In this document: in pieces, positions 1 to 64,000 of the stretch
Layout of the letters: each line of letters opens with the position of its first letter
Numbering within the stretch: position 1 is the stretch's first letter
From: Persicimonas caeni
GTDB lineage: Bacteria; Myxococcota_A; Bradymonadia; Bradymonadales; Bradymonadaceae
Length of the DNA stretch: 64,000 bases
NCBI RefSeq assembly: GCF_006517175.1
Contig: NZ_CP041186.1
Span: 1,887,001-1,951,000 of the forward strand
Reading direction: 5' to 3'
Notes under the pieces: model-generated
The model's input: the letters and a program-made list of their open reading frames with translations, nothing else
Database searches by the model: none
Told to the model about the DNA's origin: nothing
Translations under genes and position numbers: made by a program

Positions 1-291
1 CGGCGGAAGTGGCGGGGTGGTTTGGGTATTGAGAGGGTTCGAGCGAGTAGGCCTTGCAGATGCGTAGCCTCAACCCCTCCCCCCTACGGGGACCTCCCCT
101 AACGGCAAACTGAGCCGTTGGGGAGGGAATGGCTGCTCAGTCGACCGCGTGTGGTTTGTGATATCAGCCTCAGCAATCTCGCCCCCCATTTGACCAACCA
201 TTCGCCCGCAACGCCAACGACGCAAGGGCAAAACCGGCAAAACGGAACACCATTTAGAAAGGCACTCAATCTTCCCGCTATAGCCTAAGTA
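1..291. other. Non-coding start of window with a strong hairpin
   Basis: I see no convincing gene here. The main structure is an inverted repeat at 93..126: the left arm CCTCCCCTAACGGC pairs with GCCGTTGGGGAGG around a 7-nt loop, with one bulged T. It lies beyond the 3' end of the minus-strand gene that stops at 292, about 165 bp away. It could be an intergenic palindromic element or an end of a mobile element cut by the window edge. It has no T-run, so a rho-independent terminator is not supported. Confidence 0.4.
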
Positions 292-1347
292 TTAGGTTGC
301 CTCGTAAAGCCCAAAGCCACCATCCAGCAACCAAACTCGGTCGAACTGCGAGTCCAGAATCTCTCGCTCAAAGGCCTCATGGTCTACCTCAACCATGGAG
401 GCAGTGGAGTTCTCGACGTGCGAATACCATGCGTGTACGAGAAGCCAACATTCGTCACACCGGTGGAGATAGCGCTTTGTTAGCTTCTTCTCTTTCTTCT
501 TGAACTGCCTGCTTTCGCCCAAGCTGGTTGGCGTAACAGTTGGAAGAAATCCACCAGTTACCGTCGGATATTCGAGTCCGTCCGGCGCGATCGCAAAACG
601 AACGCGATCAATGTATTGAGGAAATGACTTCAACTTTCCAACGAGTTGAACTTTCCACTCAGGAAGCAACCCGCTTGGACAGGAAGACGAGAGTCCAGCG
701 CTCTGTACTAGCTCCATTTTCGCTTTGACCTCATAGATGTCACTCACGTCAAACGAAGCCAAGTTGATGTCGAGAGGCGGAACCTTGGGAAGGTGTTCCA
801 AGATAGCTATTAACTCGGCAGTAAGTGCATCAACAGGCAGCCATCGTGCGGATGTACTCCAATCAACCTCAACTACGAGATTTGCGCCGAAACGTTGTCT
901 ATACCAAGCACGAACCGTCTTCCGAATTTGAGCTTTTGCAACATCAAGCTCTAACCGTTTCTGATCAGTTAGGCTCGTGACCTCAATCCCGAGTACGGAA
1001 CCGTCTCTTCGCTTTATGAGAAAGTCAGGTGATTCTGTTGCCTGTATCGGATGTTTCCATTGCGCCGTAAGCGATAGCGGAAGTTGTTGATAAAGATGCG
1101 ATACCGCCCATAGCTCGTCCTGCGCAGCTTCGCCTGTATTTGCGATTGTAGGCGCGTGCCTCACACACCACACGATTGGCTCAGTACCTTCGACACAGTC
1201 TCGCACCAACCACTGAGAAACCCCTCCATTAAGTTGCTGGCATTTCAGATGAACGACACTGCCTTTGTCCGGAAGGTCTCGCCCTTCAGCAAAGTCGACT
1301 TCGGCAATAGTCTCACCTGTCTTTTCTTCTAAGAAACGCACTTTCAT
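292..1347 (-). CDS. Hypothetical protein with a possible PD-(D/E)xK nuclease-like core
   Basis: This is a 351-residue protein that I do not recognise as a named family. Residues 107-124 contain P-D-F, a short charged hairpin, then I-E-V-T. That pattern resembles the PD...(D/E)x(K/T) core of restriction-endonuclease-like folds, where the Asp and Glu bind metal. Cysteines near 36, 51 and 61 do not form a clear zinc motif. No signal peptide or membrane segment is visible, so it is probably cytoplasmic. The gene is visibly AT-richer than its neighbours, which suggests transfer. It lies downstream of a small antitoxin-like gene and an unknown gene on the same strand, consistent with an accessory or defence-type patch. 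The fold call is inference from one short motif. Confidence 0.5.
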   Translation of the reverse strand: MKVRFLEEKTGETIAEVDFAEGRDLPDKGSVVHLKCQQLNGGVSQWLVRDCVEGTEPIVWCVRHAPTIANTGEAAQDELWAVSHLYQQLPLSLTAQWKHPIQATESPDFLIKRRDGSVLGIEVTSLTDQKRLELDVAKAQIRKTVRAWYRQRFGANLVVEVDWSTSARWLPVDALTAELIAILEHLPKVPPLDINLASFDVSDIYEVKAKMELVQSAGLSSSCPSGLLPEWKVQLVGKLKSFPQYIDRVRFAIAPDGLEYPTVTGGFLPTVTPTSLGESRQFKKKEKKLTKRYLHRCDECWLLVHAWYSHVENSTASMVEVDHEAFEREILDSQFDRVWLLDGGFGLYEAT

Positions 1348-1523
1348 TTTGCTGTCTCTACTTCAAAGTCCTCCGCCATCCCGGCGGTGGGGGGACGTCA
1401 TCGCAACGCCCGCACATAAAGTGTCCCGCACCAGTAACGTTAGGCCAAACACTACTGAAAGCTCGTTCAGACGCCAACAACAGATGCTTCAAGCCCAATT
1501 GAGTCTCGGCAGCATTATCATTA

Positions 1524-1700
1524 TCACTGCTCATCTTTAATTTTCGCCTTAACCTCGCGCCAAGAACGGGTGTCGCTGGGGTCCTTTCGATGCGCCTCGA
1601 GACGCATATCTAGTTCAGCGCGCTGCTCGTCGCTGATGCCCACGCCTTCGTGTTCCAGTGCCTTACCGGCGCTTATCCTTCTGTTCTTCTCGTCGCTCAT
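1524..1700 (-). CDS. Small addiction-module (antitoxin-like) protein, 58 aa
   Basis: An ATG at 1700 opens a 58-residue frame ending in TGA. The central ISDEQRAELDMRLEAH and the tail SWREVKAKIK resemble the 'putative addiction module component' family (unstable antitoxin, Pfam PF09720 type). Those proteins carry a 'LSxEERAELAxRLL' helix and end in a W-x-E-V-K-A-K/R segment. The protein is shorter than usual because the linker between the two parts is reduced. A ParE/RelE-type toxin normally lies next to it, but none is visible on either side. It may be an orphan or partner with an unrecognised neighbour. The family call comes from memory of the consensus. Confidence 0.5.
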   Translation of the reverse strand: MSDEKNRRISAGKALEHEGVGISDEQRAELDMRLEAHRKDPSDTRSWREVKAKIKDEQ

Positions 1701-1747
1701 TGCTGGCGTAGACTCCTGCTAAATCACCGTCACGATAAGCTTCGCGC

Positions 1748-2128
1748 TCACAATACCCGAAATCCCTCACAGGCTACGCAAAACGTGACAAAATCTTCGA
1801 GCCACGCTCGATGGACGGAGTAATTCTTCCACGTCTCGTTGTCTTGGTAGAGCGTGCCGTCGTCGGGTTCGTTGGTAATCGTACCGTCGTACAAGATGCG
1901 ACCGCCTTTGGGAATATGAGGGAGCAACTCCTCACGGATACGGCGACCAACCTCTTCAGCCTGCGCTGCAGTGAGCTTGCCTCCACAAGCGTTCGCGCTC
2001 AGACGCTCGAGCATCTCGTCATCGAGCTCGATGATCGCGTCAATGAGCCGCAGCGTGGGACGCCAATTCCACCAGTTGCAGGAAAGATCGTGGTCTTCGT
2101 TTTCGAGATCTTCAAGGATTACACCCAT
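1748..2128 (-). CDS. Hypothetical protein, 126 aa
   Basis: This 126-residue acidic protein is Trp- and Leu-rich near its N terminus (NWWNWRPTLRLIDAIIELDD) and has no signal peptide. It contains an amphipathic helix with AAQAEEVGRRIREELLPHIP. The C-terminal half carries aromatic residues around WLEDFVTFCVACEGFRVL. I do not recognise the family; its size and composition resemble small soluble proteins of accessory regions, including some immunity-type proteins, but nothing here proves a function. It lies 47 bp upstream of the small antitoxin-like gene on the same strand, so the two may share a transcript. The 126-codon frame has natural codon use on this strand, so I treat it as a real gene. 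Confidence 0.6.
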   Translation of the reverse strand: MGVILEDLENEDHDLSCNWWNWRPTLRLIDAIIELDDEMLERLSANACGGKLTAAQAEEVGRRIREELLPHIPKGGRILYDGTITNEPDDGTLYQDNETWKNYSVHRAWLEDFVTFCVACEGFRVL

Positions 2129-2192
2129 CGGTTTCCTCGTCCTGAATCATCTTCCAGTGCGCTTCCTCAATGGCAGGCGACACTCTCCACCA

Positions 2193-2817
2193 TCAATCCG
2201 CCGCCCCAAAGAGTTGCAAACCCACCACGCCCGCCACGATCAACCCGATGCAAACCAATCGCGCCACCTCGCGCGATTCGTCGAACAGCAGCATCCCCAA
2301 GATCGCCACGCCCGCGGCGCCGATGCCGGTCCACACGGCGTAGGCGGTGCCGAGTGCACGGATCTGGAAATCCGTAGGCACCTCGGCGGCTGGCTTCGAC
2401 GACGCCTTTGTGAGGCTCCTCGGTGATGCGTATCACCCTCGTCGCCTCACTTCGGCTTCCCCGAAGCCAGCTCGCCGAGGTTCCCTGAGCCTACCCAGCC
2501 CTCCGAGGGCAAGGAGACGTGCGCAGGCGATGCAGCGCATCGTCGAGCAAACGTCGACGCTGGCATCGGGGGGCTGGTCGGCTCAGGTGCGTACGCATTT
2601 CCAGATCCGTGCACTAGGGGATCTCGCGCATCGCGCGGCCGAGCAGGAACAGGCTGACGCCCATCGCCGCGACCGTGCCTACCGACGGCCACAGGCGCGT
2701 GAACCCGTCGGAGTATTTGAGGCCGATGGCCCAGCCACACTCGAAGAGGCCGGCGACGACCAAGAGAATCCAGGAGCTTGTCAAATCATCCTCGGTGGGG
2801 AGCAGTCGCGCTACCAC
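2193..2817 (-). pseudogene. sugE: sugE-like SMR efflux gene, split by an insertion
   Basis: The two halves of a small multidrug resistance protein (SugE/Gdx type, four membrane helices, about 105 aa) lie on the minus strand. The 5' half (2614..2817) carries [20 protein letters not shown], with the membrane-embedded Glu of the family, and stops at ...AMREIP. The 3' half (2193..2352) resumes with [15 protein letters not shown] and runs to the normal end. In intact SugE, 'P[12 protein letters not shown]' is continuous, so the break is exact. The insert places a TAG stop directly after the first half. Each half keeps two helices, and function is probably lost. The likely start is the TTG before TSSWILL, because the ATG further upstream would overlap the preceding gene's end. 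Confidence 0.85.
2353..2615. mobile_element. MITE-like element inside sugE
   Basis: This ~263-bp insert interrupts sugE. Its ends are perfect 19-bp inverted repeats (AGTGCACGGATCTGGAAAT at 2353..2371 and its complement at 2597..2615), extending further with one mismatch. It encodes no transposase. Inside are a second inverted pair (CTCGGCGGCTGGCTTCG and its near-complement, 2391-2495) and a 26-bp stretch at 2522..2547 that is identical to one at 55234..55259. Short length, terminal inverted repeats, no coding capacity and a second related copy all fit a non-autonomous element. A target duplication is not obvious. Confidence 0.8.
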
Positions 2818-3356
2818 AACACGCCGTCTTCGGCCGGGGCTTCCTGGGGCAGCGCCTCGCGCTCCTCGTCGGCCTCCAGACCACGCGTGGTAGCGTCTTC
2901 GGCATGAATGAGCCGTTCGATGACGGCGACCCAGGCGGCGACTTTTTCGACGTAAAACGAGACGGTGTCGTCGGCGCCCGCCCCGTCGCGGGTGTGAATT
3001 CGGATAAGCTCGCGCCCGGTCACGCCGTTACGGCGACTGGGCACGCGCTCGACGCCGCGCAGGTGACTGACGGGAATCTGAATCTTCTCGCGGGAGTGCC
3101 ACCACACGAAGAGGAGGCCCGCTTTGGTGAGCGCCAAGCAGCCGTTGCCGCGTGTCTGTAGCATTCCTTCGGAGGCGACGCCGTCGAACAGGGCCGAGGT
3201 GTCGCAGAGCAAGATATTGTCTTCGCCCAAGAGCTCGCGCACCTCGGCTGCGGCCCCGTCGCGTTTGCGGTGTGACCAGCGCAGCACCAACGGGATGAGG
3301 GCGAAGAACGCGATCGTGACGCCGATCATGATGATGTCGAAGGTACCCATACCCAT
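2811..3356 (-). CDS. Membrane-anchored protein with PH-like domain, hypothetical
   Basis: This 181-residue protein has one N-terminal membrane helix (about residues 6-26, [18 protein letters not shown]) followed by a basic WSHRKR segment, so the rest should lie in the cytoplasm. Residues 45-150 look like a small beta-rich domain with an amphipathic C-terminal helix. The segment [22 protein letters not shown] followed by HLRGVE resembles bacterial PH-like domains (bPH/GRAM type). The C terminus is acidic and low in complexity. The gene overlaps the start of the split sugE by a few bases. Family membership is inferred from strand pattern only; no catalytic residues are apparent. Confidence 0.6.
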
Positions 3357-3412
3357 GCAGCGAGCGTAGCGCAGTTGTAAGCGAAGCGAAACAAATGGGA
3401 ATCGATGCGGCC

Positions 3413-5026
3413 TCAGCTCGCCTTTTCGACGTCGGCGGACTTCGCCGCGATCTTACTCATCGCCCGCTCCGCCAGCGCGGTGATCGTCAGCGAGGGGTTG
3501 ACGCCCGGGTTGGCCGAGATGGCCGAGCCGTCGATGACGTATAGGCCGTCGTAGCCGTGCACGCGGTGGTCGGCGTCGATGACGCCCTCTTCGGCGGTGG
3601 CGCCCATGCACGCGCCGCCCAGAATGTGGGCGGTGCTCGGGGTGCCCATGAGCGTCTCGGTCAGCAGGCCCATGGCCACGCCGCCGACCTTCTCGGCCCA
3701 GCGCTCGGCGAGCTCGGTCGCCTCTTCCATGAACGCCGCCGGGGCCTTGTCGGGGTCATCGAGCTTAGAGACGAGGCCCTTGCGAAAGCCGGTGTAGACG
3801 CTTCGGCCGAGCCTGAACGACAGCGTGCTCTCGAGGGTGCGCATATACAAGAGGATCTGGGTGCGCCGGGCCCAGTCGCTGGTCAGCAGCGCCTTCGTCC
3901 AGCGCCAGGGCTGGCGCAAAAAGCCCGCCGCGGCGCCGGCGAGCCGGCTGATCGGGTTGGAGCCGGGCGCGTGCGGGAGCCCCATGAGCCGGAAAAAGCC
4001 CGAGCCCTTGCCGTAGCGCACTGGCTCGAGGTGGCTGTGCTCGTCGGTGTGCAAAATGGAGGTAATCGCTACGCCTTGCGAGAGGTCCTCGTCGGTGTCG
4101 GGCTGGATGATGCCCAAGAGCGCCTCGTTATTCGTGCGCACCGAGTCGCCCACGCGCGGCGACAGGTTCGGCAGCGCGTCGGGGTCTTGGCGAAGCTGCA
4201 GCAACAGCGGCACCGTGCCCATCACGCCGCCCGAAAAGACCACCTTGTCGGCGGTGAAGGTGCGCGCGGGCTTCGAGCGGTCGAGCGAGGGGCGCGTCTC
4301 CACGACATACCCGCCGCCGTCGCGCGGGCGCACCGAGGTGACCTCGGTCTCCGCCTCGATGGTCAGCCCGCGACGCTCGGCGAGCCACAGGTAGTTGTGG
4401 TCGAGGCTATTTTTGGCGTTATAGCGACACCCGGTCATGCACGCGCCGCACTCGATGCAGCCGGTGCGCGTGGGACCCTCGCCGTCGAAGTACGGGTCGT
4501 CGACCTCCTCGCCGGGCTCGCCGAAGTAGACGGCCACGGTGGTGTTGTCGAAGTGCTCCGAGCGGCCCATATCCTCGGCGATCTCCTCGAGCACGTCCTC
4601 GGCGGGGCTGCGGTTGGGGTATTTGGTCGCCCCGAGCATGCGCCGGGCGGTCTCGTAGTGCGGCTCGAGCTCGTCTTTCCAGCCGTCGCTCAGGTGCGAC
4701 CACGACTCGGCGGCGAAAAAGTCGTCGCTCGGCGTCGGCAGCGTGTTCGCGTACACCAGCGAGCCGCCGCCCACGCCCACGCCGTGCAGCACCGTGACGT
4801 GCTGCATGAACGACATCTGGAACAGCCCCTTCATGCCCACTTCGGGCTTCCACATCCAACGGGGCAGGTCCCAGTTGGTCTTCGGGTAGTCGTCGGCCTC
4901 GAAGCGCCGCCCCTTCTCGATCGTCAAGACCTTGTAGCCCTTCTCGACCAGCCGCAGCGCCGAGACGCTCCCACCAAAGCCCGAACCGACGATGATCCAA
5001 TCCCAGTGTTGCTCGTCTGTTTGCAT
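3413..5026 (-). CDS. GMC-family FAD oxidoreductase (cholesterol oxidase-like)
   Basis: This 537-residue flavoprotein of the glucose-methanol-choline oxidoreductase family oxidises an alcohol or sterol-type substrate with FAD. Near the N terminus IIVGSGFGGSVSALRL is the dinucleotide-binding GxGxxG loop. GVGVGGGSLVYANT is the second FAD contact. The C-terminal VIDGSAISANPGVNPSLTITAL is the family's active-site/FAD end. The Cys-rich CIECGACMTGCRYNAK is typical of the cholesterol-oxidase-like branch. I chose the ATG at 5026 because a GAGAGA ribosome site precedes it; an in-frame ATG at 5056 is less likely. No signal peptide is present. It diverges from the exported DUF2330 gene starting at 5194. 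The substrate cannot be told from sequence. Confidence 0.85.
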   Translation of the reverse strand: MQTDEQHWDWIIVGSGFGGSVSALRLVEKGYKVLTIEKGRRFEADDYPKTNWDLPRWMWKPEVGMKGLFQMSFMQHVTVLHGVGVGGGSLVYANTLPTPSDDFFAAESWSHLSDGWKDELEPHYETARRMLGATKYPNRSPAEDVLEEIAEDMGRSEHFDNTTVAVYFGEPGEEVDDPYFDGEGPTRTGCIECGACMTGCRYNAKNSLDHNYLWLAERRGLTIEAETEVTSVRPRDGGGYVVETRPSLDRSKPARTFTADKVVFSGGVMGTVPLLLQLRQDPDALPNLSPRVGDSVRTNNEALLGIIQPDTDEDLSQGVAITSILHTDEHSHLEPVRYGKGSGFFRLMGLPHAPGSNPISRLAGAAAGFLRQPWRWTKALLTSDWARRTQILLYMRTLESTLSFRLGRSVYTGFRKGLVSKLDDPDKAPAAFMEEATELAERWAEKVGGVAMGLLTETLMGTPSTAHILGGACMGATAEEGVIDADHRVHGYDGLYVIDGSAISANPGVNPSLTITALAERAMSKIAAKSADVEKAS

Positions 5027-5193
5027 ATCTCTCTCGCAGCTCGTCCCAGCAGCCATTGTCGATAAGAACAGTCGGCATTGTACACGTATGCCTGCTGAGC
5101 GGAAGCCGCATGCTCGACGAGCCTTCGCGTCGCCTCTGTGCTACGCTCGACGCCGCACGCCCCCAACCAACCTGCTCGACCGGTGTCAGGCCC

Positions 5194-6525
5194 ATGATCT
5201 GTACGACGCCCCGCACAACCGCGCTCCTCGTCGCGCTCGTTCTGACCGCCAGCTTCTTCGTCCCCTCGTCGGTCTCGGCTTGCCTGCACGCCATGCGTGA
5301 GACGGTGGCGCAGGGCTCGAAGACGACCGAGTTGACCCAACGCGGCCAAAAGGCGCTCATCTACCACGACGGCGAGGTCGAGCACCTGGTCATGGACGTC
5401 TCCTATGCGAGCGACGAGCCGCTCGAGAAGCTCGCCTGGATCTTGCCGCTGCCGGCGGTGCCGACCGACTACGGCACGGTCGACCCCGGCTTCATCGACG
5501 AGGTGCACGGCTTTTTCAACCCGCGTTGGGTCAGAGAGAAGCCCCTGCGACGCCTCGGGCTCAAGAGCGCCGGACGCGGGCGAGGCGGCTCGCGCAGCAC
5601 GACGAAAGCCCTCGAGCTTCTGCCCGCCCAGAAGACCGGCCCCTTCGAAATCCAGCCCATCAAGGTGCGCGGCTCGCTCGGCCAAGAGAAGCTGCAGCAG
5701 TGGATGGTCGACAACGGCTTCCAACGCATCCCCCACCAAAACCTCGACTACTACATCACGCGCAAGTGGATGTTCTTGGCGATCAAGGCGCTGCCGGCCG
5801 AGGGCGAACAGACGCTCCCCAAAGACGGCGAGCTTCCCCCGCTTCGCGTCAGCTTTCCCTACGAGCGCGCGGTCTATCCGATGAAGCTCAGCGCCGGCAT
5901 GGGTAACCCGCAGGTCACGCTATATGTGTTGCAATCGGAGCCGTTCGCCGACGCGACCTTCGAGGGCGTCGAGGGGCGCGGCTTCCAGATGGCGAAGGCC
6001 GGCGGGAAGAACGGATTCGTGATGTCCAACGCGCAGTTCCAACACGCCGACGCCCCCGAGGCGTTGCAGACATTCTTGGGCGACGTCGCCGGCACAGGCG
6101 CCGGTGAGGCGTGGGCGCAGGTGCTGTATCACTCGAAGAGCTGGCGAGGCCGGCGCCACCCGTTGAATTGGAAGGAAGACCTGTCGTTTCCCATCAGCCC
6201 CAAAGAGCCGCTGATGGGCCTCGAAGAGGAGCCGTCTGCGCCCGAAGCGCCCCGGTCGCCGACTGCGAATCAAGAACCCCAGCCGGATGAAGCCCAGCCG
6301 GATGAAGCCCAGCCGAATGAACTCCAGCAGGAAGAACCGCAACAAGCCGCCGTGGTCCCGTCGAAGCCGCCCGCGACCGACGCCGGCGAGTCGGCCGGCT
6401 CGAGCTGTGAATGCGCCTCGACCTCCGGGACCTCGACGCCGGATGCCCCGGTCGCCTACCTCGGCCTGGCCATCTCCCTGGTGGGCTTGCTTTGGTGGAG
6501 ACGACCCCGCAAGCGCGGTACGTGA
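5194..6525 (+). CDS. Secreted DUF2330 protein with MYXO-CTERM-like tail
   Basis: The product has 443 residues. The ATG at 5194 is followed at once by a signal peptide (TTALLVALVLTASFFVPSSVSAC), so the longer upstream frame is not used. The body matches the DUF2330 family of surface or exported proteins (PF10092), with the early C-L-H-A-M-R-E-T-V and W-I-L-P-L-P-A-V-P segments. A low-complexity linker follows, in which Q-P-D-E-A is repeated in tandem. The C terminus has a Cys pair (SCECAS), one membrane helix (VAYLGLAISLVGLLWW) and a basic end RRPRKR. That layout matches MYXO-CTERM sorting signals, which are cleaved so the Cys becomes lipid-linked on the surface. The molecular role of DUF2330 is unknown. 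Confidence 0.8.
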   Translation: MICTTPRTTALLVALVLTASFFVPSSVSACLHAMRETVAQGSKTTELTQRGQKALIYHDGEVEHLVMDVSYASDEPLEKLAWILPLPAVPTDYGTVDPGFIDEVHGFFNPRWVREKPLRRLGLKSAGRGRGGSRSTTKALELLPAQKTGPFEIQPIKVRGSLGQEKLQQWMVDNGFQRIPHQNLDYYITRKWMFLAIKALPAEGEQTLPKDGELPPLRVSFPYERAVYPMKLSAGMGNPQVTLYVLQSEPFADATFEGVEGRGFQMAKAGGKNGFVMSNAQFQHADAPEALQTFLGDVAGTGAGEAWAQVLYHSKSWRGRRHPLNWKEDLSFPISPKEPLMGLEEEPSAPEAPRSPTANQEPQPDEAQPDEAQPNELQQEEPQQAAVVPSKPPATDAGESAGSSCECASTSGTSTPDAPVAYLGLAISLVGLLWWRRPRKRGT

Positions 6526-6531
6526 GTCGAC

Positions 6532-8052
6532 TCAGTCCTCGTCTTCTTCGCCGTTGTCGTGGTCCAGGAGCTCTTGGCCGATGTAGACGATATCGTCGTT
6601 GAGATACACGCGCGTGTCGGCAGGCGGGTTCATCTGCAAGATCCCCTGGTGCAGCACGCCCACGACCAGCACGCCGCGCTCCTCGTGCATGCGCCGGCGC
6701 ACCTCGCGAAACTGCAGCTCCTCGGTGCCGAACAACTCGACGGGCAGATCCGCCGTATAGACGTTTTGCTTGGAGGCGAGCAAAAGGTCGCTCATGGCCA
6801 CGCCCACCCCGGGGTTGCCGGCGGTGTGGGCGATGATGCTGTAGGCCATCAGCGCGCTGGGGATGACCTCGTCGGCGCCGGCGACCTTGGCGTGGCTGAT
6901 ATTCTCCGGGTCCAGAATCTCGGCGACGATATGCAGCGGGCGCGAGCGCTTGTGCTCGAAGCTGCGCTCGAGGCTGCGAATGGTGAAGATGGTCAACACG
7001 GTAGACGCATCCCTGGCCTGCGAGCGCGCCGGGCCCACCGACTGGTCGGCGACCACGATGACGGTGCGCGCAAACAACAGGCGCACCTTGTCGTACTCCT
7101 CCTCTTTGGTGAAGTCGCCGTGCACGAAGATATACTCCTGGTGCAAAGCCTCGGGCCGGTCGCGCGGGGCCATCAGGATCACCGGGGGGAGCTCTTCGCC
7201 GTGCTCCTGCCTCATCTGTTGCAGGAGCATGGGAACGTCGTCGTTCCAGCCGACGATGACGATGTGGTCCGAAATCGAAGACATACGTACCTGCTCGAGT
7301 CGCAAGGGAAGAAGGTGGCCGACCAGCGTCGAGCTGATCACACCGGCAAAGAGCGCGATGACGAACATGCCCATGAGCATCAGGCCCGCGCCGATGATGC
7401 GCCCGCCGCTGGTGGCCGGGGTGATATCACCGAAGCCGACCGTCGACACCGTCACGATCGCCCACCACAGGGTGTCGTCGATTCCCTGGATCTGCTCGTT
7501 GATGCCGAACTCGGCGAAAAAGAGCATCACCGCGCTCAAAAAGATGGTGCCGAACACAAAGCTGATGGACACGCCGAACAACAAGGAGTTGTCGCGCACT
7601 GCCAGCATCAACGTCTGGATGGGGCGCGCGTAGCGAAACAGCTTGACCGAGCGCAGCAAGCGCAACAGGCGCAAGATGCGCAGCGAGCGCAAGAAGGGAA
7701 AGATCGGCAGCAGGGCCACCAGGTCGATGAGCCCCCACACGCTGAAGATGAACTTGAGCCTGGAGATGATCCAGTACTTGGCCTTCTGCAGCCAGGTCAG
7801 CTTGATCGCCTTGGGCTTCCAGCCGCGGATGACCCACAGCCGGGCGATATACTCGACGAAAAAGATCCCCAGAATGGACTGGTCGGTGATGAGCATCCAC
7901 CGCGGCATCTGCTGGCCGGGCAGGTAGAGCACCTCGTAGACGAGCATGCCGAAGCTCAACAAGATCAGCATCGTGATGAACCCCAGAAAGCCGCGGTAGC
8001 GCGGGTCGTCGGGGTCATTCAGAATGCGCCAGACTGTTCTCTTGAGCGACAT
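6532..8052 (-). CDS. Voltage-gated-type K+ channel with TrkA-N (RCK) domain
   Basis: This 506-residue inner-membrane ion channel has several N-terminal helices. One is an arginine-rich S4-like voltage sensor (RSLRILRLLRLLRSVKLF). The pore helix and selectivity filter follow, with TVSTVGFGDITP near residue 200, the K+-channel signature TxGFGD. After the inner helix the cytoplasmic part starts with DHIVIVGWNDDVPMLL, a Rossmann TrkA-N/RCK domain that usually binds nucleotide or Ca2+ and gates the pore. A C-terminal TrkA-C-like end follows. One pore per chain implies a tetramer. The ATG at 8052 (MSLKRTV) is preferred over an upstream TTG. It lies tail-to-tail with the DUF2330 gene. Confidence 0.9.
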   Translation of the reverse strand: MSLKRTVWRILNDPDDPRYRGFLGFITMLILLSFGMLVYEVLYLPGQQMPRWMLITDQSILGIFFVEYIARLWVIRGWKPKAIKLTWLQKAKYWIISRLKFIFSVWGLIDLVALLPIFPFLRSLRILRLLRLLRSVKLFRYARPIQTLMLAVRDNSLLFGVSISFVFGTIFLSAVMLFFAEFGINEQIQGIDDTLWWAIVTVSTVGFGDITPATSGGRIIGAGLMLMGMFVIALFAGVISSTLVGHLLPLRLEQVRMSSISDHIVIVGWNDDVPMLLQQMRQEHGEELPPVILMAPRDRPEALHQEYIFVHGDFTKEEEYDKVRLLFARTVIVVADQSVGPARSQARDASTVLTIFTIRSLERSFEHKRSRPLHIVAEILDPENISHAKVAGADEVIPSALMAYSIIAHTAGNPGVGVAMSDLLLASKQNVYTADLPVELFGTEELQFREVRRRMHEERGVLVVGVLHQGILQMNPPADTRVYLNDDIVYIGQELLDHDNGEEDED

Positions 8053-8266
8053 CACGTATCCAATACTGCCAAATCCAAACAAGCGGGCCGATTGTCGGGG
8101 GCATCGGGTCGAGTTTCAATCTTTTTTACTCAATCCGATTGTGCAGCGGCGCAATTGCTTCGCCAGACCGAAGGGGTGCGCAAATTTCTCGACGACCATC
8201 GCCGCGCCCCGTGCCCGAGAAGGCCGCCCGACGTTGGCATAGATTCTGCTGTCGTTTCGTGGGACC

Positions 8267-8303
8267 AACACGGTGTCTGACACCATGTCTGCGGACACCA
8301 TGT
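8267..8303. repeat. REP-like palindrome (GGTGTC-T-GACACC family)
   Basis: The sequence AACACGGTGTC-T-GACACCATGT at 8267..8288 is one copy of the palindrome that recurs through the window. A partial second arm (GGACACCATG) follows directly. It lies in the gap between the divergent K+ channel gene and the gene starting at 8342. An upstream in-frame ATG falls inside the palindrome, so it should not be used as the gene start. Confidence 0.8.
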
Positions 8304-8341
8304 TCGCGCGCGCTCCGTTTCGTCATATCCACCGGAAAACC

Positions 8342-9154
8342 ATGCGAATTCTCGCCGCCGTCGCCATCATCATCGTCATCGCAGCCGCCGTCTCCCTGTG
8401 GGTGCGCTCGAACTTCTTGCGCTCCCTCGACGCGCGCATGCAAGCCGTCAAAGACACCGATGCGGCCAAGGTCGGCGAACTCGAGCGCCTGCCCCCGCTG
8501 GTGCGTCGATACGTCGAGCGAAGCGGCGTCGAAAGGGGCGAGACGTACCGCTACGTCCACCTCACCCAGTCGGGCGACATGAAGCTCGCCCAGGACGGCG
8601 ACTGGATGCCCTTCACGGCCGAGCAGTGGTTCGCCGTCTCCCGCCCGGCCTTTTTGTGGAAGCCCCAGATGCCCATGCCCGTGGGCTCCATCTTGGGCTC
8701 CGACTGGCTCGACGGCGACCAGGGCGGCCTGCAGATGCGCCTGCTGGGCGTCGTCCCCGTCGCCAACGTCGAGGGCCCCGTCGTCGCCGAGGGCGAGCTC
8801 GCCCGCTACCTGGCCGAGTTGCCCTGGAACCCGGCCGCGATCGCGACCAACGACGCGATCACCTGGACCCAGGACGACGACCGCCACGCCACGGCCACCA
8901 TCACCGCCGGCGACCTCTCCACGAAGGCGACCTTCTCCTTCAATGAGGCCGGCGACATCACCGGCGTGCTCTCCCCGGGCCGCCCACGCGGCGAAGGCGA
9001 CGACGTCGAGCGCCTGCCCTGGGGCGGCGACTTCGGGGAATACGTCGAGTTTGACGGCATCCGCGTTCCGGCGACAGGGGACGTGTTTTGGGAGGAAGCC
9101 GACGGGCGATTTGTCTATTGGAGGGGGAAGATCGAGTCGTACGAGTTGGAGTAG
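8342..9154 (+). CDS. Membrane-anchored protein, DUF6544/DUF6920-like
   Basis: The product has 270 residues. The ATG at 8342 is followed by one N-terminal membrane helix (MRILAAVAIIIVIAAAVSLW); the rest is soluble, probably on the periplasmic side. The body resembles the DUF6544/DUF6920 family. LPPLVRRYVERSGV is followed by aromatic-rich strands (F-L-W-K-P-Q-M, W-T-Q-D-D-D) and a C-terminal W-G-G-D-F-G-E-Y-V-E-F-D-G-I-R-V-P-A segment typical of outer-membrane-protein-like sandwich folds. No enzyme motif is visible. It is a single gene, followed by a 41-bp tandem repeat array. The family call is from remembered patterns and the function is unknown. Confidence 0.7.
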   Translation: MRILAAVAIIIVIAAAVSLWVRSNFLRSLDARMQAVKDTDAAKVGELERLPPLVRRYVERSGVERGETYRYVHLTQSGDMKLAQDGDWMPFTAEQWFAVSRPAFLWKPQMPMPVGSILGSDWLDGDQGGLQMRLLGVVPVANVEGPVVAEGELARYLAELPWNPAAIATNDAITWTQDDDRHATATITAGDLSTKATFSFNEAGDITGVLSPGRPRGEGDDVERLPWGGDFGEYVEFDGIRVPATGDVFWEEADGRFVYWRGKIESYELE

Positions 9155-9169
9155 TGGGATTATGTCCCC

Positions 9170-9560
9170 GTGAGTTTCACAAAGCCCTCATTCTCGCGGC
9201 GACGGCTTCTGTGAGTTTCGCAAAGCCCTCATTCTCGCCGCGACGGCTTCTTTGGGTTTCACAAAGCCCCAAAACTCGCGTGGCGCCCTTTCGTGAGTTT
9301 CACAAAGCCCCAAAACTCGCGTAGCGCCCTTTCGTGAGTTTCACAAAGCCCCAAAACTCGCGTAGCGCCCTTTCGTGAGTTTCACAAAGCCCTCATTCTC
9401 GCGGCGACGGCTTCTGTGAGTTTCACGAAGCCCCAAAACTCGCGTGGCGCCCCTTTGTGAGTTTCACGAAGCCCTTATTCTCGCGCGGCGGCCCTTTGTG
9501 AATTTCACGAAGCCCCTATTCTCGCGTGGCGGCCCTTTGTGAATTTCACGAAGCCCCCCA
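9170..9560. repeat. 41-bp tandem repeat array (nine units plus a partial tenth)
   Basis: Nine contiguous 41-bp units start at 9170 (9170, 9211, 9252 and so on), with a partial tenth from 9539. Each opens with GTGAGTTTCACAAAGCCC or a near copy. The second half alternates between two versions: one containing CATTCTCGCGGCGACGG and one containing CAAAACTCGCGTAGCGCCC. Because 41 is not a multiple of 3, no long frame is kept and a coding role is unlikely. It lies between two plus-strand genes and runs directly into a long inverted-repeat element. Confidence 0.95.
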
Positions 9561-9795
9561 GCTCCGGTCGCGCTACGCGCTCCCTGCGCAGGGGGCTATC
9601 GAATTGGGGATTCTGCCCTTCGGGCTCCAGAAGGCGGGCAAGATTGCCTCGAGCAGGGCCTGCGCCTACTCGACTCCTTGGCAACTCGCCTCAAAAGCCA
9701 CGCATGGCCAGACGTGCGAGGCCGCCATACGGCAAGCCCGTAGGGCGTAATCCCCTCTTTGATAGCCCCCTGCGAAGCGTAGCGGAGCTGGGGGA
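9554..9795. mobile_element. MITE-like element with long imperfect terminal inverted repeats
   Basis: The ends are near-complementary over about 45-50 bases. CCCCCAGCTCCG...CAGGGGGCTATC on the left mirrors GATAGCCCCCTG...CGGAGCTGGGGG on the right, continuing inward to GGGGATT and AATCCCC. The ~240-bp element has no plausible protein. It starts where the 41-bp tandem array ends. Its structure fits a non-autonomous mobile element or a large folded RNA. No target duplication was identified. Confidence 0.6.
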
Positions 9796-9920
9796 CTGAG
9801 GGATCCATTACAAGGACTACTCGACCGCCCTCGCACGTTGCCTCCTTGCCGCGAGCCTCTCGCACGTTACAATTCCAACCAACCTCCTCTTCACCGAACG
9901 CCATCTCAGCACCGAACGCC

Positions 9921-10580
9921 ATGGCCGCCAACGATCACGACAACCCATCCGACGGGCCCCGCCGGCCGGAGCAGTCCGAAGAGTCGGGCTGGCGTCCCAC
10001 CCGGCGCACGTTTTTGTGGCTCGGGGCGGGCACCGCCGCCGGGGCGCTCTTGCTCGGGCGCGCCTGTTTTTATGACGCGAACGACTGGGACGGCCGCGTG
10101 CTCGGCGAGTGGGAGGCGAGCGTGTTGGCCGCCGCGGCGACCGCGTTGATCCCGAACGAGCCCGGCCCGCTGCCCTCGCCCGGGCCCTCCGGGCTCGAGT
10201 TGGCCAAGAATGTGGACCGTTTTCTGGAGGGGATGCCCGACCGGATGCTGCTCGAGATTCACGGCATGTTCGCGCTCATCGAGCACGGCACGCTCCTGGG
10301 GGGCTTCGCCCGCCGGTTTACGCGGCTCGACCCCGCCGCGCGCCTCGATTGCCTGGTCGGGATTCGCCAAAAAGGGGGCCAATTGGCCCAGGCGTTCAAG
10401 GGCATCCGCGATCTGTGCCTGCTGGGGTGGTACTCGGATAGGCGCACCTGGAAGTCGATTGGCTACGACGGCCCGCTGCTCGAGCGCCCTGCCCCGCCGC
10501 CGGTGCCCACGCGCGCCGACGCCGGAAAGTACGGCCGCCTCATCGCCAAGCCCGGCGCCACGCCCCGAGGAATGCAATGA
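9921..10580 (+). CDS. Tat-exported gluconate 2-dehydrogenase subunit 3-like protein
   Basis: This 219-residue protein begins with a twin-arginine signal: TRRTFLWLGAGTAAGALLLG has the RR pair at residues 28-29 and a hydrophobic stretch. It would therefore be exported folded. After the signal, W-E-A-S-V-L-A-A-A-A-T-A-L-I-P matches the start of the gluconate 2-dehydrogenase subunit 3 family, small partners of GMC-type dehydrogenases. The C-terminal LLGWYSDRRTWKSIGYDGP is also typical. Its stop overlaps the next gene's start (ATGA at 10577), so the two are translationally coupled and probably form a complex. The pairing supports both calls. Confidence 0.8.
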   Translation: MAANDHDNPSDGPRRPEQSEESGWRPTRRTFLWLGAGTAAGALLLGRACFYDANDWDGRVLGEWEASVLAAAATALIPNEPGPLPSPGPSGLELAKNVDRFLEGMPDRMLLEIHGMFALIEHGTLLGGFARRFTRLDPAARLDCLVGIRQKGGQLAQAFKGIRDLCLLGWYSDRRTWKSIGYDGPLLERPAPPPVPTRADAGKYGRLIAKPGATPRGMQ

Positions 10581-12142
10581 TCTACGACGCGTCGACCTTC
10601 GAACTTCCCATGCGCGTCAAGGCCGACCTGTGCATCGTCGGCTCGGGTGCGGGCGGAGCTGCGGCGGCCGCGGTCGCCGCCGAGGCGGGCCTCGACGTGG
10701 TCGTCCTCGAGGCGGGCGCGTTCGTGCCCCCGGCGGTGATGAACCAGCGCGAAAAGGACATGCTCCCCGAGCTCCTTTACGCCCACGGCTCGCAGACGAC
10801 CAAAGACCGCAGCGCCACCATCATCCAGGGCCGCGCGCTGGGCGGGTCGACCGTGCACAATATCAACCTGTGCAAGCGCATCCCCGACGCCATCTTGGAC
10901 GAGTGGCAAGAGGCCCGAAAGCTCGAGCACCTGGGGCGCGAAGAGTGGGCGAAGCTCTACGACGAGGTCGAAGAGCTCATCGAGGTCTCCAAGATCCCCG
11001 AGCCCCGCTACAACCGGCACAACCAACTGCTGCAGGCCGGCACCGAAAAGCTCGGCTGGCAGGGCGGCGGGCTGCAGCACAACCGCACCGGCTGCATCGG
11101 CAGCGGGTTTTGCGACGTGGGCTGCGCCTACGACGCCAAGAATAACGCCGTCAAAGTCTTCGTCCCGCGCGCGGTCGACGCCGGGGCGCAATTCTTCACC
11201 CACTGCCGGGCCATCGAGGTGGTCCACAGCGGGGGCAAGGTCGACGGGGTCAAGGCGGCCGCGCTCGACCCGCGCACGCGAAACTCGATGGGGACCATCC
11301 TCGTCGACGCGCCCCGGATCTGTCTGTCGGCCTCGGCCACGGGCACCCCGGCGATTCTCATCCGCTCGGGCATCCCCGACGCCTCCGGGATGACCGGCAA
11401 CAACCTGCACGTGCACCCCGCTCTGGTCGCCGCCGGCGAGTTCGACGAGCCCGTCCACGCCTGGAAGGGCATCCCGCAGGCGTACGAGTGCACCGAATTC
11501 TTGGACCTCGACGCCGCCCACCCGGGCAAAAAGCCCGACAAAAAGGCCAAGGCCCGCGCCGACGCGGTCGGCCTCCGTACCTGGCTCATTCCGGCGTTCG
11601 CCCACCCGATCGGCACGGCCACGATTCTGCCCGGCTGGGGCGAAGACCACCGCGAGTTGATGCAGCTCTACGACCACCTGGCCGTGTTCACCGGCATGGT
11701 CCACGACCAGACGCCCGGCAAGGTGCTGCCCAAAGGCGAGTTGGGCGTAGAGATCGAGTGGTGGCCCAACGAGAAGGACCGGCGCGAGCTGACCTTCGGA
11801 CTAGCGCGCAGCGCCGAGTTGTTGTTCGCCGCAGGCGCCAAGCGCGTCTTCGTGCCCACGCGGCCGGTGCGGGTCTTGGAGCCGGGCGATTCGGTCGAGC
11901 CGCTCGAAAAGCTCGAGCTCGAGCCCGGGCTCATCGACATCACCGCGGTGCACCCGATGAGCTCGGTGCCCATGGGCGACGACCCGCAAGAGGCGCCCGT
12001 CGACAGCCGCGGCAAGCACCACCACGTCGACGGCCTGTGGGTCGCCGACGGCTCGCTCTTTCCGTCGTCCATCGGCGTGCCCCCGCAGATGTCGATCTAC
12101 GCGATGGGCCTGCACGTCGGCCGCGCCATCGCAGACGAGTAA
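10577..12142 (+). CDS. GMC-family FAD oxidoreductase, partner of the Tat subunit
   Basis: This 521-residue flavoprotein has an FAD-binding loop at residues 20-32 (IVGSGAGGAAAAA). RALGGSTVHNINLC is the second FAD motif, and HPMSSVPMGDD with GVPPQMSIYAMGLH forms the C-terminal GMC active-site region. A Cys-containing CIGSGFCDVGCAYDAKN segment resembles the cholesterol-oxidase/glucose-dehydrogenase-like branch. It has no signal of its own. Coupled to the Tat-exported subunit, it may be carried to the periplasm with it, as in gluconate and related dehydrogenases. A second, unlinked GMC enzyme lies at 3413..5026. The substrate is unknown. Confidence 0.85.
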   Translation: MIYDASTFELPMRVKADLCIVGSGAGGAAAAAVAAEAGLDVVVLEAGAFVPPAVMNQREKDMLPELLYAHGSQTTKDRSATIIQGRALGGSTVHNINLCKRIPDAILDEWQEARKLEHLGREEWAKLYDEVEELIEVSKIPEPRYNRHNQLLQAGTEKLGWQGGGLQHNRTGCIGSGFCDVGCAYDAKNNAVKVFVPRAVDAGAQFFTHCRAIEVVHSGGKVDGVKAAALDPRTRNSMGTILVDAPRICLSASATGTPAILIRSGIPDASGMTGNNLHVHPALVAAGEFDEPVHAWKGIPQAYECTEFLDLDAAHPGKKPDKKAKARADAVGLRTWLIPAFAHPIGTATILPGWGEDHRELMQLYDHLAVFTGMVHDQTPGKVLPKGELGVEIEWWPNEKDRRELTFGLARSAELLFAAGAKRVFVPTRPVRVLEPGDSVEPLEKLELEPGLIDITAVHPMSSVPMGDDPQEAPVDSRGKHHHVDGLWVADGSLFPSSIGVPPQMSIYAMGLHVGRAIADE

Positions 12143-12164
12143 AATTAACAAGAATGTTAACTTT

Positions 12165-12189
12165 CGGTGCGGGGGCATCTCGCCCTCGT
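12165..12189. repeat. Single unit of the dispersed hairpin repeat
   Basis: One copy of the CGGTGCGGGGGCATC...GCCCTCG unit, with one change in the hairpin loop region, lies between the GMC gene and aroG. It belongs to the same family as the arrays at 13287, 40409, 52158 and 57021. Confidence 0.8.
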
Positions 12190-12218
12190 TTCCATCACTT
12201 TGGCCCCACATATATCCC

Positions 12219-13280
12219 ATGTTCCACACCACCGACGACCTTCGCATCAAAGGCCTTCGACCGCTCATCTCGCCGGCCATCTTGAGCGAGGAGCTGCCGC
12301 TGACCGAGCGCGCCTCCGAGACGATCGACGCCGCCCGAAAGACCGTGGCCGACATCATCGCTGGGCGCGACGACCGGCTGTTGGCGGTCGTAGGCCCCTG
12401 CTCCATCCACGACTCCAAGGCGGCCGTCGAGTACGCCGAGCGCCTCCGGGAGCAAGCCGAGCGCCTCGAAGACGACCTGTTCATCGTCATGCGCGTCTAC
12501 TTCGAGAAGCCGCGCACGACCATCGGCTGGAAGGGGCTGATCAACGACCCGGACATGGACCAGAGCTTCAATATCAACCGCGGGCTTCGCCTGGCTCGAA
12601 AGCTCCTGGTCGACCTGGCCGAGATGGGCCTTCCGGCCGGCCACGAGTTTTTGGACACGATCACCCCGCAGTTCATCGCCGACCTGGTGACCTGGGGCGC
12701 CATCGGCGCGCGCACCACCGAATCGCAGGTCCACCGCCAGCTCGCCTCGGGCCTGTCGATGCCCGTCGGGTTCAAAAACGGCACCAACGGCAACTTCCAG
12801 ATCGCCGTCGACGCCATGCGCGCGGCCAAGCACTCCCACCGCTTCATGGGCGTGACCAAGCACGGCATCTCGGCGATCGTGCAGACGGCGGGCAACGAGG
12901 ACACCCACATCATCTTGCGCGGCGGCAAGTCGGGCCCCAACTACGACGCCGAGCACGTCCAAAAGGCCGCCAAGATGCTCGCCGACGCCGGCGAATCCCC
13001 ACGGGTCATGGTCGATTGCAGCCACGGCAACAGCGGCAAGGTCCACACCCGCCAGCCCGGCGTCGCTCACGCAGTCGCCGAGCAACTCGCCGGCGGTTCA
13101 CAGGCGATCATGGGCGTGATGATCGAGAGTAATCTGGTGGAGGGGCGCCAAGACCTGGGCCCGCGCGAGGAGCTTTGCTACGGCCAGAGCGTCACCGACG
13201 CCTGCCTGGGCTTCGAGCAGACCGTGCCGGTGCTCGACGAGCTGGCGAGCGCCGTGCGCAAACGGCGCGAGCAGAGTTGA
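12219..13280 (+). CDS. aroG: 3-deoxy-7-phosphoheptulonate (DAHP) synthase, AroF/G/H type
   Basis: This 353-residue enzyme condenses phosphoenolpyruvate and erythrose 4-phosphate, the first step of the shikimate pathway to aromatic amino acids. Length and sequence match the class I AroF/G/H family. GPCSIHD near residue 57 is the signature, followed by VMRVYFEKPRTTIGWKGL and the catalytic-lysine/PEP region KNGTNGN. The C terminus has MVDCSHGNSGK and a metal-site segment near GVMIESNLVEG. The N-terminal NLRIKGL-type sequence (here DLRIKGLRPL) carries the feedback-sensing region in this class; which amino acid inhibits it cannot be read with confidence. It appears monocistronic and is followed by a hairpin-repeat array. 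Confidence 0.95.
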   Translation: MFHTTDDLRIKGLRPLISPAILSEELPLTERASETIDAARKTVADIIAGRDDRLLAVVGPCSIHDSKAAVEYAERLREQAERLEDDLFIVMRVYFEKPRTTIGWKGLINDPDMDQSFNINRGLRLARKLLVDLAEMGLPAGHEFLDTITPQFIADLVTWGAIGARTTESQVHRQLASGLSMPVGFKNGTNGNFQIAVDAMRAAKHSHRFMGVTKHGISAIVQTAGNEDTHIILRGGKSGPNYDAEHVQKAAKMLADAGESPRVMVDCSHGNSGKVHTRQPGVAHAVAEQLAGGSQAIMGVMIESNLVEGRQDLGPREELCYGQSVTDACLGFEQTVPVLDELASAVRKRREQS

Positions 13281-13286
13281 CCCCAT

Positions 13287-13404
13287 CGGTGCGGGGGCAT
13301 TTTGCCCTCGTTGACATCGGTGCGGGGGTATCTTGCCCTCGTCGACATCGGTGCGGGGGCATCTTGCCCTCGTCGACATCGGTGCGGGGGCATCTTGCCC
13401 TCGT
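13287..13404. repeat. Hairpin-repeat array, four units at 31-bp period
   Basis: Four units begin at 13287, 13318, 13349 and 13380. Each contains CGGTGCGGGGGCATCTTGC followed by CCTCG and a TCGACAT linker. The core GGGCA-TCT-TGCCC is a 5-bp stem with a 3-nt loop. The array starts 7 bp after the aroG stop and ends just before the convergent gene at 13420, so it may also end transcription. Units vary by single bases. Confidence 0.9.
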
Positions 13405-13419
13405 CTGCGAAATTGTTGT

Positions 13420-13749
13420 TCAGGGCTTGAGTTGCTCGAGCGCCAGGATGAGCGCACGCACCACGTCGGGCTGACGCTTGTAGAGGTCGGTCTCGATCTT
13501 GGTGCCGTCGGGCCCTTTGAGCCGACCCATCCACTGCTGGTCAGCCTTGAGCACGACCTGCAGCGTGAATCCGTCGACCTCGGCCTCGTAGGTCTCGAGG
13601 CCGTCGCGATCCTTCGTCCAAAACTTGGGGGTCACCCGCGTCCAGCCGGCCGGCAGCACCAACTCGAGCACGTGCAAGTGCACGTCGCGCGCGTCCATCT
13701 GGGCGGTCGTCTTGGTGCTGGGATCCTGGTTGTTGTCGTCCGAACTCAT
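13420..13749 (-). CDS. Hypothetical protein, 109 aa
   Basis: This is a small soluble acidic protein with no signal peptide and no recognised family. After a polar N terminus it forms an alternating strand/helix pattern: HVLELVLPAGWTRVTPKFW, DGLETYEAEVDGFTLQVVL, and a C-terminal helix QPDVVRALILALEQLKP. The ATG at 13749 is preceded by an AT-rich stretch that could hold a promoter. It faces aroG tail-to-tail with a repeat array between them. Size and spacing support a real gene, but no role can be assigned. Confidence 0.65.
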   Translation of the reverse strand: MSSDDNNQDPSTKTTAQMDARDVHLHVLELVLPAGWTRVTPKFWTKDRDGLETYEAEVDGFTLQVVLKADQQWMGRLKGPDGTKIETDLYKRQPDVVRALILALEQLKP

Positions 13750-13935
13750 CTAAGTAGGCCGTTGTTGGACAAGAGGCACGTGCGTGAGTGCAAAGACCTT
13801 TAACACCGTAGAGCGAGCCATCGCAAGACGGTTTATTTGGTTTTGTCGCACGAAGTGTTACCCGCCGTCGCATAATTAACACGCGACTGCTTCCATCAAG
13901 CTGACGACGATGGGTCGAGGAGCCAGCCCACGGGG

Positions 13936-14634
13936 CTACGCCCCCGCAAAGGCCATGCGCCCTCGGCGCAACAGATCTTCGAACCGACGCGAGAAATCGG
14001 CGAATTTCTCGCGTAACTCGAGCGGACCTTCGCCGCGCATGACCGCCAGGGCCACCGCCGCCCAGGGCGCCGCCGCGGCAAAGAGCGCCGAGAAGAAGAG
14101 CTCGTCACGCAGCCGACTCCCCGGCAGCGGCTTGCCGTCGAGCCGGGCGAGGAACGCGTCGAATGTGTTGGAGACTCCGTTGGCCACCGAGATCATGCGC
14201 GCCAGCGCCTCGATCAGATCGCGGTGGCGCTCGCCGAAGAGTTCGCTCGCCTCGACTTCGAAGTCGGGCGGCATGGGGCCAAAACCCTGGGCGGCGCGAT
14301 GGCGCGCGAAGAGCGCCGCCGCCCACCGCTCGAAGGGCACACCGCTGGGGTTGAGGCGCTCGATATGCTCGAGCTCCTCGGAGTCGACGCCGAGCTCCAA
14401 GGCCCACTCGCTGTGCATGAAGCTGCACCAGCGGCAGGCGTTCTCGAAGGAGACGGCGGTCAACACCTCCTCGCGGATTTGCGGGTCGATCTCGTCGCCC
14501 AGATAGGCGCCCACCAACGCGTCGACGTGGGTGACGAGCCAGCGCACGTCGCCTAAGAAACGACCGATCGTGTAGGTCTTGGAGGGATGGGGGCTATGAA
14601 ACCGAATCGAGCGGGCCTGTTGCTGTTCGAGCAT
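13936..14634 (-). CDS. AhpD-like / carboxymuconolactone decarboxylase-family protein
   Basis: This protein has 232 residues from the ATG at 14634. The segment SFENACRWCSFMHSEWALELG holds E64, C67, C70 and H74, the E...CxxCxxxH pattern of AhpD-type alkylhydroperoxidases. In those proteins the Cys pair relays electrons and the His/Glu relay protons. The C-terminal half is helical and resembles the second half of two-domain family members. An upstream ATG at 14706 would add residues with no resemblance to the family. It lies just downstream of the membrane sulfatase gene on the same strand, so they may be co-transcribed. The peroxide-reducing role is inferred from the motif. Confidence 0.75.
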   Translation of the reverse strand: MLEQQQARSIRFHSPHPSKTYTIGRFLGDVRWLVTHVDALVGAYLGDEIDPQIREEVLTAVSFENACRWCSFMHSEWALELGVDSEELEHIERLNPSGVPFERWAAALFARHRAAQGFGPMPPDFEVEASELFGERHRDLIEALARMISVANGVSNTFDAFLARLDGKPLPGSRLRDELFFSALFAAAAPWAAVALAVMRGEGPLELREKFADFSRRFEDLLRRGRMAFAGA

Positions 14635-14719
14635 ATCTTGAGCGGGGTGAGAGCCACGGAGTCGACGCCTGTATCGAGCGGTATGCACGTAACAAGCTGT
14701 AGACACGCGCGAGGTTTCG

Positions 14720-16663
14720 TCACCGCTTTTCGACGTACTCGAGGTAGGGCGCGAGGATGGGCGTGTCGGAGATCACCTCGTCGAGCCACCCTCGATCGGC
14801 CTCGGTGGGCGGCTCGCCGGGGCGCTGCGCGCTCCATGTGGTCGGATCGTTGGCGTCGTAGACGTGCAATCGCCCGAAACGGCGCCGGCCGTAGACGACG
14901 CGTTCTGTGCCGAAGACCGCAAAGCCGCTCTCCGGGCGAAGCCCCCAGCTGACCGTGTTGACGCAGTGGGCGGTGCGCTCGGGGGCGATGGGCGCGAGCA
15001 GCGAGTGGCCGTCGAGTCTGTCGAGGCCTTCGAGCCCCGCTTGGGCGGGCAGGTCGTCGACGCCCCACAGGTCGAGCACCGTGGGGACCACGTCGAGCGT
15101 GGAGGTGACGCGACTCGTGTTGGCGCGCACGGTCTGGCCGGACACACCGAGCCGGTCGGCCCACTTGTCGGGCAGGTACATGAACATCGGGATGGCGGCG
15201 ACCATCGGGTGGCACGAGCGCACCCGCAGCCCGTCTTGCCAGGTGTCGATCTGGCGATCGGCGAACAGGTTCTGGCCGCGATAGAAGAACGAGGAGTGGT
15301 CGGCCACGAACAGAATGACGGTGTCGTCGGCGCGGCCGGTGGCCTCGAGTGCGTCGACCATGTCCCCAAAAAACGCGTCGGTGAGCGCGACCGAGGCGTC
15401 GTAGCGCCCCTTCGGGTCGTCGATCGACCAGCCGACGTCCTCCTTGGGCAAGAAGGGAAAATGAGTGGTGTTGGTCTGCACGACGCCCAAAAACGGCCGG
15501 TCTTCGGCGAGCTCTTCGGTCAGCACCTCGACGACCTGCTCGGCGGCGAGCCTGTCGTCGACGCCGACGTCGTTGACGATGCTCGTGCCGATCGTCTCGG
15601 CGGTGATCACGTGGTCGGGCGGCCGGTCGAGCAACATGAACTCGTCCAAGCCGCGCCAGGCCCACTGCTGCGAGCTCACCAAGAAGGTCTGCGCGCCCAC
15701 GGCCTGGGCGTAGTGCCACAGCATCGGCGCGGTGTGCATCGTCTGGCGGTCGCGCGCCATCGACAGGCCGGTGAGCACCATGGGCACCGACAGGTCGGTA
15801 AACGCCGAGCCGGTGACCGCGCGCTCGAAGCGATAGACCTCGTCCGAATGCTCCTCGAAAAACCGCGCCATGCGGGGCGTCGTCTGGCGATCGTGGCCCC
15901 ACACCTGCATGCGATCGCGGCGCAGGCTCTCGGCGAGGAAGACGATGACGTTGGGGCGCGCTTGCTTGCCCGTTTGTTTGCCTATTTGATTGTCTTTGTC
16001 GTCGACCGGCTCGAGATCGGCGCGGTGGGCGACCCCGAGCGGGCGGGTCGCGCTGCCCGAGACGACGTCCTGCAGGCTGTGGGAGAGGACGTGGCTGGCG
16101 TGGAAGTCGGCGGTGAAGGGAGATTGGCCGACGGTGGCGTTGCTCGGCCACAAGAGCGCCGACATCACCCACGGCACAAACGCCATCCAAGCGCTGCGGC
16201 GAATGCCCGGCTCGACCGTGGTCGGCCCCATGCCGAGCACCAGCGCCCACAAGCCGCCCAGCCCCGAGATCGCCGCGGCGATGCCCAGCGAGAGGCGCCC
16301 GCTCATCATCCGAAACGACGAGGCCGGCTCTTGGAACAGATAGGTGGCCGCGCCGGCGGGAGGATCGAGGCCGACGACCAGGTTGAAGTGCCAGACCGCG
16401 GCGATGATCGAGGCGGCCGGAAAGGCCACCGCGCAGGCCCACACCCAGCGGCGCTCGCTGGCGGCGACCAGGCGGCTCAGGGCCCACCAGAAGACGAGCG
16501 ACAAGAGCAACGAGCCGAGCAGATTGGTCGGGCTGTGCTCGAGGTTGGGCGGCAGGCGCCCGGCGTGCCGAAAGACGAAATCGCCCAAGGCGATCGTAGC
16601 CGGGATGAGCACCCAGCTCGAGGTTCGAAAGATGTTGGAGAGAGTTGCCCGCGACACGTCCAT
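14720..16663 (-). CDS. Membrane-bound sulfatase/phosphoethanolamine-transferase-fold protein
   Basis: This 647-residue protein has about five N-terminal membrane helices (residues 15-200) followed by a large extracytoplasmic alkaline-phosphatase-superfamily domain. NVIVFLAESLRRDRM is the metal-binding and nucleophile region, with Ser or Thr expected after the Glu. TNTTHFPFLP and later FVADHSSFF carry the D-H metal ligands of sulfatase-fold enzymes. The layout matches LTA synthase-like, YejM-like and phosphoethanolamine transferase families, which modify lipids or envelope polymers. Which substrate it uses is not readable. The downstream AhpD-like gene may be in the same transcript. Confidence 0.75.
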   Translation of the reverse strand: MDVSRATLSNIFRTSSWVLIPATIALGDFVFRHAGRLPPNLEHSPTNLLGSLLLSLVFWWALSRLVAASERRWVWACAVAFPAASIIAAVWHFNLVVGLDPPAGAATYLFQEPASSFRMMSGRLSLGIAAAISGLGGLWALVLGMGPTTVEPGIRRSAWMAFVPWVMSALLWPSNATVGQSPFTADFHASHVLSHSLQDVVSGSATRPLGVAHRADLEPVDDKDNQIGKQTGKQARPNVIVFLAESLRRDRMQVWGHDRQTTPRMARFFEEHSDEVYRFERAVTGSAFTDLSVPMVLTGLSMARDRQTMHTAPMLWHYAQAVGAQTFLVSSQQWAWRGLDEFMLLDRPPDHVITAETIGTSIVNDVGVDDRLAAEQVVEVLTEELAEDRPFLGVVQTNTTHFPFLPKEDVGWSIDDPKGRYDASVALTDAFFGDMVDALEATGRADDTVILFVADHSSFFYRGQNLFADRQIDTWQDGLRVRSCHPMVAAIPMFMYLPDKWADRLGVSGQTVRANTSRVTSTLDVVPTVLDLWGVDDLPAQAGLEGLDRLDGHSLLAPIAPERTAHCVNTVSWGLRPESGFAVFGTERVVYGRRRFGRLHVYDANDPTTWSAQRPGEPPTEADRGWLDEVISDTPILAPYLEYVEKR

Positions 16664-16679
16664 GCCGCCAGCTTAATAG

Positions 16680-16747
16680 GCGCGGCCCCTGCCGACAAAC
16701 CGAGATGGCCTCGAATTGAGACGCACTCGGCTTGGCAGGGGCCGCGC
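16680..16747. terminator. Strong inverted repeat between yceI-like and sulfatase genes
   Basis: GCGCGGCCCCTGCC at 16680..16693 is the exact complement of GGCAGGGGCCGCGC at 16734..16747, with an inner CCGAG/CTCGG pair. It follows the 3' end of the minus-strand YceI gene and precedes the sulfatase start. It is a likely terminator or a folded boundary, although a clear T-run is absent. Confidence 0.6.
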
Positions 16748-16794
16748 AGCGTGCCGGTGAGGGGAGTCCGGCGAACGCATCTGTGACGAAGCGA

Positions 16795-17325
16795 TTACTC
16801 CTCGTCGGCCTTGGTCACCTCGGCCTCGACGACGATCTCGACCTTCTTGCCCACGAGGACGCCGCCGGTCTCCATCGCCTGGTTCCAGGTCAGCCCGAAC
16901 GCCTCGCGGTCGAGCTCTCCGGTCAGGCTGTAGCCGACCGACTTGCCGCCGAAGGGGCTCTTGACCGGGCCGAGCTGCTCGCCGGTCAGCGTGATCTCGT
17001 GCGTAGTCCCCTTGATGGTCAGATCGCCGGTGATCTCGACGTCGCCGTCGCCGGCGTCGCGAAAGCCGGTGCTCTCGAAGGTCATCGTCGGGTACTCGTC
17101 GGTCGCAAAGAAATCCGCCGAGCGCAGGTGGCCGTCGCGGTCGGCGTTGTTCGTGTCGATGCTGTCGACCTGCACGGTCACGCTGACCGACGAGTCCTCC
17201 AGGTTGTGCGGGTCGAGTCGAAGGTCGACGTCGAACTCTTTGAAGTCGCCGCGGACCTTGCTGATCATCATGTGACGGACGGCAAAACCGATCTTCGAGT
17301 GGGCTGCGTCAAAGTTCCAGCTCAT
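16795..17325 (-). CDS. YceI-family polyisoprenoid-binding protein (cytoplasmic form)
   Basis: The protein has 176 residues, the usual size for the YceI lipocalin-like barrel that binds long isoprenoid lipids. It begins MSWNFDAAHSKIGFAVRHMM, which matches the family start. Further family marks are HLRSADFFATDEYPTMTFES and the C-terminal LTGELDREAFGLTWNQA. The ATG at 17325 has a GAGGAG ribosome site; an upstream start would only add unrelated residues. No signal peptide is present, so it should stay in the cytoplasm, unlike E. coli YceI. It lies just downstream of the dnd genes in the same direction, but a gap of 165 bp argues against a shared operon. Confidence 0.9.
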   Translation of the reverse strand: MSWNFDAAHSKIGFAVRHMMISKVRGDFKEFDVDLRLDPHNLEDSSVSVTVQVDSIDTNNADRDGHLRSADFFATDEYPTMTFESTGFRDAGDGDVEITGDLTIKGTTHEITLTGEQLGPVKSPFGGKSVGYSLTGELDREAFGLTWNQAMETGGVLVGKKVEIVVEAEVTKADEE

Positions 17326-17490
17326 AATGTGCTCCTCGTGATGCCCCACGTGGGGGCCGTTGGTGGACAAGTTCGAGTCAAAGCTTCGGCACATTTGCCG
17401 AAGACGTTTCAACATTAAACTCCACCCCGAGGATCGTGTAGAGCGCGTTGCGAACTGGAGTGTTTCTAGTCAGAAACAAAGAACCGGCGT

Positions 17491-17874
17491 CTAGCCGTGA
17501 CTGCAGAGCTTGCGGGCCACTTCGATGAAATCGGCCATGCTGCGGACTTCTTTGACCGCGTAGAGGCGAGCGATCCCGCGATGCAGATGGAGGTGGAAGA
17601 TACGCGACCGATCGGCGGGGTCGACGCCGTCGCGATGGCAGCGCATGCGAAACATCGCCTCATAGATGTCCGCCTCGGCGCCCCCGAAGGTCTGCCAGGT
17701 CAACTCGACACCAGTGGCGCCGAGGTCGACGTCCGGCGGCGTGGTCGGATCGGCCAGCGAGACGCATAACGCCCAGCGACACAGGTGGTTCCACTGGCGC
17801 AGCCCGGTGCGCCGCTTGAGCACGATCAGTTCGTGGCGGCCGCGCTCGGAGATGTGGATGCGGTCGATACTCAT
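17491..17874 (-). CDS. dndE: DNA phosphorothioation protein DndE
   Basis: This 127-residue protein is the last member of the Dnd DNA-modification set, which swaps a non-bridging backbone oxygen for sulfur. DndE binds nicked DNA in known systems. The family pattern is clear: HISERGRHELIVLKRRTGLR, then WNHLCRWALCVSLADPT, VELTWQTFGG and FHLHLHRGIARLYAVK. Its ATG overlaps the dndD stop (ATGA at 17871..17874), so translation is coupled. The length is near the usual 110-130 residues. With DndC and DndD it should form the modifying complex. Confidence 0.93.
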   Translation of the reverse strand: MSIDRIHISERGRHELIVLKRRTGLRQWNHLCRWALCVSLADPTTPPDVDLGATGVELTWQTFGGAEADIYEAMFRMRCHRDGVDPADRSRIFHLHLHRGIARLYAVKEVRSMADFIEVARKLCSHG

Positions 17875-19853
17875 GTGGCGAAATACCCCGGCTCGATGCG
17901 AGTGGCCTGCGCTTCGTGGTCGAAACGCAAGCGATAGGATCGACTGATCGACGGCTCGAGCAGCTCCAAGTGATCGTCGACGATCTCCTCGTCGGTGGAC
18001 AACAAGATGACCTGTCGGCCGGCGTGCGGGAAATACCGAGAGACGAGCAGCTTGCGGTGCTCGGAGTCGAGCCGGCCCAAGGGCGTGTCGATCATCGTGG
18101 GAAGCGAGCGTCTGGCGCTCTGGGCGAGGCCCCAGAGCATGCTGACGCTCAGGACCTGACGCTCGCCGGCCGACAACACCTCCGGAGAAAACCGCTTGCC
18201 GCTTCGCTCGATGAGCGTCAGTTCGAAGTCGTTGGGATCGATGCGCACCTCGGCGACCAGATCTTCCTTGCGCAGCAGGTCGCGAAAAGCAGTGGTGATG
18301 CGGTTCTCGAGGTTGGCGAGGTTGCGCTCGAGGATGGCCCGCCGGAACTGCGCCAGTCCGCTCTTGAGTCGATTGCTGACGATGAGCACCCGCGCCGAAT
18401 CCTCTGCCTCGAACTCCGAGGCCACGCGGTCGCGCAACAGGCGGTCGAGTTTCTGCTCCGCGGCGGCCAATTGCTTTTCGACACGTCCGCGAGTCTCTTC
18501 GAGTTCGCCGAGGCGTTGCTCGGCCTCCTCGAGGCGGCCGCGGGCGCGCTCGCGCTTTTCGAAGACATGACGGATCACCTCCTCGTCGGGCACACGCTGC
18601 AGGTGTCGCTCGCGTTGTTCGATTTTCAAGTCTAGCTTCTCGCAGGCCTCGAGCAGGCCGTCGATCTGACGATCACACGAGCTGAGCGCCCCGTTGACCA
18701 GCGCGCGCAGGTGCTCGACCAACGTGGCCGAGTCACCCACGATCGGGTCGACGGCCTGGCTACGTTCGACGCGCTCGCAGCGATCTTCGCCCAGATAACC
18801 GGCGACTTGCTCGAGCTGATTGCCTTCGAGGCCGCTGCGCTCGAGGAAGTCGAGCAACCGGGCATCCCGCGACTCTAGAAGCTCGGCCACCAGCGCCTGT
18901 GAGGCGGACTCGTACTCTGCCTCGGCCTGGACGAGGGTCTGCTCGACCAGGTCGCTGACCAGCGCCAGCGGCCCAAAACGCGCCGTCTCCGAGCGCAGCT
19001 CGTCCTCGTGGCTCTCGCGAGCAGCCTTCGCCTCGCTCAGCTTGGCTTCACTCTGGGCCCGCTGTTCGTACTCCTCACCGCCCTTGCGCCGAAACTCGGC
19101 GTCGACCTTGTCGTAGAAGTGCTGCAGCTTTCGAGTCGTCCCCCGAGCCTCCTCGATCTGGGCGTCCAGCTCGCCGAGCTCCTCGCGCGCCCCTTCGAGC
19201 ACGGCTTGCACGTCGCGCAGCGCCTGGTCGTCGTGGTCGTCGCCCAGGCTCTGGCGCGTCTTGCGCTCGAGCACCGCGAGGTCGTCGCTGAGTTGGTCGA
19301 CCAGTCCGACGCCCATCAGGTGGGTCAGCGCCGTCGTCAACATGGCGCGCGTCTGGCGGCTCTCGGTGAAACGACGCACATGCTCGCCGTCGAACAGAAA
19401 CAGCTCCGAGATGGCAAGCGGCATGATCTGCTCCAACTCGCTCGCCCAGCCCTCGGCCGCGTCGGCATCGAGCTTGCCGTCACGATAGATCTGCAGCTCT
19501 TCGTAGACCTTGGAGCCCATCGCCGACCACTTGCGCACCACACGCACCTGCTCGTCGCGCCCCAGTTGCTGGAACTCGAATTCGAGCTCGATGCGCGCCC
19601 CCTCGAAGGGGTTGGCGTGGCGGTGAATCGCCTCGCGCAGGTAGGCGTGGTACGAGCTCTGGTCACGCTCGGCGAGCCGCGCGCGCTTGCCGTAGAGCAC
19701 CAAGCGCACCGCGTCGAGGAGCGTGGTCTTGCCGGTGCCGTTGAGCCCGCCTACCAGCACGACCGGCCGCTCGGTTGATTCTGGCCGCAGATCGATCTCT
19801 TGGCGCCCGGCGTACACCCCGAAGTTTTCTAGCACAAGACGCTTGAACAGCAT
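17871..19853 (-). CDS. dndD: DNA phosphorothioation ATPase DndD (SMC/Rad50-like)
   Basis: This 660-residue ABC-type ATPase drives the DNA-facing step of phosphorothioate modification. Residues 33-46 (LVGGLNGTGKTTLL) are Walker A. A long coiled coil from about 200 to 520 resembles SMC/RecN proteins. The ABC signature is VLSAGERQVLSVSML and Walker B is LPTMIDTPLGRLD. ELFLFDGEHVRRF is characteristic of DndD. The start MLFKRLVLENFGVYAGRQ is the standard N terminus for this family. It lies 62 bp after dndC and overlaps dndE. All motifs needed for ATP hydrolysis are intact. Confidence 0.93.
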   Translation of the reverse strand: MLFKRLVLENFGVYAGRQEIDLRPESTERPVVLVGGLNGTGKTTLLDAVRLVLYGKRARLAERDQSSYHAYLREAIHRHANPFEGARIELEFEFQQLGRDEQVRVVRKWSAMGSKVYEELQIYRDGKLDADAAEGWASELEQIMPLAISELFLFDGEHVRRFTESRQTRAMLTTALTHLMGVGLVDQLSDDLAVLERKTRQSLGDDHDDQALRDVQAVLEGAREELGELDAQIEEARGTTRKLQHFYDKVDAEFRRKGGEEYEQRAQSEAKLSEAKAARESHEDELRSETARFGPLALVSDLVEQTLVQAEAEYESASQALVAELLESRDARLLDFLERSGLEGNQLEQVAGYLGEDRCERVERSQAVDPIVGDSATLVEHLRALVNGALSSCDRQIDGLLEACEKLDLKIEQRERHLQRVPDEEVIRHVFEKRERARGRLEEAEQRLGELEETRGRVEKQLAAAEQKLDRLLRDRVASEFEAEDSARVLIVSNRLKSGLAQFRRAILERNLANLENRITTAFRDLLRKEDLVAEVRIDPNDFELTLIERSGKRFSPEVLSAGERQVLSVSMLWGLAQSARRSLPTMIDTPLGRLDSEHRKLLVSRYFPHAGRQVILLSTDEEIVDDHLELLEPSISRSYRLRFDHEAQATRIEPGYFAT

Positions 19854-19915
19854 GGTAAAACAACCTTTGGGAAGGCAAATGCTCCCGGCTTGGCTCGGTT
19901 ACGGTCGCCGCGGCC

Positions 19916-21376
19916 TTAGAGACCGGAACCACCACCCGCGCCCGATACCGCATCGTTGGCCTGTTGTTCTCGGCGGCTGCGATCGATGGCTGCCTCATCG
20001 TTGCGAAAGTGCTCGCGAATCTTGGCGTCGAGCGCCTCGAACAGCCCTGCGCGGCGCACCATGGTTTGATGCCGATGCTCGACCTCGAAGAGCGAACGTA
20101 CCAAGTCGAAACACTCCGGGCAGTCGGGCATCGCCTGTCGCAGCAACTCGAGCTCCTCGCGATCAAAGGGGATCGCCGAATCGATCTGGCTGCCGGGGTA
20201 GGCTTCGCCCATCTCTTCTTGCCAGATCAACGGGAGGCGATCCTCGATTTCGTGCTTCTCGACGACCCAAATGCGTCGGATCTCCTCGAGATGCTCCAAA
20301 GTGATCAACTCGGCGTACTCGCTGGCTTGGCCCCCATGCTCCTGCAGCGCACGCTGGGTCTGCAGCACCCGCCGGAGCCAGTAGGCGCGGCCGTCTTGGT
20401 CGTAGCCGCCGCGCACCGGGTTTCCGCTGTGCAAAATGACCCGTCCTTTGTGGCGACTGAGCTCTCGGTGGAGATCGTCGCGCTCGCTGAGCTCATCGCG
20501 AAGCTCGAGCAGAGGGCGCATCCAACCGTAGCGCGGCTCGTTAGCGATCATCGCGCGCATCGACCGATCTTCGGAGACCACGGTGCACACCCAACAGCCG
20601 AATCGACTGTTGCCGCAACTGGGCATGGCCGTATCGGCCACCAAGGGGCACTCGTGGTCGGCCGAAGCTCCGCGGTAAAGGTCCAGAAGACGCTCGTTAT
20701 CAATGCCTGCAGGGTTGCGATCCTGGAGCAAGTGCAGCCAGACGTCGTCAGTCGTCCAGTTTTCGATGGGCGTGTAGAGCAAGGTGCCCGGAGAGCGATC
20801 GTAGAGGCGCAGCGCGCGTCCGCGACGAAGGTGATTGCGGCTCGTGAGTGCCTTCTCGCGTGCCGCGCTCTCTGCGGTGCGCGAGCCGAGCACCAAGATG
20901 ACCTCTTGGTTGCCCGCGATCTGATCGCGCAAAAACTGTTCGGTGGGGCGGATCTTGAGCCGGTCGGTGCACCACCGAAACCGGGGCCCGGGGGCGGGAT
21001 AGCCTCGTCCGATCAAGTTGACCCAAAAAGAATCGTCGACATGCGGCTCGAGAATATGAGTGCGCACCGGCAATTGGGAGGCCGCGGCGGCCTGCTGAAT
21101 CTCGAGCATCGCCTCGCCGACCCACTGGCGCACCACCGGGTTCTCGACTCCCGTATCCACCGAAATGACCTCGATGGGGTTGGTCAACTCCTCGGGGGAG
21201 AGGTCGCTCAACGCACTCCACACCAGCTGGAGCGTCGCCGTCGAGTCCTTGCCGCCGCTGTAGGCGATTACCCAAGTGCTCTGACGAGACAGATACAGAC
21301 GGCGAATTTCGCGGCGCAGGTTCTGGAGCACAGATTTATAACCGTCTGTAAAAACGCTTCGCTCCGAATTTTTCAT
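19916..21376 (-). CDS. dndC: DNA phosphorothioation sulfurtransferase DndC
   Basis: This 486-residue PAPS-reductase-like protein activates DNA with ATP and delivers sulfur. The PP-loop STWVIAYSGGKDSTATLQLV lies near residues 35-54. Cysteines at HECPLV and SCGNSRFGCWVC fit the Fe-S cluster ligands of DndC. GPRFRWCTDRLKIRP is the conserved nucleotide-side segment. I chose the ATG at 21376 (MKNSERSVFTDGYKSVL), because residues further upstream look like untranslated leader. It heads the dndC-dndD-dndE operon, divergent from dndA. DndB, the usual repressor, is not encoded next to it. Confidence 0.94.
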   Translation of the reverse strand: MKNSERSVFTDGYKSVLQNLRREIRRLYLSRQSTWVIAYSGGKDSTATLQLVWSALSDLSPEELTNPIEVISVDTGVENPVVRQWVGEAMLEIQQAAAASQLPVRTHILEPHVDDSFWVNLIGRGYPAPGPRFRWCTDRLKIRPTEQFLRDQIAGNQEVILVLGSRTAESAAREKALTSRNHLRRGRALRLYDRSPGTLLYTPIENWTTDDVWLHLLQDRNPAGIDNERLLDLYRGASADHECPLVADTAMPSCGNSRFGCWVCTVVSEDRSMRAMIANEPRYGWMRPLLELRDELSERDDLHRELSRHKGRVILHSGNPVRGGYDQDGRAYWLRRVLQTQRALQEHGGQASEYAELITLEHLEEIRRIWVVEKHEIEDRLPLIWQEEMGEAYPGSQIDSAIPFDREELELLRQAMPDCPECFDLVRSLFEVEHRHQTMVRRAGLFEALDAKIREHFRNDEAAIDRSRREQQANDAVSGAGGGSGL

Positions 21377-21798
21377 ACATCTACCTCGACCACCGAAAAC
21401 CGTCGGGAGACGTAATCTGCCACGACAGATTACAGTCTCACTGAAATTCACTTCTCATGCTCTATTACGCATCTAGCTCGTCCCCCGTTGTATTGGGTGT
21501 TCTCTAGCGTCTAATTTCCAGAAATACTGAAATATTACATCTATACTGAATCATAATCACAACAATGTCTTTTGAAAAGCTGCACCGCAGAACGCCAGCG
21601 ATCTCGAGGCGTCTCCCTCGCGAATTCCAGGGCAGACCGCCACCGTCCAAAACGGGCAGCTCGATTCTCCATATAAGAAATTTGCCTTGAAATGCTCCGC
21701 GTCGGGCAGATTCATCATCTCATTGAGAAGAAGGAGGGTACGCGCCTCCCGTTGTTCTTAAGTAACAACATCATTTCGCAACGGAGAAGTGTTTGGCT
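21377..21798. promoter_or_regulatory. Divergent dndC/dndA control region with two dyads
   Basis: This AT-rich 422-bp gap separates dndC (minus) from dndA (plus) and must hold both promoters. A perfect dyad GTAATCTG-N6-CAGATTAC spans 21412..21433, 36 bp from the dndC start. A different dyad, GTTGTT-N7-AACAAC, spans 21751..21769, 29 bp before the dndA ATG. Between them is a very AT-rich stretch (21520-21560). The dyads look like operators for dimeric regulators, or 5' UTR stems. No dndB-like regulator gene is nearby, so the regulator, if any, would be encoded elsewhere. GGAGAAG at 21783..21789 is the dndA ribosome site. Confidence 0.5.
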
Positions 21799-22959
21799 AT
21801 GGCGGATTATTCCAAGCTTGGAGACGTCGAGGCCATCTACCTCGACTGCAACGCATCGACCCCGATCGATCCACGAGTCGGTGAGGCGATGTACGAGATG
21901 CTGCATCGAAACCCAGCCAATCCAGCTGCCAAAGTGCATGTGTATGGACAGAAGGCGAGCCGCGCGGTGGAGGCGGCCCGCGAACAGGTCGCGCTCTTGG
22001 TGGAGGCCCGTCCCGAAGAAGTCGTCTTTACCAGCGGCGCATCCGAGAGTGACAACCTGGCCCTCCTGGGATGGGCCGAGCGCGCTCATCAGCAGGGCAC
22101 AACCCATATTGTGTCGAGTGCCATCGAGCATGCGGCTGTCCTCGAACCCCTGAGACATCTGCGCGATCGCGGCTTCGAAGTCGACCTGATCGCTCCGGGG
22201 CCGGATGGTGTCGTCGCCGCCCAAGATATTCTCGACGCCGTGCGCCCCGACACCGGGCTCGTCTCCTTGATGCACGTCAACAACGTGATCGGGACCATCC
22301 AACCGATCGCCCAGGTCGCTGAAGGGCTCGCTGATCACCCGGCTCTCTTTCATGTCGATGGTGCTCAGGGCGCAGCCCATCATTTTGATGAACTTGCCGA
22401 TCCACGCATCGATCTGATCAGCCTTAGCGCTCACAAGATGTACGGGCCGCCCGGCGTAGGGGCACTCGTATGCCGCCGCGGGCCGAAGGGCCCGCCGATC
22501 GCGCCGCGAAGCTTCGGCGGTGAGCAAGAATACGGATTGCGACCGGGCACCGTGCCGGCGCCGCTGGTGGTCGGCTTTGGTGAAGCGGCCAAACTGTGTC
22601 GGCGCGAGGTGTCCGAGCGATTGGAGAAAAATCACACTTTTCGTCAGTCTCTCCTCGAAGGACTGGCTCCTCTGTCACCAATCTTCCACGGCGACCTCGA
22701 CCGCCAGGTTTTGCACGCCGTTTGCCTTTCTATTCCCGGCGTGCGCCAAAAAGCAGCTCTACTGCGACTTCGCGATTTGATCGCAGCCTCGACCGGCTCG
22801 GCCTGTAGTGCCGTAAGCGATCGTCCCAACCATGTCTTGAGCGCTATGGGAGTGCCTCACAGCCACATCGAAGAGTCGCTGCGCATTTCCTGGTGTCATA
22901 CCACGCCTGCAGTTGACTGGAGTCAGGTCGTAGCGCGGTTGGCGCCGCTTGCAGAGTAG
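21799..22959 (+). CDS. dndA: Cysteine desulfurase DndA (IscS-like)
   Basis: This 386-residue PLP enzyme takes sulfur from cysteine and passes it to DndC, starting the phosphorothioate pathway. IYLDCNASTPIDPRV is the N-terminal mark of DndA/NifS enzymes. The PLP lysine is K213 in SLSAHKMYGPPGVG. The persulfide-carrying cysteine is C336 in STGSACSAV. The His that contacts PLP lies in SSAIEHAAVL. I chose the ATG at 21799, nine bases after GGAGAAG, rather than the TTG six bases upstream. It diverges from dndCDE, as dndA does in several Dnd clusters. Confidence 0.93.
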   Translation: MADYSKLGDVEAIYLDCNASTPIDPRVGEAMYEMLHRNPANPAAKVHVYGQKASRAVEAAREQVALLVEARPEEVVFTSGASESDNLALLGWAERAHQQGTTHIVSSAIEHAAVLEPLRHLRDRGFEVDLIAPGPDGVVAAQDILDAVRPDTGLVSLMHVNNVIGTIQPIAQVAEGLADHPALFHVDGAQGAAHHFDELADPRIDLISLSAHKMYGPPGVGALVCRRGPKGPPIAPRSFGGEQEYGLRPGTVPAPLVVGFGEAAKLCRREVSERLEKNHTFRQSLLEGLAPLSPIFHGDLDRQVLHAVCLSIPGVRQKAALLRLRDLIAASTGSACSAVSDRPNHVLSAMGVPHSHIEESLRISWCHTTPAVDWSQVVARLAPLAE

Positions 22960-23337
22960 GTCGCCGAACTCATGTCAAAATCCGAGAACTTTAATCGCCG
23001 GACCCACACTAAACCACAAATCACACTATACTCACTTTAGCGATAGCGCGACGCTCTATCATCGGAGAATACAGGGTCACACCCCCCTCGTGGGGCGTTC
23101 GAAGGCGTTCACAAATCCGAGCTATGTCGCCTCTGGCAGACAAGAACATCTTGACGCTCCACAACCCACAGCAACATACTCACTGAGCACAACGCGCTTT
23201 TCTTACAATTTATCGGGAGGAGCCGTTTCCTTAGTAAACTCTTGATTTTACTAACTAAACGCGCCCTCCACTCGACCACATGACCGTGATTTCGCGTAAA
23301 CCCCATTAATCACAGTATGTCGTGAGTGGAGTATTCC
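22960..23337. promoter_or_regulatory. Intergenic region with an 8-bp dyad upstream of the TPR gene
   Basis: I see no gene in this AT-rich stretch. A perfect dyad TTAGTAAA-N8-TTTACTAA spans 23231..23254, about 85 bp before the likely start of the TPR gene. It resembles an operator more than a terminator, since the stem is AT-rich and no T-run follows. It also forms the boundary between dndA and the TPR/ABC-phosphatase/Roadblock cassette, which suggests that the cassette has its own promoter. Confidence 0.4.
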
Positions 23338-25239
23338 GTGCTTGGTCGAGTAGTACGAGCAGGGACAGTGGAACAAAGACTCGCCGACATATACAGCGAG
23401 GGCTCTACAGCCTCTCGTCACGAGAGCTCTGCGCAGCTCGAGCGGCTTTCTCAGCAGCGCCGGAATACAACCGGCGACCCATCTGACTGGATCGCGCTGG
23501 CCAACCGTCTCGAAGATCAGGGGCGCGCCGACGAGGCCGCCGATGCGCTGGCTCGAGCCGCCGGCATCGATCTGCGACACGGCCAGTTCAACCTGGCCCT
23601 CGAACGGCTCCAACGCGCCATCGAATTGGCCCCCTCCCGAGCCGCTTCCCACTACGAACTCGCCAAGACTCATCACCAGCTGGGCCGCTTTGCCCAGGCC
23701 TTCGACGCCTATGGTCGAGCGTATGAGCACTTTTCTTCAACGCAGCGCCGCAAGCGCTCCAAGGAAGTACTCGAACGGATGATCCGCTTGAAACCTGACG
23801 ATATTGAGCTGCACCTCGAGCGAGCCCGTGGCCTCGAAGAGGACGGCGAATTCAAGGACGCTCTCGACATCTATCGCCAGTGCGCCGACGAGCTGGAGCG
23901 TTCAGGAAGCACGGAGGAGTTTCTCGAGCTCACCGAGCATATGCTCGAGCTTGCTCCCGACCAACCCCACCTTCGGGCCAGGGTCGTCGATGCCTTGCTC
24001 GCCGAAGCCGATGCCTTTTTGAACTACGGGCTCGAGGAGCGCGCGAAGCAAGACATCGAGCGCGCGCTGACGCACGCCCCCGACTCGCTCCACGCTCATA
24101 TTCGCCTGGTCCGACTGTATGAACGTCTGCGTCAGCCGATGGCGTTCATCGACAGCGTCACCCAGATGGCGCGCGCTGCCCAGGGGGGTCGCGCCCTGGC
24201 AGCCAAAGCGCTGCGACGTGCGCAGGAGTGGATGGGCAGCTCCGAGCGCATCGATGCCCTCGCCGACAAACTGGAGGTTGACTTGAGTGACGTATCCGAA
24301 GAGCTGCCGCCTCAATTGGATTCCGACAGCGAGAGCGAGTTGGGTGACGAGGAGACCGCCCCACGCGACCAGACCATGCCGGCGTTCGCCCGGGAGTCGA
24401 CGCGCAACCATGGCGTCATTTTGGGCGGCGCGGGTCGCGCGCACAACTTGCTGACGCTGCTTCAAGCCGTCGAGCGCAGCCAAGAGCCGTCGCAGTTGCT
24501 CATCGAAGACGGCGAGGGAAACCCGATCGCCGAGCTTCGCGCCCGTGACCGGCGCTTGGAGGTGGGCCTGCGCCTGGACGGCGAGATCTTCGTCGACCGG
24601 TCGCTCAAGCGGGTGAGCACCGATCTCGCCGATCGTCTGGCTGATTCGGGCGCCAATGCCGACGCCTGCCTGACCACCTCGAACACCACCACCGGAGAGC
24701 GCTCGCAATTGTACCGGCTCACCGCCCGCGGGCTGGTCGAACTGGCCACCCGCGCCGAGTCGCAGCACTTCTGTTTGCGCTCGCGCAGCATGGAGCCCGC
24801 CGAGCACGATCACCTCTCCTTTTCACCGTTCGCGCTGACGCTGCGCGCTGCCGGCTACATGCATAGCGACACGAGCAAAGTCGCCGCACACTTCTACGAC
24901 AAGATGGGTGAATCGAGCGAAGAGGCTTGGCTGCTGGTCGACCCGGAGGATGGCTCGAAGATGTGCTTGCCGCTTCGTAGCGTGTCGACCACGCCGCTCA
25001 CGATCGCCGAGTTGCGCAAGCTGGGAAGACGAAGCTTCGAGATCCTCGAGTACAACCGCAAGACCCGCGAGGCGCTGGGGAGCCAGGAGACCATGTCGAC
25101 CAGCTTCTCGATGAACGGAGGGCTGTGGTGCGCAGTCAGCAGCGGAGCCCACCTGGCCCTGGTGCGCGCCGAGATGCACAAAATGGGCGCGACCCTGTCA
25201 CAGGCACGCTCGGCCACCAACTCCGGAGGTGAAGCATGA
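23338..25239 (+). CDS. TPR protein with unusual C-terminal domain (first gene of a possible new cassette)
   Basis: This 633-residue soluble protein has tetratricopeptide repeats over roughly residues 45-300: WIALANRLEDQGRADEAADA, AASHYELAKTHHQLGRFAQA, ARGLEEDGEFKDALDIYRQC and others. An acidic linker follows. The last 270 residues contain ILGGAGRAHNLLTLLQAVER and a segment resembling PATAN/DUF4388-type signalling domains. The far C terminus (GGLWCAVSSGAHLALVRAEM) could be Roadblock-like. The start is uncertain: GTG at 23338 has a GGAG site seven bases before it, and GTG at 23326 is an alternative. Its stop overlaps the next gene's ATG, so the two are coupled. It probably acts as a scaffold or sensor. 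Confidence 0.75.
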   Translation: MLGRVVRAGTVEQRLADIYSEGSTASRHESSAQLERLSQQRRNTTGDPSDWIALANRLEDQGRADEAADALARAAGIDLRHGQFNLALERLQRAIELAPSRAASHYELAKTHHQLGRFAQAFDAYGRAYEHFSSTQRRKRSKEVLERMIRLKPDDIELHLERARGLEEDGEFKDALDIYRQCADELERSGSTEEFLELTEHMLELAPDQPHLRARVVDALLAEADAFLNYGLEERAKQDIERALTHAPDSLHAHIRLVRLYERLRQPMAFIDSVTQMARAAQGGRALAAKALRRAQEWMGSSERIDALADKLEVDLSDVSEELPPQLDSDSESELGDEETAPRDQTMPAFARESTRNHGVILGGAGRAHNLLTLLQAVERSQEPSQLLIEDGEGNPIAELRARDRRLEVGLRLDGEIFVDRSLKRVSTDLADRLADSGANADACLTTSNTTTGERSQLYRLTARGLVELATRAESQHFCLRSRSMEPAEHDHLSFSPFALTLRAAGYMHSDTSKVAAHFYDKMGESSEEAWLLVDPEDGSKMCLPLRSVSTTPLTIAELRKLGRRSFEILEYNRKTREALGSQETMSTSFSMNGGLWCAVSSGAHLALVRAEMHKMGATLSQARSATNSGGEA

Positions 25240-26552
25240 AGCCGGTGGCTACGATCAACAATCTGAGCGTGCGCTTTGGCACCAAGACCGTGCTCGACGG
25301 CGTCGAACTCGAAATCCTCCCCAACGAAGTGTTGGTGTTGATGGGACCGGGCGGCGCGGGCAAGTCGACGCTGCTTCGCACCATTTGTGGGCTGAACAGC
25401 CAACTGAGCCATTTTTTGGTCAGCGGCGAAGTGCGCTATCTCGACCAACCCATTCAGCTCGACATCCACTCGCCACGGGGGCTCAGCCCGGTGCTCGTCC
25501 AGCAAAAGCTGGCCCTGCTCGCTTCGACGGTCTTCGAGTACCTGGTGACCAACTTTCCGTGCCGCTCCGACTTCACTCGTCTGGAGTTGCGCGAGCAGCT
25601 CGAGCAGCGCCTGGATGACGCCGGCATGGGCGACCTGCCCGACGGGCTCGACACCCAGGTCACTGCGCTGAGCGCCGGCCAACGGGCGATCATCGGAATC
25701 TTGCGCGCCTGCCTGCCGATGCCGGCACTCGTGTGCATCGACGAGCCCACCGCCGGCATGGACGACGATCAGGCCCAGATGGTGCTCGACTATATCGACC
25801 GTCAGTCGGCCGAGCGCGCCGTGTTGCTGGTCACCCACAACCAGCGCCGCGCCCGCAACGTGGGCGACCGCACCGCGCTGCTCGCCGGCGGGCGCATCCA
25901 GGAGTGCCTGCCGACCGACAAATTCTTCGAGTCGCCCGAGACCGACGCGGCCCGCCATTATATCCGAACCGGAGGCTGCACGGTGCCCTCGCCCGACGCC
26001 GATCCCGAAGAGCTCGACCCCGCGTTCCGCGTCCCACAGGCCGCGGTGGTCAATCCGCCCAAGCGCGCCAAAGAGGGATTCATCTCGGCCCATCAAGGCC
26101 CCACGGGGTTCGATTGGTTGATCCCCGGCCAGCTCGGCGGCACGCCGCTCCCGGGCGTCAGCGGCCACATCGACCGCGATCTCGAGGCGCTCCAGCGCGT
26201 GGGCACGACCGCCTTGGTCACGCTGATGCTGACTAAGCTCCCCGCTGCCAAGATGCGCGAGTACGGCATCGAGAGCTTGCACTTTCCCATCGTCGATATG
26301 GAGGCGCCCGAGATGCTCGACGCCGCCGATCTTTGTCGCCTGGTCGACACGCGGCTGTCCGACGGAGGGACCGTCGTCATGCATTGCAAGGCGGGCATCG
26401 GGCGCACCGGCACCATGCTGGCCGCCTACCTCATTTGGAAGGGGCAGACGGCCGCCGAAGCCCTCGACGCGGTGCGCAGCGTCAACCCGCGGTGGGTTCA
26501 GTCGCAAACACAGGAAAAGTTTCTTGAAGAGTTCGAGCTCTGGCTCGACTAA
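25236..26552 (+). CDS. ABC ATPase fused to a dual-specificity/CDC14-like phosphatase
   Basis: This 438-residue two-domain protein is unusual. Residues 1-225 form a complete ABC ATPase: Walker A GPGGAGKST (37-45), a Q-loop with Q89/Q90, signature LSAGQ (145-149), Walker B ALVCIDEP and H-loop H201. It resembles PstB-like import ATPases, but no permease gene is nearby. Residues 300-438 form a protein-tyrosine/dual-specificity phosphatase: HCKAGIGRTG (H383, C384, R390) is the HCx5R site, and D354 in FPIVDMEAPE is the likely general acid. Both active sites look intact. It overlaps the TPR gene by ATGA. I know of no described protein with this exact pairing, so its role is open. Confidence 0.85.
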   Translation: MKPVATINNLSVRFGTKTVLDGVELEILPNEVLVLMGPGGAGKSTLLRTICGLNSQLSHFLVSGEVRYLDQPIQLDIHSPRGLSPVLVQQKLALLASTVFEYLVTNFPCRSDFTRLELREQLEQRLDDAGMGDLPDGLDTQVTALSAGQRAIIGILRACLPMPALVCIDEPTAGMDDDQAQMVLDYIDRQSAERAVLLVTHNQRRARNVGDRTALLAGGRIQECLPTDKFFESPETDAARHYIRTGGCTVPSPDADPEELDPAFRVPQAAVVNPPKRAKEGFISAHQGPTGFDWLIPGQLGGTPLPGVSGHIDRDLEALQRVGTTALVTLMLTKLPAAKMREYGIESLHFPIVDMEAPEMLDAADLCRLVDTRLSDGGTVVMHCKAGIGRTGTMLAAYLIWKGQTAAEALDAVRSVNPRWVQSQTQEKFLEEFELWLD

Positions 26553-26572
26553 CGGCACCGCCACGGTGTCAC

Positions 26573-26595
26573 GGAAGCTCGATGGTCGAGCTTCC
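26573..26595. terminator. Hairpin between the ABC-phosphatase and Roadblock genes
   Basis: GGAAGCTCGA-TGG-TCGAGCTTCC is a perfect 10-bp stem with a 3-base loop, 21 bp after the ABC-phosphatase stop and 33 bp before the next ATG. Only AATTTACT follows, so it may be a partial terminator, attenuator or mRNA-stability stem that sets the level of the Roadblock gene. Confidence 0.6.
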
Positions 26596-26627
26596 AATTT
26601 ACTACAACACCCGCAAGGAGTAGCAGT

Positions 26628-27032
26628 ATGTCACTTGATTCGGCTCTGCAGGCAGGCGTCAAAGAAATCCCGGAATGCGTCGCTGGCGGCTACGTCGACA
26701 TGTCCACGGGCATGTTGCTCGGCGTCAAAACCGTCGAGTCGCACCCCCAGGAGGTCCTCGACCTTGTCGCCGCGGCCACCGCTGACATGTTCCAGGGTAA
26801 GAACGTCTCGGCCATCGAGAGCATGTTCAAAAAGTCGCGTGGTCTCGAAGACGACGGTCACCACTACTTCCAAGAGATGATCGTTTTCAGCGACAACCTC
26901 ATCCACGTGTTCCAGCGCTGCAAAAAGAACACCGACCACGCCGTTGTATGGGTTTGCGGCAAGTCGGCCAACATGGGCATGGTGCTCACCAAGGCCCGCA
27001 TGAACCTCGCCGGCGTCGAAGACGCGCTGTAA
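26628..27032 (+). CDS. Roadblock/LC7-like protein, 134 aa
   Basis: This small soluble protein begins with an amphipathic helix (SLDSALQAGVKEIPEC). GGYVDMSTGMLLGVKTVE then resembles the first strands of Roadblock/LC7 domains. A long helix over the middle (LVAAATADMFQG) and the strand pattern LIHVFQRC...AVVWVCGKSANMGMVL complete the profilin-like fold expected of the family. Such proteins bind small GTPases or scaffold signalling complexes; here no GTPase gene is adjacent. A strong AAGGAG site precedes the ATG by eight bases, suggesting high expression. It is the third gene of the TPR/ABC-phosphatase cassette and ends in its own terminator. Confidence 0.7.
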   Translation: MSLDSALQAGVKEIPECVAGGYVDMSTGMLLGVKTVESHPQEVLDLVAAATADMFQGKNVSAIESMFKKSRGLEDDGHHYFQEMIVFSDNLIHVFQRCKKNTDHAVVWVCGKSANMGMVLTKARMNLAGVEDAL

Positions 27033-27058
27033 GCGCCCTTCGCCCGACCGAGATACAG

Positions 27059-27103
27059 ATACCCCGCGCTGCGCCCTTCCGGGCCGCGCGGGGTATTTGT
27101 TTT
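27059..27103 (+). terminator. Rho-independent terminator after the Roadblock gene
   Basis: ATACCCCGCGC pairs with GCGCGGGGTAT across a loop of about 16 bases that itself can pair (GCCC...GGGC). TTGTTTT follows directly. It closes the TPR/ABC-phosphatase/Roadblock cassette. Confidence 0.85.
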
Positions 27104-27228
27104 GGGGCAGAGCGTGTTGGCGCCCAGAAACACGGTGTTTCCAGCCGGCGGCTTGATTCGGCGGTTCGCCTTCGCCTATGGGTTGAAGCGTCCTGTTCTT
27201 CGAATGACTCCTTCACGATGGGTGGCCC

Positions 27229-28389
27229 ATGCGCGCTTCACGCTTCACTTTGTTCGTTTTGTTGACGATTCTCCTGACCGCCGGTTGTGCGACCGGCAGC
27301 GGCACGGCCGCCGATCCGGGCGCGCAGCCCGAACAGCAACAGGCCGAAGAGGACGATGGCGCGGATACGGACGCGGACGCCACGGCCGACTCAGAGGCCG
27401 ACGCCGCCCCAGAAGCCGAGGCCGACCACGACGGCTTCGACGCCCGCCTTTCGAGCTACGAGTACCCCTACGAGGTCGAGATCTTCGAGGTCGACGCCCA
27501 GCGCCAGACCCTCGAAATGGCCTACATGGACGTCCAGCCGGAGAATCCCAACGGCAAAACCGTCCTTCTGCTGCACGGAAAGAACTTTTCGGGCGCCTAC
27601 TGGAAGACGACCATCGAGGCGCTCACCGATGAGGGCTACCGGGTGGTCGCGCCCGACCAGATTGGCTTTGGCAAGTCGAGCAAGCCTCGAACCTTCCAGT
27701 TTAGCTTCCACGCCCTGGCCACCTACACCAAAGCGCTGCTCGACGAACTCGGCGTCGACCGAACGGCCGTCGTCGGCCACTCGATGGGCGGCATGCTCGC
27801 CACGCGCTTTGCGCTCATGTTCCCCGACACCACTACCAAGCTCGCCCTGGTCAACCCCATCGGCCTAGAGGACTGGAAGCGCAAGGTTCCCTACACAACC
27901 ATCGACCAGTGGTACGCCCGGGAGTTGAAGAAGACTCCCGAAAAAATCCAAGCGTATATGACCGAGAGTTACTTCGACGGGGTCTGGAAGGAGGCCTACG
28001 AGCCACTCGTTGAGATTCAGGCGGGTTGGACGAAAGGGCCCGATTACGAGCGCGTCGCGTGGAACTCGGCGCTGGCCTACGACATGATCTTTACCCAGCC
28101 GGTGCTCTACGAGTTCGGCGATATCAACGCGCCCACGCTGCTGATCATCGGCCAGCGCGACCGCACCGCACTGGGCAAAGGCGACGTCTCTGCCGAGGTG
28201 CGCAAGACCCTGGGCAACTACCCCGAACTCGGCCGCGCGGCCGCCGAGGCCATCCCCGACGCCAAGCTCGTCGAGTTCGACGCCATCGGCCATATCCCGC
28301 AATTCGAGGCCTACGACCGCTATATCAGCGCCCTCGAGGGCTTTTTGGCCGCCGATTCGGCCGCTGATTCGGCCACCGACACCGAGTGA
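27229..28389 (+). CDS. Alpha/beta-hydrolase lipoprotein
   Basis: This 386-residue exported esterase/hydrolase-like protein starts with a lipoprotein signal; LLTAGC puts the lipid-bearing Cys at residue 20. An Asp/Glu/Ala-rich linker follows, then the alpha/beta-hydrolase fold. The nucleophile elbow is [11 protein letters not shown] (Ser in GHSMGG), the oxyanion segment is [10 protein letters not shown], the acid is likely in [11 protein letters not shown] and the His is in [11 protein letters not shown]. All catalytic positions appear intact. The tail is low in complexity. The oxyR-like gene follows after three bases, so the two are probably co-transcribed. The substrate is unknown. Confidence 0.85.
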
Positions 28390-28392
28390 TTG

Positions 28393-29280
28393 ATGACGCT
28401 CACGCAACTCCGATACGCGCTCGCGGTGCTCGAGCACGGCTCCATCAGCGCCGCCGCGCGCGCCTGTTATGTCTCCCAGCCCTCACTCAGTGAGGGACTG
28501 AGCCAGTTGGAGACCCAGCTCGACGTGATGCTTTTCGAGCGCACCGCCCGGGGCACCAAACCCACCGAAGAGGGGCTCGTACTGCTCGAGCAGGCCAGAC
28601 GGGTCTTGGCAGAAGCCGATACCCTGCAGGAGTTGGCGGCGGCGTCCAAAGTGGGCGTGCTCGAGGGGACGATTCGGCTGGGCGTGATTCCCACCATCGG
28701 CCCCTATCTGTTGCCGCGCATGCTGCTGTCGCTCGAGCGCGCCTTCCCGCGCCTCGAGCTGCAAATCGAGGAAAACCTGACGAGCGTGCTGCTCGAACAG
28801 CTGCGCGACCACCGCCTCGACATGGCCATCGTCGCCCTGCCCTACGAGATTGGCGACGACTTGTGCGCCATCGAAGCCTACGAAGAGCCGTTTTATGTGG
28901 GGTTGCCTCCCGACGATCCGTTGGCCGACCGCACCGCGATCAGCCTCGATGAGATCGACGGAAGTGACCTGCTGCTGCTCGACGAAGGCCATTGCCTGCG
29001 CGACCAAGCGCTCGAGGCGTGCCAGACGCCCGCGTCGGCGCTGCGCCGTCAGTTTCGCGGGGCGAGCCTCGAGACGATTCGTCAGTTCGTGCTCGCGGGC
29101 TGGGGGATCAGCCTCTTTCCGGAGCTGACCATCCGCCCCGACGAGCCGCTGCTCATCCGCCCCCTCGAGCCGCCGGCACACCGCGATATCGTGGTGGTCA
29201 TTCGCCAGGGCTACGCCCGCGCGGAGAGCGCGCGAGCCCTCGCCGACTTTTTGGGGGAGGCTATCGCTCAGTCCGATTGA
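28393..29280 (+). CDS. oxyR: OxyR-type LysR regulator of peroxide response
   Basis: This 295-residue LysR-family activator has an N-terminal helix-turn-helix (ISAAARACYVSQPSLSEGLS) and a C-terminal sensing domain. LLLLDEGHCLRDQALEAC holds Cys201 and Cys210, spaced exactly as E. coli OxyR Cys199 and Cys208. Those cysteines form the disulfide that turns OxyR on when peroxide is present. The 1-Cys peroxiredoxin gene follows on the same strand, supporting this identity. Start is ATG 28393, directly after the hydrolase stop. Confidence 0.92.
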   Translation: MTLTQLRYALAVLEHGSISAAARACYVSQPSLSEGLSQLETQLDVMLFERTARGTKPTEEGLVLLEQARRVLAEADTLQELAAASKVGVLEGTIRLGVIPTIGPYLLPRMLLSLERAFPRLELQIEENLTSVLLEQLRDHRLDMAIVALPYEIGDDLCAIEAYEEPFYVGLPPDDPLADRTAISLDEIDGSDLLLLDEGHCLRDQALEACQTPASALRRQFRGASLETIRQFVLAGWGISLFPELTIRPDEPLLIRPLEPPAHRDIVVVIRQGYARAESARALADFLGEAIAQSD

Positions 29281-29337
29281 TTCTCTCGTACACCCAGCCT
29301 CTCCCTATAGCCCACACAGGAAACTCCGTTCAGCCGT

Positions 29338-29421
29338 CTACCTCGGGGTGAGCATCTGTAGTGTGCAGCCGGGAAGAACCGGCTCGCGAAACCAACAACG
29401 AAACCCGAATACCCGAGGTAG
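29338..29421 (+). promoter_or_regulatory. Inverted repeat covering the peroxiredoxin ribosome-binding site
   Basis: CTACCTCGGG (29338..29347) is the exact complement of CCCGAGGTAG (29412..29421). The second arm contains the GAGG ribosome-binding site, five to eight bases before the peroxiredoxin ATG at 29426. If both arms are on the mRNA, they can pair and hide the site. Between them is a smaller hairpin, GCCGG-GAAGAA-CCGGC. An OxyR site would also be expected in this gap, but no clear match was identified. Confidence 0.5.
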
Positions 29422-29425
29422 TACC

Positions 29426-30061
29426 ATGACACTTCGACTTGGTGATGAAGCTCCTAACTTCAAAGCAATGACCACTGAAGGCGAGATCGATTTTCACGAT
29501 TGGGCCGGCGATTCGTGGGTGGTCTTCTTCTCGCACCCGGCCGACTTCACGCCGGTATGCACCACCGAGGTGGGCCGCGTGGCCAACCTGAGCGAAGAGT
29601 TCGAGCAGCGCAACGCAAAGCGCATCGTACTGTCGGTCGACCCGGTCGACGAGCACCACAAATGGGTCGTCGACGTCGAGGAGACCCAGAACACCACGAT
29701 GGATTATCCGATCATCGCGGATGAGGACCGCGAGATCGCCCACCTGTACGACATGATGCACCCGAAGGTCGACGACACGGCGACGGTCCGCTCGGTGTTC
29801 ATCATCGACCCGGACAAGAAGATTCGGGTCATGCTCACCTACCCGGCCGCCGTGGGCCGCAACTTCGACGAGATCTTGCGGGTGCTCGATGCCCTCCAAC
29901 TCAGCGACGAATACGACATCGCCACGCCGGTCGACTGGCGCAAAGGTGACCGCGTGGTCGTCAAGCCGTCGATTCCCACCGAAAAAGCCAGGGAGCGCTT
30001 TGGCGACGTCGAAGAGCTCCGCCCCTATCTGCGCCTGACGCCCGACCCGAGCGCGAGCTAA
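29426..30061 (+). CDS. 1-Cys peroxiredoxin (Prx6/AhpC-TSA family)
   Basis: This 211-residue enzyme reduces hydrogen peroxide and organic peroxides. FFSHPADFTPVCTTE carries the peroxidatic Cys at residue 45 with the conserved Pro/Thr/Arg surroundings. There is no second cysteine in the protein, so it is a true 1-Cys type that needs an outside thiol to recycle it. The C-terminal extension (about residues 160-211, ATPVDWRKGDRVVV) is typical of Prx6-like members. No signal peptide is present. Start is ATG 29426 after a GAGG site. It lies downstream of oxyR and is followed by a REP-derived terminator. Confidence 0.93.
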   Translation: MTLRLGDEAPNFKAMTTEGEIDFHDWAGDSWVVFFSHPADFTPVCTTEVGRVANLSEEFEQRNAKRIVLSVDPVDEHHKWVVDVEETQNTTMDYPIIADEDREIAHLYDMMHPKVDDTATVRSVFIIDPDKKIRVMLTYPAAVGRNFDEILRVLDALQLSDEYDIATPVDWRKGDRVVVKPSIPTEKARERFGDVEELRPYLRLTPDPSAS

Positions 30062-30100
30062 CGCGAACGTTCGTTCGGTTGCGAAAAGTAACTCGCTTAC

Positions 30101-30162
30101 AGGTGTCAGACACCGTGCGGGCCGCTCGAGAGCGGGATCACACGGTGTCTGACACCTTTTTT
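30101..30162 (+). terminator. Terminator built from two REP-like palindromes
   Basis: AGGTGTCAGACACCGTG (30101..30117) is the exact 17-bp complement of CACGGTGTCTGACACCT (30141..30157), and a T-run of six follows. Each arm is itself one copy of the dispersed GGTGTC/GACACC palindrome. The pair therefore forms a long hairpin with a T-tail 40 bp after the peroxiredoxin stop, a good rho-independent terminator. Confidence 0.85.
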
Positions 30163-30178
30163 CGTTGTAGACACAAGT

Positions 30179-30670
30179 TCATCCGCCCTCTTTCAGGTAG
30201 GCGAGGACCTTCTGGCTGACGTGGCGCTCGGGGGCGGGGGTTTGATTGGCTTCTTGGAGCGCACCGACGACGGCTTGTTCGAGCGTCTGGGCTCGGGTTG
30301 CCAGGGATTCGTAGTCTGAGTCGGCGTGGAGCTTGGCCAATTCGCCGGCCGTTTTGGAGAGGCGGCCAAGTTGCTTACGCAGAGTCACAAGCACGCGGGG
30401 CGGCACATCCTCGAGGAGGACCTCACCGTCGACCACGACGCTTGCGCGCGCGGTCGCCTCGGCCGCCTCCCGGCTGGCCGCCACGTCCAACTGCCGGGCC
30501 ACCAGGTCGAGCGTCTCGTCGAGCTGAGCGCGCGCCTCGGCGTCGGCCAACTCGCAATCTTCCTTCTTGCGCGCCTTTTTGGCGTCCTTGCCCAACGACT
30601 TGAGCTGTTTTTTAGCGAGCTTGTAGACGCTCTTTTGAAAGTAAACGAGCGCTTCGAGTGGCTGGGACAT
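30179..30670 (-). CDS. Hypothetical coiled-coil protein, 163 aa
   Basis: From the ATG at 30670 (MSQPLEALVYFQKSVYKLAKKQ) this is an Ala/Glu/Lys-rich, almost wholly helical soluble protein. It has a basic KQLKSLGKDAKKARKKED stretch, then long amphipathic helices (QLDETLDLVARQLDVAASREA, LGRLSKTAGELAKLHAD). No signal peptide or enzyme motif is visible. It could be a structural or nucleoid-type protein, but that is speculative. A start further upstream would add a very Arg-rich leader that reads as out-of-frame DNA. It lies 80 bp downstream of the lipoprotein gene on the same strand. Confidence 0.6.
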   Translation of the reverse strand: MSQPLEALVYFQKSVYKLAKKQLKSLGKDAKKARKKEDCELADAEARAQLDETLDLVARQLDVAASREAAEATARASVVVDGEVLLEDVPPRVLVTLRKQLGRLSKTAGELAKLHADSDYESLATRAQTLEQAVVGALQEANQTPAPERHVSQKVLAYLKEGG

Positions 30671-30750
30671 GGCGCGAACCTCGGTCTCGGGTCGAACTTG
30701 AATCATGATTGCGGCCCAAAGACTAAACGCCCGCGCGCCGAGGACAAAGC

Positions 30751-32244
30751 CTATTGGGGCGCCGATTGCGCTCGCAGCACCACCGCGTTGGGCCGCAGCT
30801 CCAGGCCCGTCGCCCCCAGGCTCAGCTCGGTGCCGGGCACCGTGACGGTAGCCTTGTCGAGCGACTGGCTCACCAGGGTGCGGCTCTGGGTGACGAAGTC
30901 GGCGTCCATCCAGTTGGACAGGTTGACGAGGCTGTCGCGGTAGAAGCTGTCGGTAAAGCGCACGTCGACCAGGTCGATCTCGAGGTTGCTGTCGCGCACC
31001 GACACGCCGCCGACGGCCTGGGCGCCGAAGCCAAAGCAAAAGCCGTCGCGGCTCGACAGGTTGAACACCTGGAAGCCGAGCGCGAAGGGCACGTCCGGCG
31101 CCTGGGCGTCGGGAAACTCCGACGAGCCGGCGTCGGCCGACAGCGTCATCACATCGGCGCCGTAGCCTGCATCGGCGCCATCGCCGTAACCCGCGTCAGC
31201 TTCCGCGTCGGGCGGGTCGAGCAGGTGCTCGCCGACCTCGAACCCGTCGAGGGTCACGTGGGCGTTGCCCCGCGAGCTGGCGTTGCCGGAGAGGTCGTAG
31301 GTGCGCGCGACCTGCCCGTCGTTCATCAGCAGCGACAGCGAGTGGCCAATGATCGCCGGCTGAAAGGCGATGGCGAGGTTCTCCGACTCGGCCAGGTCGG
31401 TGATGGGCTCGACGCCGGCGGCGCCGGGCACGTCGAGCGCCTCGATATTGGTGGCGAACCCGGCAAAGACGGTGCCGGAGGCGTCGTCGGTGACCAGTTG
31501 CACGGGCAAGAGCTTGAAGCCCGGGATGCCGAAGCTCGGCGCGTCGAATTCAGCGACGGTCACCGGAGCGAGTTGGTCTTTGAGCAGCTCGAGCAAAAGG
31601 TTCGACAGCGGGGCCTCGAGCATGTCGGCGACCTCGTCGGAGACGCCTCCCAGCCGGGCCGAGATCGACGAGCGCCCGATGTCGACAAACGCCGGCAAGT
31701 CGAGCTTGAGCGCGGCATCAGAGGTCTCGCCGCGCTCGAGCAGCAGCGGCACCACCAGGCTCATCGAGCCGCCCAGGTTGGCCGTCTCGTTGCCCCAGTC
31801 GGGGATATCGGCGTGGATCGCTCCGTCGAGGTTGGCGGTGATGCGAAAGCAGTGGTCGCAGGCCGAGTCGGAGGCGACGTCCAGGTCCAGAATCTGGCCT
31901 TCGGAGCGCAGGCGCACCTGGTCGCCGTCGACGTTGATGGCCGACACGGCGGTCAGCGCCCCGTCGATGGTCGGCTGGAGCACGATGTCGAGGATGTCGC
32001 CGATGAGCTCGGTCTTGAGCGCCAGGCCGAATTGAGCGGGGCTGTCACCGCTGAGCGCCTCGGGTTCGACGACCTCGGTGCGCTCGGCAGCCAGCGCGCG
32101 ATTGTAGGAGCGCTCGGTGCCGGCGCAGTACTCTTCGCAGCCGGAGCCGAGCACCAACGCACACAGGGCGGTGAACGCCACCAAAACCAAAGCAGGGGCG
32201 ATTCGACACGAGGCGATTCGACACGATTGGGAGCGCTCGTTCAT
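30751..32244 (-). CDS. Large hypothetical lipoprotein
   Basis: This 497-residue exported lipoprotein has signal ALVLVAFTALCALVLGSGC, with the lipid Cys at residue 36. The mature part is beta-rich with many hydrophobic strands (ALKTELIGDILDIVL, SMSLVVPLLLERG) and a Cys pair CDHC near residue 135. In the middle an acidic Ala/Asp/Tyr/Gly segment (DAGYGDGADAGYGAD) acts as a linker. The pattern recalls secreted proteins of Myxococcota and Bradymonadota, but I recognise no family. The N-terminal CRIASCRIA is encoded by a 15-bp tandem duplication, which lengthens the signal region. The role is unknown. Confidence 0.7.
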   Translation of the reverse strand: MNERSQSCRIASCRIAPALVLVAFTALCALVLGSGCEEYCAGTERSYNRALAAERTEVVEPEALSGDSPAQFGLALKTELIGDILDIVLQPTIDGALTAVSAINVDGDQVRLRSEGQILDLDVASDSACDHCFRITANLDGAIHADIPDWGNETANLGGSMSLVVPLLLERGETSDAALKLDLPAFVDIGRSSISARLGGVSDEVADMLEAPLSNLLLELLKDQLAPVTVAEFDAPSFGIPGFKLLPVQLVTDDASGTVFAGFATNIEALDVPGAAGVEPITDLAESENLAIAFQPAIIGHSLSLLMNDGQVARTYDLSGNASSRGNAHVTLDGFEVGEHLLDPPDAEADAGYGDGADAGYGADVMTLSADAGSSEFPDAQAPDVPFALGFQVFNLSSRDGFCFGFGAQAVGGVSVRDSNLEIDLVDVRFTDSFYRDSLVNLSNWMDADFVTQSRTLVSQSLDKATVTVPGTELSLGATGLELRPNAVVLRAQSAPQ

Positions 32245-32316
32245 GGTCCTTCACCGTCACAACAGAGCATTGACGTTGCTATTGTGACAGACGCGCGCCG
32301 AACGCGACACATTCAA

Positions 32317-34533
32317 TCACGCCAGCGCGCTCTCCTTCCCCGAGTCAGCCACGAACACGCAGGTGCTGCGCGTCTTGCTGATCGCCTCGCGCATCAACTC
32401 GAAGTTCGGCGGGCGGCTCAGGCCCATGATGTCGACGTCGGCGCGCGGGCCCTTGTCGAGGTTGTCGATGAACGGGCCGTCGAGCAGGTGAATCTCGGGG
32501 TCGGGCAGGCGAGCCAGGTCGATGACGCGCTGCAGCTCCTGGCGCACCTCCTCGTGGGTGCGATCCTCTTCGACACAGCTCACCAGATTGAGCCGCCCCT
32601 TCCAGTTCTGGGTCACCATATAGGCCACCAGAATCGCCAGGTTGATGTGGCTCTCGCGCAAGACCAGCTCCATGTCGGGGTTGCGGTCGTGGACCCACAG
32701 GTTGATCACCTTCTTGGAGCCCATGCGCGTCTTGGGGTGCATGCCGAGCACCATCATACCCAGACCACTTTGCGAGGCCTTGGCGGCGATGCGAGTCAGG
32801 TCGTCCTCCTCGGCGGGCGACTTGGGCATGGGCATGAAGATGATGTTGGGGCGAAAGAACGCCCCCTGCAGCGCCTCCATCCCCAGCGACATGCCCTCGG
32901 CCACGTTGTCGGTATCGAGCACCGTCCAGCGCGTGTAGATCCCCTCTTTGCGAAAGTCGCCGGCCAGTTCGCGCAACGCCGGCTCGAGCACATCGCGCGG
33001 CTCGTGGGTGCTCATCCCCATCAACTCGACGTAGCCGGTGGGCCAGACCAGGTCCTCGATGAAATGATGGGTGCCGCGAAGCTCGAGGGTGTCGCTGACC
33101 GGGATGAGCAAGTTGGGCTTCCACGCGCGCTCCTGGGTGGTCGGCAGGTCGGCGGCCTTCTGGGCGGCCCACTGAGCGACCGCCACGAACAGGCCACTGC
33201 GCACGTCGGCGAAGGGGGCTTCGAGGTGGCGGCGGATCAACAGCGCATAGAACCCGATCACGGTGACCACGGCGATGAGACTGACGGTCGGATTGATGAT
33301 GAACATCGCGAAGATGCACCCGAGGGCGCCGATCAGCGGGATCATCGTGGGCAGCTTGAGCTTGGGCCGGAAACTGACCAACCCGAGGCTCTGCTCGAGG
33401 AGCACGACCGCGTTGATCATGCCGTAGGTGATCAAGAAGAACATCGTGATAAAGGGCGCGACCACGTTCAGGTCGCGCAACAGCAACGCGGCGACCACCA
33501 GCGCGCCCGACACGATCATGGCGTTGCGCGGCTCGCCCTCACGGGAGGTCTTGGACAAAAACTTGCCGCCGGGAATGATGCTGTGCTCGGCCAATGCCTG
33601 CAGGATGCGCGGGGCACCCACGATCGAGCTGAGCGCCGAGGAGAACGTCGCGCCCAGGAGGCCGCCGAGCACCGCCGGCCCCCAGAACGCCTTGTCGATC
33701 ATGATGGTGTAGTTGCTGCGAAGCTCCTCGGGGGTGGCCGACGTCGCCAACCAATAGGCCAGCAGCATGTAGATGACGTAGCTGACCGCGATCGCCGACA
33801 TCGTCCCGATGGGGATACTCTTGCGCGGGTCCTTGAGCTCGCCGCTCATATTCGCGCCGGCCATGATGCCGGTGGCCGCCGGAAAGAAGACGGCGAACAC
33901 CGCCCAGAAGTCCTCCGTCAGCAGGATATTGCCGACGTCGTCACTCGACGAAACCCACAGCTGGGGCTCGTACTGCATCGAGCCGGTGGCCGCGGCCAAT
34001 CCCACCGAGACAAGGGACGCGGCGATCACCGCCGCCACGACATATTGGACCTTGAAGGCAAGCCCGGCGCTGACGTAGGCGATGCCGAACAGCACTCCAA
34101 AAAGCAGCAGGTCGACGAGCAGCGCAGGGTGGTCGGGGAACACCCACAGCCAACCTTCGCGAAAACCAAAGATATACATCGCGACCGCCAACACCTGCGA
34201 CAGGTATAACGGCAAGCCGATGCTGCCCCCCATCTCGATGCCCAATGATTGCGAGATGACCGAATAAGCCCCTCCGGCGCCGATGCGAATATTGGTGGTC
34301 AGCGAGGAGAGCGACAGACCGGTCGCCGTGGTGATGCCGAAGGCCAGCGTGATGATGACCAGGCCGCCGAGCAGCCCGCTGTTGCCAATGACCCAGCCCT
34401 CGCGCAGGAACATGATCACGCCGAGGATCGTCAACAGCGTGGGCATGAACACGCCGCTGAGCGTGCCGAAACGTCCAGGTTGACTGGCCGATTCGGACTC
34501 GGTCTTGCCTATCGTGGTGCTATCGGTTTTCAT
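32317..34533 (-). CDS. SLC12-type cation-chloride cotransporter / amino-acid permease family
   Basis: This 738-residue membrane protein has about 12 helices. GTLSGVFMPTLLTILGVIMFLREGWVIG is a good match to the start of the APC-superfamily SLC12 (Na-K-Cl cotransporter) transport domain; so are IRIGAGGAYSVISQSLGIEMGG and the later FAVFFPAATGIMAGANMSGELKDP. The last 230 residues are cytoplasmic and resemble the SLC12 C-terminal domain, which regulates activity. Eukaryotic members carry Na+, K+ and Cl-; bacterial homologues may carry amino acids or ions. The transport direction and substrate are unknown. It diverges from the crotonase gene at 34571. Confidence 0.85.
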   Translation of the reverse strand: MKTDSTTIGKTESESASQPGRFGTLSGVFMPTLLTILGVIMFLREGWVIGNSGLLGGLVIITLAFGITTATGLSLSSLTTNIRIGAGGAYSVISQSLGIEMGGSIGLPLYLSQVLAVAMYIFGFREGWLWVFPDHPALLVDLLLFGVLFGIAYVSAGLAFKVQYVVAAVIAASLVSVGLAAATGSMQYEPQLWVSSSDDVGNILLTEDFWAVFAVFFPAATGIMAGANMSGELKDPRKSIPIGTMSAIAVSYVIYMLLAYWLATSATPEELRSNYTIMIDKAFWGPAVLGGLLGATFSSALSSIVGAPRILQALAEHSIIPGGKFLSKTSREGEPRNAMIVSGALVVAALLLRDLNVVAPFITMFFLITYGMINAVVLLEQSLGLVSFRPKLKLPTMIPLIGALGCIFAMFIINPTVSLIAVVTVIGFYALLIRRHLEAPFADVRSGLFVAVAQWAAQKAADLPTTQERAWKPNLLIPVSDTLELRGTHHFIEDLVWPTGYVELMGMSTHEPRDVLEPALRELAGDFRKEGIYTRWTVLDTDNVAEGMSLGMEALQGAFFRPNIIFMPMPKSPAEEDDLTRIAAKASQSGLGMMVLGMHPKTRMGSKKVINLWVHDRNPDMELVLRESHINLAILVAYMVTQNWKGRLNLVSCVEEDRTHEEVRQELQRVIDLARLPDPEIHLLDGPFIDNLDKGPRADVDIMGLSRPPNFELMREAISKTRSTCVFVADSGKESALA

Positions 34534-34570
34534 GGGCAGCCCAAATAATGCTCAACAATTGGAGCCTCAT

Positions 34571-35356
34571 ATGTCAGATGACGCCGTGATTATAAGCCGC
34601 AAGCGAGACATCGCCACCTTGCGCCTGAATCGGCCCGCCAAATACAACGCCCTCAACCAAGACTTGCTCGACCGGCTCCACGGCGCGGCCGCCGAGCTCG
34701 CCTTCGACGACGACGTGCGCGCCGTGGTGCTCACCGGTGAGGGCAAAGCCTTTTGTGCCGGCGGCGATCTCAAAGAGATCAACGAGGACGAGCCGGACCA
34801 ACCCGGCCGAGCGTTTTGGCGCCTCGCCGGGCGCTTTCACGAGGCGGTCAAAGAGCTTCGCGCGATGGCCAAGCCGACGATTGCGGCGATCAATGGCCCG
34901 GCAGCCGGCGGCGGGTTCTCCCTGGCGTTGGCGTGTGATCTTCGCGTCATGTCGGACGCGGCCTTCTTGAAAATCGGCTACATCGCCAACGGCCTTAGCA
35001 TAGATGGAGGCGGTTCGTTTAGCCTGCCGCGCCTGGTCGGCATGGGGCGGGCGATGGAGATTGCGTTTCTCGACGAGAAGATCTCGGCGGAACGTGCGCT
35101 CGAAATCGGCCTAGTCAATCGGGTCGCGAGCGCCGACGAGCTCGACAACGTCGCCCACGAGCTGGCCAATCGGCTCGCGGAGATGCCCACCGGCGCATTG
35201 GGTCGCGCCAAGCGCCTGTTCAACGCCTCGTTCCAGAACACACTCGAGCGCCAACTCGAGCTCGAACGCGAGGCCATCGCCGAAGCCGGCAACTCCGACG
35301 AAGGCCGCGAGGGCATGAACGCGTTCTTGGAGAAGCGCGAGCCTCAATACCGCTGA
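34571..35356 (+). CDS. Enoyl-CoA hydratase/isomerase family protein (crotonase)
   Basis: The protein has 261 residues from ATG 34571. ATLRLNRPAKYNALN is followed by the oxyanion segment GEGKAFCAGGDLKEI and GPAAGGGFSLALACDLRV. In rat enoyl-CoA hydratase two glutamates add water. Here the first position (after FLKIGYIANGL) lacks a Glu, while one is kept in RAMEIAF. The loss suggests an isomerase or other crotonase activity rather than a classic hydratase; this is inference. The upstream region encodes nothing similar, so the longer frame is rejected. A related but distinct crotonase is at 42422. Confidence 0.85.
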   Translation: MSDDAVIISRKRDIATLRLNRPAKYNALNQDLLDRLHGAAAELAFDDDVRAVVLTGEGKAFCAGGDLKEINEDEPDQPGRAFWRLAGRFHEAVKELRAMAKPTIAAINGPAAGGGFSLALACDLRVMSDAAFLKIGYIANGLSIDGGGSFSLPRLVGMGRAMEIAFLDEKISAERALEIGLVNRVASADELDNVAHELANRLAEMPTGALGRAKRLFNASFQNTLERQLELEREAIAEAGNSDEGREGMNAFLEKREPQYR

Positions 35357-35470
35357 CCAAACACCGTCAAACGCCCAGCCAAAGTCACGACAGAAAGATT
35401 GAAACCTCGATCGATGCCGCGCATCTTATGCGGTGGAAGGCCAATCATTTAACGTTAAAAGGAAAGCACC

Positions 35471-36499
35471 ATGAGCGAACCAATCGTCCAGAATATCGTC
35501 CGGCTGGGCATGCCCTGGCAGACGCTCGATCCGTTTATGTTCTGCGTGCACCACAACGACCAATATCCGGCTGGCGACGAGGAGATGGGCCCGGACGCGT
35601 CGCTCGCCGGCAGAATGCTGGGCAACGACTTTTCGGGCAGAGACGGCTGGAGCATGTACCACGGCCGCAAGGTCCCGGGATTTCCGCGCCACCCACACTG
35701 CGGCTTCGAGACGATCACGATCGCGCGCAACGGCTATATCGACCACAGCGACTCACTGGGCGCCGCGGCGCGATTCGGGCAAGGGGACGTCCAGTGGATG
35801 ACCGCCGGCAAGGGCGTGGTCCACTCCGAGATGTTCCCGCTGGTCAACCGCGACGAGCCCAACCCCACCGAGTTGTTCCAGATCTGGCTGAACCTGCCGC
35901 GTGAGGACAAGAAGAAGGACGCGCACTTCAAGATGCTCTGGCACGAGACCGTGCCGCGCAAAACGGTACGGGACGCCGAGGGACGCGCCACCGAAATGGT
36001 CGTCATCGCCGGCGGCGTCGACGGCCTCGAGCCGCCCTCCCCTCCCCCAGCTTCGTGGGCGTCGCGCGACGAGTCGGATATTGCCATTTGGACGTTGAAG
36101 ATGGAGCCCGGCGCCGAGTGGACGGTGCCGGCGGCGAGCCCGGAGGCCAACCGGGTCATCTACTTTTTCGCCGGCGACACCTGCACGCTCGGAGGCCAAA
36201 CCGTCGAGCGCGGCCACGGCGCCCAGGTACGCGCCGACGCCGACTGCTCCATCGTCAACGGCGACGTCGAAGGAGAGTTTCTGGTGCTGCAGGGCCGCCC
36301 CATCGGCGAGCCCGTCGCCCAGCACGGCCCGTTCGTGGCCAACACCCGCGGCGAGATTCGCCAGGCGATGATCGACTACCAGCGCACAGGCTTTGGCGGC
36401 TGGCCCTGGGACGAGGACGCGCCGGTCCACCCGCGCGAGAAGGGACGATTTGCCATCCACGTCGACGGGCGTGAGGAGACGCCTGCGGATCTCGACTGA
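35471..36499 (+). CDS. Pirin-family cupin protein
   Basis: This 342-residue protein has a two-cupin pirin fold. FPRHPHCGFETITIARNG and then VQWMTAGKGVVHSEMFP hold the H-x-H ... H-x-E metal ligands of pirins, which bind Fe or similar metals. Some pirins act as quercetin dioxygenases and others as regulators; the sequence does not say which. The C-terminal half contains a second cupin (ANRVIYFFAGDTC, GRPIGEPVAQHGPFV), as in the family. It starts after a GAAAGCACC leader and ends 15 bp before a REP-like palindrome. Confidence 0.88.
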   Translation: MSEPIVQNIVRLGMPWQTLDPFMFCVHHNDQYPAGDEEMGPDASLAGRMLGNDFSGRDGWSMYHGRKVPGFPRHPHCGFETITIARNGYIDHSDSLGAAARFGQGDVQWMTAGKGVVHSEMFPLVNRDEPNPTELFQIWLNLPREDKKKDAHFKMLWHETVPRKTVRDAEGRATEMVVIAGGVDGLEPPSPPPASWASRDESDIAIWTLKMEPGAEWTVPAASPEANRVIYFFAGDTCTLGGQTVERGHGAQVRADADCSIVNGDVEGEFLVLQGRPIGEPVAQHGPFVANTRGEIRQAMIDYQRTGFGGWPWDEDAPVHPREKGRFAIHVDGREETPADLD

Positions 36500-36513
36500 A
36501 TCGGCTGGCCCGC

Positions 36514-36533
36514 AACGGTGTCAGACACCATGT
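36514..36533. repeat. REP-like palindrome adjoining the intron
   Basis: AACGGTGTCAGACACCATGT is one more copy of the GGTGTC/GACACC palindrome. It lies directly after the pirin gene and abuts the 3' exon side of the group II intron. Confidence 0.85.
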
Positions 36534-36539
36534 GTTTCG

Positions 36540-38478
36540 ATAGGGGTAGGGACCCCCGGTTCACCGGGCGCCCCTCCCTCCAAACCGTACGTGCGGATTT
36601 CCCGCATACGGCTTTCCAGTCAGCGGGTTCCTTTTCGTAAGGACTCGAGTTCCAGCCGTCGGGCTTCGGCCATAAAGAAAAGCCCGTGGTTGGCAAAATA
36701 GGCGTTGGGCCATCGCACATTATCGGTGTGATTGGTGTGGCCCGAGATCTTGAAGCGCTTGCGCAGAATGGCGCGCAGTCGCCTACGGATCTTGCCGTCG
36801 AGGCTGTCAAACACGTTGAAATAACTGTGCTTGAAATATTCGTACCATCCGCGGACGGTGCGATTGATCGCCTCGATGATGGTAGCCAAGCTGTGGCCAC
36901 TGGTGCGCGGGGTCAATTGCCGAATCCGGTCAAAGAAACCTCCGTTTGGCCTTCTTGCTCGGGTACTTGTTCCCGCGCTTGAAGGCGTAGCCCAGAAAGT
37001 CGAAACTTCCCTCGGACTCGTCGACGAGTTGGGTCTTCTCCGGATGTAGCGTCAGTTCGTTGGCTTGCACCCACTTTCTGACCACGTCGAGCGCCTTGTC
37101 GGCCTGCTCTTTGTCCCGGCATAGAATCACAAAATCGTCGGCGTAACGCACCATCTCAAACCCTTGCTCTTCCATCAGGTGGTCGAGCGGATCGAGAAAG
37201 ATATTTGCCAGGAGCGGGCTAATCACACCGCCCTGTGGCGTGCCTCTGTGGGGCTTTTGGCTTTCCCCTTGGTCGACGACCTCGCAGGTAAGAAAGGCAT
37301 TGATGAGCTCGAGAATGCGTCCGTCTGAGACCTTCTCCTCCACGCGCGCCATGAGCAAATCATGGTCGATCGTGTCGAAGTACCCCTTCAGGTCGGCATC
37401 CACCACCCACCGATAACCTTGCTTGAGAAGCCCGTCGACGCGTCGCAGCGCATCTTTGGCTCCCCGTTGAGGTCGAAAGCCGTAGGAATGACGAACAAAA
37501 TCTCGCTCGTAAATCGGCTCCAGCACCATCTTGAGCGCCGTCTGGACGATCCGATCCTCTACGGTCGGAATCCCCAGCGGTCGCTTCTCGGCTCGACCCG
37601 GCTTGGGTATCCAGGTTCGCCTGACGGCTCGGGGCACATAGGACCCCTCTTTGAGCACGCGGCTCAGGCGCTTCAGGTTCGACTCGATGTGTCGCTCGTA
37701 GTCGGCGATCGTCATCTCGTCGACGCCTGCTGCTCCGTCGTTGGCTTTGACTGCATCCCATGCGCGGATCAGCGTGGCCTCCCGATAGACTTTGTCAATC
37801 AGGCTGAACCACTTGCCTCCTTTGACGCCCCTTTCGAGCGCCTCGAGCATCCGGTCGGTCCAGATCGCTGGTTCCACCCACGTCCATTGGGTCGGGATGT
37901 CTTCGACTTGTTTAGTCCCGCAGGACACTGACGTCGATTGGTCTTCCATCGCTCTTTTCCTTCCTGATTCCACTTTCCTGCATCCCTTCGCTCCACCTGC
38001 TTTCCCAGGTTTCCTCGCTACTACGAATGCTCTGACTTCTGCCGGCGTCTTTTGACCCGTCGGCAGATCTCCTGGATTCATCTAGACAGCCACTAAGAAC
38101 CATTCTGTCTCCAACCACCATGCACTCCCATCGCGTCACCGTGTGTTCCTTGGTGCGCGTGGCTTCCTTCGAGCGTACGCTCCTGTTTCGTTCCCTCGAA
38201 CCGAGCCGTGTCTGTTCGGGGCCGTGGGCTTTGGGGTACGGGTTTTGCCCTTCTCCCGTATCTGTTTTACCGCTCGTCGGCATCCGGGCTTCGCCGGCCG
38301 CACATAGGCTCGCCGAGTGCCTTTGGCTGAATCGAGTTCGCTTTCGCTACGGACTGGTTCTTCGTTACCTCGGTTGCTTCCCACCCCGCCTCGCGGCGAC
38401 GCAGTTACCTTCAACTTCGGGGCGGAACTTGCCCCGGATGGACTCTCACCATCGCGCTGTCTAAACTCTCCAGCGCAC
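36540..38478 (-). mobile_element. Group II intron, about 1.94 kb, inserted in a hairpin repeat
   Basis: Read on the minus strand, the intron starts GTGCGCTGGAG, the canonical GUGYG 5' end, and finishes ...CCCTACCCCTAT. Domain V lies at 36583..36614 and starts AGCCGTATGCGGG; a reverse-transcriptase reading frame lies inside. The 5' exon ends ...GATGCCCCCGCAC and the 3' exon begins CGAAACACATGG. Joining them gives CCCGCAC-CGA, the consensus of the dispersed hairpin repeat, so both ends are set by an empty-site reconstruction. Insertion next to a short hairpin fits the habits of class C introns, but the class was not determined. Confidence 0.88.
36620..37949 (-). pseudogene. ltrA: Group II intron reverse transcriptase/maturase, frameshifted
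   Basis: From ATG 37949 the reading frame carries the reverse-transcriptase blocks: RTWIPKPGRAEKRPLGIPTV, DADLKGYFDTIDHDLL, GTPQGGVISPLLANI and the catalytic MVRYADDFVIL (YADD). The frame stops at ...AKRRFL near 36930. One extra T in GGTTTC shifts it: in the next frame it reads FFDRIRQLTPRTSGHSL and continues through WYEYFKHSYF (maturase X domain) to a stop at 36620. The natural protein would be about 440 residues. No HNH endonuclease domain is seen. Unless the shift is a sequencing error or is read through, the intron cannot make full-length protein. Confidence 0.85.
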
Positions 38479-38500
38479 GTGCGGGGGCATCTTGCCCTCG
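38479..38500. repeat. Hairpin-repeat unit split by the intron (5' exon side)
   Basis: GTGCGGGGGCATCTTGCCCTCG on the plus strand is the larger part of one dispersed hairpin-repeat unit. The missing CGGT-end bases lie on the other side of the group II intron, next to 36537..36539. Confidence 0.85.
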
Positions 38501-38554
38501 CCTGCGAGCGCTGGAAGCACACGCACCGAACGAAAGTCGAAGGATTGCGGGTGT

Positions 38555-39385
38555 TCACCACCCGCGATGCTGCTCCTCGGCGAGGTCGATGGTGATGTAG
38601 ACGGCGCCCGAGAACATCCACCCGAAGTAGCCCACGATTGCGCCCAGCAGCCACGTCAGTCCGTTCACCAACAAGATGCCAGTCTTGCCGAACATGGCCG
38701 TGAGCACCGGCGCAGCCATAAACTGCGCCGCGATCATGAACACGGCCATCAGCATCGACACCGCCACGGCCACCACCAACAGCAGCCAGTGGCGCTTGAC
38801 CCACTGCAGCGACTCCGAAAGAGAGGCGAACACGCCCAAGCCCATTGCCGAGGTCATGTAGGGTGCCGGCAAAAAGAGAAAGGCGGCGACAAGACCTGGC
38901 AAAATGCAGCACACGCCACCCAGGCCGACCATGACGAGGTAGATGAGCGTCACCAAGGCCGTCTTGCCGAAGTTGGAGAACATCTCGGTGCGCAGTTCGC
39001 TAAAGCCCAACTTCTCGGCGCCCTCCCTTTCGAGCAAACGCATGGGCGCAAACCCGGCCGAGTACATCGTCACTGCGACTACCGTCAGCAGCATATTGAG
39101 CACGCGAGCGATGCTGATGCCCTGAGCTTGCTGCGACAGCCGGCGCACGGCGGCCGGGTCCTGCAACATCTCGAAGTCGAACGGCATCACACCGACGCGG
39201 TATTGAATCGCCGCCCCCAACGCCACCACGCCGAGGTTGCACACACAGATGAGCACCCAGATGCCGGTCAACGGGGAGCCTTCCTCCCCCAACAGGCGCA
39301 TAAAACGACGCGTGACCGCCTCCATGGCCGAGGTCGGCGGCGGCTGTTCATCCAGAGGTCCGTCCTTCGGAGGAAAGTCGTTCAT
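38555..39385 (-). CDS. Multi-helix membrane protein, hypothetical
   Basis: This 276-residue protein starts at ATG 39385 (MNDFPPKDG), nine bases after an AGGAG site; ATGs further upstream lie too close to or inside that site. A Pro-rich polar N terminus is followed by about five membrane helices (WVLICVCNLGVVALGAAIQ, RVLNMLLTVVAVTMYSAGF, TALVTLIYLVMVGLGGVCC, WLLLVVAVAVSMLMAVFM). LPAPYMTSAMGLG and LLVNGLTWLLGAIVG are typical of DUF-type integral membrane proteins. I recognise no transporter signature. It lies between the intron and the MBL-fold gene on the opposite strand. Confidence 0.7.
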   Translation of the reverse strand: MNDFPPKDGPLDEQPPPTSAMEAVTRRFMRLLGEEGSPLTGIWVLICVCNLGVVALGAAIQYRVGVMPFDFEMLQDPAAVRRLSQQAQGISIARVLNMLLTVVAVTMYSAGFAPMRLLEREGAEKLGFSELRTEMFSNFGKTALVTLIYLVMVGLGGVCCILPGLVAAFLFLPAPYMTSAMGLGVFASLSESLQWVKRHWLLLVVAVAVSMLMAVFMIAAQFMAAPVLTAMFGKTGILLVNGLTWLLGAIVGYFGWMFSGAVYITIDLAEEQHRGW

Positions 39386-39532
39386 CGTCATTGTCTCCTG
39401 CACCCAAGTTGGATGGATTTAGTCTGCGCCCATCATCGTCGCTCCTCGCTGCGTCGGTCAACCCTCGTTGCACATCGGGCGCGCTGGCGTATGATACCGA
39501 GCACGTTGTGATCCCCACGAGCCCGCTGTGCC

Positions 39533-40393
39533 ATGTTCCTCAAATCCGTGCCCGACTCGCTCTATCACCGTGCACCGGTGGATGAAGACGCCGACGTGCG
39601 ACTTCGCTACTTGGGCACCGCCGGCTTCGTCGTCGAGGGCGCCGGGCACACCATCGTGCTCGACCCGTTCATCACGCGTCCAGGGCTGCGCGAGACGGTC
39701 TTCAAGCCGCTGGTCCCCGACGAGCGACGCATCGCCCAGGTCATCCCCCACGCCGACGACGTCGTGATCGGCCACGCCCATCACGATCACGTCCTCGACG
39801 CCCCCTGCCTGTGCCGACAGACCGGCGCGCGCTTCATCGGCTCGCCGGACGCCTGCAACGTGGCGCGGGCTGCTGGCTTGAGCGCCTCGCAAATCGTCGA
39901 GACGCGCGGCCGCGAGGCCATCGCCACGGGACCGGGCACACTGCGCGGCCTGCCCTCCGAGCACGGCCGCGTCTACTTCAACCGCGTCAGCCTCCCCGGC
40001 GATATCCCCGAGCCGCCGCCGTGGCCCGCGCGGGTGACCGACCTGCGCCACGGCCTCGTGCTCAACTGGCATATCGAGCTCGCCGGCGTGCGCATCGTGC
40101 ACATCGACACCGCCGAGTTCTTCGCCGACGAGATGCAGGGGCTTAAAGCCGACGTGCTCTGCCTGTGCGCCATCGGCCGCAAGTATCGGCCCAATTACGT
40201 CGCCGAGGCGGTCGCGCTGCTCGAACCCAAAATCGTCGTCGCATGCCACTGGGATTGGTTCTTCACCCCCTACGAAGCCGAACCCAAATGCCTGCCGGGC
40301 GTCGACCTGCCCGGGTTCGTCGAAGAGATCATCGACGCCGGCGCCGAGGCCGTCGTCCTCCCCTTCGACGGCGTCTTAGGGTTGCACAGCTAG
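39533..40393 (+). CDS. MBL-fold metallohydrolase
   Basis: This 286-residue protein has the metallo-beta-lactamase fold. VVIGHAHHDHVLDAP carries the HxHxDH motif that binds two metal ions. The first strands (VRLRYLGTAGFVVEGAGHTIVLDPFI) are typical of UlaG-like family members. Later metal-site candidates are SEHGRVY, IDTAEFF and VACHWDWFFTPYEAEPK. No signal peptide. Such enzymes hydrolyse lactones, phosphodiesters or similar; the substrate is unknown. It is followed directly by a hairpin-repeat array. Confidence 0.85.
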   Translation: MFLKSVPDSLYHRAPVDEDADVRLRYLGTAGFVVEGAGHTIVLDPFITRPGLRETVFKPLVPDERRIAQVIPHADDVVIGHAHHDHVLDAPCLCRQTGARFIGSPDACNVARAAGLSASQIVETRGREAIATGPGTLRGLPSEHGRVYFNRVSLPGDIPEPPPWPARVTDLRHGLVLNWHIELAGVRIVHIDTAEFFADEMQGLKADVLCLCAIGRKYRPNYVAEAVALLEPKIVVACHWDWFFTPYEAEPKCLPGVDLPGFVEEIIDAGAEAVVLPFDGVLGLHS

Positions 40394-40408
40394 AGCCTTC
40401 CTGTGGCT

Positions 40409-40672
40409 CACGAGGGCAAGATGCCCACGCACCGATTGCATCACGTGGGCAAGATGCCCACGCACCGATTGCATCACGTGGGCAAGATGCCCACGCACCG
40501 ATTGTATCACGAGGGCAAGATGCCCACGCACCGATTGCATCACGTGGGCAAGATGCCCACGCACCGATTGCATCACGTGGGCAAGATGCCCACGCACCGA
40601 TTGCATCACGTGGGCAAGATGCCCACGCACCGATTGCCTTACGAGGGCAAGATGCCCACGCACTGATTGAGA
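40409..40672. repeat. Hairpin-repeat array, eight units at 33-bp period
   Basis: Eight head-to-tail units start at 40409, each containing CACGWGGGCAAGATGCCC followed by ACGCACCGATTGCAT. The core GGGCA-AGA-TGCCC is a hairpin. Units differ at one to three positions (CACGAG or CACGTG at the start, GTAT once). Because the period is 33, open frames run through it on both strands, but they encode only an 11-residue repeat and look spurious. It lies after the MBL gene and runs into a REP-like palindrome. There are no spacers, so it is not a CRISPR. Confidence 0.95.
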
Positions 40673-40676
40673 CAAA

Positions 40677-40699
40677 AACACGGTGTCTGACACCGTGTT
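40677..40699. repeat. REP-like perfect palindrome
   Basis: AACACGGTGTC, one T, then GACACCGTGTT: two perfect 11-base arms around a single base. This is the best-preserved copy of the family in the window. It follows directly after the last 33-bp hairpin-repeat unit. Confidence 0.95.
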
Positions 40700-40897
40700 G
40701 TCCCCACGATCCCGATCAGAAAAAATCGCCCCAGGAAGCCCTTCCTGCCGCGATATCGACCTCCTGCACGCAACGATTTTGCGATTTTGCCGAAAACAGT
40801 AAGTGAGGGCCATCGCGATGGCTGCTCACGAAACTAACTGGCAAATGGCCGGCCGTGTTCGAATGAACATAGGCCGACAAGATACAGGAGAGAACCG

Positions 40898-42307
40898 ATG
40901 CAATTTCAGATTCTGATGGCAACGATGGGATGTGTGGTTTCGCTACTGATGGCTTCGAGCTGCTCGCTGGTGGACGAGGACCCCGCGCCGCCGCCCTCGC
41001 AGGAGCAGACGTCGACGGGCACCTCGCTCTCCGGCAAGGCCGATGCGGCCGACACGCCGGCCGCGTCGACGAGCACCTGCACGGTACACGACGACTGCGC
41101 CCCGCTTCCCAACACCGAGCACTGGTGCTCGCCCGAAGGCCAGTGCCGCTATGCGTGCGTGTCGGGCTACGGCGACGCCAACGGTCCTCAGGAAGTCGAC
41201 GGCTGCGAGTGCGCGCTCTCCAACGGAGGGCGCGAGGTGTGCGACGGGGTCGACAACGACTGCGACGGCGTGGTCGACAACCCCTTCGAAGGGGGCCGCG
41301 TCGCCGCGGGCGGACGCCACACCTGCGCGGTCGACACAGAGGGAACGGTGCATTGCTGGGGCAAACAGACCCTGGAGACCGATCTTCGCGAAGGCTTCGA
41401 CCGGTTCTGGGAGGTGAGCGCCGGCGCCTGGCATAGCTGCGCGTTGACCCGCCAGGGCACCGCCTACTGCTGGGGCGATAACCGCTACGGGCAGGTCGGC
41501 CCCGACGCCCCTCGCCAGGCCGACGAGCCTGTGCGCCTCTCGGAGGATCTGCAGTTCATCGACATCGCCACCGGCAACGCCCACTCCTGTGGCCTCACCC
41601 AGCACGCCGAGGTCTACTGCTGGGGCCGAAACGACTACGGCCAACTCGGCGACGGCACCTTCGACGACCGCGCCCAACCGGTGCGCATCGACGACACGGT
41701 GCAAGACTTCGTCGACGTCACCGCCGGCGACTTCCACACCTGCGCCGCCCGCACGAACGGCGACGTGCTGTGTTGGGGCGCGAATATCCTCGGCCAGGCC
41801 GGCCACGACAGCCTCGACATGGTCCCGCGCCCGACGCGAGTCGACGCGCCCGAGGCGCTCATCTTCGTCGACGCCGGCGCCAACCACACCTGCGGGCTGA
41901 CCGGCGCGGGCCGCGCGTATTGCTGGGGCAACAACAGCTACGGCCAGCTCGGCAACGACACACGCACCCCGACCCACGAGATGCAAAAGGTGAGTCGTGA
42001 CCTCGAGTTTTTGGCCCTGAGCGCCGGCACCACGCATACCTGCGCCATCGCCCACAACGGTCGTCTCTTCTGCTGGGGCAGCGACGTCGACGGCCGCCTC
42101 GGGGCCGACGCCCCGGGCGACGCGTCCAGCCGCCCGCGGCCGGTGCGCATCCGCCACGAGTTCACCGACGTCACCGCCGGCGAGGCGCATACTTGCGCGC
42201 TGAGCCGCTCGGGTCACCTGTATTGCTGGGGTGATGGGAGTCACGGGCAACTCGTGCCCAATCGTCAGTCGTCGTCGACCTTGCCCTGGCGCGTCGACTG
42301 CCGATGA
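40898..42307 (+). CDS. RCC1-repeat lipoprotein
   Basis: This 469-residue exported lipoprotein has signal MQFQILMATMGCVVSLLMASSC, with the lipid Cys at residue 22. A Cys-rich segment follows (CTVHDDCAPLP, EVCDGVDNDCDGVVDNPF, the last resembling a calcium-binding MopE-like stretch). Then come about six to seven RCC1-type beta-propeller repeats of about 50 residues, each with a H-S-C-A/G-L and C-W-G-x-N-x-x-G-Q-L/V pair. These repeats fold as a seven-bladed propeller used for protein binding. Similar proteins are common in the Myxococcota secretome. The partner and role are unknown. Confidence 0.85.
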   Translation: MQFQILMATMGCVVSLLMASSCSLVDEDPAPPPSQEQTSTGTSLSGKADAADTPAASTSTCTVHDDCAPLPNTEHWCSPEGQCRYACVSGYGDANGPQEVDGCECALSNGGREVCDGVDNDCDGVVDNPFEGGRVAAGGRHTCAVDTEGTVHCWGKQTLETDLREGFDRFWEVSAGAWHSCALTRQGTAYCWGDNRYGQVGPDAPRQADEPVRLSEDLQFIDIATGNAHSCGLTQHAEVYCWGRNDYGQLGDGTFDDRAQPVRIDDTVQDFVDVTAGDFHTCAARTNGDVLCWGANILGQAGHDSLDMVPRPTRVDAPEALIFVDAGANHTCGLTGAGRAYCWGNNSYGQLGNDTRTPTHEMQKVSRDLEFLALSAGTTHTCAIAHNGRLFCWGSDVDGRLGADAPGDASSRPRPVRIRHEFTDVTAGEAHTCALSRSGHLYCWGDGSHGQLVPNRQSSSTLPWRVDCR

Positions 42308-42421
42308 CCTGAGGCGTGGGGTGTGGCGAATAGGTGGCGTGGTGGCTCGACGGTGTGCTCGTGCTAAGGTTTGCCCCACGCCTCGAAATCCACGCCCTAC
42401 GCCTTCAATCAGGAGACGACG

Positions 42422-43213
42422 ATGAGCGACACGAAAGAGCCGCGCATTACCACCGAGCGACGCGACCACCTCTTTTTGATCGGCCTGAACCGGCCGGCCA
42501 AGATGAACGCCTTCGACCGCCAGATGCTGCGCGAGCTGGCCGAGGCCTACACCGCGTATGAAGAGGACGACCAGTTGTGGTGCGCGGTGGTCTTCCCCCA
42601 TGGCGAGCACACCACGAGCGGGCTCGACCTGGGTGACGTCGGCCCCGCGGTCGCTCAGGGCGCGCCACTCTTTCCCGAAGGCATGGTCGACCCGTTCGGC
42701 TTGCGCGAGCCGCGACGCTCCAAGCCCGTCATCATGGCCGCACGCGGATGGTGCCTGACCATCGGCCTCGAGCTGATGCTCGCCAGCGACATCCGCCTGG
42801 CCGCCCCCGGCACGAAGTTCGCGCAAATCGAGATCAAGCGCGGCATCTTCCCCTTCGGCGGCGGCACCCTGCGTTTGCCGCAGGTCGCCGGCTGGGGAGA
42901 CGCGATGCGTTATTTGCTGACGGGTGACGAGTTCGAGGCCGACGAGGCGCGGCGTATGGGCGTGGTCCAAGAAGTCGTCGAGGCCGATGCGCTCGTCGAT
43001 CGCGCCGTCGAGCTGGGCGATCGCGTGGCGTCTCAGGCGCCTCTGGGCGTGCAGGCGACGCTCGAGACGGCGCGTGTGGCCGTCGAGGATGGTCAGCAAG
43101 CCGCCGCCGAGACGCTACTGCCCAAAGCCGCCGCGATCATGCAGACCGAAGATGCCCAGGAAGGCCTCCAGTCCTTCTTGGAGCGCCGCGAGGCGAACTT
43201 CAAAGGACGATAG
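42422..43213 (+). CDS. Second enoyl-CoA hydratase/isomerase family protein
   Basis: This 263-residue crotonase-fold enzyme has an AGGAG ribosome site before the ATG at 42422. FLIGLNRPAKMNAFDRQM opens the fold. Further family marks are the oxyanion region FPHGEHTTSGLDLGD, ARGWCLTIGLELMLASDIRL and KFAQIEIKRGIFPFGGGTLRLPQ. A Glu is kept at QIEI, where the first catalytic Glu lies in hydratases; the second position (AMRYLL) lacks one. The first crotonase (34571) has the opposite pattern, so the two probably catalyse different reactions. The exact reaction is unknown. Confidence 0.85.
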   Translation: MSDTKEPRITTERRDHLFLIGLNRPAKMNAFDRQMLRELAEAYTAYEEDDQLWCAVVFPHGEHTTSGLDLGDVGPAVAQGAPLFPEGMVDPFGLREPRRSKPVIMAARGWCLTIGLELMLASDIRLAAPGTKFAQIEIKRGIFPFGGGTLRLPQVAGWGDAMRYLLTGDEFEADEARRMGVVQEVVEADALVDRAVELGDRVASQAPLGVQATLETARVAVEDGQQAAAETLLPKAAAIMQTEDAQEGLQSFLERREANFKGR

Positions 43214-43219
43214 TTCGCC

Positions 43220-43345
43220 TCAGTTCGAAGGAGGCACGCACGCCTTGCCGTCGAAGTTGGAGTCGACGAACGTCACACTCGACGAGCAATTCGCCTCGTT
43301 GTTAGGCTCGCCCCCGACGTCTATGCGCAAGTCGTACGCCCTCAT
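43220..43345 (-). pseudogene. 41-aa remnant of a secreted protein's C terminus
   Basis: A short minus-strand frame starts at ATG 43345 and reads MRAYDLRIDVGGEPNNEANC to a TGA, with a second Cys near CVPPSN. It has natural codon bias, but begins in the middle of what looks like an extracellular beta-rich domain with paired cysteines. It lies after the terminator of the upstream lipoprotein gene and has no ribosome site. The most likely explanation is the tail of a deleted gene; a real small secreted protein is less likely because no signal peptide is present. Confidence 0.45.
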
Positions 43346-43354
43346 CCGTAGAAA

Positions 43355-43390
43355 AGGCCGGTGGTCACCCATGTGCGTGACCACCGGCCT
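43355..43390 (-). terminator. Terminator hairpin of the arylsulfotransferase-like gene
   Basis: AGGCCGGTGGTCAC pairs perfectly with GTGACCACCGGCCT around an 8-base loop. On the minus strand it is followed by TTTTC, so it ends transcription from the lipoprotein gene stopping at 43423. It may also serve the convergent crotonase gene. Confidence 0.85.
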
Positions 43391-43422
43391 CGAGACGGGC
43401 TTCTAGAGCCGAGATTGAGACG

Positions 43423-46095
<2,673 letters not shown>

Positions 46096-46552
46096 AAAAT
46101 CCCCCTCGAGAATGCGTTGGCGCACTGAGGGAGCGCGATGCTACCCACGGGGAGCTTCGAACAGCTCATCGTGCGGGGACAACATACGGCGCTCCCGCGC
46201 TGCCTTCTCCGTGACTGGAGTCGACGTTGATGCAAAAACCTGACTGCGTTCGGATGCCACCCCCCGGGGACATCGCTCGGTCTTTCGTCTCTCTACAGCG
46301 GAAAGTAAGAGTGCTTCTTCGGTTCGAGAAGGGTTGCTGTTGCCATTCCCGCCCGTGGAGGGCGCCGGAGGGCGATTTTGGATAAAATTGATGTGTGACT
46401 GGAGGCGTTGCAGGCAAAAGAGGTGGCCTTGCAGGAGTGCAGCGACCTGCAAGGCCGCCGACCTCGCCTGTCCACCCCGCTATCGCCATTTACAGCGCCC
46501 TCCCAGTGGTTACCATCGTCCCGGGCTTTTCGATCGAGCAGTGGAGAAACCG
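46096..46552. other. Intergenic region, no clear gene
   Basis: This 457-bp gap between divergent genes contains short open frames on both strands, but none with a ribosome site, family resemblance or natural codon use. It must hold promoters for the ASST-like gene (minus) and the aldo/keto reductase (plus). A Cys-rich reading frame over 46334-46552 is considered non-coding leader upstream of ATG 46553. Confidence 0.5.
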
Positions 46553-47479
46553 ATGGACAAAATCACCCGACGCACGATGCTGGCCGCTCTGGGCGGCGGC
46601 GTGGCCGCCGCGGCGCTCTTTCCCTTTGGCGCCCAGGCCTCGCCCGACGACTTGATCACAAAGAAGATTCCGTCGAGCGGCGAGCAGATGCCGGTCATCG
46701 GCATGGGCACCTGGCAGACGTTCAACGTCGGCGGGGACCCCGAACTCTTGAAACAGCGCACGGAGGTGCTCGCTGCCTTCTTCAAGGGAGGCGGGCGCAT
46801 CATCGACTCCTCGCCGATGTACGGCTCGTCGCAAGACGCGCTGGGCTGGGGGCTGAACAAGCTGGGCGACCCCAAGCGGCTCTTCGCGGCCGACAAGGTG
46901 TGGACGAGCGACGGCGACGAGACGGTCGAGCAGATCGTCGAGTCGCGCAAGGAGTGGGATATCCCGCGCTTCGACCTGATGCAGGTGCACAACCTGGTCG
47001 CCTGGCAGGAGCACCTGCCCAAGCTGCAAAAGCTCAAGGCCGACAACAAGATCCGCTACGTGGGCATCACCACGTCCCACGGCCGGCGCCACGGCGAATT
47101 CGAGGAGGTCATGAAGACCCAGGACCTCGACTTCGTCCAGCTCACCTACAACATGATCGACCGCGAGGTCGAAGAGCGCCTGCTCCCCCTGGCCGCCGAG
47201 CGCAACATCGCGGTCATCGCCAACCGCCCGTTTCGCGGCGGCGGCCTCGTCGACCGCTACCAGGGCAAGCACAAGCTGCCCGCGTGGGCGAGCGAGATCG
47301 AGTGCGCGAACTGGCCGCAATTTTTGCTCAAGTTCATCGTCTCGCACCCGGCCGTGACCTGCGCCATCCCGGCGACCACGAAGGTCGAGCACATGCGCGA
47401 GAATATGGGCGCCGCCCGCGGCAAGCTCCCCGACGCCAAGACCCGCAAGCGCATGCTCGAATACGTGGCTTCCTTGTGA
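46553..47479 (+). CDS. Tat-exported aldo/keto reductase
   Basis: This 308-residue protein begins with a twin-arginine signal (RR at residues 6-7 in ITRRTMLAALGGGVAAAALF), so it should be folded with cofactor before export. The aldo/keto reductase barrel follows: IGMGTWQTFNVG, IIDSSPMYGSSQ (Asp and Tyr of the catalytic tetrad), FAADKVWTS (Lys) and FDLMQVHNL (His). IRYVGITTSHGR is also typical. All four catalytic residues appear present. The physiological substrate and its electron donor outside the cytoplasm are unclear, since NADPH is not available there. The next gene starts five bases after its stop, suggesting co-transcription. Confidence 0.85.
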   Translation: MDKITRRTMLAALGGGVAAAALFPFGAQASPDDLITKKIPSSGEQMPVIGMGTWQTFNVGGDPELLKQRTEVLAAFFKGGGRIIDSSPMYGSSQDALGWGLNKLGDPKRLFAADKVWTSDGDETVEQIVESRKEWDIPRFDLMQVHNLVAWQEHLPKLQKLKADNKIRYVGITTSHGRRHGEFEEVMKTQDLDFVQLTYNMIDREVEERLLPLAAERNIAVIANRPFRGGGLVDRYQGKHKLPAWASEIECANWPQFLLKFIVSHPAVTCAIPATTKVEHMRENMGAARGKLPDAKTRKRMLEYVASL

Positions 47480-47484
47480 CGTAA

Positions 47485-48195
47485 ATGACGGCCATGGGTG
47501 ACCTGTCCACATACTCGCTCGAAGACTTCTTCCCCTTCTTGCCCGAGGTCTACTTCCGCCTCTTCGTGCGCCTCAACGAGGGGTGGTGGCCGGCCCACCT
47601 CGTCGCCCTCCTGCTGGGCGCCGCCGCCCTTTGGCTCGCCTGGCGCGGCTTCGGCCGCCTGGTCGGCGCCGCGCTGGCCATCTGCTGGACCTTCGTCGGC
47701 TACGCCTTCTTCCTCGAGCTCTACGCCAACCTGAACTGGGCGGGCACCTACTTCGGCTGGGCGTTCATCGCCCAGAGCGCGCTCTTGCTCATCATCGGCG
47801 CGCTCGGCGGCCTCGACCGCGAGCTTGGCCGCGCCCCCGACCGCACACAAAACCGCCCGCTCGACCCGGCAGGCTGGGTAGGCGTGGGGCTGGTGGTGTT
47901 CGCACTGGCGATCTTCCCGCTGCTCGAACCCCTGACCGGCGTGCAGGACTGGAAAGGCGCCGAGCTCTTCGGCATCGCCCCCGACCCGACCGTCATCGCC
48001 ACGCTGGGCTTCGTCTTGATGGCCCGCCGCCCGCGCTGGTTGCTCTTGATCGTCCCGGTGCTGTGGTGCGCCATCAGCGGCGCGACCGCCTGGGTGATGG
48101 AGGCGCCAGTGGGGCTCGTCACCCCCGCATGCGCACTCATCGCGCTGGGCGCGGCAGTGCGGAAGACGTTTGCGTCGGACGAACACGGTCTCTGA
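47485..48195 (+). CDS. Integral membrane protein, DUF6064-like
   Basis: This 236-residue protein has about six to seven membrane helices (LVALLLGAAALWLAW, LVGAALAICWTFVGYAFFLEL, FGWAFIAQSALLLIIGAL, VGVGLVVFALAIFPLLEPL). The segments W-x-F-V-G-Y-x-F and F-G-I-A-P-D-P-T-V-I-A-T-L-G resemble the DUF6064 family of small membrane proteins, whose function is unknown. It starts five bases after the aldo/keto reductase and is probably translated from the same mRNA. Its last codons and stop (GAACACGGTCTCTGA) fall within a REP-like palindrome. Confidence 0.75.
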   Translation: MTAMGDLSTYSLEDFFPFLPEVYFRLFVRLNEGWWPAHLVALLLGAAALWLAWRGFGRLVGAALAICWTFVGYAFFLELYANLNWAGTYFGWAFIAQSALLLIIGALGGLDRELGRAPDRTQNRPLDPAGWVGVGLVVFALAIFPLLEPLTGVQDWKGAELFGIAPDPTVIATLGFVLMARRPRWLLLIVPVLWCAISGATAWVMEAPVGLVTPACALIALGAAVRKTFASDEHGL

Positions 48196-48204
48196 CACCG
48201 TGTT
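48182..48204. repeat. REP-like palindrome supplying a stop codon
   Basis: AACACGGTCTC, T, GACACCGTGTT has one change from the perfect palindrome. Its left arm and centre contain the last residues and TGA stop of the DUF6064-like gene. The gene's C terminus was therefore probably set or altered by the repeat. Confidence 0.85.
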
Positions 48205-48227
48205 GGCGCGGGGAACCGGGTTCCCGT

Positions 48228-49424
48228 TCATTCCCCCACGAATTCGAACGACAACGTATTCGACGTCTTCACTCCAATGGGAGCCCCCACCACCGGTGCC
48301 CCGGCGGGATTAAGGAAAGCGACCACCGTGTATTGAGCAGCGTCTTTGCCCGCCGTCGGGATTTCGATTCGCGCCACCGGTTTTTGATCGGTCGACGCGT
48401 AATAGTCTCTCGTTCCGTAATCACCCTCGAAGGCAGGTTTCATGCGGAACGTATCGAAGATCTGGTCACCCTCGAAGACCATATAGACGACATCTTCGAC
48501 ATCGATTCCCCGCTCTTCATCGATCTCTGTGAGTAGCGAATACAGGGTAAGCTCCAGTGTCTCATCAGCGGACTGAAACCGCTGGTACAACTGGATATCG
48601 TTTGGACCCGCCACCTCTTCCCATGAGTAGACCGAGTCAGGTGGGGTTAAGAAGAGAAAATCCGAATAGTCCACCAAATTTTTCGTGAGCGGCGTCCACG
48701 AGGCGCTCTCTGTGGTTGCTTCGCGGATTGACGGTGACCTCGTAGGCTCGCACCCTCCATAAAAGACCCGATATGCGTAGCCGGGAATGGCCTTGAGGTA
48801 TGGGTCGAAGCCAGTCTCCTCGGATGGTGTAACGTCCGGAATGAAGACCACGCGCAGGTCATACGCTCCAGCGCCCTTGGTAAACGAAGATGCGGGAACC
48901 GCGAGGGTGCCGTTGAAGGGGACCCCGTCTTCAAACGTCATCGACTGTTGCATGACCAAAGAGTCCTCATCCTCCAACTCGAGGTCCGCAATGCTCGGGT
49001 AGCCGTCAGCAGACGAAACCTCGGTGACTTTGAAGAGGACCGGTTCGAAATTGAGCAGGACCATCATCGTCCCGTCGATGTCGCCGACGCCGTAATGCAC
49101 CCGTCCGATATCCATCACGAAGTGCTCGCCTTCGTACAGCCAGTTGTCGAGCCCTGAATAGGACTCCATATGCGGTCGAGCGAAATTCCGGAACTTCCGC
49201 CCCTTCTGGAAACCGGAGTTTTGACCACTCTCCACTCTTAGGAACGGATTGTTGCCGTTCGGGTTGTCGGGCTTGACGAATTCCCCGTCGCTGTTCACGC
49301 ACGCGTCATGCTGCCGAGCACGTTCGACCGCGTCCTGGTCGGCTCCATCTTCCTGGCATCCAGCGAACGACAGCGAAATTGCGACTACGAGCGACAAGCA
49401 AACACTCTGGGAAAGATTGCGCAT
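48228..49424 (-). CDS. Hypothetical lipoprotein, 398 aa
   Basis: The ATG at 49424 follows an AGGAGA site and opens with a lipoprotein signal (SQSVCLSLVVAISLSFAGC, Cys at residue 23). An upstream start would add residues that do not fit a signal. The mature protein is acidic and beta-rich, with many aromatic positions (NWLYEGEHFVMDIGRVHYGVGD, YGTRDYYAST). Repeated two-strand units suggest an extracellular beta-sandwich. I recognise no family or enzyme motif. A Cys pair (C48 and one near CEPTRSPS) may form a disulfide. Two REP-like palindromes lie upstream. Confidence 0.7.
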   Translation of the reverse strand: MRNLSQSVCLSLVVAISLSFAGCQEDGADQDAVERARQHDACVNSDGEFVKPDNPNGNNPFLRVESGQNSGFQKGRKFRNFARPHMESYSGLDNWLYEGEHFVMDIGRVHYGVGDIDGTMMVLLNFEPVLFKVTEVSSADGYPSIADLELEDEDSLVMQQSMTFEDGVPFNGTLAVPASSFTKGAGAYDLRVVFIPDVTPSEETGFDPYLKAIPGYAYRVFYGGCEPTRSPSIREATTESASWTPLTKNLVDYSDFLFLTPPDSVYSWEEVAGPNDIQLYQRFQSADETLELTLYSLLTEIDEERGIDVEDVVYMVFEGDQIFDTFRMKPAFEGDYGTRDYYASTDQKPVARIEIPTAGKDAAQYTVVAFLNPAGAPVVGAPIGVKTSNTLSFEFVGE

Positions 49425-49519
49425 GCTCTTCTCCTGAAGAGTTGAGGGACGACAGACAAAACCACACAACCTTACCCAGAACCACCCCAAAATGTTCAAA
49501 TACGACACAAAGGCGGATG

Positions 49520-49696
49520 AACACGGTGTCTGACACCGTGTCAGCTGGCTCGGAACGCCTTCTATTTGGCAATTAAGGACTTAGGGGTTGCGTATCGAGA
49601 GTGCGTTCCAACTCGCAGCCCCAAAATCCTTAGTTGCTCGTTTAGAGGGCGCCACCACCCTGCAAGGCCGAACGAACATGGTGTCTGACACCGTGT
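49520..49696. repeat. Pair of REP-like palindromes bracketing an inner inverted repeat
   Basis: Two palindromes lie at 49520..49541 (AACACGGTGTCTGACACC) and 49675..49696 (AACATGGTGTCTGACACC). Between them is an imperfect inverted repeat: TAAGGACTTAGGGGTTGCG near 49575 and CGCAGCCCCAAAATCCTTAG near 49614. The unit is about 177 bp with no gene. It resembles a REPIN-type doublet that could move together when acted on by a RAYT. Confidence 0.75.
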
Positions 49697-49770
49697 CGGC
49701 GGCGGTTTGTGTTCGCGCCCACACAAGCGTTACACTGGGCCCATCGCGAACCGACAGGCCGGAGTGACGC

Positions 49771-50079
49771 ATGCTGAGTATCTTTTCAACTGACTTCTGG
49801 AACGAGAATTCGGGGCAGATGGCGCTCGTCGCCATCGCGTTGATGTTCGGGATGTTGGTCTACCAGCACCTGGAGCGAAACGACGAGGGCGAGCAGGAGA
49901 AGCAACGGGCCATCGAGGCGTGCCTCGAGTTGCAGGACCGACACTTCTGCGAGTCTCGCATCGAAGAGCGCCACGAGCACTGCATGTACCGCAACTACCG
50001 GCCCGAGGGGCGCTACAGCTCTAAGCATTTCGACCGGCAGGGGTACCAACGCTGCGTGTCGCCCGTCGGCTTGCATTAA
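49771..50079 (+). CDS. Small membrane-anchored protein with Cys/His-rich end
   Basis: This 102-residue protein has a good GGAG site before ATG 49771. One membrane helix (QMALVAIALMFGMLVYQHL) is followed by a charged helix with four cysteines (C50, C60, C71, C95) and several histidines in ERHEHCMYRNYRPEGRY. Orientation is uncertain. The Cys/His content could bind metal or form disulfides, but no known motif matches. It stands alone between a REP pair and the DUF2141 gene on the opposite strand. Confidence 0.65.
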   Translation: MLSIFSTDFWNENSGQMALVAIALMFGMLVYQHLERNDEGEQEKQRAIEACLELQDRHFCESRIEERHEHCMYRNYRPEGRYSSKHFDRQGYQRCVSPVGLH

Positions 50080-50101
50080 GTAACTACACGACCGTTGTCG
50101 T

Positions 50102-50548
50102 TCAGTAAGTCATCTTCGCCGTCAGACTCTTCTTGCCGCCCTTGTATTTGAACTTGGCGTCGTCGAAGTCCGGCGGCCCGAAGCTCCCCTTGGCGTTGCG
50201 CGAGGCGCATAGCCCTTCCGAGGGAATCCCCACCAGGTTGGTGTCGAGTTCGTCGTCGGCGTCCTCGTCGTGGTAGGCGGCCAGGCCGTAGGTGCCCGGT
50301 TTGACGTCTTCAAACCGGCAGGTCGCCTTTTTGCCGACGATCTTGGCGCTGACCTCGACCACCGGTTCGTCGAGCCAGTTCGACTTGTTGTATAGGGCGC
50401 AGCGCACTTGGCCGCTGGCGTCCTTCAGCCCGGTCACCGTGAAAACGAGTTCGTCGTCGCCCGCGGGCTTCGATTGTCCGGACGCCGGCGCGGCGCCGAA
50501 GACCACCGTTGCCGCCGCGAGTACAGCCCAGCCAAAAAGTCGTCGCAT
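50102..50548 (-). CDS. DUF2141-family periplasmic protein
   Basis: This 148-residue protein has a cleavable signal (LFGWAVLAAATVVFGAAPASG). VFTVTGLKDASGQVRCALYN matches the family's opening. The heart of DUF2141, YGLAAYHDEDADDELDTN followed by VGIPSEGLCASRNAKGSFGPPDF, is clear, and the end FKYKGGKKSLTAKMTY is close to consensus. The Cys near residue 50 and the one in GLCAS may pair. The family is widespread but its role is unknown; small beta-sandwich folds are expected. Confidence 0.88.
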   Translation of the reverse strand: MRRLFGWAVLAAATVVFGAAPASGQSKPAGDDELVFTVTGLKDASGQVRCALYNKSNWLDEPVVEVSAKIVGKKATCRFEDVKPGTYGLAAYHDEDADDELDTNLVGIPSEGLCASRNAKGSFGPPDFDDAKFKYKGGKKSLTAKMTY

Positions 50549-50584
50549 CGTATTCTCCCAAAGGTGTCAAAGGGGCCGTTCTTC

Positions 50585-50654
50585 GGAGGCAGCGCTTCTA
50601 GCGCTGGTTGCAACCCCGTGCGCCTTTGCAACCAGGGCTAGAAGCCCTGCCTCC
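50585..50654. repeat. Large inverted repeat near the FAD oxidase gene
   Basis: GGAGGCAGCGCTTCTAGCGC on the left and its near-complement ending in CTGCCTCC on the right form arms of about 28 bases with two mismatches, with TTGCAACCC at the apex. It fills the 70 bp before the convergent end of the oxidase gene. It looks like a non-autonomous palindromic element or terminator; no T-run is present. Confidence 0.7.
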
Positions 50655-50659
50655 CATAA

Positions 50660-52009
50660 TTAGCGCGCCAAACCGACGCGTCGGGCCTGGTTCGAGGTGA
50701 AGACGTGCTCCGGATCCCATTTATTCTTAACCTCGCGCCACTCGTCCAGCCGCGGGTACATCTGCGCGAAGTGCTCGGCGGTCGTGAAGGCGTCCTTGGC
50801 CAGGTAGACCCGCCCGTCGGCGTCGAGGACCATCTCGTCGAGCTCTAGCAAGAACGCCTCGAGGCCGTCGCGGATCGGAAAGTCGATCGCCAGCGTGTAG
50901 CCCGGGCGCGGGAACGACAGGTGCCCTTCGGCCTCGTCGCCGAAGCGCTTGAGCACGTTGAGGAACGGGCAGAACCCGCTGTGGGCGATGCGCTCGAGGA
51001 TCGCGCGCAGCCGTCGGCGGCCGTCGTCGAACGGGATGACGAACTGGTACTGGGTGAACCCGCGCTTTCCGTAGCCGCGATTCCACTCGCCGACGAAGTC
51101 GAGCGGGTAGAAGAATTTCTCGTAGTGAGCCACGGGCGTGGGGGTGGCCTGCATCGTCTCGATGATCTTGTTGAGGATGCGAAGCGTCACCGGGTTGAGC
51201 GACTGCGAGGGCATATCGAACGGCACCTCGAGCAGCGGCGGGCCCGACACCGACAGCGGCTCGCGGCGCATCTTCGCGGGCAGCGCGTCGAGCGGAGCGT
51301 GCTCGCCGACGACCAGCACTCCGCGGCCCAGGCGCGCGCCGGTGGCCAAGGGGTCGATCCAGGCGACCGAGTACGGGTACTTGGCGTCGTACTCGGCGAG
51401 CGCGTCGAGCATCTCGTCGAGGCTCTCGGCGCGGATGGCCTTTTGGCGAAAATAGGTCGTCTCGACCGGGCGCAGCCGAATCGTGGCCGTCAGGATGATG
51501 CCGAGAAGGCCCATGCCGCCGAAGGTCGCCCAGAACAGCTCGGGGTTCTCGGTGCGGCTGGCGGTGACGACCTCGCCGGCGGCGGTCAAGATCTGCATCG
51601 ACTCGACGCAGTTGGCGAACGTGCCGTCGACGTGGTGGGCCTTGCCGTGGATGTCGTTGGCGATGCAGCCGCCCACGGTCACGTACTTGGTGCCCGGCGT
51701 GATCATCGGCAGGAAGCCGCGCGGGGCGAAGTCGCGCAGGATCGCCGCCAGGCTCACGCCCGCCTCGCAGGTGAGCACGCCGCTGTCGGCGTCGAAGTCG
51801 AGGTAGCGGTCCATGCGCGTCAGGTCGACGACGATGCCCCGGTCGTTGATCGCCGAGTCGCCGTAGCTTCGCCCCAACCCACGCACGATGGTGCCCTCGG
51901 GGTCGACGCTCTCGAGAATCTCGCGGGTACGCTCCGGACGGGTGATCTTGCACTGCGCTTTGGGATATTGCCCCCATCCGGAGAGCTGCTTTTCTGCTGT
52001 AGGAACCAT
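50660..52009 (-). CDS. DprE1-like FAD-binding oxidase (VAO fold)
   Basis: This 449-residue flavoenzyme resembles decaprenylphosphoryl-ribose oxidase and D-arabinono-lactone oxidase. TIVRGLGRSYGDSAINDRG is the FAD-pyrophosphate loop of the vanillyl-alcohol-oxidase family; ITPGTKYVTVGGCIANDIHGKAHH and FGGMGLLGIILTA are also characteristic of the DprE1 branch. The C-terminal part (GRVYLAKDAFTTAEHFAQMYP) contains the substrate-side cap. No signal peptide is seen. DprE1 acts on polyprenyl sugars for cell-wall polymers, together with a reductase (DprE2), which is not next to it. The substrate remains inferred. Confidence 0.85.
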   Translation of the reverse strand: MVPTAEKQLSGWGQYPKAQCKITRPERTREILESVDPEGTIVRGLGRSYGDSAINDRGIVVDLTRMDRYLDFDADSGVLTCEAGVSLAAILRDFAPRGFLPMITPGTKYVTVGGCIANDIHGKAHHVDGTFANCVESMQILTAAGEVVTASRTENPELFWATFGGMGLLGIILTATIRLRPVETTYFRQKAIRAESLDEMLDALAEYDAKYPYSVAWIDPLATGARLGRGVLVVGEHAPLDALPAKMRREPLSVSGPPLLEVPFDMPSQSLNPVTLRILNKIIETMQATPTPVAHYEKFFYPLDFVGEWNRGYGKRGFTQYQFVIPFDDGRRRLRAILERIAHSGFCPFLNVLKRFGDEAEGHLSFPRPGYTLAIDFPIRDGLEAFLLELDEMVLDADGRVYLAKDAFTTAEHFAQMYPRLDEWREVKNKWDPEHVFTSNQARRVGLAR

Positions 52010-52157
52010 GGCCGATACGTCTGAGTGTCGGGGGTCGTTGAACTTTCGGCGGGCAACGTAGCACGCATCGCCACGCAGTCACACTGGCTTCGATGCGGTG
52101 GCCGGGCGCGGCGTTGCGTTTACCCCATTGGTTGGTAGCACTCGCCCCGAACGACTT

Positions 52158-52223
52158 CGGTGCGGGGGCATCTGACGACTTCGGTGCGGGGGCATCTTGC
52201 TCTCGTGTTCGGTGCGGGGGCAT
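52158..52223. repeat. Three hairpin-repeat units, degenerate
   Basis: CGGTGCGGGGGCATC begins at 52158, 52182 and 52210. The first unit lacks the GCCCTCG half, the second has GCTCTCG and the third ends in CATGCACTCG. The units are spaced 24 and 28 bp apart, unlike the even periods elsewhere, suggesting decay. They lie upstream of the kinase-like gene. Confidence 0.85.
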
Positions 52224-52252
52224 GCACTCGCTCCGAACCTTGGAGGCGGACC

Positions 52253-53320
52253 ATGTCACAACGCCCATCACGCCATCACACCCATCCCCAGCAAGCCAAT
52301 CCCCAGCAAGGCTGGGTCGACACGCCCGACGGCGCGCCCGACCGGCTGGCCGCCAAGGTCGCCGCGCTGCGTCGCCCGCAGGCCTACCCGGGCGAGGTTC
52401 GCACGGTCGAAGCCCTCGAGACGCATATGTCGTGGGTGTTTTTGACCCGGACCCGCGCCTACAAGCTCAAAAAGCCGGTGCGTACACCGCTGCTCGACTA
52501 CACGTCCTGCGAGGCGCGACGACACGGCTGTGAGCAGGAACGCGCGCTCAACCAGCGGCTAGCCGCGAGTGTCTATCTGGGGGTCACGCCGCTGGTGGAG
52601 TCGTCCTGGGGTATCCACATCGGGGGCGAGGGCGCGACGGTCGACTGGCTGGTCGAGATGCGCCGGCTCGCCGACCCGCTGATGCTCGACGCCTGCATCG
52701 AGCGCGGCGAGGTGCGCCCCGACGACGTCGCGCAGGTGGCCGCCAAGCTGTGCGGGTTCTACGCCGACGCCCACCCCGCCCCGACCGACGCGGCGACTTA
52801 CCTTGCGTCCATCACCTCCGATATAGAGGCCAAGCAAAGCTCGCTCGCGCAACCCCACTATGGGCTGGCGAGGCGAGAGGTCGCCCGTGCGGCGCAGAAC
52901 CTGCTTGCGGGCGTTGACGCCCATCGGGCCGAGCTCGAGGCACGCGCCGACCGCATCGTCGACGCTCACGGCGACCTCCGCCCCGAGCATGTCTGCTTGG
53001 AGTTCGAGCCGGTCATCATCGACCGTCTCGAGTTCGACCGCTCGTTGCGCCTGCTCGACCCGGCCTCCGAGCTCGCCTTCCTCGCCATGGAGTGCCGGCG
53101 GATGGGCGCCGGATGGATCGCAGACGAGCTGTTCGCCACCTACCGACGGCTCACCGACGACGCCGTCTCCGAGGCGCTCTTTGGGGTGTACGGCGCCTAT
53201 CACGCCCTCGTCCGGGCGGCGATCGCGGCGTGGCACCTCGACGACGACGCCCTCGACGACTCCGAGCGGCACCGCCGCCGGGCTCGCCGGTACTTCGGCC
53301 TCATCGACCAGTTGTCGTGA
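52253..53320 (+). CDS. Aminoglycoside phosphotransferase-like kinase (COG2187 type, N-terminal part)
   Basis: This 355-residue protein starts at ATG 52253 after GGAGG. SWVFLTRTRAYKLKKPV carries the ATP-binding Lys of the kinase fold. VDAHGDLRPEHVCLE is the catalytic loop (HGDLRPxH) and IIDRLEFDRSL is the metal-binding DxxEF segment. The order matches the APH-like half of COG2187 proteins, which usually carry an additional AAA-type kinase half; here only the first half is present. What it phosphorylates is unknown. It ends six bases from the convergent prs gene. Confidence 0.8.
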   Translation: MSQRPSRHHTHPQQANPQQGWVDTPDGAPDRLAAKVAALRRPQAYPGEVRTVEALETHMSWVFLTRTRAYKLKKPVRTPLLDYTSCEARRHGCEQERALNQRLAASVYLGVTPLVESSWGIHIGGEGATVDWLVEMRRLADPLMLDACIERGEVRPDDVAQVAAKLCGFYADAHPAPTDAATYLASITSDIEAKQSSLAQPHYGLARREVARAAQNLLAGVDAHRAELEARADRIVDAHGDLRPEHVCLEFEPVIIDRLEFDRSLRLLDPASELAFLAMECRRMGAGWIADELFATYRRLTDDAVSEALFGVYGAYHALVRAAIAAWHLDDDALDDSERHRRRARRYFGLIDQLS

Positions 53321-53326
53321 ATCGGC

Positions 53327-54331
53327 TCACAGGCCGGTGAGCTCGACGAGGGACTCGTCGTCGTGCAGCCGACGGATGGCGTCGGCCAATAGCGGCGCGC
53401 AATCGACCACTTCGATACGCTCCTCGAGGAGTTCGGGGTCGACGCGACGCGGCGGGATCGTGTCGAGGATGACCACCTTTTCGAGCGCCGACTCACTCAG
53501 CACGACGCTGGCGTTGGCCGAGAAGACCCCGTGAGTGGCCGCAGCGTACACCGCCGTCGCCCCCTGCTCGCGGCACGATTTGGCCGCGCGCGCCAGCGTC
53601 CCGCCGCTGCTTATCAGGTCGTCGATGATGATCGCCACCCGGTCGCGCGTATCGCCCACGACGGTGCCGCCGCGCACCACGCCCTCGCTGCGAAACTTCT
53701 CCAGAAACGCAAAGCCCACCGTGGCGTCGAGCCTCTTCTCGAGGGCCTGGCGAAAACGCTCGGCTCGCTTGACCCCGCCGGCGTCGGGCGAGACGACCAC
53801 CGCCGGACGCTCGCCGAGCACGGAGGCGAACGTGTCGACGAACGCCGAAGCAGCCGTCAGGTGCTCGGTGGGGATGCGAAAGGCGTTTTGAAACGCCGCC
53901 GGGTTGTGCACGTCGACGGTGACCATGCGGTCGATGGCGGCCGCCTCGAATAGGCTGGCGACGTAGCGGCTCGAGACCGGGTCGCGCGGCTTGGTGCGCA
54001 TGTCCTTGCGCGAATAGCACAGGTAGGGGGCCACGGCGGTGAGCCGACGCGCGCCGGCGTCGCGAAGCGCCGCTAAGAAGAAGAGCATGCGCACGAGTTT
54101 GTCGTTGACCGACAGGGCGTCGTCGCCGAAGAGCGACTCGACCACGTACACATCGCGGCCGCGCACGCTCTCCAGCGGGCGGATCTTGTGCTCGCCGTCC
54201 TCGAAGTCGCGCTCCTCGTGACGCCCCGGCTCGACGCCGAGCCGCGCGCAGATGCGCTCGACAAGCGGCCCTCCGCTCGCCAGCGAGAAGACGGCGAGGG
54301 GCTCGGCGGGCGATCGATGCGAGCCGGTCAT
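53327..54331 (-). CDS. prs: Ribose-phosphate pyrophosphokinase (PRPP synthase-like)
   Basis: This 334-residue protein makes phosphoribosyl pyrophosphate from ribose 5-phosphate and [16 protein letters not shown] and [18 protein letters not shown] match the ATP/flexible loop area. VTVDVHN is the divalent metal site (VDLHxx in the family), [10 protein letters not shown] is the flagging region, and [18 protein letters not shown] is the PRPP-binding loop. It differs somewhat from the housekeeping form ([19 protein letters not shown]), so it may be a specialised paralogue. Its start overlaps the stop of the phosphoribosyltransferase gene (ATGA), indicating a two-gene operon. Confidence 0.85.
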
Positions 54332-55026
54332 GGCGAACTCCTCGGGTGGGACTCGCCGCCGGAGGGGCGGTACTCGGCGGCGGGAAGCTCGTCGCGAGCG
54401 CGATCGAGGAGGCGCACGACCTCCTCGTCGGGCACCTGTCGGAAGTCGTCGTACCAGAAGCCGATGGCCAGCAAATCGTCGGGCGCCTTCAGAGCGACCA
54501 GCTCGTCGACCTCGCCCTCGAGCGCGGCGACGGTCTGCTGGGCCGCCACCGGCACGGCGAGCACGAGGCGACGAGGCGCGTGGCTGCGCACCGAATGGAT
54601 GGCCGCGCGCACCGTGCCGCCGGTGGCGATGCCGTCGTCGACGAGGATGACCGTGCGGTCGCGAAGCCGCGGGGTGCGCTGCTCCTTTCGGAACTTACGC
54701 ACCCGCTCCTCGACCTCACCGTGCTTGGCGCGGATGGCGTCGGCGAAGCGGTCCTCGCTCAGCCCGAGCTGGGCGAGCATCGCGTGGGACAGGTAGACGT
54801 TGTCGTCTTCGGCCACCGCCCCCACCCCGAGCTCGGGCTGCCAGGGCGCGCCGACTTTGCGCACCACCCACACGTCGAGCGGCGCCCCGAGCGCGCGCGC
54901 CACCTCGAAGGCCACCGGCACCCCGCCGCGGGGAAGCCCGAGCACAATCGGGTGCTCTTCGGCATAATGCTGCAACGCCTGCGCGAGTTGCCGGCCGGCG
55001 TCCTCTCGATCGCTAAACTTGTCCAT
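54328..55026 (-). CDS. Phosphoribosyltransferase-family protein
   Basis: This 232-residue protein has a PRPP-binding loop [17 protein letters not shown] and an N-terminal [31 protein letters not shown] pattern. That pattern belongs to the COG1926-type phosphoribosyltransferases, often fused to or near hydrolases. [20 protein letters not shown] is a loose tail. ATG 55026 ([14 protein letters not shown]) is preferred because sequence upstream is repetitive and unrelated. Its stop overlaps the PRPP synthase start, so the two products probably work together, one making PRPP and the other using it. The acceptor base is unknown. Confidence 0.8.
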
Positions 55027-55161
55027 GGAGCCGCCCTGGGATGTTACGAAATCGGAGGTTGCGAAATCGCTCTCGAGAGCGGTCGATCCGTCGGACCGCC
55101 CATACTCTCGAACGATGTCCACCCCGGCGGCTAGGTCAAAGGCCAACGAAGAGGAGGCCCG

Positions 55162-55327
55162 CTAGTGGGGTGACACCGAAGTGAGATTCAACCATTCGGC
55201 GAGGATAGCGCCGCCAGATTTGGATGCGAATCCCGCAGGCGATGCAGCGCATCGTCGAGGAGTGAGCGCCGAAGCTGGTGGTGCTAGTCCGGCGAAGGTG
55301 AATCGAATCTCGGTGTCCCCCTACTAG
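55162..55327. mobile_element. MITE-like element sharing a core with the one in sugE
   Basis: CTAGTGGGGTGACACCGA at 55162..55179 matches the complement of the right end (55310..55327) with two mismatches. The centre includes a 26-bp stretch (55234..55259) identical to 2522..2547 of the element that splits sugE; it contains a small dyad CGATGC-AGC-GCATCG. At 166 bp it has no coding capacity. Different ends but a shared core suggest related elements of one family or a nested insertion. Confidence 0.65.
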
Positions 55328-55342
55328 GATTGTCGGTGGGAG

Positions 55343-55870
55343 TTACTCGAATTCGGTGCACATCTGCGAGGGGCGATACACACCTGCTGCTTGCTGATAG
55401 ACGAGGCTCGCGCCGAGGTGGCCGACGTAGCCGAGAAGCCCGCTGGCCCCCAGGAGGGCGATGCCGATGAGGAGGGAAAGAGGGGTGCGCCAACGTTGGA
55501 GCTTTTCGACCAAGACCACGGCCCAGTCGAGGAGAATCGCGCCGGTGAAGACGGCGGCGACGACAAAGGCATACTCCTCGTGTGCCTCGACGACCGTTGG
55601 GTCGCACAGAGTACGGGCGACCTCGGTATCGGCGAGGTCGCCCGTGTAGACTGCAGCCCAGGCTGTGACGGCGCCCACGGCGAGCATCAGTCGCCCTGCA
55701 GGAAGCAGGAAGGACCAACGGCTCGACTGGTCGCTCGACTGGTCGCTCGACCGGCCGACCCACTGCCCGGCCAACCAGGCCAAGGTCCCGCACATCAGCA
55801 AGACGATGGGAAAGTGGACGACGAGCGGGTGGATGAGCTCGGTGCGCCAAATGCTGGGCAAGTCGGACAT
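55343..55870 (-). CDS. DUF2231-family membrane protein
   Basis: This 175-residue protein has four to five membrane helices. HPLVVHFPIVLLMCGTLAWLAG is the family's opening, with the conserved HP...HFP. SFLLPAGRLMLAVGAVTAWAAVYTGDLADTEV and EAHEEYAFVVAAVFTGAILLD follow the DUF2231 pattern, which resembles membrane cytochrome-like domains. The function is unknown; some relatives cluster with redox or metal genes, and here a copper-efflux module lies downstream on the other strand. A short repeat (SSDQSSDQSS) lies in the first loop. Confidence 0.82.
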   Translation of the reverse strand: MSDLPSIWRTELIHPLVVHFPIVLLMCGTLAWLAGQWVGRSSDQSSDQSSRWSFLLPAGRLMLAVGAVTAWAAVYTGDLADTEVARTLCDPTVVEAHEEYAFVVAAVFTGAILLDWAVVLVEKLQRWRTPLSLLIGIALLGASGLLGYVGHLGASLVYQQAAGVYRPSQMCTEFE

Positions 55871-55892
55871 CTAATCTACCGAGCTCGGAGGG

Positions 55893-56237
55893 TTACTCGA
55901 CGATGGTGACCGACAGCGGATCGAGGCGCTTGCCGACCTTCTTGACCTCGACCTCGACCTTCTGGCCCTCTTCGAGCGCCGAGAACTCGACGGCCTCGCC
56001 GCCCTTGGTCAGCTTGGTCTCCTCAATGAAGTAGAGCTCGAGCTCTTTGCCGTCGGCGTCGACGTAGATCTCGTTTTCGTCGGCCTTCACTTTCTTGACG
56101 GTGCCCGTGTAGGTGCCGCTCTCGACGACGGCGTGTTCTTCGCCCTCTTCACCGCCCTGCTTCTCGCAGCCGGTCAGAGCGACCGCGCCGAAGGAGAGCG
56201 CCAACAGAACCGTCAACATCCGTGCCAAGCTTCGCAT
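55893..56237 (-). CDS. Small hypothetical lipoprotein, 114 aa
   Basis: ATG 56237 opens a lipoprotein signal (MLTVLLALSFGAVALTGC, Cys at residue 24). The mature part of 90 residues is rich in charged residues and beta-strands: TYTGTVKKVKADENEIYVD, GKELELYFIEETKL, LEEGQKVEVEVKKVG. This fits a small OB-like or barrel fold of unknown role. It lies between the DUF2231 gene and the copper-efflux module. A direct role in metal handling is possible only by position. Confidence 0.72.
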   Translation of the reverse strand: MRSLARMLTVLLALSFGAVALTGCEKQGGEEGEEHAVVESGTYTGTVKKVKADENEIYVDADGKELELYFIEETKLTKGGEAVEFSALEEGQKVEVEVKKVGKRLDPLSVTIVE

Positions 56238-56500
56238 AATATATCCTCCAAAAATGTGACTGATTACGACCCGCCGAGGCAACCCAACGGGCGACGGATG
56301 GAGAGTTTCGTTGCGAGCGAGCAGATGTCAATCCCGGATACGGAAACAGGCTGTTTACCACAGGATTAGCCCAAGCGAAGTCTGGCGATTGACGAGATGC
56401 TCCCCGAGCTACGCCTTCGCCGGCGCAGGCAGCCGCTCTCGAGGCTAGACTTTCCGGGAAGTCCCAATGACTTAGCTTTGTTTATGAGACGATTATCGCG
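56238..56500. promoter_or_regulatory. Control region between lipoprotein and copper-module genes
   Basis: This 263-bp gap lies between divergent genes. A dyad GACTT-TCCGGG-AAGTC (56448..56463) ends 37 bp before the first gene of the copper module. It could be an operator for a MerR-type or two-component copper regulator, but no regulator gene is adjacent and the spacing differs from the CueR box. AT-rich stretches at 56475-56495 could be the promoter. Confidence 0.3.
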
Positions 56501-56971
56501 ATGAGCGAGTTTCCAGACGACGACACGATGACCCGACCGAGACTACAGAGCCGTCTGATGACGGCAGCCGGCTTTTTGAGCGGCCTGGCGGCGCTGCTGC
56601 TGGTGCTGACGGCGCCGCTGTCGGCGGCGTTTGCCGTCGAGGCGGGCGGGTCGGACACGCATGCGTGTTGTCAGAGCGTCGAAGAGACGTCGGCCGGCCA
56701 TGCAGACGGGCACGACTGCTCGCCGATGGCTGCGCCCACGTCCACCTCGCACCCGTGCGGATGTCACCTGACGCCCGACGACGGCGAGCCGGGCGCGGCG
56801 GTGTCGCTGACCGCGAGCACCGTAACCTTCGGGGCGCCGGTCGCTGCGCAGACCAATATCCAGGTCGATATCCCGCTGGCGCGCGCGCCTGACGAGCTTG
56901 CGCCTGCTGCAGCCTTGCAGCCCAAGCCCTCCTCTGCGCTGTACCTCCTGAACAGCGTCCTGCTGCTTTGA
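56501..56971 (+). CDS. Exported Cys/His-rich protein preceding the copper efflux genes
   Basis: This 156-residue protein has an N-terminal signal (LSGLAALLLVLTAPLSAAFA). A middle segment rich in metal ligands follows: SDTHACCQSVEETSAGHAD, GHDCSPMAAP and SHPCGCHLTPDD, with about five Cys and five His. The C terminus is a second hydrophobic stretch (SSALYLLNSVLLL). It stands first in the cusB-cusA cluster, so it may bind Cu/Ag in the periplasm or deliver it to the pump. I recognise no family. A short hairpin-repeat array separates it from cusB. Confidence 0.72.
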   Translation: MSEFPDDDTMTRPRLQSRLMTAAGFLSGLAALLLVLTAPLSAAFAVEAGGSDTHACCQSVEETSAGHADGHDCSPMAAPTSTSHPCGCHLTPDDGEPGAAVSLTASTVTFGAPVAAQTNIQVDIPLARAPDELAPAAALQPKPSSALYLLNSVLLL

Positions 56972-57020
56972 TCCCAGCCTAAATTGCGGACATCGGGGCG
57001 CGTGCATTCCTGCTCTCGTA

Positions 57021-57103
57021 CACGAGGGCAAGATGCCCACGCACCGATGACGAGGGCAAGATGCCCACGCACCGATGACGAGGGCAAGATGCCCCCGCAC
57101 CGA
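57021..57103. repeat. Three hairpin-repeat units at 28-bp period
   Basis: Three units each contain CGAGGGCAAGATGCCC followed by ACGCACCGATGA (the last has CCGCACCGA). The core GGGCA-AGA-TGCCC is the same hairpin as elsewhere. They lie between the Cys/His-rich gene and cusB, so they may affect how transcription or mRNA decay is divided between them. Confidence 0.92.
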
Positions 57104-57160
57104 GGTGCGTCGCAGCGTCCACTGGTCGATTGAGCCGGTTAGCCGGGCAAAGGATCGAAG

Positions 57161-58858
57161 ATGAAAAGTCGCGTCAAGCTATGGATTTTTGCAGGCCTCG
57201 CGCTCGTGTTGGGCGCCGGGGCGACGTTGTTGATTGTGTCGTTCGGGGACGACCCGCCGAGTGAATCCGTGTCGCACGCAGGGCACGACCACGCGCCTGG
57301 CGAATATGCCCTCGACGAGCAAACCGACGGTGAGTCGGACACCTACTACACCTGCCCCATGCACCCGTCGGTCGTCTCCGAGACGCCCGGGTCGTGCCCC
57401 GTGTGCGGCATGGACCTGGTCGAAAAATCGAAGTCGGCCACCGGCATGGACCCGCAAGAACTCGCCGAGATTGGGCGCGTTGCCCTGAGTCCGACGCAGC
57501 GTGTGCTGGCGAACGTGGCCACCGTCGAGGCGAGTGCGGGCGCAGGCGGCGCGGCCGGCGAGGTGCGCGCGGTGGGCGTGGTCTCGTACGACGAGCAGGG
57601 CCTGGCGAGCATCCCGAGTTGGACCGACGGGCGCATCGAGGAGCTGATCGTCAAGGAGACCGGCGCGGTCGTCGACGAGGGAGATCCGGTCATGGAGATC
57701 TACTCCGAAGAGCTTCTGGCCGCCCAGGAGGAGTACCTGGTGTCGTTGGGGAGCAGCGACGGGTTTCTGCGAAAGCAGACGCGCAAGCGCCTCGAGCTGC
57801 TGGGGATGAGCGACAAACAGATCGAGCAGGTTCGCAAGTCGCGCGAGGCGTCGCGTACGGTCACCGCGTTTGCGCCCAACGCCGGCACCATCACCAACCT
57901 CAACGTGCGCCAAGGGCAGTACGTCGAAGAGGGCACGGCGCTGTACGACATCGCCGACCTCTCCAACGTGTGGATCGAGGCCGAGATCTACGAGAAGAAC
58001 CTCGCCGCCATCGACGAGGGCATGCCGGTGCGCGTGGTCGCCGACGCCTTCCCGGGCGACCCGATGCAGGGAAAAGTCACGTTCATCCACCCGGTGGTCG
58101 ACGACGCGACGCGCACGGTCAAAGTACGCGTGGAGGTCGCCACTGGCTCGGAAAGTGGCCAGGCGAACAGCGACGAGGAAGCGACGAACGCAGCCGAGCC
58201 CGCGCAGGCCCAGAAGCTCAAGCCGGGCATGTACACGTCGGTCTACTTCCAGACCGGCGCGACGCAAGACCAAGAACAGACGCAAAACAAAGAACAGGGG
58301 ACCGAGCCGACGGTCACCGTGCCCAAGTCGGCGGTGCTGCGCGGCGGCAAGTCGAGCAGCGTCTTCGTCGAGGTCGAACCCAACGTCTTCGAGCGCCGCC
58401 AGGTCGAGCTCGGCCCGTCGACCGACGAGATGCTGGCGATTCGCTCGGGCGTGGAGGCCGGCGAGCAGGTGGCGTATCGCGGCGGGTTCTTGCTCGATTC
58501 AGAGGTGCAGCTCAATTCGTTTGGTGGTTCCGGAGGGGCTCACCATGGTGGACACGGCGAAGATGAAGGGGTTCACCACGGGGGGCACGGGGACACGGGG
58601 GAAAGCCCAGAGGGGGCCGAAAAGTTGAGCCATGCGGATATCCCGGCGGGGGGTAAGGAGTTCGACCCGTCGATCCCAGCCGGCGCGGTGCCCGAGGGAG
58701 CGTGGTACTGCGACATGAACGACGCGACGCACTGGATTCAGCACGAGGAAGGCGACGGTGAGTGCCCCGTGTGCGGGATGAATTTGAAGCAGAAGGACGG
58801 GGAAATCACCACGGGGGACACTGAGAACACGGGGAAAAACATTACTCCAGAAAAGTAG
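57161..58858 (+). CDS. cusB: Periplasmic adaptor of a Cu(I)/Ag(I) RND efflux pump, CusB-like
   Basis: This 565-residue membrane-fusion protein has an N-terminal membrane anchor (LWIFAGLALVLGAGATLLIV). A His-rich stretch and the heavy-metal-binding domain YYTCPMHPSVVSETPGSCPV-CGM follow. The barrel-sandwich and hairpin region (SIPSWTDGRIEELIVKETGA, TNLNVRQGQYVEEGTAL) and the barrel GMYTSVYFQTGA complete the adaptor. Unusually, the C terminus carries a second domain of the same type (YCDMNDATHWIQHEEGDG, ECPVCGMNL) after a His/Gly-rich stretch HHGGHGEDEGVHHGGHGD. Two metal-catching domains at opposite ends suggest extra metal capture. Confidence 0.92.
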   Translation: MKSRVKLWIFAGLALVLGAGATLLIVSFGDDPPSESVSHAGHDHAPGEYALDEQTDGESDTYYTCPMHPSVVSETPGSCPVCGMDLVEKSKSATGMDPQELAEIGRVALSPTQRVLANVATVEASAGAGGAAGEVRAVGVVSYDEQGLASIPSWTDGRIEELIVKETGAVVDEGDPVMEIYSEELLAAQEEYLVSLGSSDGFLRKQTRKRLELLGMSDKQIEQVRKSREASRTVTAFAPNAGTITNLNVRQGQYVEEGTALYDIADLSNVWIEAEIYEKNLAAIDEGMPVRVVADAFPGDPMQGKVTFIHPVVDDATRTVKVRVEVATGSESGQANSDEEATNAAEPAQAQKLKPGMYTSVYFQTGATQDQEQTQNKEQGTEPTVTVPKSAVLRGGKSSSVFVEVEPNVFERRQVELGPSTDEMLAIRSGVEAGEQVAYRGGFLLDSEVQLNSFGGSGGAHHGGHGEDEGVHHGGHGDTGESPEGAEKLSHADIPAGGKEFDPSIPAGAVPEGAWYCDMNDATHWIQHEEGDGECPVCGMNLKQKDGEITTGDTENTGKNITPEK

Positions 58859-58912
58859 TTCTCCGTGTCCCAGTGAGCACCGTGGTGAATCCTTAGAACA
58901 GGAACGATTATC

Positions 58913-61900
58913 ATGATCCGAAGAGTCATTGACTGGTGCGTCGAAAACCCGCTGATGGTCGTCATCGCCACGCTTATTGCGGTCGGTGTGGGCATCTGGT
59001 CGGTCAAGAATACCCCGCTCGATGCGATTCCGGACCTGAGTGAAAACCAGGTCATCGTCTACACCGAGTGGCCCGGGCGCGGCCCGCAGGTCATCGAGGA
59101 CCAGGTGACCTACCCGCTATCGGCGAATCTGCAGGGGATTCCCGAGGTGAAGGCGATTCGGGCGACGAGTTATTTCGGGTTCAGCCTCGTCTACGTCATC
59201 TTCAACGACGACGCGGACACCTACTGGGCGCGCAGTCGCGTGCTCGAGAAGCTCAACTACGCCCAGAGCGAACTGCCCGAGGCGGTGACGCCGACGCTGG
59301 GGCCCGACGGCACGGGTGTGGGGCACGTGTATTGGTACACGCTGCAGACGAGCGAGGAGAACCCGCAGAACCTGGCCGAGCTGAGGGAGCTGCAGGATTA
59401 TTATATTCGCTACAAGCTGCAGTCGGTCGAAGGGGTGAGCGAGGTCGCCTCCATCGGCGGGTTTGTGAAGGAGTACCAGGTCGACCTCGACCCGACGAAG
59501 CTCGAGGCCTACGACGTCAGCGCGGCGCAGGTCGCCAAGGCGGTGCAGGCGTCGAACCGCGACACCGGCGGCAAGATCTTGGAGCAGTCCGACGTCGAGT
59601 ATTTCGTGCGCGGCCAGGGCTACTTCAAGGACATCGAAGACATCGAGCAGGTGGTCGTCAAAACGAGCGCCAATGGGGTGCCAGTGACCGTGCGCGACCT
59701 CGGATTCGTGCAATTGGGCACCGAAATCCGCCGGGGCATGCTCGACGAGAACGGCGAGGGAGAGGTTGTCGGCGGCGTGGTCGTGATGCGCTATGGCGAG
59801 AACGCCAAGGAGGTCATCGAGCGCGTGGAGGCGAAGATCGACGAGATCGCGCCGGGCTTGCCCGAAGGCGTGACCATCGAATCGGCCTACGACCGAAGCG
59901 AGCTCATCGAGCAGAGCGTCGACACCCTCACCGAGAGCCTCATCGAAGAGGCGATCGTGGTGAGCCTGATCATCTTGCTCTTCTTGTTCCACGTGCGCAG
60001 CTCGCTGGTCGTCGTGCTCACGCTGCCTGTGGCGGTGCTCATCGCGTTCATCTTCATGAAGCAGATGGGGATCACGTCGAATATCATGAGCCTGGGCGGC
60101 ATCGCGATTGCGGTCGGCGTCATCGTCGACGCGTCCATCGTGATGGTCGAGAACGCCTACCGGAAGCTCGCCGAGTACGCCGAAGAAGGCGGCGCGCCGG
60201 ACGAGGAGACGCGCAAGCAGATCATCAAGGATGCGTGCAAGCAGGTGGGCCCGGCGCTGTTCTTCTCGATGCTCATCATCATCACGAGCTTCGTGCCGGT
60301 GTTCATGCTCACCGGCCAGGAGGGCAAGCTGTTTACGCCCCTGGCGTGGACAAAGACGCTGACCATGGTCGGCGCGAGCGTGTTGGCGATTACGCTGGTG
60401 CCGGTGCTCTTGGTCGTCTTCCTGAAGGGGAAGCTTCGCCCCGAGGAGGACAATCCGGTCTCGCGGTTCTTCGTGTCGCTGTACACGCCGATGCTGCGAA
60501 GCGTGCTCAAGCACCCCAAATCGACGATTCTGGGCGCGTTGCTCTTGGTGTCAGTGACCGTGCCGCTGGTGACAGGCGTCGGTTTCGACTTCAAGGGGGA
60601 CCACGCGCCCGAGCAGATCGTCGAGCCCATCGGCAGCGAGTTTATGCCGCCGCTCGACGAGGGGAGCATCCTGTATATGCCGGTGACGCTTCCCAACGTG
60701 AGCGTGACTGAGGCCAAACGCTTGCTTCAAGTGACCGACAAGATCATCGCCGAGCACCCGGAAGTCGACTACGTGCTGGGAAAGATTGGACGCGCGGAGA
60801 CCGCGACCGACCCAGCGCCGGTGTCGATGATCGAGACGATTGTGATCTTGAAGCCCGAAGACGAGTGGCGCGATGGCGTTACCAAAGACGACATCATCTC
60901 GGAGCTCGACCAGAAGCTGCAGATTCCGGGGATGTCGAACGGCTGGACCCAGCCGATCATCAACCGCATCAACATGCTGGCGACGGGGATTCGCACCGAC
61001 ATCGGGGTGAAGTTCTTCGGGCCCGACCTGGACAAGCTGGGCGACTTGGCGCTGGAGGCCGAGCAGATCTTGCGCGAGGTGCCCGGCGCGGCCGACCTGT
61101 ACGCCGAGCGGGTGACCGGCGGCCACTATGTGAACATCACGCCGAGGCGCGAGGACATCGCGCGCTACGGGCTGACGGTCGAGGACGTCAACCGCGTGAC
61201 CGAAATCGCCATCGGCGGGATGCCGGTGACCGACACGGTCGAGGGGCGCAGCCGATTCCCGGTGCGGGTGCGCTATGCTCGCGACTACCGCAGCTCGGTC
61301 GACAAGCTCGAGGGGGTGCTCCTCACGACGCCGTCGGGCCAGCAAATCCCACTGGGGCAGGTCGCCGACGTCGAGTTCGACGACGGCCCGCCGATGATCA
61401 ACTCGGAGAACGGCGACCTGCGGAGCGTAGTATTGCTAAACGTGCGCGGCCGCGACATGGGCGGCTTTATCAAGGAGGCCGAAGAGGCGCTCGAGGAGAA
61501 CCTGGAGATGCCGCCGGGCTACAGCTACACGTGGTCGGGGCAGTATGAGAACCAGAAGCGCGCGAACGAGCGGCTGTCGTATCTGATCCCGCTGGCGGTG
61601 CTGATCATCTTTATGTTCTTGTATTTTACGTTCCGCAACGTGGGTGAGTCGCTGGTGGTGATGCTGTCGGTACCGTTCGCGTTGGTGGGCGGCGTGTGGC
61701 TGCTGTACCTGATGGACCTGAACTTCTCGGTGGCCGTATGGGTGGGCTTCATCGCCCTGTTCGGCGTGGCCGTGGAGACGGGGGTGGTGATGCTGGTCTA
61801 CCTGCACGAAGCGCTCGACGAGCGACTGTCGAGGCGGCTTCGCGGCGCCGGCCTCGACCCGCGAGAGGCCGACGGCGAGCAGGTGGCCAGGGTGATGGGG

Positions 61901-62176
61901 CCCGAAGACGTCCACGGCGCCGCCGTCGAGGGCGCAGCCTTGAGGCTTCGCCCCAAGCTGATGACCGCAGCGACCACGCTGCTGGGGTTGACGCCGCTGC
62001 TGTGGGCGACCGGCACGGGCAGCGACGTGATGAAGCCCATCGCAGTGCCCATGGTCGGCGGCATGGTGTCGAGCGTGCTGCTGGTGTTGTTCGTCATCCC
62101 GGTGATCTTCGACCTGATGAAGCGGCGGGCACTGCGCAAGAAGAAGCTCACCTATAGCGCGCTAAGCCACGGATAA
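58913..62176 (+). CDS. cusA: Cu(I)/Ag(I) efflux RND transporter, CusA-like
   Basis: This 1087-residue inner-membrane RND pump drives Cu(I)/Ag(I) out using the proton gradient. It opens IDWCVENPLMVVIATLIAVG and has twelve helices in the usual order, with GGIAIAVGVIVDASIVMVEN in helix 4. Met589, Met639 and Met688 (in LYMPVTLP, SMIETI, INMLATG) are spaced 50 and 49 residues apart, the same spacing as the Cu-binding Met573/623/672 of E. coli CusA. This supports Cu(I)/Ag(I) rather than the Zn/Co type. It follows cusB after 54 bp. No cusC/outer-membrane channel is next to it. Confidence 0.93.
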   Translation: MIRRVIDWCVENPLMVVIATLIAVGVGIWSVKNTPLDAIPDLSENQVIVYTEWPGRGPQVIEDQVTYPLSANLQGIPEVKAIRATSYFGFSLVYVIFNDDADTYWARSRVLEKLNYAQSELPEAVTPTLGPDGTGVGHVYWYTLQTSEENPQNLAELRELQDYYIRYKLQSVEGVSEVASIGGFVKEYQVDLDPTKLEAYDVSAAQVAKAVQASNRDTGGKILEQSDVEYFVRGQGYFKDIEDIEQVVVKTSANGVPVTVRDLGFVQLGTEIRRGMLDENGEGEVVGGVVVMRYGENAKEVIERVEAKIDEIAPGLPEGVTIESAYDRSELIEQSVDTLTESLIEEAIVVSLIILLFLFHVRSSLVVVLTLPVAVLIAFIFMKQMGITSNIMSLGGIAIAVGVIVDASIVMVENAYRKLAEYAEEGGAPDEETRKQIIKDACKQVGPALFFSMLIIITSFVPVFMLTGQEGKLFTPLAWTKTLTMVGASVLAITLVPVLLVVFLKGKLRPEEDNPVSRFFVSLYTPMLRSVLKHPKSTILGALLLVSVTVPLVTGVGFDFKGDHAPEQIVEPIGSEFMPPLDEGSILYMPVTLPNVSVTEAKRLLQVTDKIIAEHPEVDYVLGKIGRAETATDPAPVSMIETIVILKPEDEWRDGVTKDDIISELDQKLQIPGMSNGWTQPIINRINMLATGIRTDIGVKFFGPDLDKLGDLALEAEQILREVPGAADLYAERVTGGHYVNITPRREDIARYGLTVEDVNRVTEIAIGGMPVTDTVEGRSRFPVRVRYARDYRSSVDKLEGVLLTTPSGQQIPLGQVADVEFDDGPPMINSENGDLRSVVLLNVRGRDMGGFIKEAEEALEENLEMPPGYSYTWSGQYENQKRANERLSYLIPLAVLIIFMFLYFTFRNVGESLVVMLSVPFALVGGVWLLYLMDLNFSVAVWVGFIALFGVAVETGVVMLVYLHEALDERLSRRLRGAGLDPREADGEQVARVMGPEDVHGAAVEGAALRLRPKLMTAATTLLGLTPLLWATGTGSDVMKPIAVPMVGGMVSSVLLVLFVIPVIFDLMKRRALRKKKLTYSALSHG

Positions 62177-62196
62177 CCCCCAATCTCGCTTCCCAC

Positions 62197-62252
62197 ACAC
62201 GGTGTCTGACACCATTTCACGCCCTCCTCATAGATGGGTGTCAGACACCGTT
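62197..62252. repeat. Inverted pair of REP-like palindromes 3' of the RAYT gene
   Basis: ACACGGTGTCTGACACCAT (62197..62215) and ATGGGTGTCAGACACCGTT (62234..62252) are complementary copies of the palindrome, so the pair can form one long hairpin. It lies 20 bp after the cusA stop and may end that transcript. It also marks one side of the RAYT gene. Confidence 0.9.
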
Positions 62253-62492
62253 CCAAATAGGTTTTATGGGGGTCTGCGCGAGATTGCCGTCGCATTTCAG
62301 ACTTCAATTCAGCGCAATATCCCACCGATTCGTGACGCGCAGGACCAACGACTGCATTCCGCCGCGCACTTTTCGGCCATTCTTTGTAGCAATCTTGATC
62401 TTGGGCGCACGGATGACGCACTTCGGCACACTCGCGCTCTAAAACGCACGAGTTGGCGGGGTACGATGGCTGGCACAGCGTGTGGGGTAAGC

Positions 62493-63455
62493 TTAGTTGA
62501 GTGACTGCGGCGGCACTCGACGGATCTCGTGGCTGCCGCCCACGCAGAACTGGTGGCCCGGTGGGATGGTGCCGTCGGGGAATTCGATCTCGGTCTTGCC
62601 TTTGCGCCACTTTCGCACTGCCTTTCGGTAGCCACTGACGAGCAGGCGCCTGCTCTCACGGTACGCCTGGCGCTGCTTGCAGTCGCCGCCGTGGCATAGC
62701 GGTCGAGGCGCCTTCTTGGGGTCTTTAGGGCGTTCGTTCCACTTCACGCTGAGCACCTTCTGGGGCCCAGGACATGGTCGTTTTCGCTTTTTGGCCAACT
62801 CACCTGCGTGCTGGTGGCACGTCTCGACGATCTTCTGGTGATACGCCTCGTCATCGAGGTCTTTCCACTGCGGGAGCTTTGCCATCTCGAGCGTGTAGCG
62901 CTCAGTGGCCATCTCGATGAGCTCGGCTTCGGTCTTGCCTTCGTTCTTCTTTTTTCGCTTCTCTGCCCAGTACGTCTTGCGATTGACCACCTCGCCCACC
63001 ATCGGCTTGCCGCTCTTGTGGATATCCCACGAGCACAACCCCGGCCACAGCTTCGGGTGACTCACCAGGCCCGACTCGCTGGGGTTGCACACGATATAGC
63101 GCAACCGGTCGACCATCGCCTCGTCGTCCATCACCTTGGTCGCCGTGTAGCGGCGCTCCCAAAAGGTGCCAGTGCGGTTGCGCAAAGCGTTGATTTTCTT
63201 GGCCAGCTGGCTCTGAAAGTCGCGCATGAACAGGTGCAGCTGCAGCTTCTTCGAGCGCGCCAGCATGTGGAAGTGGTTGGACATGAAGCAAAACGCGAAG
63301 ATCTCGACGCTGTAGCGCCACGCGTACTTGGCCAACAGCCCCAGGATGATGGCGTTGACCTGCTCCTCGGGCAGAAGCGCGTACATCTGGTGCAGGGTGC
63401 GATTGCTCAACTCGTAGATGACATCCTTTTCCTGATTTCGCAGCGGGTGTCCCAT
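62493..63455 (-). CDS. REP-associated tyrosine transposase (RAYT, Y1/HUH family)
   Basis: This 320-residue DNA-nicking enzyme belongs to the IS200/IS605-like Y1 family, in the branch tied to REP elements. FAFCFMSNHFHMLARS holds H61-F62-H63, the HUH metal motif. The likely catalytic tyrosine is Y120 in RLRYIVCNPSESGLV, near the E. coli TnpA_REP Tyr115. TGTFWERRYTATKV is typical. The last 130 residues are Lys/Arg-rich, with a possible zinc site at RPLCHGGDC and TCHQHAG, and may bind the repeat DNA. The same palindrome family lies on both sides (62197 and 63616), as expected for a RAYT with its own repeats. Confidence 0.9.
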   Translation of the reverse strand: MGHPLRNQEKDVIYELSNRTLHQMYALLPEEQVNAIILGLLAKYAWRYSVEIFAFCFMSNHFHMLARSKKLQLHLFMRDFQSQLAKKINALRNRTGTFWERRYTATKVMDDEAMVDRLRYIVCNPSESGLVSHPKLWPGLCSWDIHKSGKPMVGEVVNRKTYWAEKRKKKNEGKTEAELIEMATERYTLEMAKLPQWKDLDDEAYHQKIVETCHQHAGELAKKRKRPCPGPQKVLSVKWNERPKDPKKAPRPLCHGGDCKQRQAYRESRRLLVSGYRKAVRKWRKGKTEIEFPDGTIPPGHQFCVGGSHEIRRVPPQSLN

Positions 63456-63615
63456 GGGTGCCGTGCTCCGTAAGAGATGAAGGTTCGTCTACAGCCCTCA
63501 TTACGGTTTTCGGCAAAAGGGGGCGATTCGTTGCGTGTTCGGGCGAGATTTCTTGGCGAACCAAGGGAAGCGATCGCGCACAAGATCGCGCTCAGATGCG
63601 CATGAAACCTTACCC

Positions 63616-63637
63616 ACACGGTGCCTGACACCGTGTT
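63616..63637. repeat. REP-like palindrome 5' of the RAYT gene
   Basis: ACACGGTGCC-TGACACCGTGTT has one change from the consensus. It lies about 160 bp upstream of the RAYT start and, with the pair at 62197..62252, brackets the gene. Confidence 0.9.
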
Positions 63638-64000
63638 CGGGAGGGGGGAAGATCGGGGGCAAATTTCTGTTCGTGTCGACCAGCGTTTAAGGCGGCGAGC
63701 ACCATGTTCCTCGATTTAGGCGAGCCGAACCGAGGGCAAGGCCCATTCGCTCGACACAAACATCACCCATTGTTCTATGGCCACATCGCCAGACCGCCCC
63801 CTGGTTATTTCATGTCGCGTACACACTCGGAGTACGAAAAAACCGCCGTGAAATTGCTTTGCGCCTAGTCACGGCATAATCTGGGAGGTGTAGAGAGTAC
63901 GCTTGCGCGTCATGACGACGCGGCTCTTTTGCAATCTTCGATTTTGGCTGAGGCATATCCATGGTTGCTCAATCATCGTTGCGTCAATTCCTCGTCCTGC
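63638..64000. other. Window end, no confident gene
   Basis: This AT-richer stretch contains no frame long enough to call. In the last 110 bases one plus-strand frame (…ARHDDAALLQSSILAEAYPWLL) has protein-like composition and runs off the window; it could be the start of another gene, but no clear start codon or ribosome site precedes it. Confidence 0.35.

Follow-up and report, generated by a model that had tools for sequence, protein, structure and literature searches.

What might three genes that adjoin dndEDC and a dndA-like gene in Persicimonas caeni do together? They lie in a window of 64,000 nucleotides (the whole stretch of DNA analysed; contig NZ_CP041186.1, positions 1,887,001 to 1,951,000) and encode a TPR protein, an ABC ATPase fused to a phosphatase, and a Roadblock protein. 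The original prediction, made from the letters alone, took them for a cassette of shared function outside any described pathway, and considered a defence or signalling module or an unrelated neighbour of dnd.

Layout of the cassette

As predicted, three open reading frames follow one another on the plus strand, and the first two overlap by ATGA. The TPR scaffold gene occupies 23326..25239 (637 aa counted from the first GTG), though the GTG at 23338, with GGAG 8 nt before it, is a likelier start than that at 23326 and is where the original prediction begins. The gene for the ABC ATPase and dual-specificity-type phosphatase (ABC-DSP) spans 25236..26552 (438 aa), and the Roadblock (RB) gene 26628..27032 (134 aa), with an AAGGAG ribosome-binding site ahead of it. 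The gap between them (26553..26627, plus strand) holds a stem-loop, GGAAGCTCGA-TGG-TCGAGCTTCC, together with AAGGAG. The hairpin expected here is real by RNA folding (−30.1 kcal/mol, z = −4.13, for 26550-26627). Significant structure in this gap was found in the window and in three relatives (L046, L047, L048) but not in the others, and the hairpin shows no sequence conservation among the relatives compared. The set closes, again as predicted, with a strong intrinsic terminator at 27053..27103 on the same strand, a GC-rich stem TACCCCGCGC...GCGCGGGGTA followed by TTTGTTTT; the surrounding region (27033-27110) has a folding energy of −44 kcal/mol. Because the arrangement recurs in other genera, other families and one other phylum, we regard it as more than chance.

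Domain content of the three proteins

The predicted domain reading (TPR, ABC plus phosphatase, Roadblock) is backed by Pfam and by a model of the Roadblock fold. The second gene's product matches ABC_tran (1e-20, residues 20-173) and three DSP-PTPase families, Tc-R-P (1e-23), PTP-SAK (7e-15) and DSPc (3e-10), across residues 290-433. The likely source of the Tc-R-P and PTP-SAK families is reportedly the survey of the rhodanese-phosphatase superfamily by Burroughs and Aravind, which may already mention an ABC-phosphatase fusion. From Pfam and the alignment, the ABC domain covers residues ~4-245 and the phosphatase residues ~290-433, with an HCKAGIGRT active site. The Walker A (P-loop), Q-loop, Walker B, H-loop and phosphatase residues are conserved in 23 homologues, with P-loop K43, Q90, D169-E170, H201, C384 and R390 invariant. 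The phosphatase thus has both its HCX5R loop (Cys384, Arg390) and its general acid (Asp354), each without variation. In 22 of the 23 aligned homologues the ABC domain has a decayed LSGGQ signature, and the window's own domain retains a near-canonical LSAGQ. Where two ABC modules stand in tandem, the first has a P-loop and a decayed signature and the second has LSSEQ but no P-loop, that is, probably one asymmetric ATP site. This decay, and the division of P-loop and signature between tandem modules, speak against a transporter and favour a switch. One relative (L061) has ABC modules without a P-loop and has no phosphatase. No hydrophobic segment of membrane-helix strength was found outside the ATPase core.

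The Roadblock protein has no convincing Pfam match and no NCBIfam family, and a PDB sequence search with it returned no match. A genome search with Pfam Robl_LC7 (PF03259) missed this gene while matching at four other sites, which marks the family as divergent; such a sequence-model criterion does not exclude the fold. The AlphaFold model (pLDDT 92.2) has the helix-two strands-helix-three strands-helix order of a Roadblock, and its best Foldseek matches are Roadblock/LC7, MglB, Ragulator and MglC proteins (E = 6e-8 to a S. avermitilis Roadblock and 1e-7 to MglB). From this model we confidently assign the product to the Roadblock/LC7 superfamily fold. It is also the most conserved member of the cassette, with 60-64% identity across phyla.

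The TPR protein is less clear beyond its repeats. These match TPR_14 (4e-12) and form a superhelix over residues ~52-318 in the AlphaFold model (m9d4904934e87). In the same model, secondary structure suggests a PATAN-like region at residues ~358-512, and residues ~518-631 form a C-terminal domain of Roadblock-like topology. Both assignments rest on predicted topology, and profile comparison confirmed neither. Residues 358-512 match no Pfam family, DUF4388 included; hhalign against DUF4388-bearing neighbours gave E = 0.0085 but a probability of 4.7%, and for the C-terminus against Roadblock a probability of only about 1%. The PATAN label that the original prediction attached to this protein is accordingly weak. 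Foldseek and VIA-align matches to the whole model were filled by TPR proteins, so that the C-terminus was not probed by them. Homologues that include the TPR region were found in five other genomes of the family, and the C-terminal part in more.

Conservation of the Roadblock and ABC-phosphatase pair

We compared the presence of RB with that of a close phosphatase (DSP) in 379 Myxococcota-level genomes. Twenty-five of the twenty-eight RB genomes carried both, three had RB alone, and none had the DSP alone (Fisher 4e-36). Within this phylum, ABC-DSP was at the same locus in 26 of 31 close RB loci and directly upstream in twenty-two. The pair is also present in four genomes of the other phylum, where ABC-DSP is directly upstream in all four loci. 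In addition, single reading frames of 1192-1963 aa combine a PATAN-like N-terminus, two ABC modules and a DSP, and adjoin RB. The co-occurrence, the adjacency and these natural fusions uphold a shared function for at least the second and third genes. RB and ABC-DSP are co-inherited (Mantel r 0.58), a pattern that shared phylogeny alone also predicts. Exceptions exist on both sides, with ABC-DSP copies lacking an adjacent Roadblock (L147-L149) and Roadblocks lacking ABC-DSP (L014, L054, L071).

Searches of the contigs of named relatives gave weak or single-domain matches only, which came from four genomes that lack this Roadblock. At E = 1e-10, no RB was found in 301 genomes from the phylum of a Chloroflexi record or in 40 from that of a Sumerlaeia record, results that show little as they lack a positive control. 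The cassette is real and widely conserved. Its core is ABC-DSP plus Roadblock, and its variable partner is the TPR protein.

Genomic neighbourhoods

The genes around RB in relatives include clear PATAN (DUF4388) proteins, receiver-PATAN-Roadblock proteins, metallophosphoesterases and MglA-like GTPases. The GTPases, extended and carrying VPGQ and NKQD motifs, were near RB in seven relatives, some of which also had PATAN and receiver proteins. The original statement that no GTPase is nearby is therefore correct for the window's cassette but not for the family. In the source genome, an MglA-like GTPase is encoded at C1:3687056, a Robl_LC7 protein at C1:3688006 and a second GTPase at C1:3889930.

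Only one genome among twenty-six of the order, that of the window, has both dndC (present in three) and the cassette (present in ten), so that the suggested dnd association was not borne out (Fisher p = 1). No dnd genes were found in the relatives' cassette neighbourhoods, and the link was rejected. Searches of phages and viral contigs with the cassette gave no match, nor did plasmids with ABC-DSP; PADLOC gave only generic ATPase similarities (a weak one to mad3) for the second gene and nothing for the first and third. The defence reading is thus unsupported, and dnd is a chance neighbour of the cassette.

Comparison with known systems

The absence of a described pathway held up, as the comparison turned up no fitting named system and the literature search no published description of the cassette. 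The MglA/MglB/MglC polarity module of Myxococcus is like it in having a small Roadblock-fold protein, among the nearest solved structures, and in the MglA-like GTPases near RB in relatives. Unlike that module, the window's cassette has no GTPase in the same operon, its Roadblock is too divergent for Robl_LC7, and the constant partner of that Roadblock is an ABC ATPase-phosphatase. Actinobacterial conservons (CvnABCD; PMC13343842, PMC4316618) are small operons of a Roadblock, an NTPase and signalling partners. The cassette shares only the Roadblock (CvnB) with them and lacks a histidine kinase (CvnA), CvnC and a GTPase (CvnD). PATAN proteins have been linked with MglA/MglB homologues (Wuichet and Sogaard-Andersen 2014; PMC4316618), and the PATAN-Roadblock neighbourhoods of Ras-like GTPases described there resemble those of three relatives (L064, L065, L069), around which we see the same linkage. 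The word phosphatase is absent from the main text of that paper, and ABC proteins are mentioned solely as excluded sequences. Clusters on Ruegeria plasmids (NZ_CP065362, NZ_CP045385) hold a 40% identical Roadblock among NTPases and genes of phospho-signalling (kinase, FHA, PP2C), but the NTPases there are dynamins and not ABC-DSP.

Discussion

Our preferred reading, to which we give somewhat less than an even chance, is that the cassette encodes a Roadblock/PATAN-type signalling module of the cytoplasm, with a phosphatase gated by ATP as its output. Its proteins would form a soluble complex in which the Roadblock protein dimerizes and docks on its constant NTPase partner. That partner, the ABC ATPase, would work as a switch that changes conformation with its nucleotide instead of powering a transporter. 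Binding and release of ATP would gate the fused DSP-type phosphatase, and its target, most likely a signalling protein, would be brought in for dephosphorylation by the variable scaffold gene. Here that scaffold would comprise TPR, PATAN-like and second Roadblock-like domains in order, with other input domains elsewhere, and in some relatives the same module may be wired to an MglA-like GTPase. The more specific proposal, that an ABC ATPase no longer engaged in transport is controlled by a Roadblock dimer and opens and closes the fused phosphatase through its nucleotide site, is more tentative, and we put it at about one chance in three.

The Roadblock could instead be an MglB- or MglC-like GAP or co-GAP for an MglA-type GTPase encoded elsewhere, with ABC-DSP as an effector or modifier in a polarity or motility pathway. 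The similarity of its model to MglB and MglC, the extended GTPases in seven genomes, and MglA-like matches in 25 of the 26 genomes of the order, the source genome included, all agree with this. We consider it unlikely, at roughly one chance in four: the window's cassette has no GTPase, MglA already has an MglB-like gene beside it, and MglA does not track the cassette because it is also found in genomes that lack it. Rather less probable is that the ABC module powers an importer or exporter with a permease encoded elsewhere, transport being tuned by the phosphatase and Roadblock. The ATP-binding motifs are intact and the best NCBIfam model for the ABC domain is the PstB phosphate-transport ATPase (1.5e-38), but the score is well under the cut-off (132.6 against 343 bits). 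Unlike PstB, the cassette has a fused phosphatase, a signature that has decayed in the family and tandem forms in which a P-loop is gone, and it lacks a Pst permease; the neighbourhoods in relatives show no recurrent gene for a permease or a substrate-binding protein.

In four relatives from two families of the phylum (L045, L047, L049, L068), a 2Fe-2S/FAD/NAD protein lies 3' of RB, in three cases with a globin domain. A redox or nitric-oxide module, in which the Roadblock complex controls or partners such a ferredoxin-reductase-globin enzyme, is very improbable, as the enzyme is missing beside the window's cassette and most others. The least probable reading, by a little, is an anti-phage or conflict system, possibly tied to the adjacent dnd locus. 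That adjacency, the Pfam name of one phosphatase family (taken from polymorphic-toxin systems) and the resemblance to mad3 would fit it; the dnd distribution and the searches of phages, viral contigs and plasmids do not.

Bacterial Roadblock proteins have mainly been studied as partners of MglA-like GTPases. If the more specific proposal is correct, a Roadblock would here regulate an ABC-class NTPase instead of a small GTPase, a novel switch in bacterial signalling. The fusions, decayed signatures and lost P-loops give sharp predictions that are open to direct test. Identity of more than 60% between phyla, with the tie to an ABC ATPase-phosphatase, suggests a second, unstudied use of the Roadblock fold. 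The cassette seems to represent a branch, not yet described, of the signalling machinery that governs cell polarity elsewhere, and suggests that current accounts of bacterial phospho-signalling lack a branch.

Genes of the cassette

The window spans C1:1887001-1951000 of a genome that is a single contig of 8.05 Mb. After the dnd locus come three plus-strand genes. The first encodes a TPR protein (23326-25239) and more probably starts at the GTG at 23338, which has a GGAG 8 nt before it. The second (25236-26552) shares ATGA with the end of the first and encodes an ABC ATPase fused to a DSP-type phosphatase (ABC-DSP). The third (26628-27032) encodes a protein of 134 aa. A strong intrinsic terminator closes the set 3' of the third gene. 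Pfam assigns TPRs to the first protein and the ABC_tran and DSP-PTPase families to the second, as originally predicted, and NCBIfam results agree with Pfam for all three. The ABC-DSP fusion is single-copy in this genome, where 28 other matches cover essentially the ABC part only.

Pfam gives no convincing match for the 134-aa protein. Its AlphaFold model (pLDDT 92, from a 49-sequence alignment) runs helix, two strands, helices, three strands, helix, and the best Foldseek structures are Streptomyces avermitilis Roadblock/LC7, Thermus and Myxococcus MglB, Ragulator subunits and MglC. Fold and structural neighbours agree with the Roadblock-like label given originally, and the protein is a Roadblock. 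Its sequence has diverged beyond the reach of the Pfam model: PF03259, searched against the whole genome, found four other places, one adjoining MglA, and missed the cassette gene. A second copy, 84% identical, lies within C1:4855342-4859864 (L014:6343-10865; L numbers denote stretches retrieved around homologues). There, a truncated TPR protein (286 aa) that keeps its C-terminal Roadblock-like domain comes before the Roadblock, genes for a PAS histidine kinase and a receiver-Hpt protein come after it, and there is no ABC-DSP.

Conservation across genomes

The cassette is conserved across genomes, and its core is ABC-DSP plus Roadblock. ABC-DSP-type matches with E below 1e-40 occur in 8/26 genomes of the order. 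A phylum-wide sample of 379 genomes contains 28 with the Roadblock, mostly above 60% identity. Over the same 379 genomes, phosphatase profile A5 at a close-match threshold of 1e-46 gave twenty-five genomes with both, three with Roadblock only and none with close phosphatase only (Fisher 4e-36; 5e-29 at 1e-35). We counted from tables 31 close Roadblock loci (at least 60% identical, window and L014 included); many genomes are drafts, and relatives' gene calls are mechanical and tblastn-anchored. A phosphatase match lies in the same stretch at 26/31, and at 22/31 ABC-DSP is the gene immediately before Roadblock, in the same orientation. In the phylum of the Thioglobus record, 4/398 sampled genomes carry a 61-64% identical Roadblock, all four with ABC-DSP directly upstream. 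Mean identity over 23 loci is 66% for Roadblock versus 38% for ABC-DSP. The distances of the two are correlated (Mantel r 0.58), which a jointly inherited unit would show, though shared phylogeny alone could produce such an r.

Some genomes with the cassette have second ABC-DSP copies (L147:7520-8824, L148:8364-9932, L149:7336-8784), and the stretches retrieved around these contain no Roadblock. Roadblock genes of about 33-37% identity, often in tandem, occur in small genomes (L109, L111, L115, L116); all of these but L115 also have, close by, a small GTPase with an AGKTT/SGKTT P-loop.

Of the three genes, ABC-DSP and Roadblock mostly keep their order; what precedes them varies. The TPR form is found in six genomes of the family, this one included, and there the TPR protein is less conserved than ABC-DSP (22-29% identity full-length). 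Outside these genomes the gene before the pair is another one or has become part of a fusion: L058, L060 and L062 each encode, adjoining Roadblock, a single protein (1192-1963 aa) that combines a PATAN-like N-terminus with two ABC modules and the phosphatase. PATAN assignment for the window TPR protein is weak. Its model places TPRs at residues 52-318 and a mixed region at 358-512; at 518-631 it runs helix, two strands, helix, three strands, helix, a predicted Roadblock topology for which homology is not proven by profile comparison. No description of the cassette was found in the literature that could be searched.

Neighbourhood and possible function

A link to dnd or to defence had been suggested by position, and the comparisons argue against both. 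DndC occurs in 3/26 genomes of the order and the cassette in 10/26, both together only here (p = 1). Neither DndA nor DndC appears in any relative's neighbourhood, and the lone match to DndD is confined to a short segment of ATPase sequence. PADLOC reports only generic ATPase similarity for the cassette, and no Roadblock homologues were found in phages or viral contigs. The dnd locus itself (17491-22959) has dndE-dndD-dndC on the minus strand, divergent from a cysteine desulfurase that scores 400 of 480 bits, below the NCBIfam DndA cut-off, and slightly better in PADLOC as SspA than as DndA.

The reported lack of a nearby GTPase is true of this cassette but not of all relatives: seven genomes (L063, L064, L065, L069, L070, L073, L076) have one within a few kb of Roadblock. 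An alignment of six of these GTPases shows that they have in common an AGKTTN P-loop, the motifs VPGQ and NK-D, and extra sequence at the C-terminus. The L065 operon runs from a hybrid kinase through a receiver-DUF4388-Roadblock protein, Roadblock, a PATAN-type protein, an MglA-like GTPase and a metallophosphoesterase to the ABC/DSP region. Such neighbourhoods and GTPases place the cassette in the surveyed world of PATAN/Roadblock/MglA signalling (PMC4316618). MglA itself does not track the cassette, since an MglA-like match turns up in 25/26 genomes of the order, with or without the cassette.

Other neighbours include a 2Fe-2S ferredoxin/FAD/NAD reductase after the Roadblock gene (L045:4595-5506, L047:3854-5404, L049:11859-13436, L068:10826-12433), fused to a bacterial-type globin in three of the four. 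On Ruegeria megaplasmids (L083, L084, ~8300-21250), four dynamin-family proteins surround a 40% identical Roadblock, and genes for a Ser/Thr kinase, an FHA protein and a PP2C phosphatase come next; this cluster looks unstudied.

Across 23 homologues, the P-loop, Q-loop, Walker B, H-loop and phosphatase residues vary little or not at all. For the LSGGQ signature, only the window's protein has a good version (LSAGQ); 22 homologues have LTGVE, LSLVE, LPKPE and similar instead. In tandem forms L058 and L062, ABC1 has a P-loop but a decayed signature, whereas ABC2 lacks the P-loop and keeps LSSEQ, the split required for one asymmetric ATP site. A 1115-aa Roadblock neighbour (L061:10144-13491), with two ABC modules both lacking Walker A and no phosphatase, is a pseudo-enzyme version. 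No permease recurs near the cassette in relatives' neighbourhoods. Together these features favour, over a transporter, a reading in which the ABC module would act as an ATP-dependent switch gating the phosphatase.

Follow-up and report, generated by a model that had tools for sequence, protein, structure and literature searches.

Bacterial roadblock proteins are known chiefly as regulators of small GTPases. In the Myxococcus MglA/MglB polarity system and the Streptomyces conservons, a roadblock protein serves as an NTPase regulator with links to two-component kinases; to our knowledge, neither an ABC ATPase nor a Cys-phosphatase is a component of either. Closest in gene content are the Group 3 MglA systems, which combine a receiver–wHTH protein, an MglA-type GTPase and one or two MglB/roadblock proteins (Wuichet and Søgaard-Andersen 2014, PMC4316618); the passage of that paper describing them mentions no ABC or phosphatase gene. 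Here we describe a locus of Persicimonas caeni in which one chain joins an ABC ATPase to a dual-specificity phosphatase (ABC–DSP) upstream of a 134-residue protein, h134, with a predicted roadblock fold. We propose, with slightly more conviction than doubt, that ABC–DSP is the core subunit of a conserved signalling module, in which an ABC switch, a DUSP23-like phosphatase and an h134 scaffold would carry out ATP-gated dephosphorylation.

The window, meaning the whole 64,000-nucleotide stretch that was analysed, is part of a single-contig 8.05-Mb genome. The features discussed below are given by window coordinates and strand.

17491–17874, minus: dndE, above the equivalog cut-off
17871–19853, minus: dndD, above the equivalog cut-off
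19916–21451, minus: dndC, above the equivalog cut-off
21793–22959, plus: DndA-like cysteine desulfurase, below the cut-off
23326–25239, plus: first operon gene, encoding the 637-aa TPR protein; the GTG start is uncertain (ORF, Pfam, relatives)
~24394–25236, plus: conserved unnamed C-terminal domain of the TPR protein, residues ~357–637 (relatives, fusions)
25236–26552, plus: ABC–DSP fusion protein, 438 aa (ORF call, Pfam, homologues, AlphaFold2 model)
25236–25970, plus: ABC ATPase domain, residues 1–245 (Pfam ABC_tran, structure match, residue counts)
25344–25370, plus: Walker A, residues 37–45, including K43 (sequence motif)
25668–25682, plus: signature LSAGQ, residues 145–149 (sequence motif)
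25728–25745, plus: Walker B, including D169/E170 (sequence motif)
25836–25838, plus: H-loop His, H201 (sequence motif)
25971–26096, plus: linker between the ABC and DSP domains (AlphaFold2 model, fused-set alignment)
26097–26549, plus: DUSP23-like dual-specificity phosphatase domain, residues 288–438 (Pfam, PDB matches, residue counts)
26295–26297, plus: general acid D354 (sequence motif)
26382–26405, plus: HCKAGIGR loop, H383-C384-x5-R390 (sequence motif)
26628–27032, plus: h134, 134-aa roadblock/LC7-fold protein, 75 bp downstream of ABC–DSP (homologues, AlphaFold2, Foldseek)
27059–27103, plus: likely intrinsic terminator, perfect 11-bp stem ATACCCCGCGC/GCGCGGGGTAT followed by TTGTTTT (read directly)

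The TPR gene, whose product carries its repeats at residues ~83–264, shares 4 bp with ABC–DSP, the stop codon of the one and the start codon of the other overlapping as ATGA. Given this overlap, the 75-bp gap before h134 and the GC-rich stem with its T-rich tail, the three genes appear to be co-transcribed, in a unit that probably excludes the alpha/beta-hydrolase and LysR genes past the stem. A terminator scan recovered part of the 27059–27103 stem, with a total of terminator-like sites equal to the shuffle mean. Close relatives repeat this gene order, with either the whole TPR protein or its C-terminal domain ahead of ABC–DSP and h134. That C-terminal domain was suspected by eye to be DUF4388, an identity for which Pfam gave no support. 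A Dnd (DNA phosphorothioation) locus adjoins the operon at 17491–22959. Relatives conserve the plus-strand frame, and we therefore interpret a long minus-strand ORF at 24894–26597 (567 aa) as a GC-rich shadow.

The first-pass annotation had claimed that a single protein carries both enzymes, and had named profile searches and structure prediction as checks. Both bear it out: 25236–26552 is one uninterrupted 438-aa plus-strand ORF matched by ABC_tran and phosphatase models in Pfam, and every residue that had been named (K43, Q90, LSAGQ 145–149, D169/E170, H201, D354 and H383-C384-x5-R390) falls where it was placed. The AlphaFold2 model, built from a 12-sequence alignment (mean pLDDT 87), comprises two confident domains, the phosphatase among them, with residues 257–280 disordered; its pTM of 0.58 leaves the placement of one domain against the other undefined. 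Full-length, single-frame homologues occur at 11 other loci of the same phylum (36–49% identity). A wider set, drawn from a species-genome scan seeded with h134, extends the fusion to ~55 loci in Myxococcota, beta- and gammaproteobacteria, with 37–352 residues between the ABC and DSP domains. Such recurrence excludes an assembly, sequencing or frameshift artefact as the source of the fusion. No ABC–DSP match was found in plasmids searched at E 1e-30. On structural re-ranking, single domains dominate the list, which ABC domains fill; a viral fold search was likewise dominated by single domains, with no two-domain match evident.

The second half of the protein is matched in Pfam by Tc-R-P (residues 302–404, 1.3e-23), PTP-SAK (7e-15) and DSPc (2.7e-10), and its closest relatives of solved structure by sequence are a bacterial DSP (PDB 25xa, 1.1e-25) and human DUSP23/VHZ (4erc/2img, 2.5e-15). 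The HCx5R loop, the general-acid Asp, the DSP-family sequence and the confidently modelled domain place it among the DUSP/PTP phosphatases. C384, R390 and D354 are conserved in 69/69 phosphatases and Q426 is invariant in the DSP domain family, which we read as strong selection on phosphatase chemistry.

The first half matches ABC_tran over residues 20–173 (1.1e-20) and superposes on the nucleotide-binding domains (NBDs) of transporters with Z ~27 (PstB, MetN, ArtP). Walker A, the Q-loop (Q90), Walker B, the catalytic Glu, the H-loop and the ABC fold are all found, which assigns it to the NBD superfamily. The Walker A Lys, Walker B Asp-Glu and H-loop His are invariant in 54–55 of 54–55 fused proteins; judged by these counts and those of the phosphatase residues, the ABC and DSP active sites are both under selection. 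The signature motif behaves differently. LSGGQ is degenerate among the relatives, where its Ser is kept in 23 and its second Gly in 9 of ~54 proteins, and LSAGQ is found in the window protein alone among ~55. The earlier description of an intact ABC ATPase is thus right for this protein, in which every motif is present, but its signature cannot be extended to the family. Because the signature is degenerate in nearly all relatives and the ATP-binding residues are invariant, the ABC half resembles a switch that binds ATP rather than a transport motor. The degenerate signature argues against a classical power-stroke ATPase, and in the relatives the ABC part may neither hydrolyse ATP nor dimerise canonically. 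We read the pattern as strong selection for nucleotide binding, perhaps with slow hydrolysis, and take the classical two-site ATP sandwich to be weakly selected.

The same motifs bear on an alternative in which the ABC half, without hydrolysing nucleotide, acts as a sensor of it or as a scaffold and recruits the phosphatase with no ATP cycle. The degenerate LSGGQ would suit it, as would Walker A and B, whose invariance fits nucleotide binding. Moreover, the alphaproteobacterial ABC proteins, read directly, are without most of the helical subdomain (L082 9443–10690, L096 9405–10622, L105 9286–10533). However, an invariant E170 and H-loop His are hard to explain without hydrolysis. Three related loci (L058, L059, L060) encode tandem ABC domains, the second of which has lost Walker A; in L058 and L059 the first keeps Walker A and the second has, by eye, a signature-like LSSEQ, as if one composite site had been retained. 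We therefore regard a purely non-hydrolysing scaffold as unlikely, and retain the ATP-gated switch as our preferred reading.

For the downstream partner, h134, Pfam and NCBIfam gave no assignment. Robl_LC7 (Pfam) matched none of 12 h134 members, one of which gave a weak match to the related-fold MAPKK1_Int (0.024). The AlphaFold2 model (pLDDT 82) has an alpha-beta2-alpha-beta3-alpha order, and its best Foldseek matches are Roadblock/LC7 proteins, namely 3kye, MglB and MglC (best E 1.6e-7, probability 1.00). We thus claim membership of the Roadblock/LC7 superfamily for the modelled h134 at the level of the fold only, since Pfam Robl_LC7 is unmatched by sequence. The protein is highly conserved, with 68–84% identity among the relatives aligned first and 60–80% across the 79 genome-scan loci.

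The link between h134 and the phosphatase is strong, and is seen in adjacency, phylogenetic profile and fusion. Of 58 fully flanked loci (4 kb or more on either side), 51 have a family DSP no further than 500 bp from h134, and 54 have one within 8 kb. Across 377 Myxococcota genomes, h134 is present in 28, the DSP (at least 130 bits) in 27 and both in 25 (Fisher 1.5e-33, uncorrected for phylogeny). The divergence of ABC, DSP and h134 is correlated (r 0.63–0.71, with the shared species tree uncorrected), and label permutations never exceeded 0.27. In L124 (6555–8402), a dynamin-type GTPase, DSP and h134 are joined in a single 615-aa ORF. The P. caeni genome also carries a second h134 copy, 84% identical and without ABC–DSP (L047 8842–13361; C1 ~4855342–4859861). 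It is flanked on one side by the gene for a 286-aa TPR protein, which matches the profile of the window TPR C-terminal domain, and on the other by a PAS histidine kinase and a response regulator.

The first-pass annotation had suggested the TPR protein as a possible partner. The 4-bp ATGA overlap and the fusion, in L058, L059 and L060, of its C-terminal domain in frame to ABC–ABC–DSP support this choice; the most conserved partner, h134, had been overlooked, as had the GTPases and dynamins of relatives. An MglA-like GTPase and a classical Robl_LC7-type roadblock protein occur together in 10 beta/gamma loci; in most of these the GTPase gene immediately precedes ABC–DSP and the roadblock gene follows h134 (by Pfam for L108). 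In 13 alphaproteobacterial loci, dynamin-family GTPases take the place of the MglA-like GTPase and the active DSP is a separate gene. There, the C-terminal region of the ABC protein matches the DSP profile without the HCx5R loop (E 2.6e-7 in L082, 5.6e-6 in L096), so that both proteins carry a pseudo-phosphatase tail. On a Ruegeria plasmid (pTHAF33_a, L145 5176–18248), four dynamin-family genes surround an h134 homologue (~40% identical), followed by Ser/Thr kinase, FHA and PP2C phosphatase genes. No consistent kinase neighbour emerged: a Ser/Thr kinase-like ORF is present in 6/79 loci, and the STPK–FHA–PP2C group on this one plasmid.

Other neighbours recur less often. A ferredoxin–FAD/NAD reductase gene lies near 19/79 loci, with a globin domain where tested. 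The fused ferredoxin–FAD/NAD reductase–globin protein of ~515 aa (L033 3854–5404, L105 13847–15397), whose gene adjoins h134 or lies close to it in loci of Myxococcota and of alpha-, beta- and gammaproteobacteria, is possibly a soluble flavohaemoglobin-like enzyme. In a Methylotenera MAG (L091 5333–11031), phoB and phoR, each scoring above an NCBIfam equivalog cut-off, flank the genes for ABC–DSP, h134 and the ferredoxin reductase; this insertion is single and is repeated nowhere else, and a Pho-regulon link is kept as a lead only. A two-component pair adjoining h134 in Comamonadaceae was not counted as independent evidence because the genomes are closely related.

In the proposed module, the core would consist of the roadblock-fold scaffold h134, a DUSP23-like phosphatase and an ABC switch that binds ATP, and the input would differ between lineages. 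It would come from the TPR protein here, from dynamin GTPases in alphaproteobacteria, from an MglA-type GTPase together with a classical roadblock protein in beta/gammaproteobacteria, and for some lineages from a two-component system or an electron carrier of the ferredoxin–reductase–globin type. We infer a physical complex in which ATP binding would bring the ABC domains to dimerise or to dock on the roadblock scaffold; this would position or uncover the flexibly tethered phosphatase, which would then dephosphorylate a phosphoprotein partner of the complex. ATP-dependent control of the phosphatase is the best reading of this anatomy, the gating itself being a guess from architecture. The lack of a consistently adjacent kinase counts against treating a phosphoprotein substrate as demonstrated. 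The ferredoxin–reductase–globin neighbour offers redox or gas sensing as a lead to the signal, and Methylacidiphilum is known to have a globin–roadblock protein (PMC4476040). In its broadest form, the proposal is of a widespread machine with a constant core of roadblock, ABC and DUSP-like phosphatase, in which the GTPase is swapped by lineage (MglA-type in beta/gamma, dynamin in alpha) and the alpha ABC protein keeps a pseudo-phosphatase tail, the active phosphatase being encoded separately. We hold this extension tentatively, at somewhat less than even confidence.

The genomic neighbourhood also raises the question of whether the operon belongs to an anti-phage or other conflict system. A patchy distribution (28/377 genomes), the adjoining Dnd locus, the weak likeness of the alpha-locus dynamins to LeoA/LeoBC and a nearest Pfam phosphatase family named from polymorphic toxin systems would all be in keeping with such a role. 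However, dndC and dndD are unmatched in the fetched related loci, where two dndA matches (L081, L116) are cysteine desulfurase-like, and PADLOC matches cover the ABC half alone (best mad3, 74 bits), with none for h134 or the TPR protein. Conflict proteins usually diverge fast, yet h134 is 60–80% identical across phyla, and its partners are signalling genes. A conflict role is thus improbable. A metabolic role is rated slightly lower again: the substrate of the phosphatase would be a small phosphate ester, the ABC half would sense ATP, and the roadblock association would be incidental. DSP-like folds do include small-molecule phosphatases, and the phoB/phoR setting in Methylotenera and the ferredoxin–FNR(–globin) neighbour of 19 loci could be read in this way, but that setting is seen once, and the co-occurrence, the GTPase/roadblock-domain fusions and the MglA-type partners indicate signalling.

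PstB is the best NCBIfam match of the window protein (134 bits) and its model matches 11/12 members; kinship with PstB and phosphate import was dropped because, in a same-genome control, other ABC proteins score 130–158 bits against this model and the true PstB 387, which shows the score to be generic. A standard ABC-transporter ATPase whose phosphatase tail is regulatory, to which the canonical fold and the PstB match might point, is very improbable in view of this generic score, of the signature degenerate across the family and of the neighbours examined in the operon and related loci, among which no permease or binding-protein gene was recognised.

No description of a roadblock–ABC–phosphatase module was found in the literature searched, although a survey of the Rhodanese-phosphatase superfamily (Burroughs and Aravind 2023) may list the fusion. 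If our preferred reading of an ATP-gated signalling module holds, the ABC–phosphatase, as a constant roadblock partner, would couple GTPase switching, dephosphorylation and the state of ATP within a single complex. The unnamed h134, so well conserved across proteobacterial classes and Myxococcota, would gain a context as well, and the reading is open to direct testing in culturable strains such as Comamonas testosteroni and Delftia.

Each part of ABC–DSP has familiar counterparts. The ABC half shares its fold and ATP-binding motifs with transporter NBDs such as PstB, MetN and ArtP, but ABC–DSP has no membrane partner in view, a signature that is degenerate in the family and a fused phosphatase. 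The phosphatase half resembles DUSP23/VHZ and the archaeal and bacterial atypical DSPs (4erc, 2img, 25xa) over the whole domain, the N-terminal FxWxxPGxLxG stretch and the HCx5RTGTMLA loop included. Those enzymes stand alone, whereas the window domain is fused to an ABC domain, and where the VHZ motif IETYEQ has its Glu, Gln predominates here (Q422; 54 Gln, 13 Glu). The parallel in this genome to MglA/MglB and the conservons is the second copy, with its order TPR–h134–histidine kinase–response regulator. As in the Group 3 MglA systems as described, the beta/gamma relatives combine an MglA-like GTPase with a Robl_LC7 protein, here with h134 in addition, and a ~400-aa protein of L106/L108 may be the receiver–wHTH gene. 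The window locus itself is kept out of Group 3 because no GTPase gene adjoins its operon, and an MglA-type GTPase next to a roadblock gene is seen in the 10 beta/gamma relatives instead. In alphaproteobacteria, dynamins replace that GTPase. What sets the module apart from Group 3 MglA systems is its core, an ABC–phosphatase fusion with a distinct h134 roadblock family.
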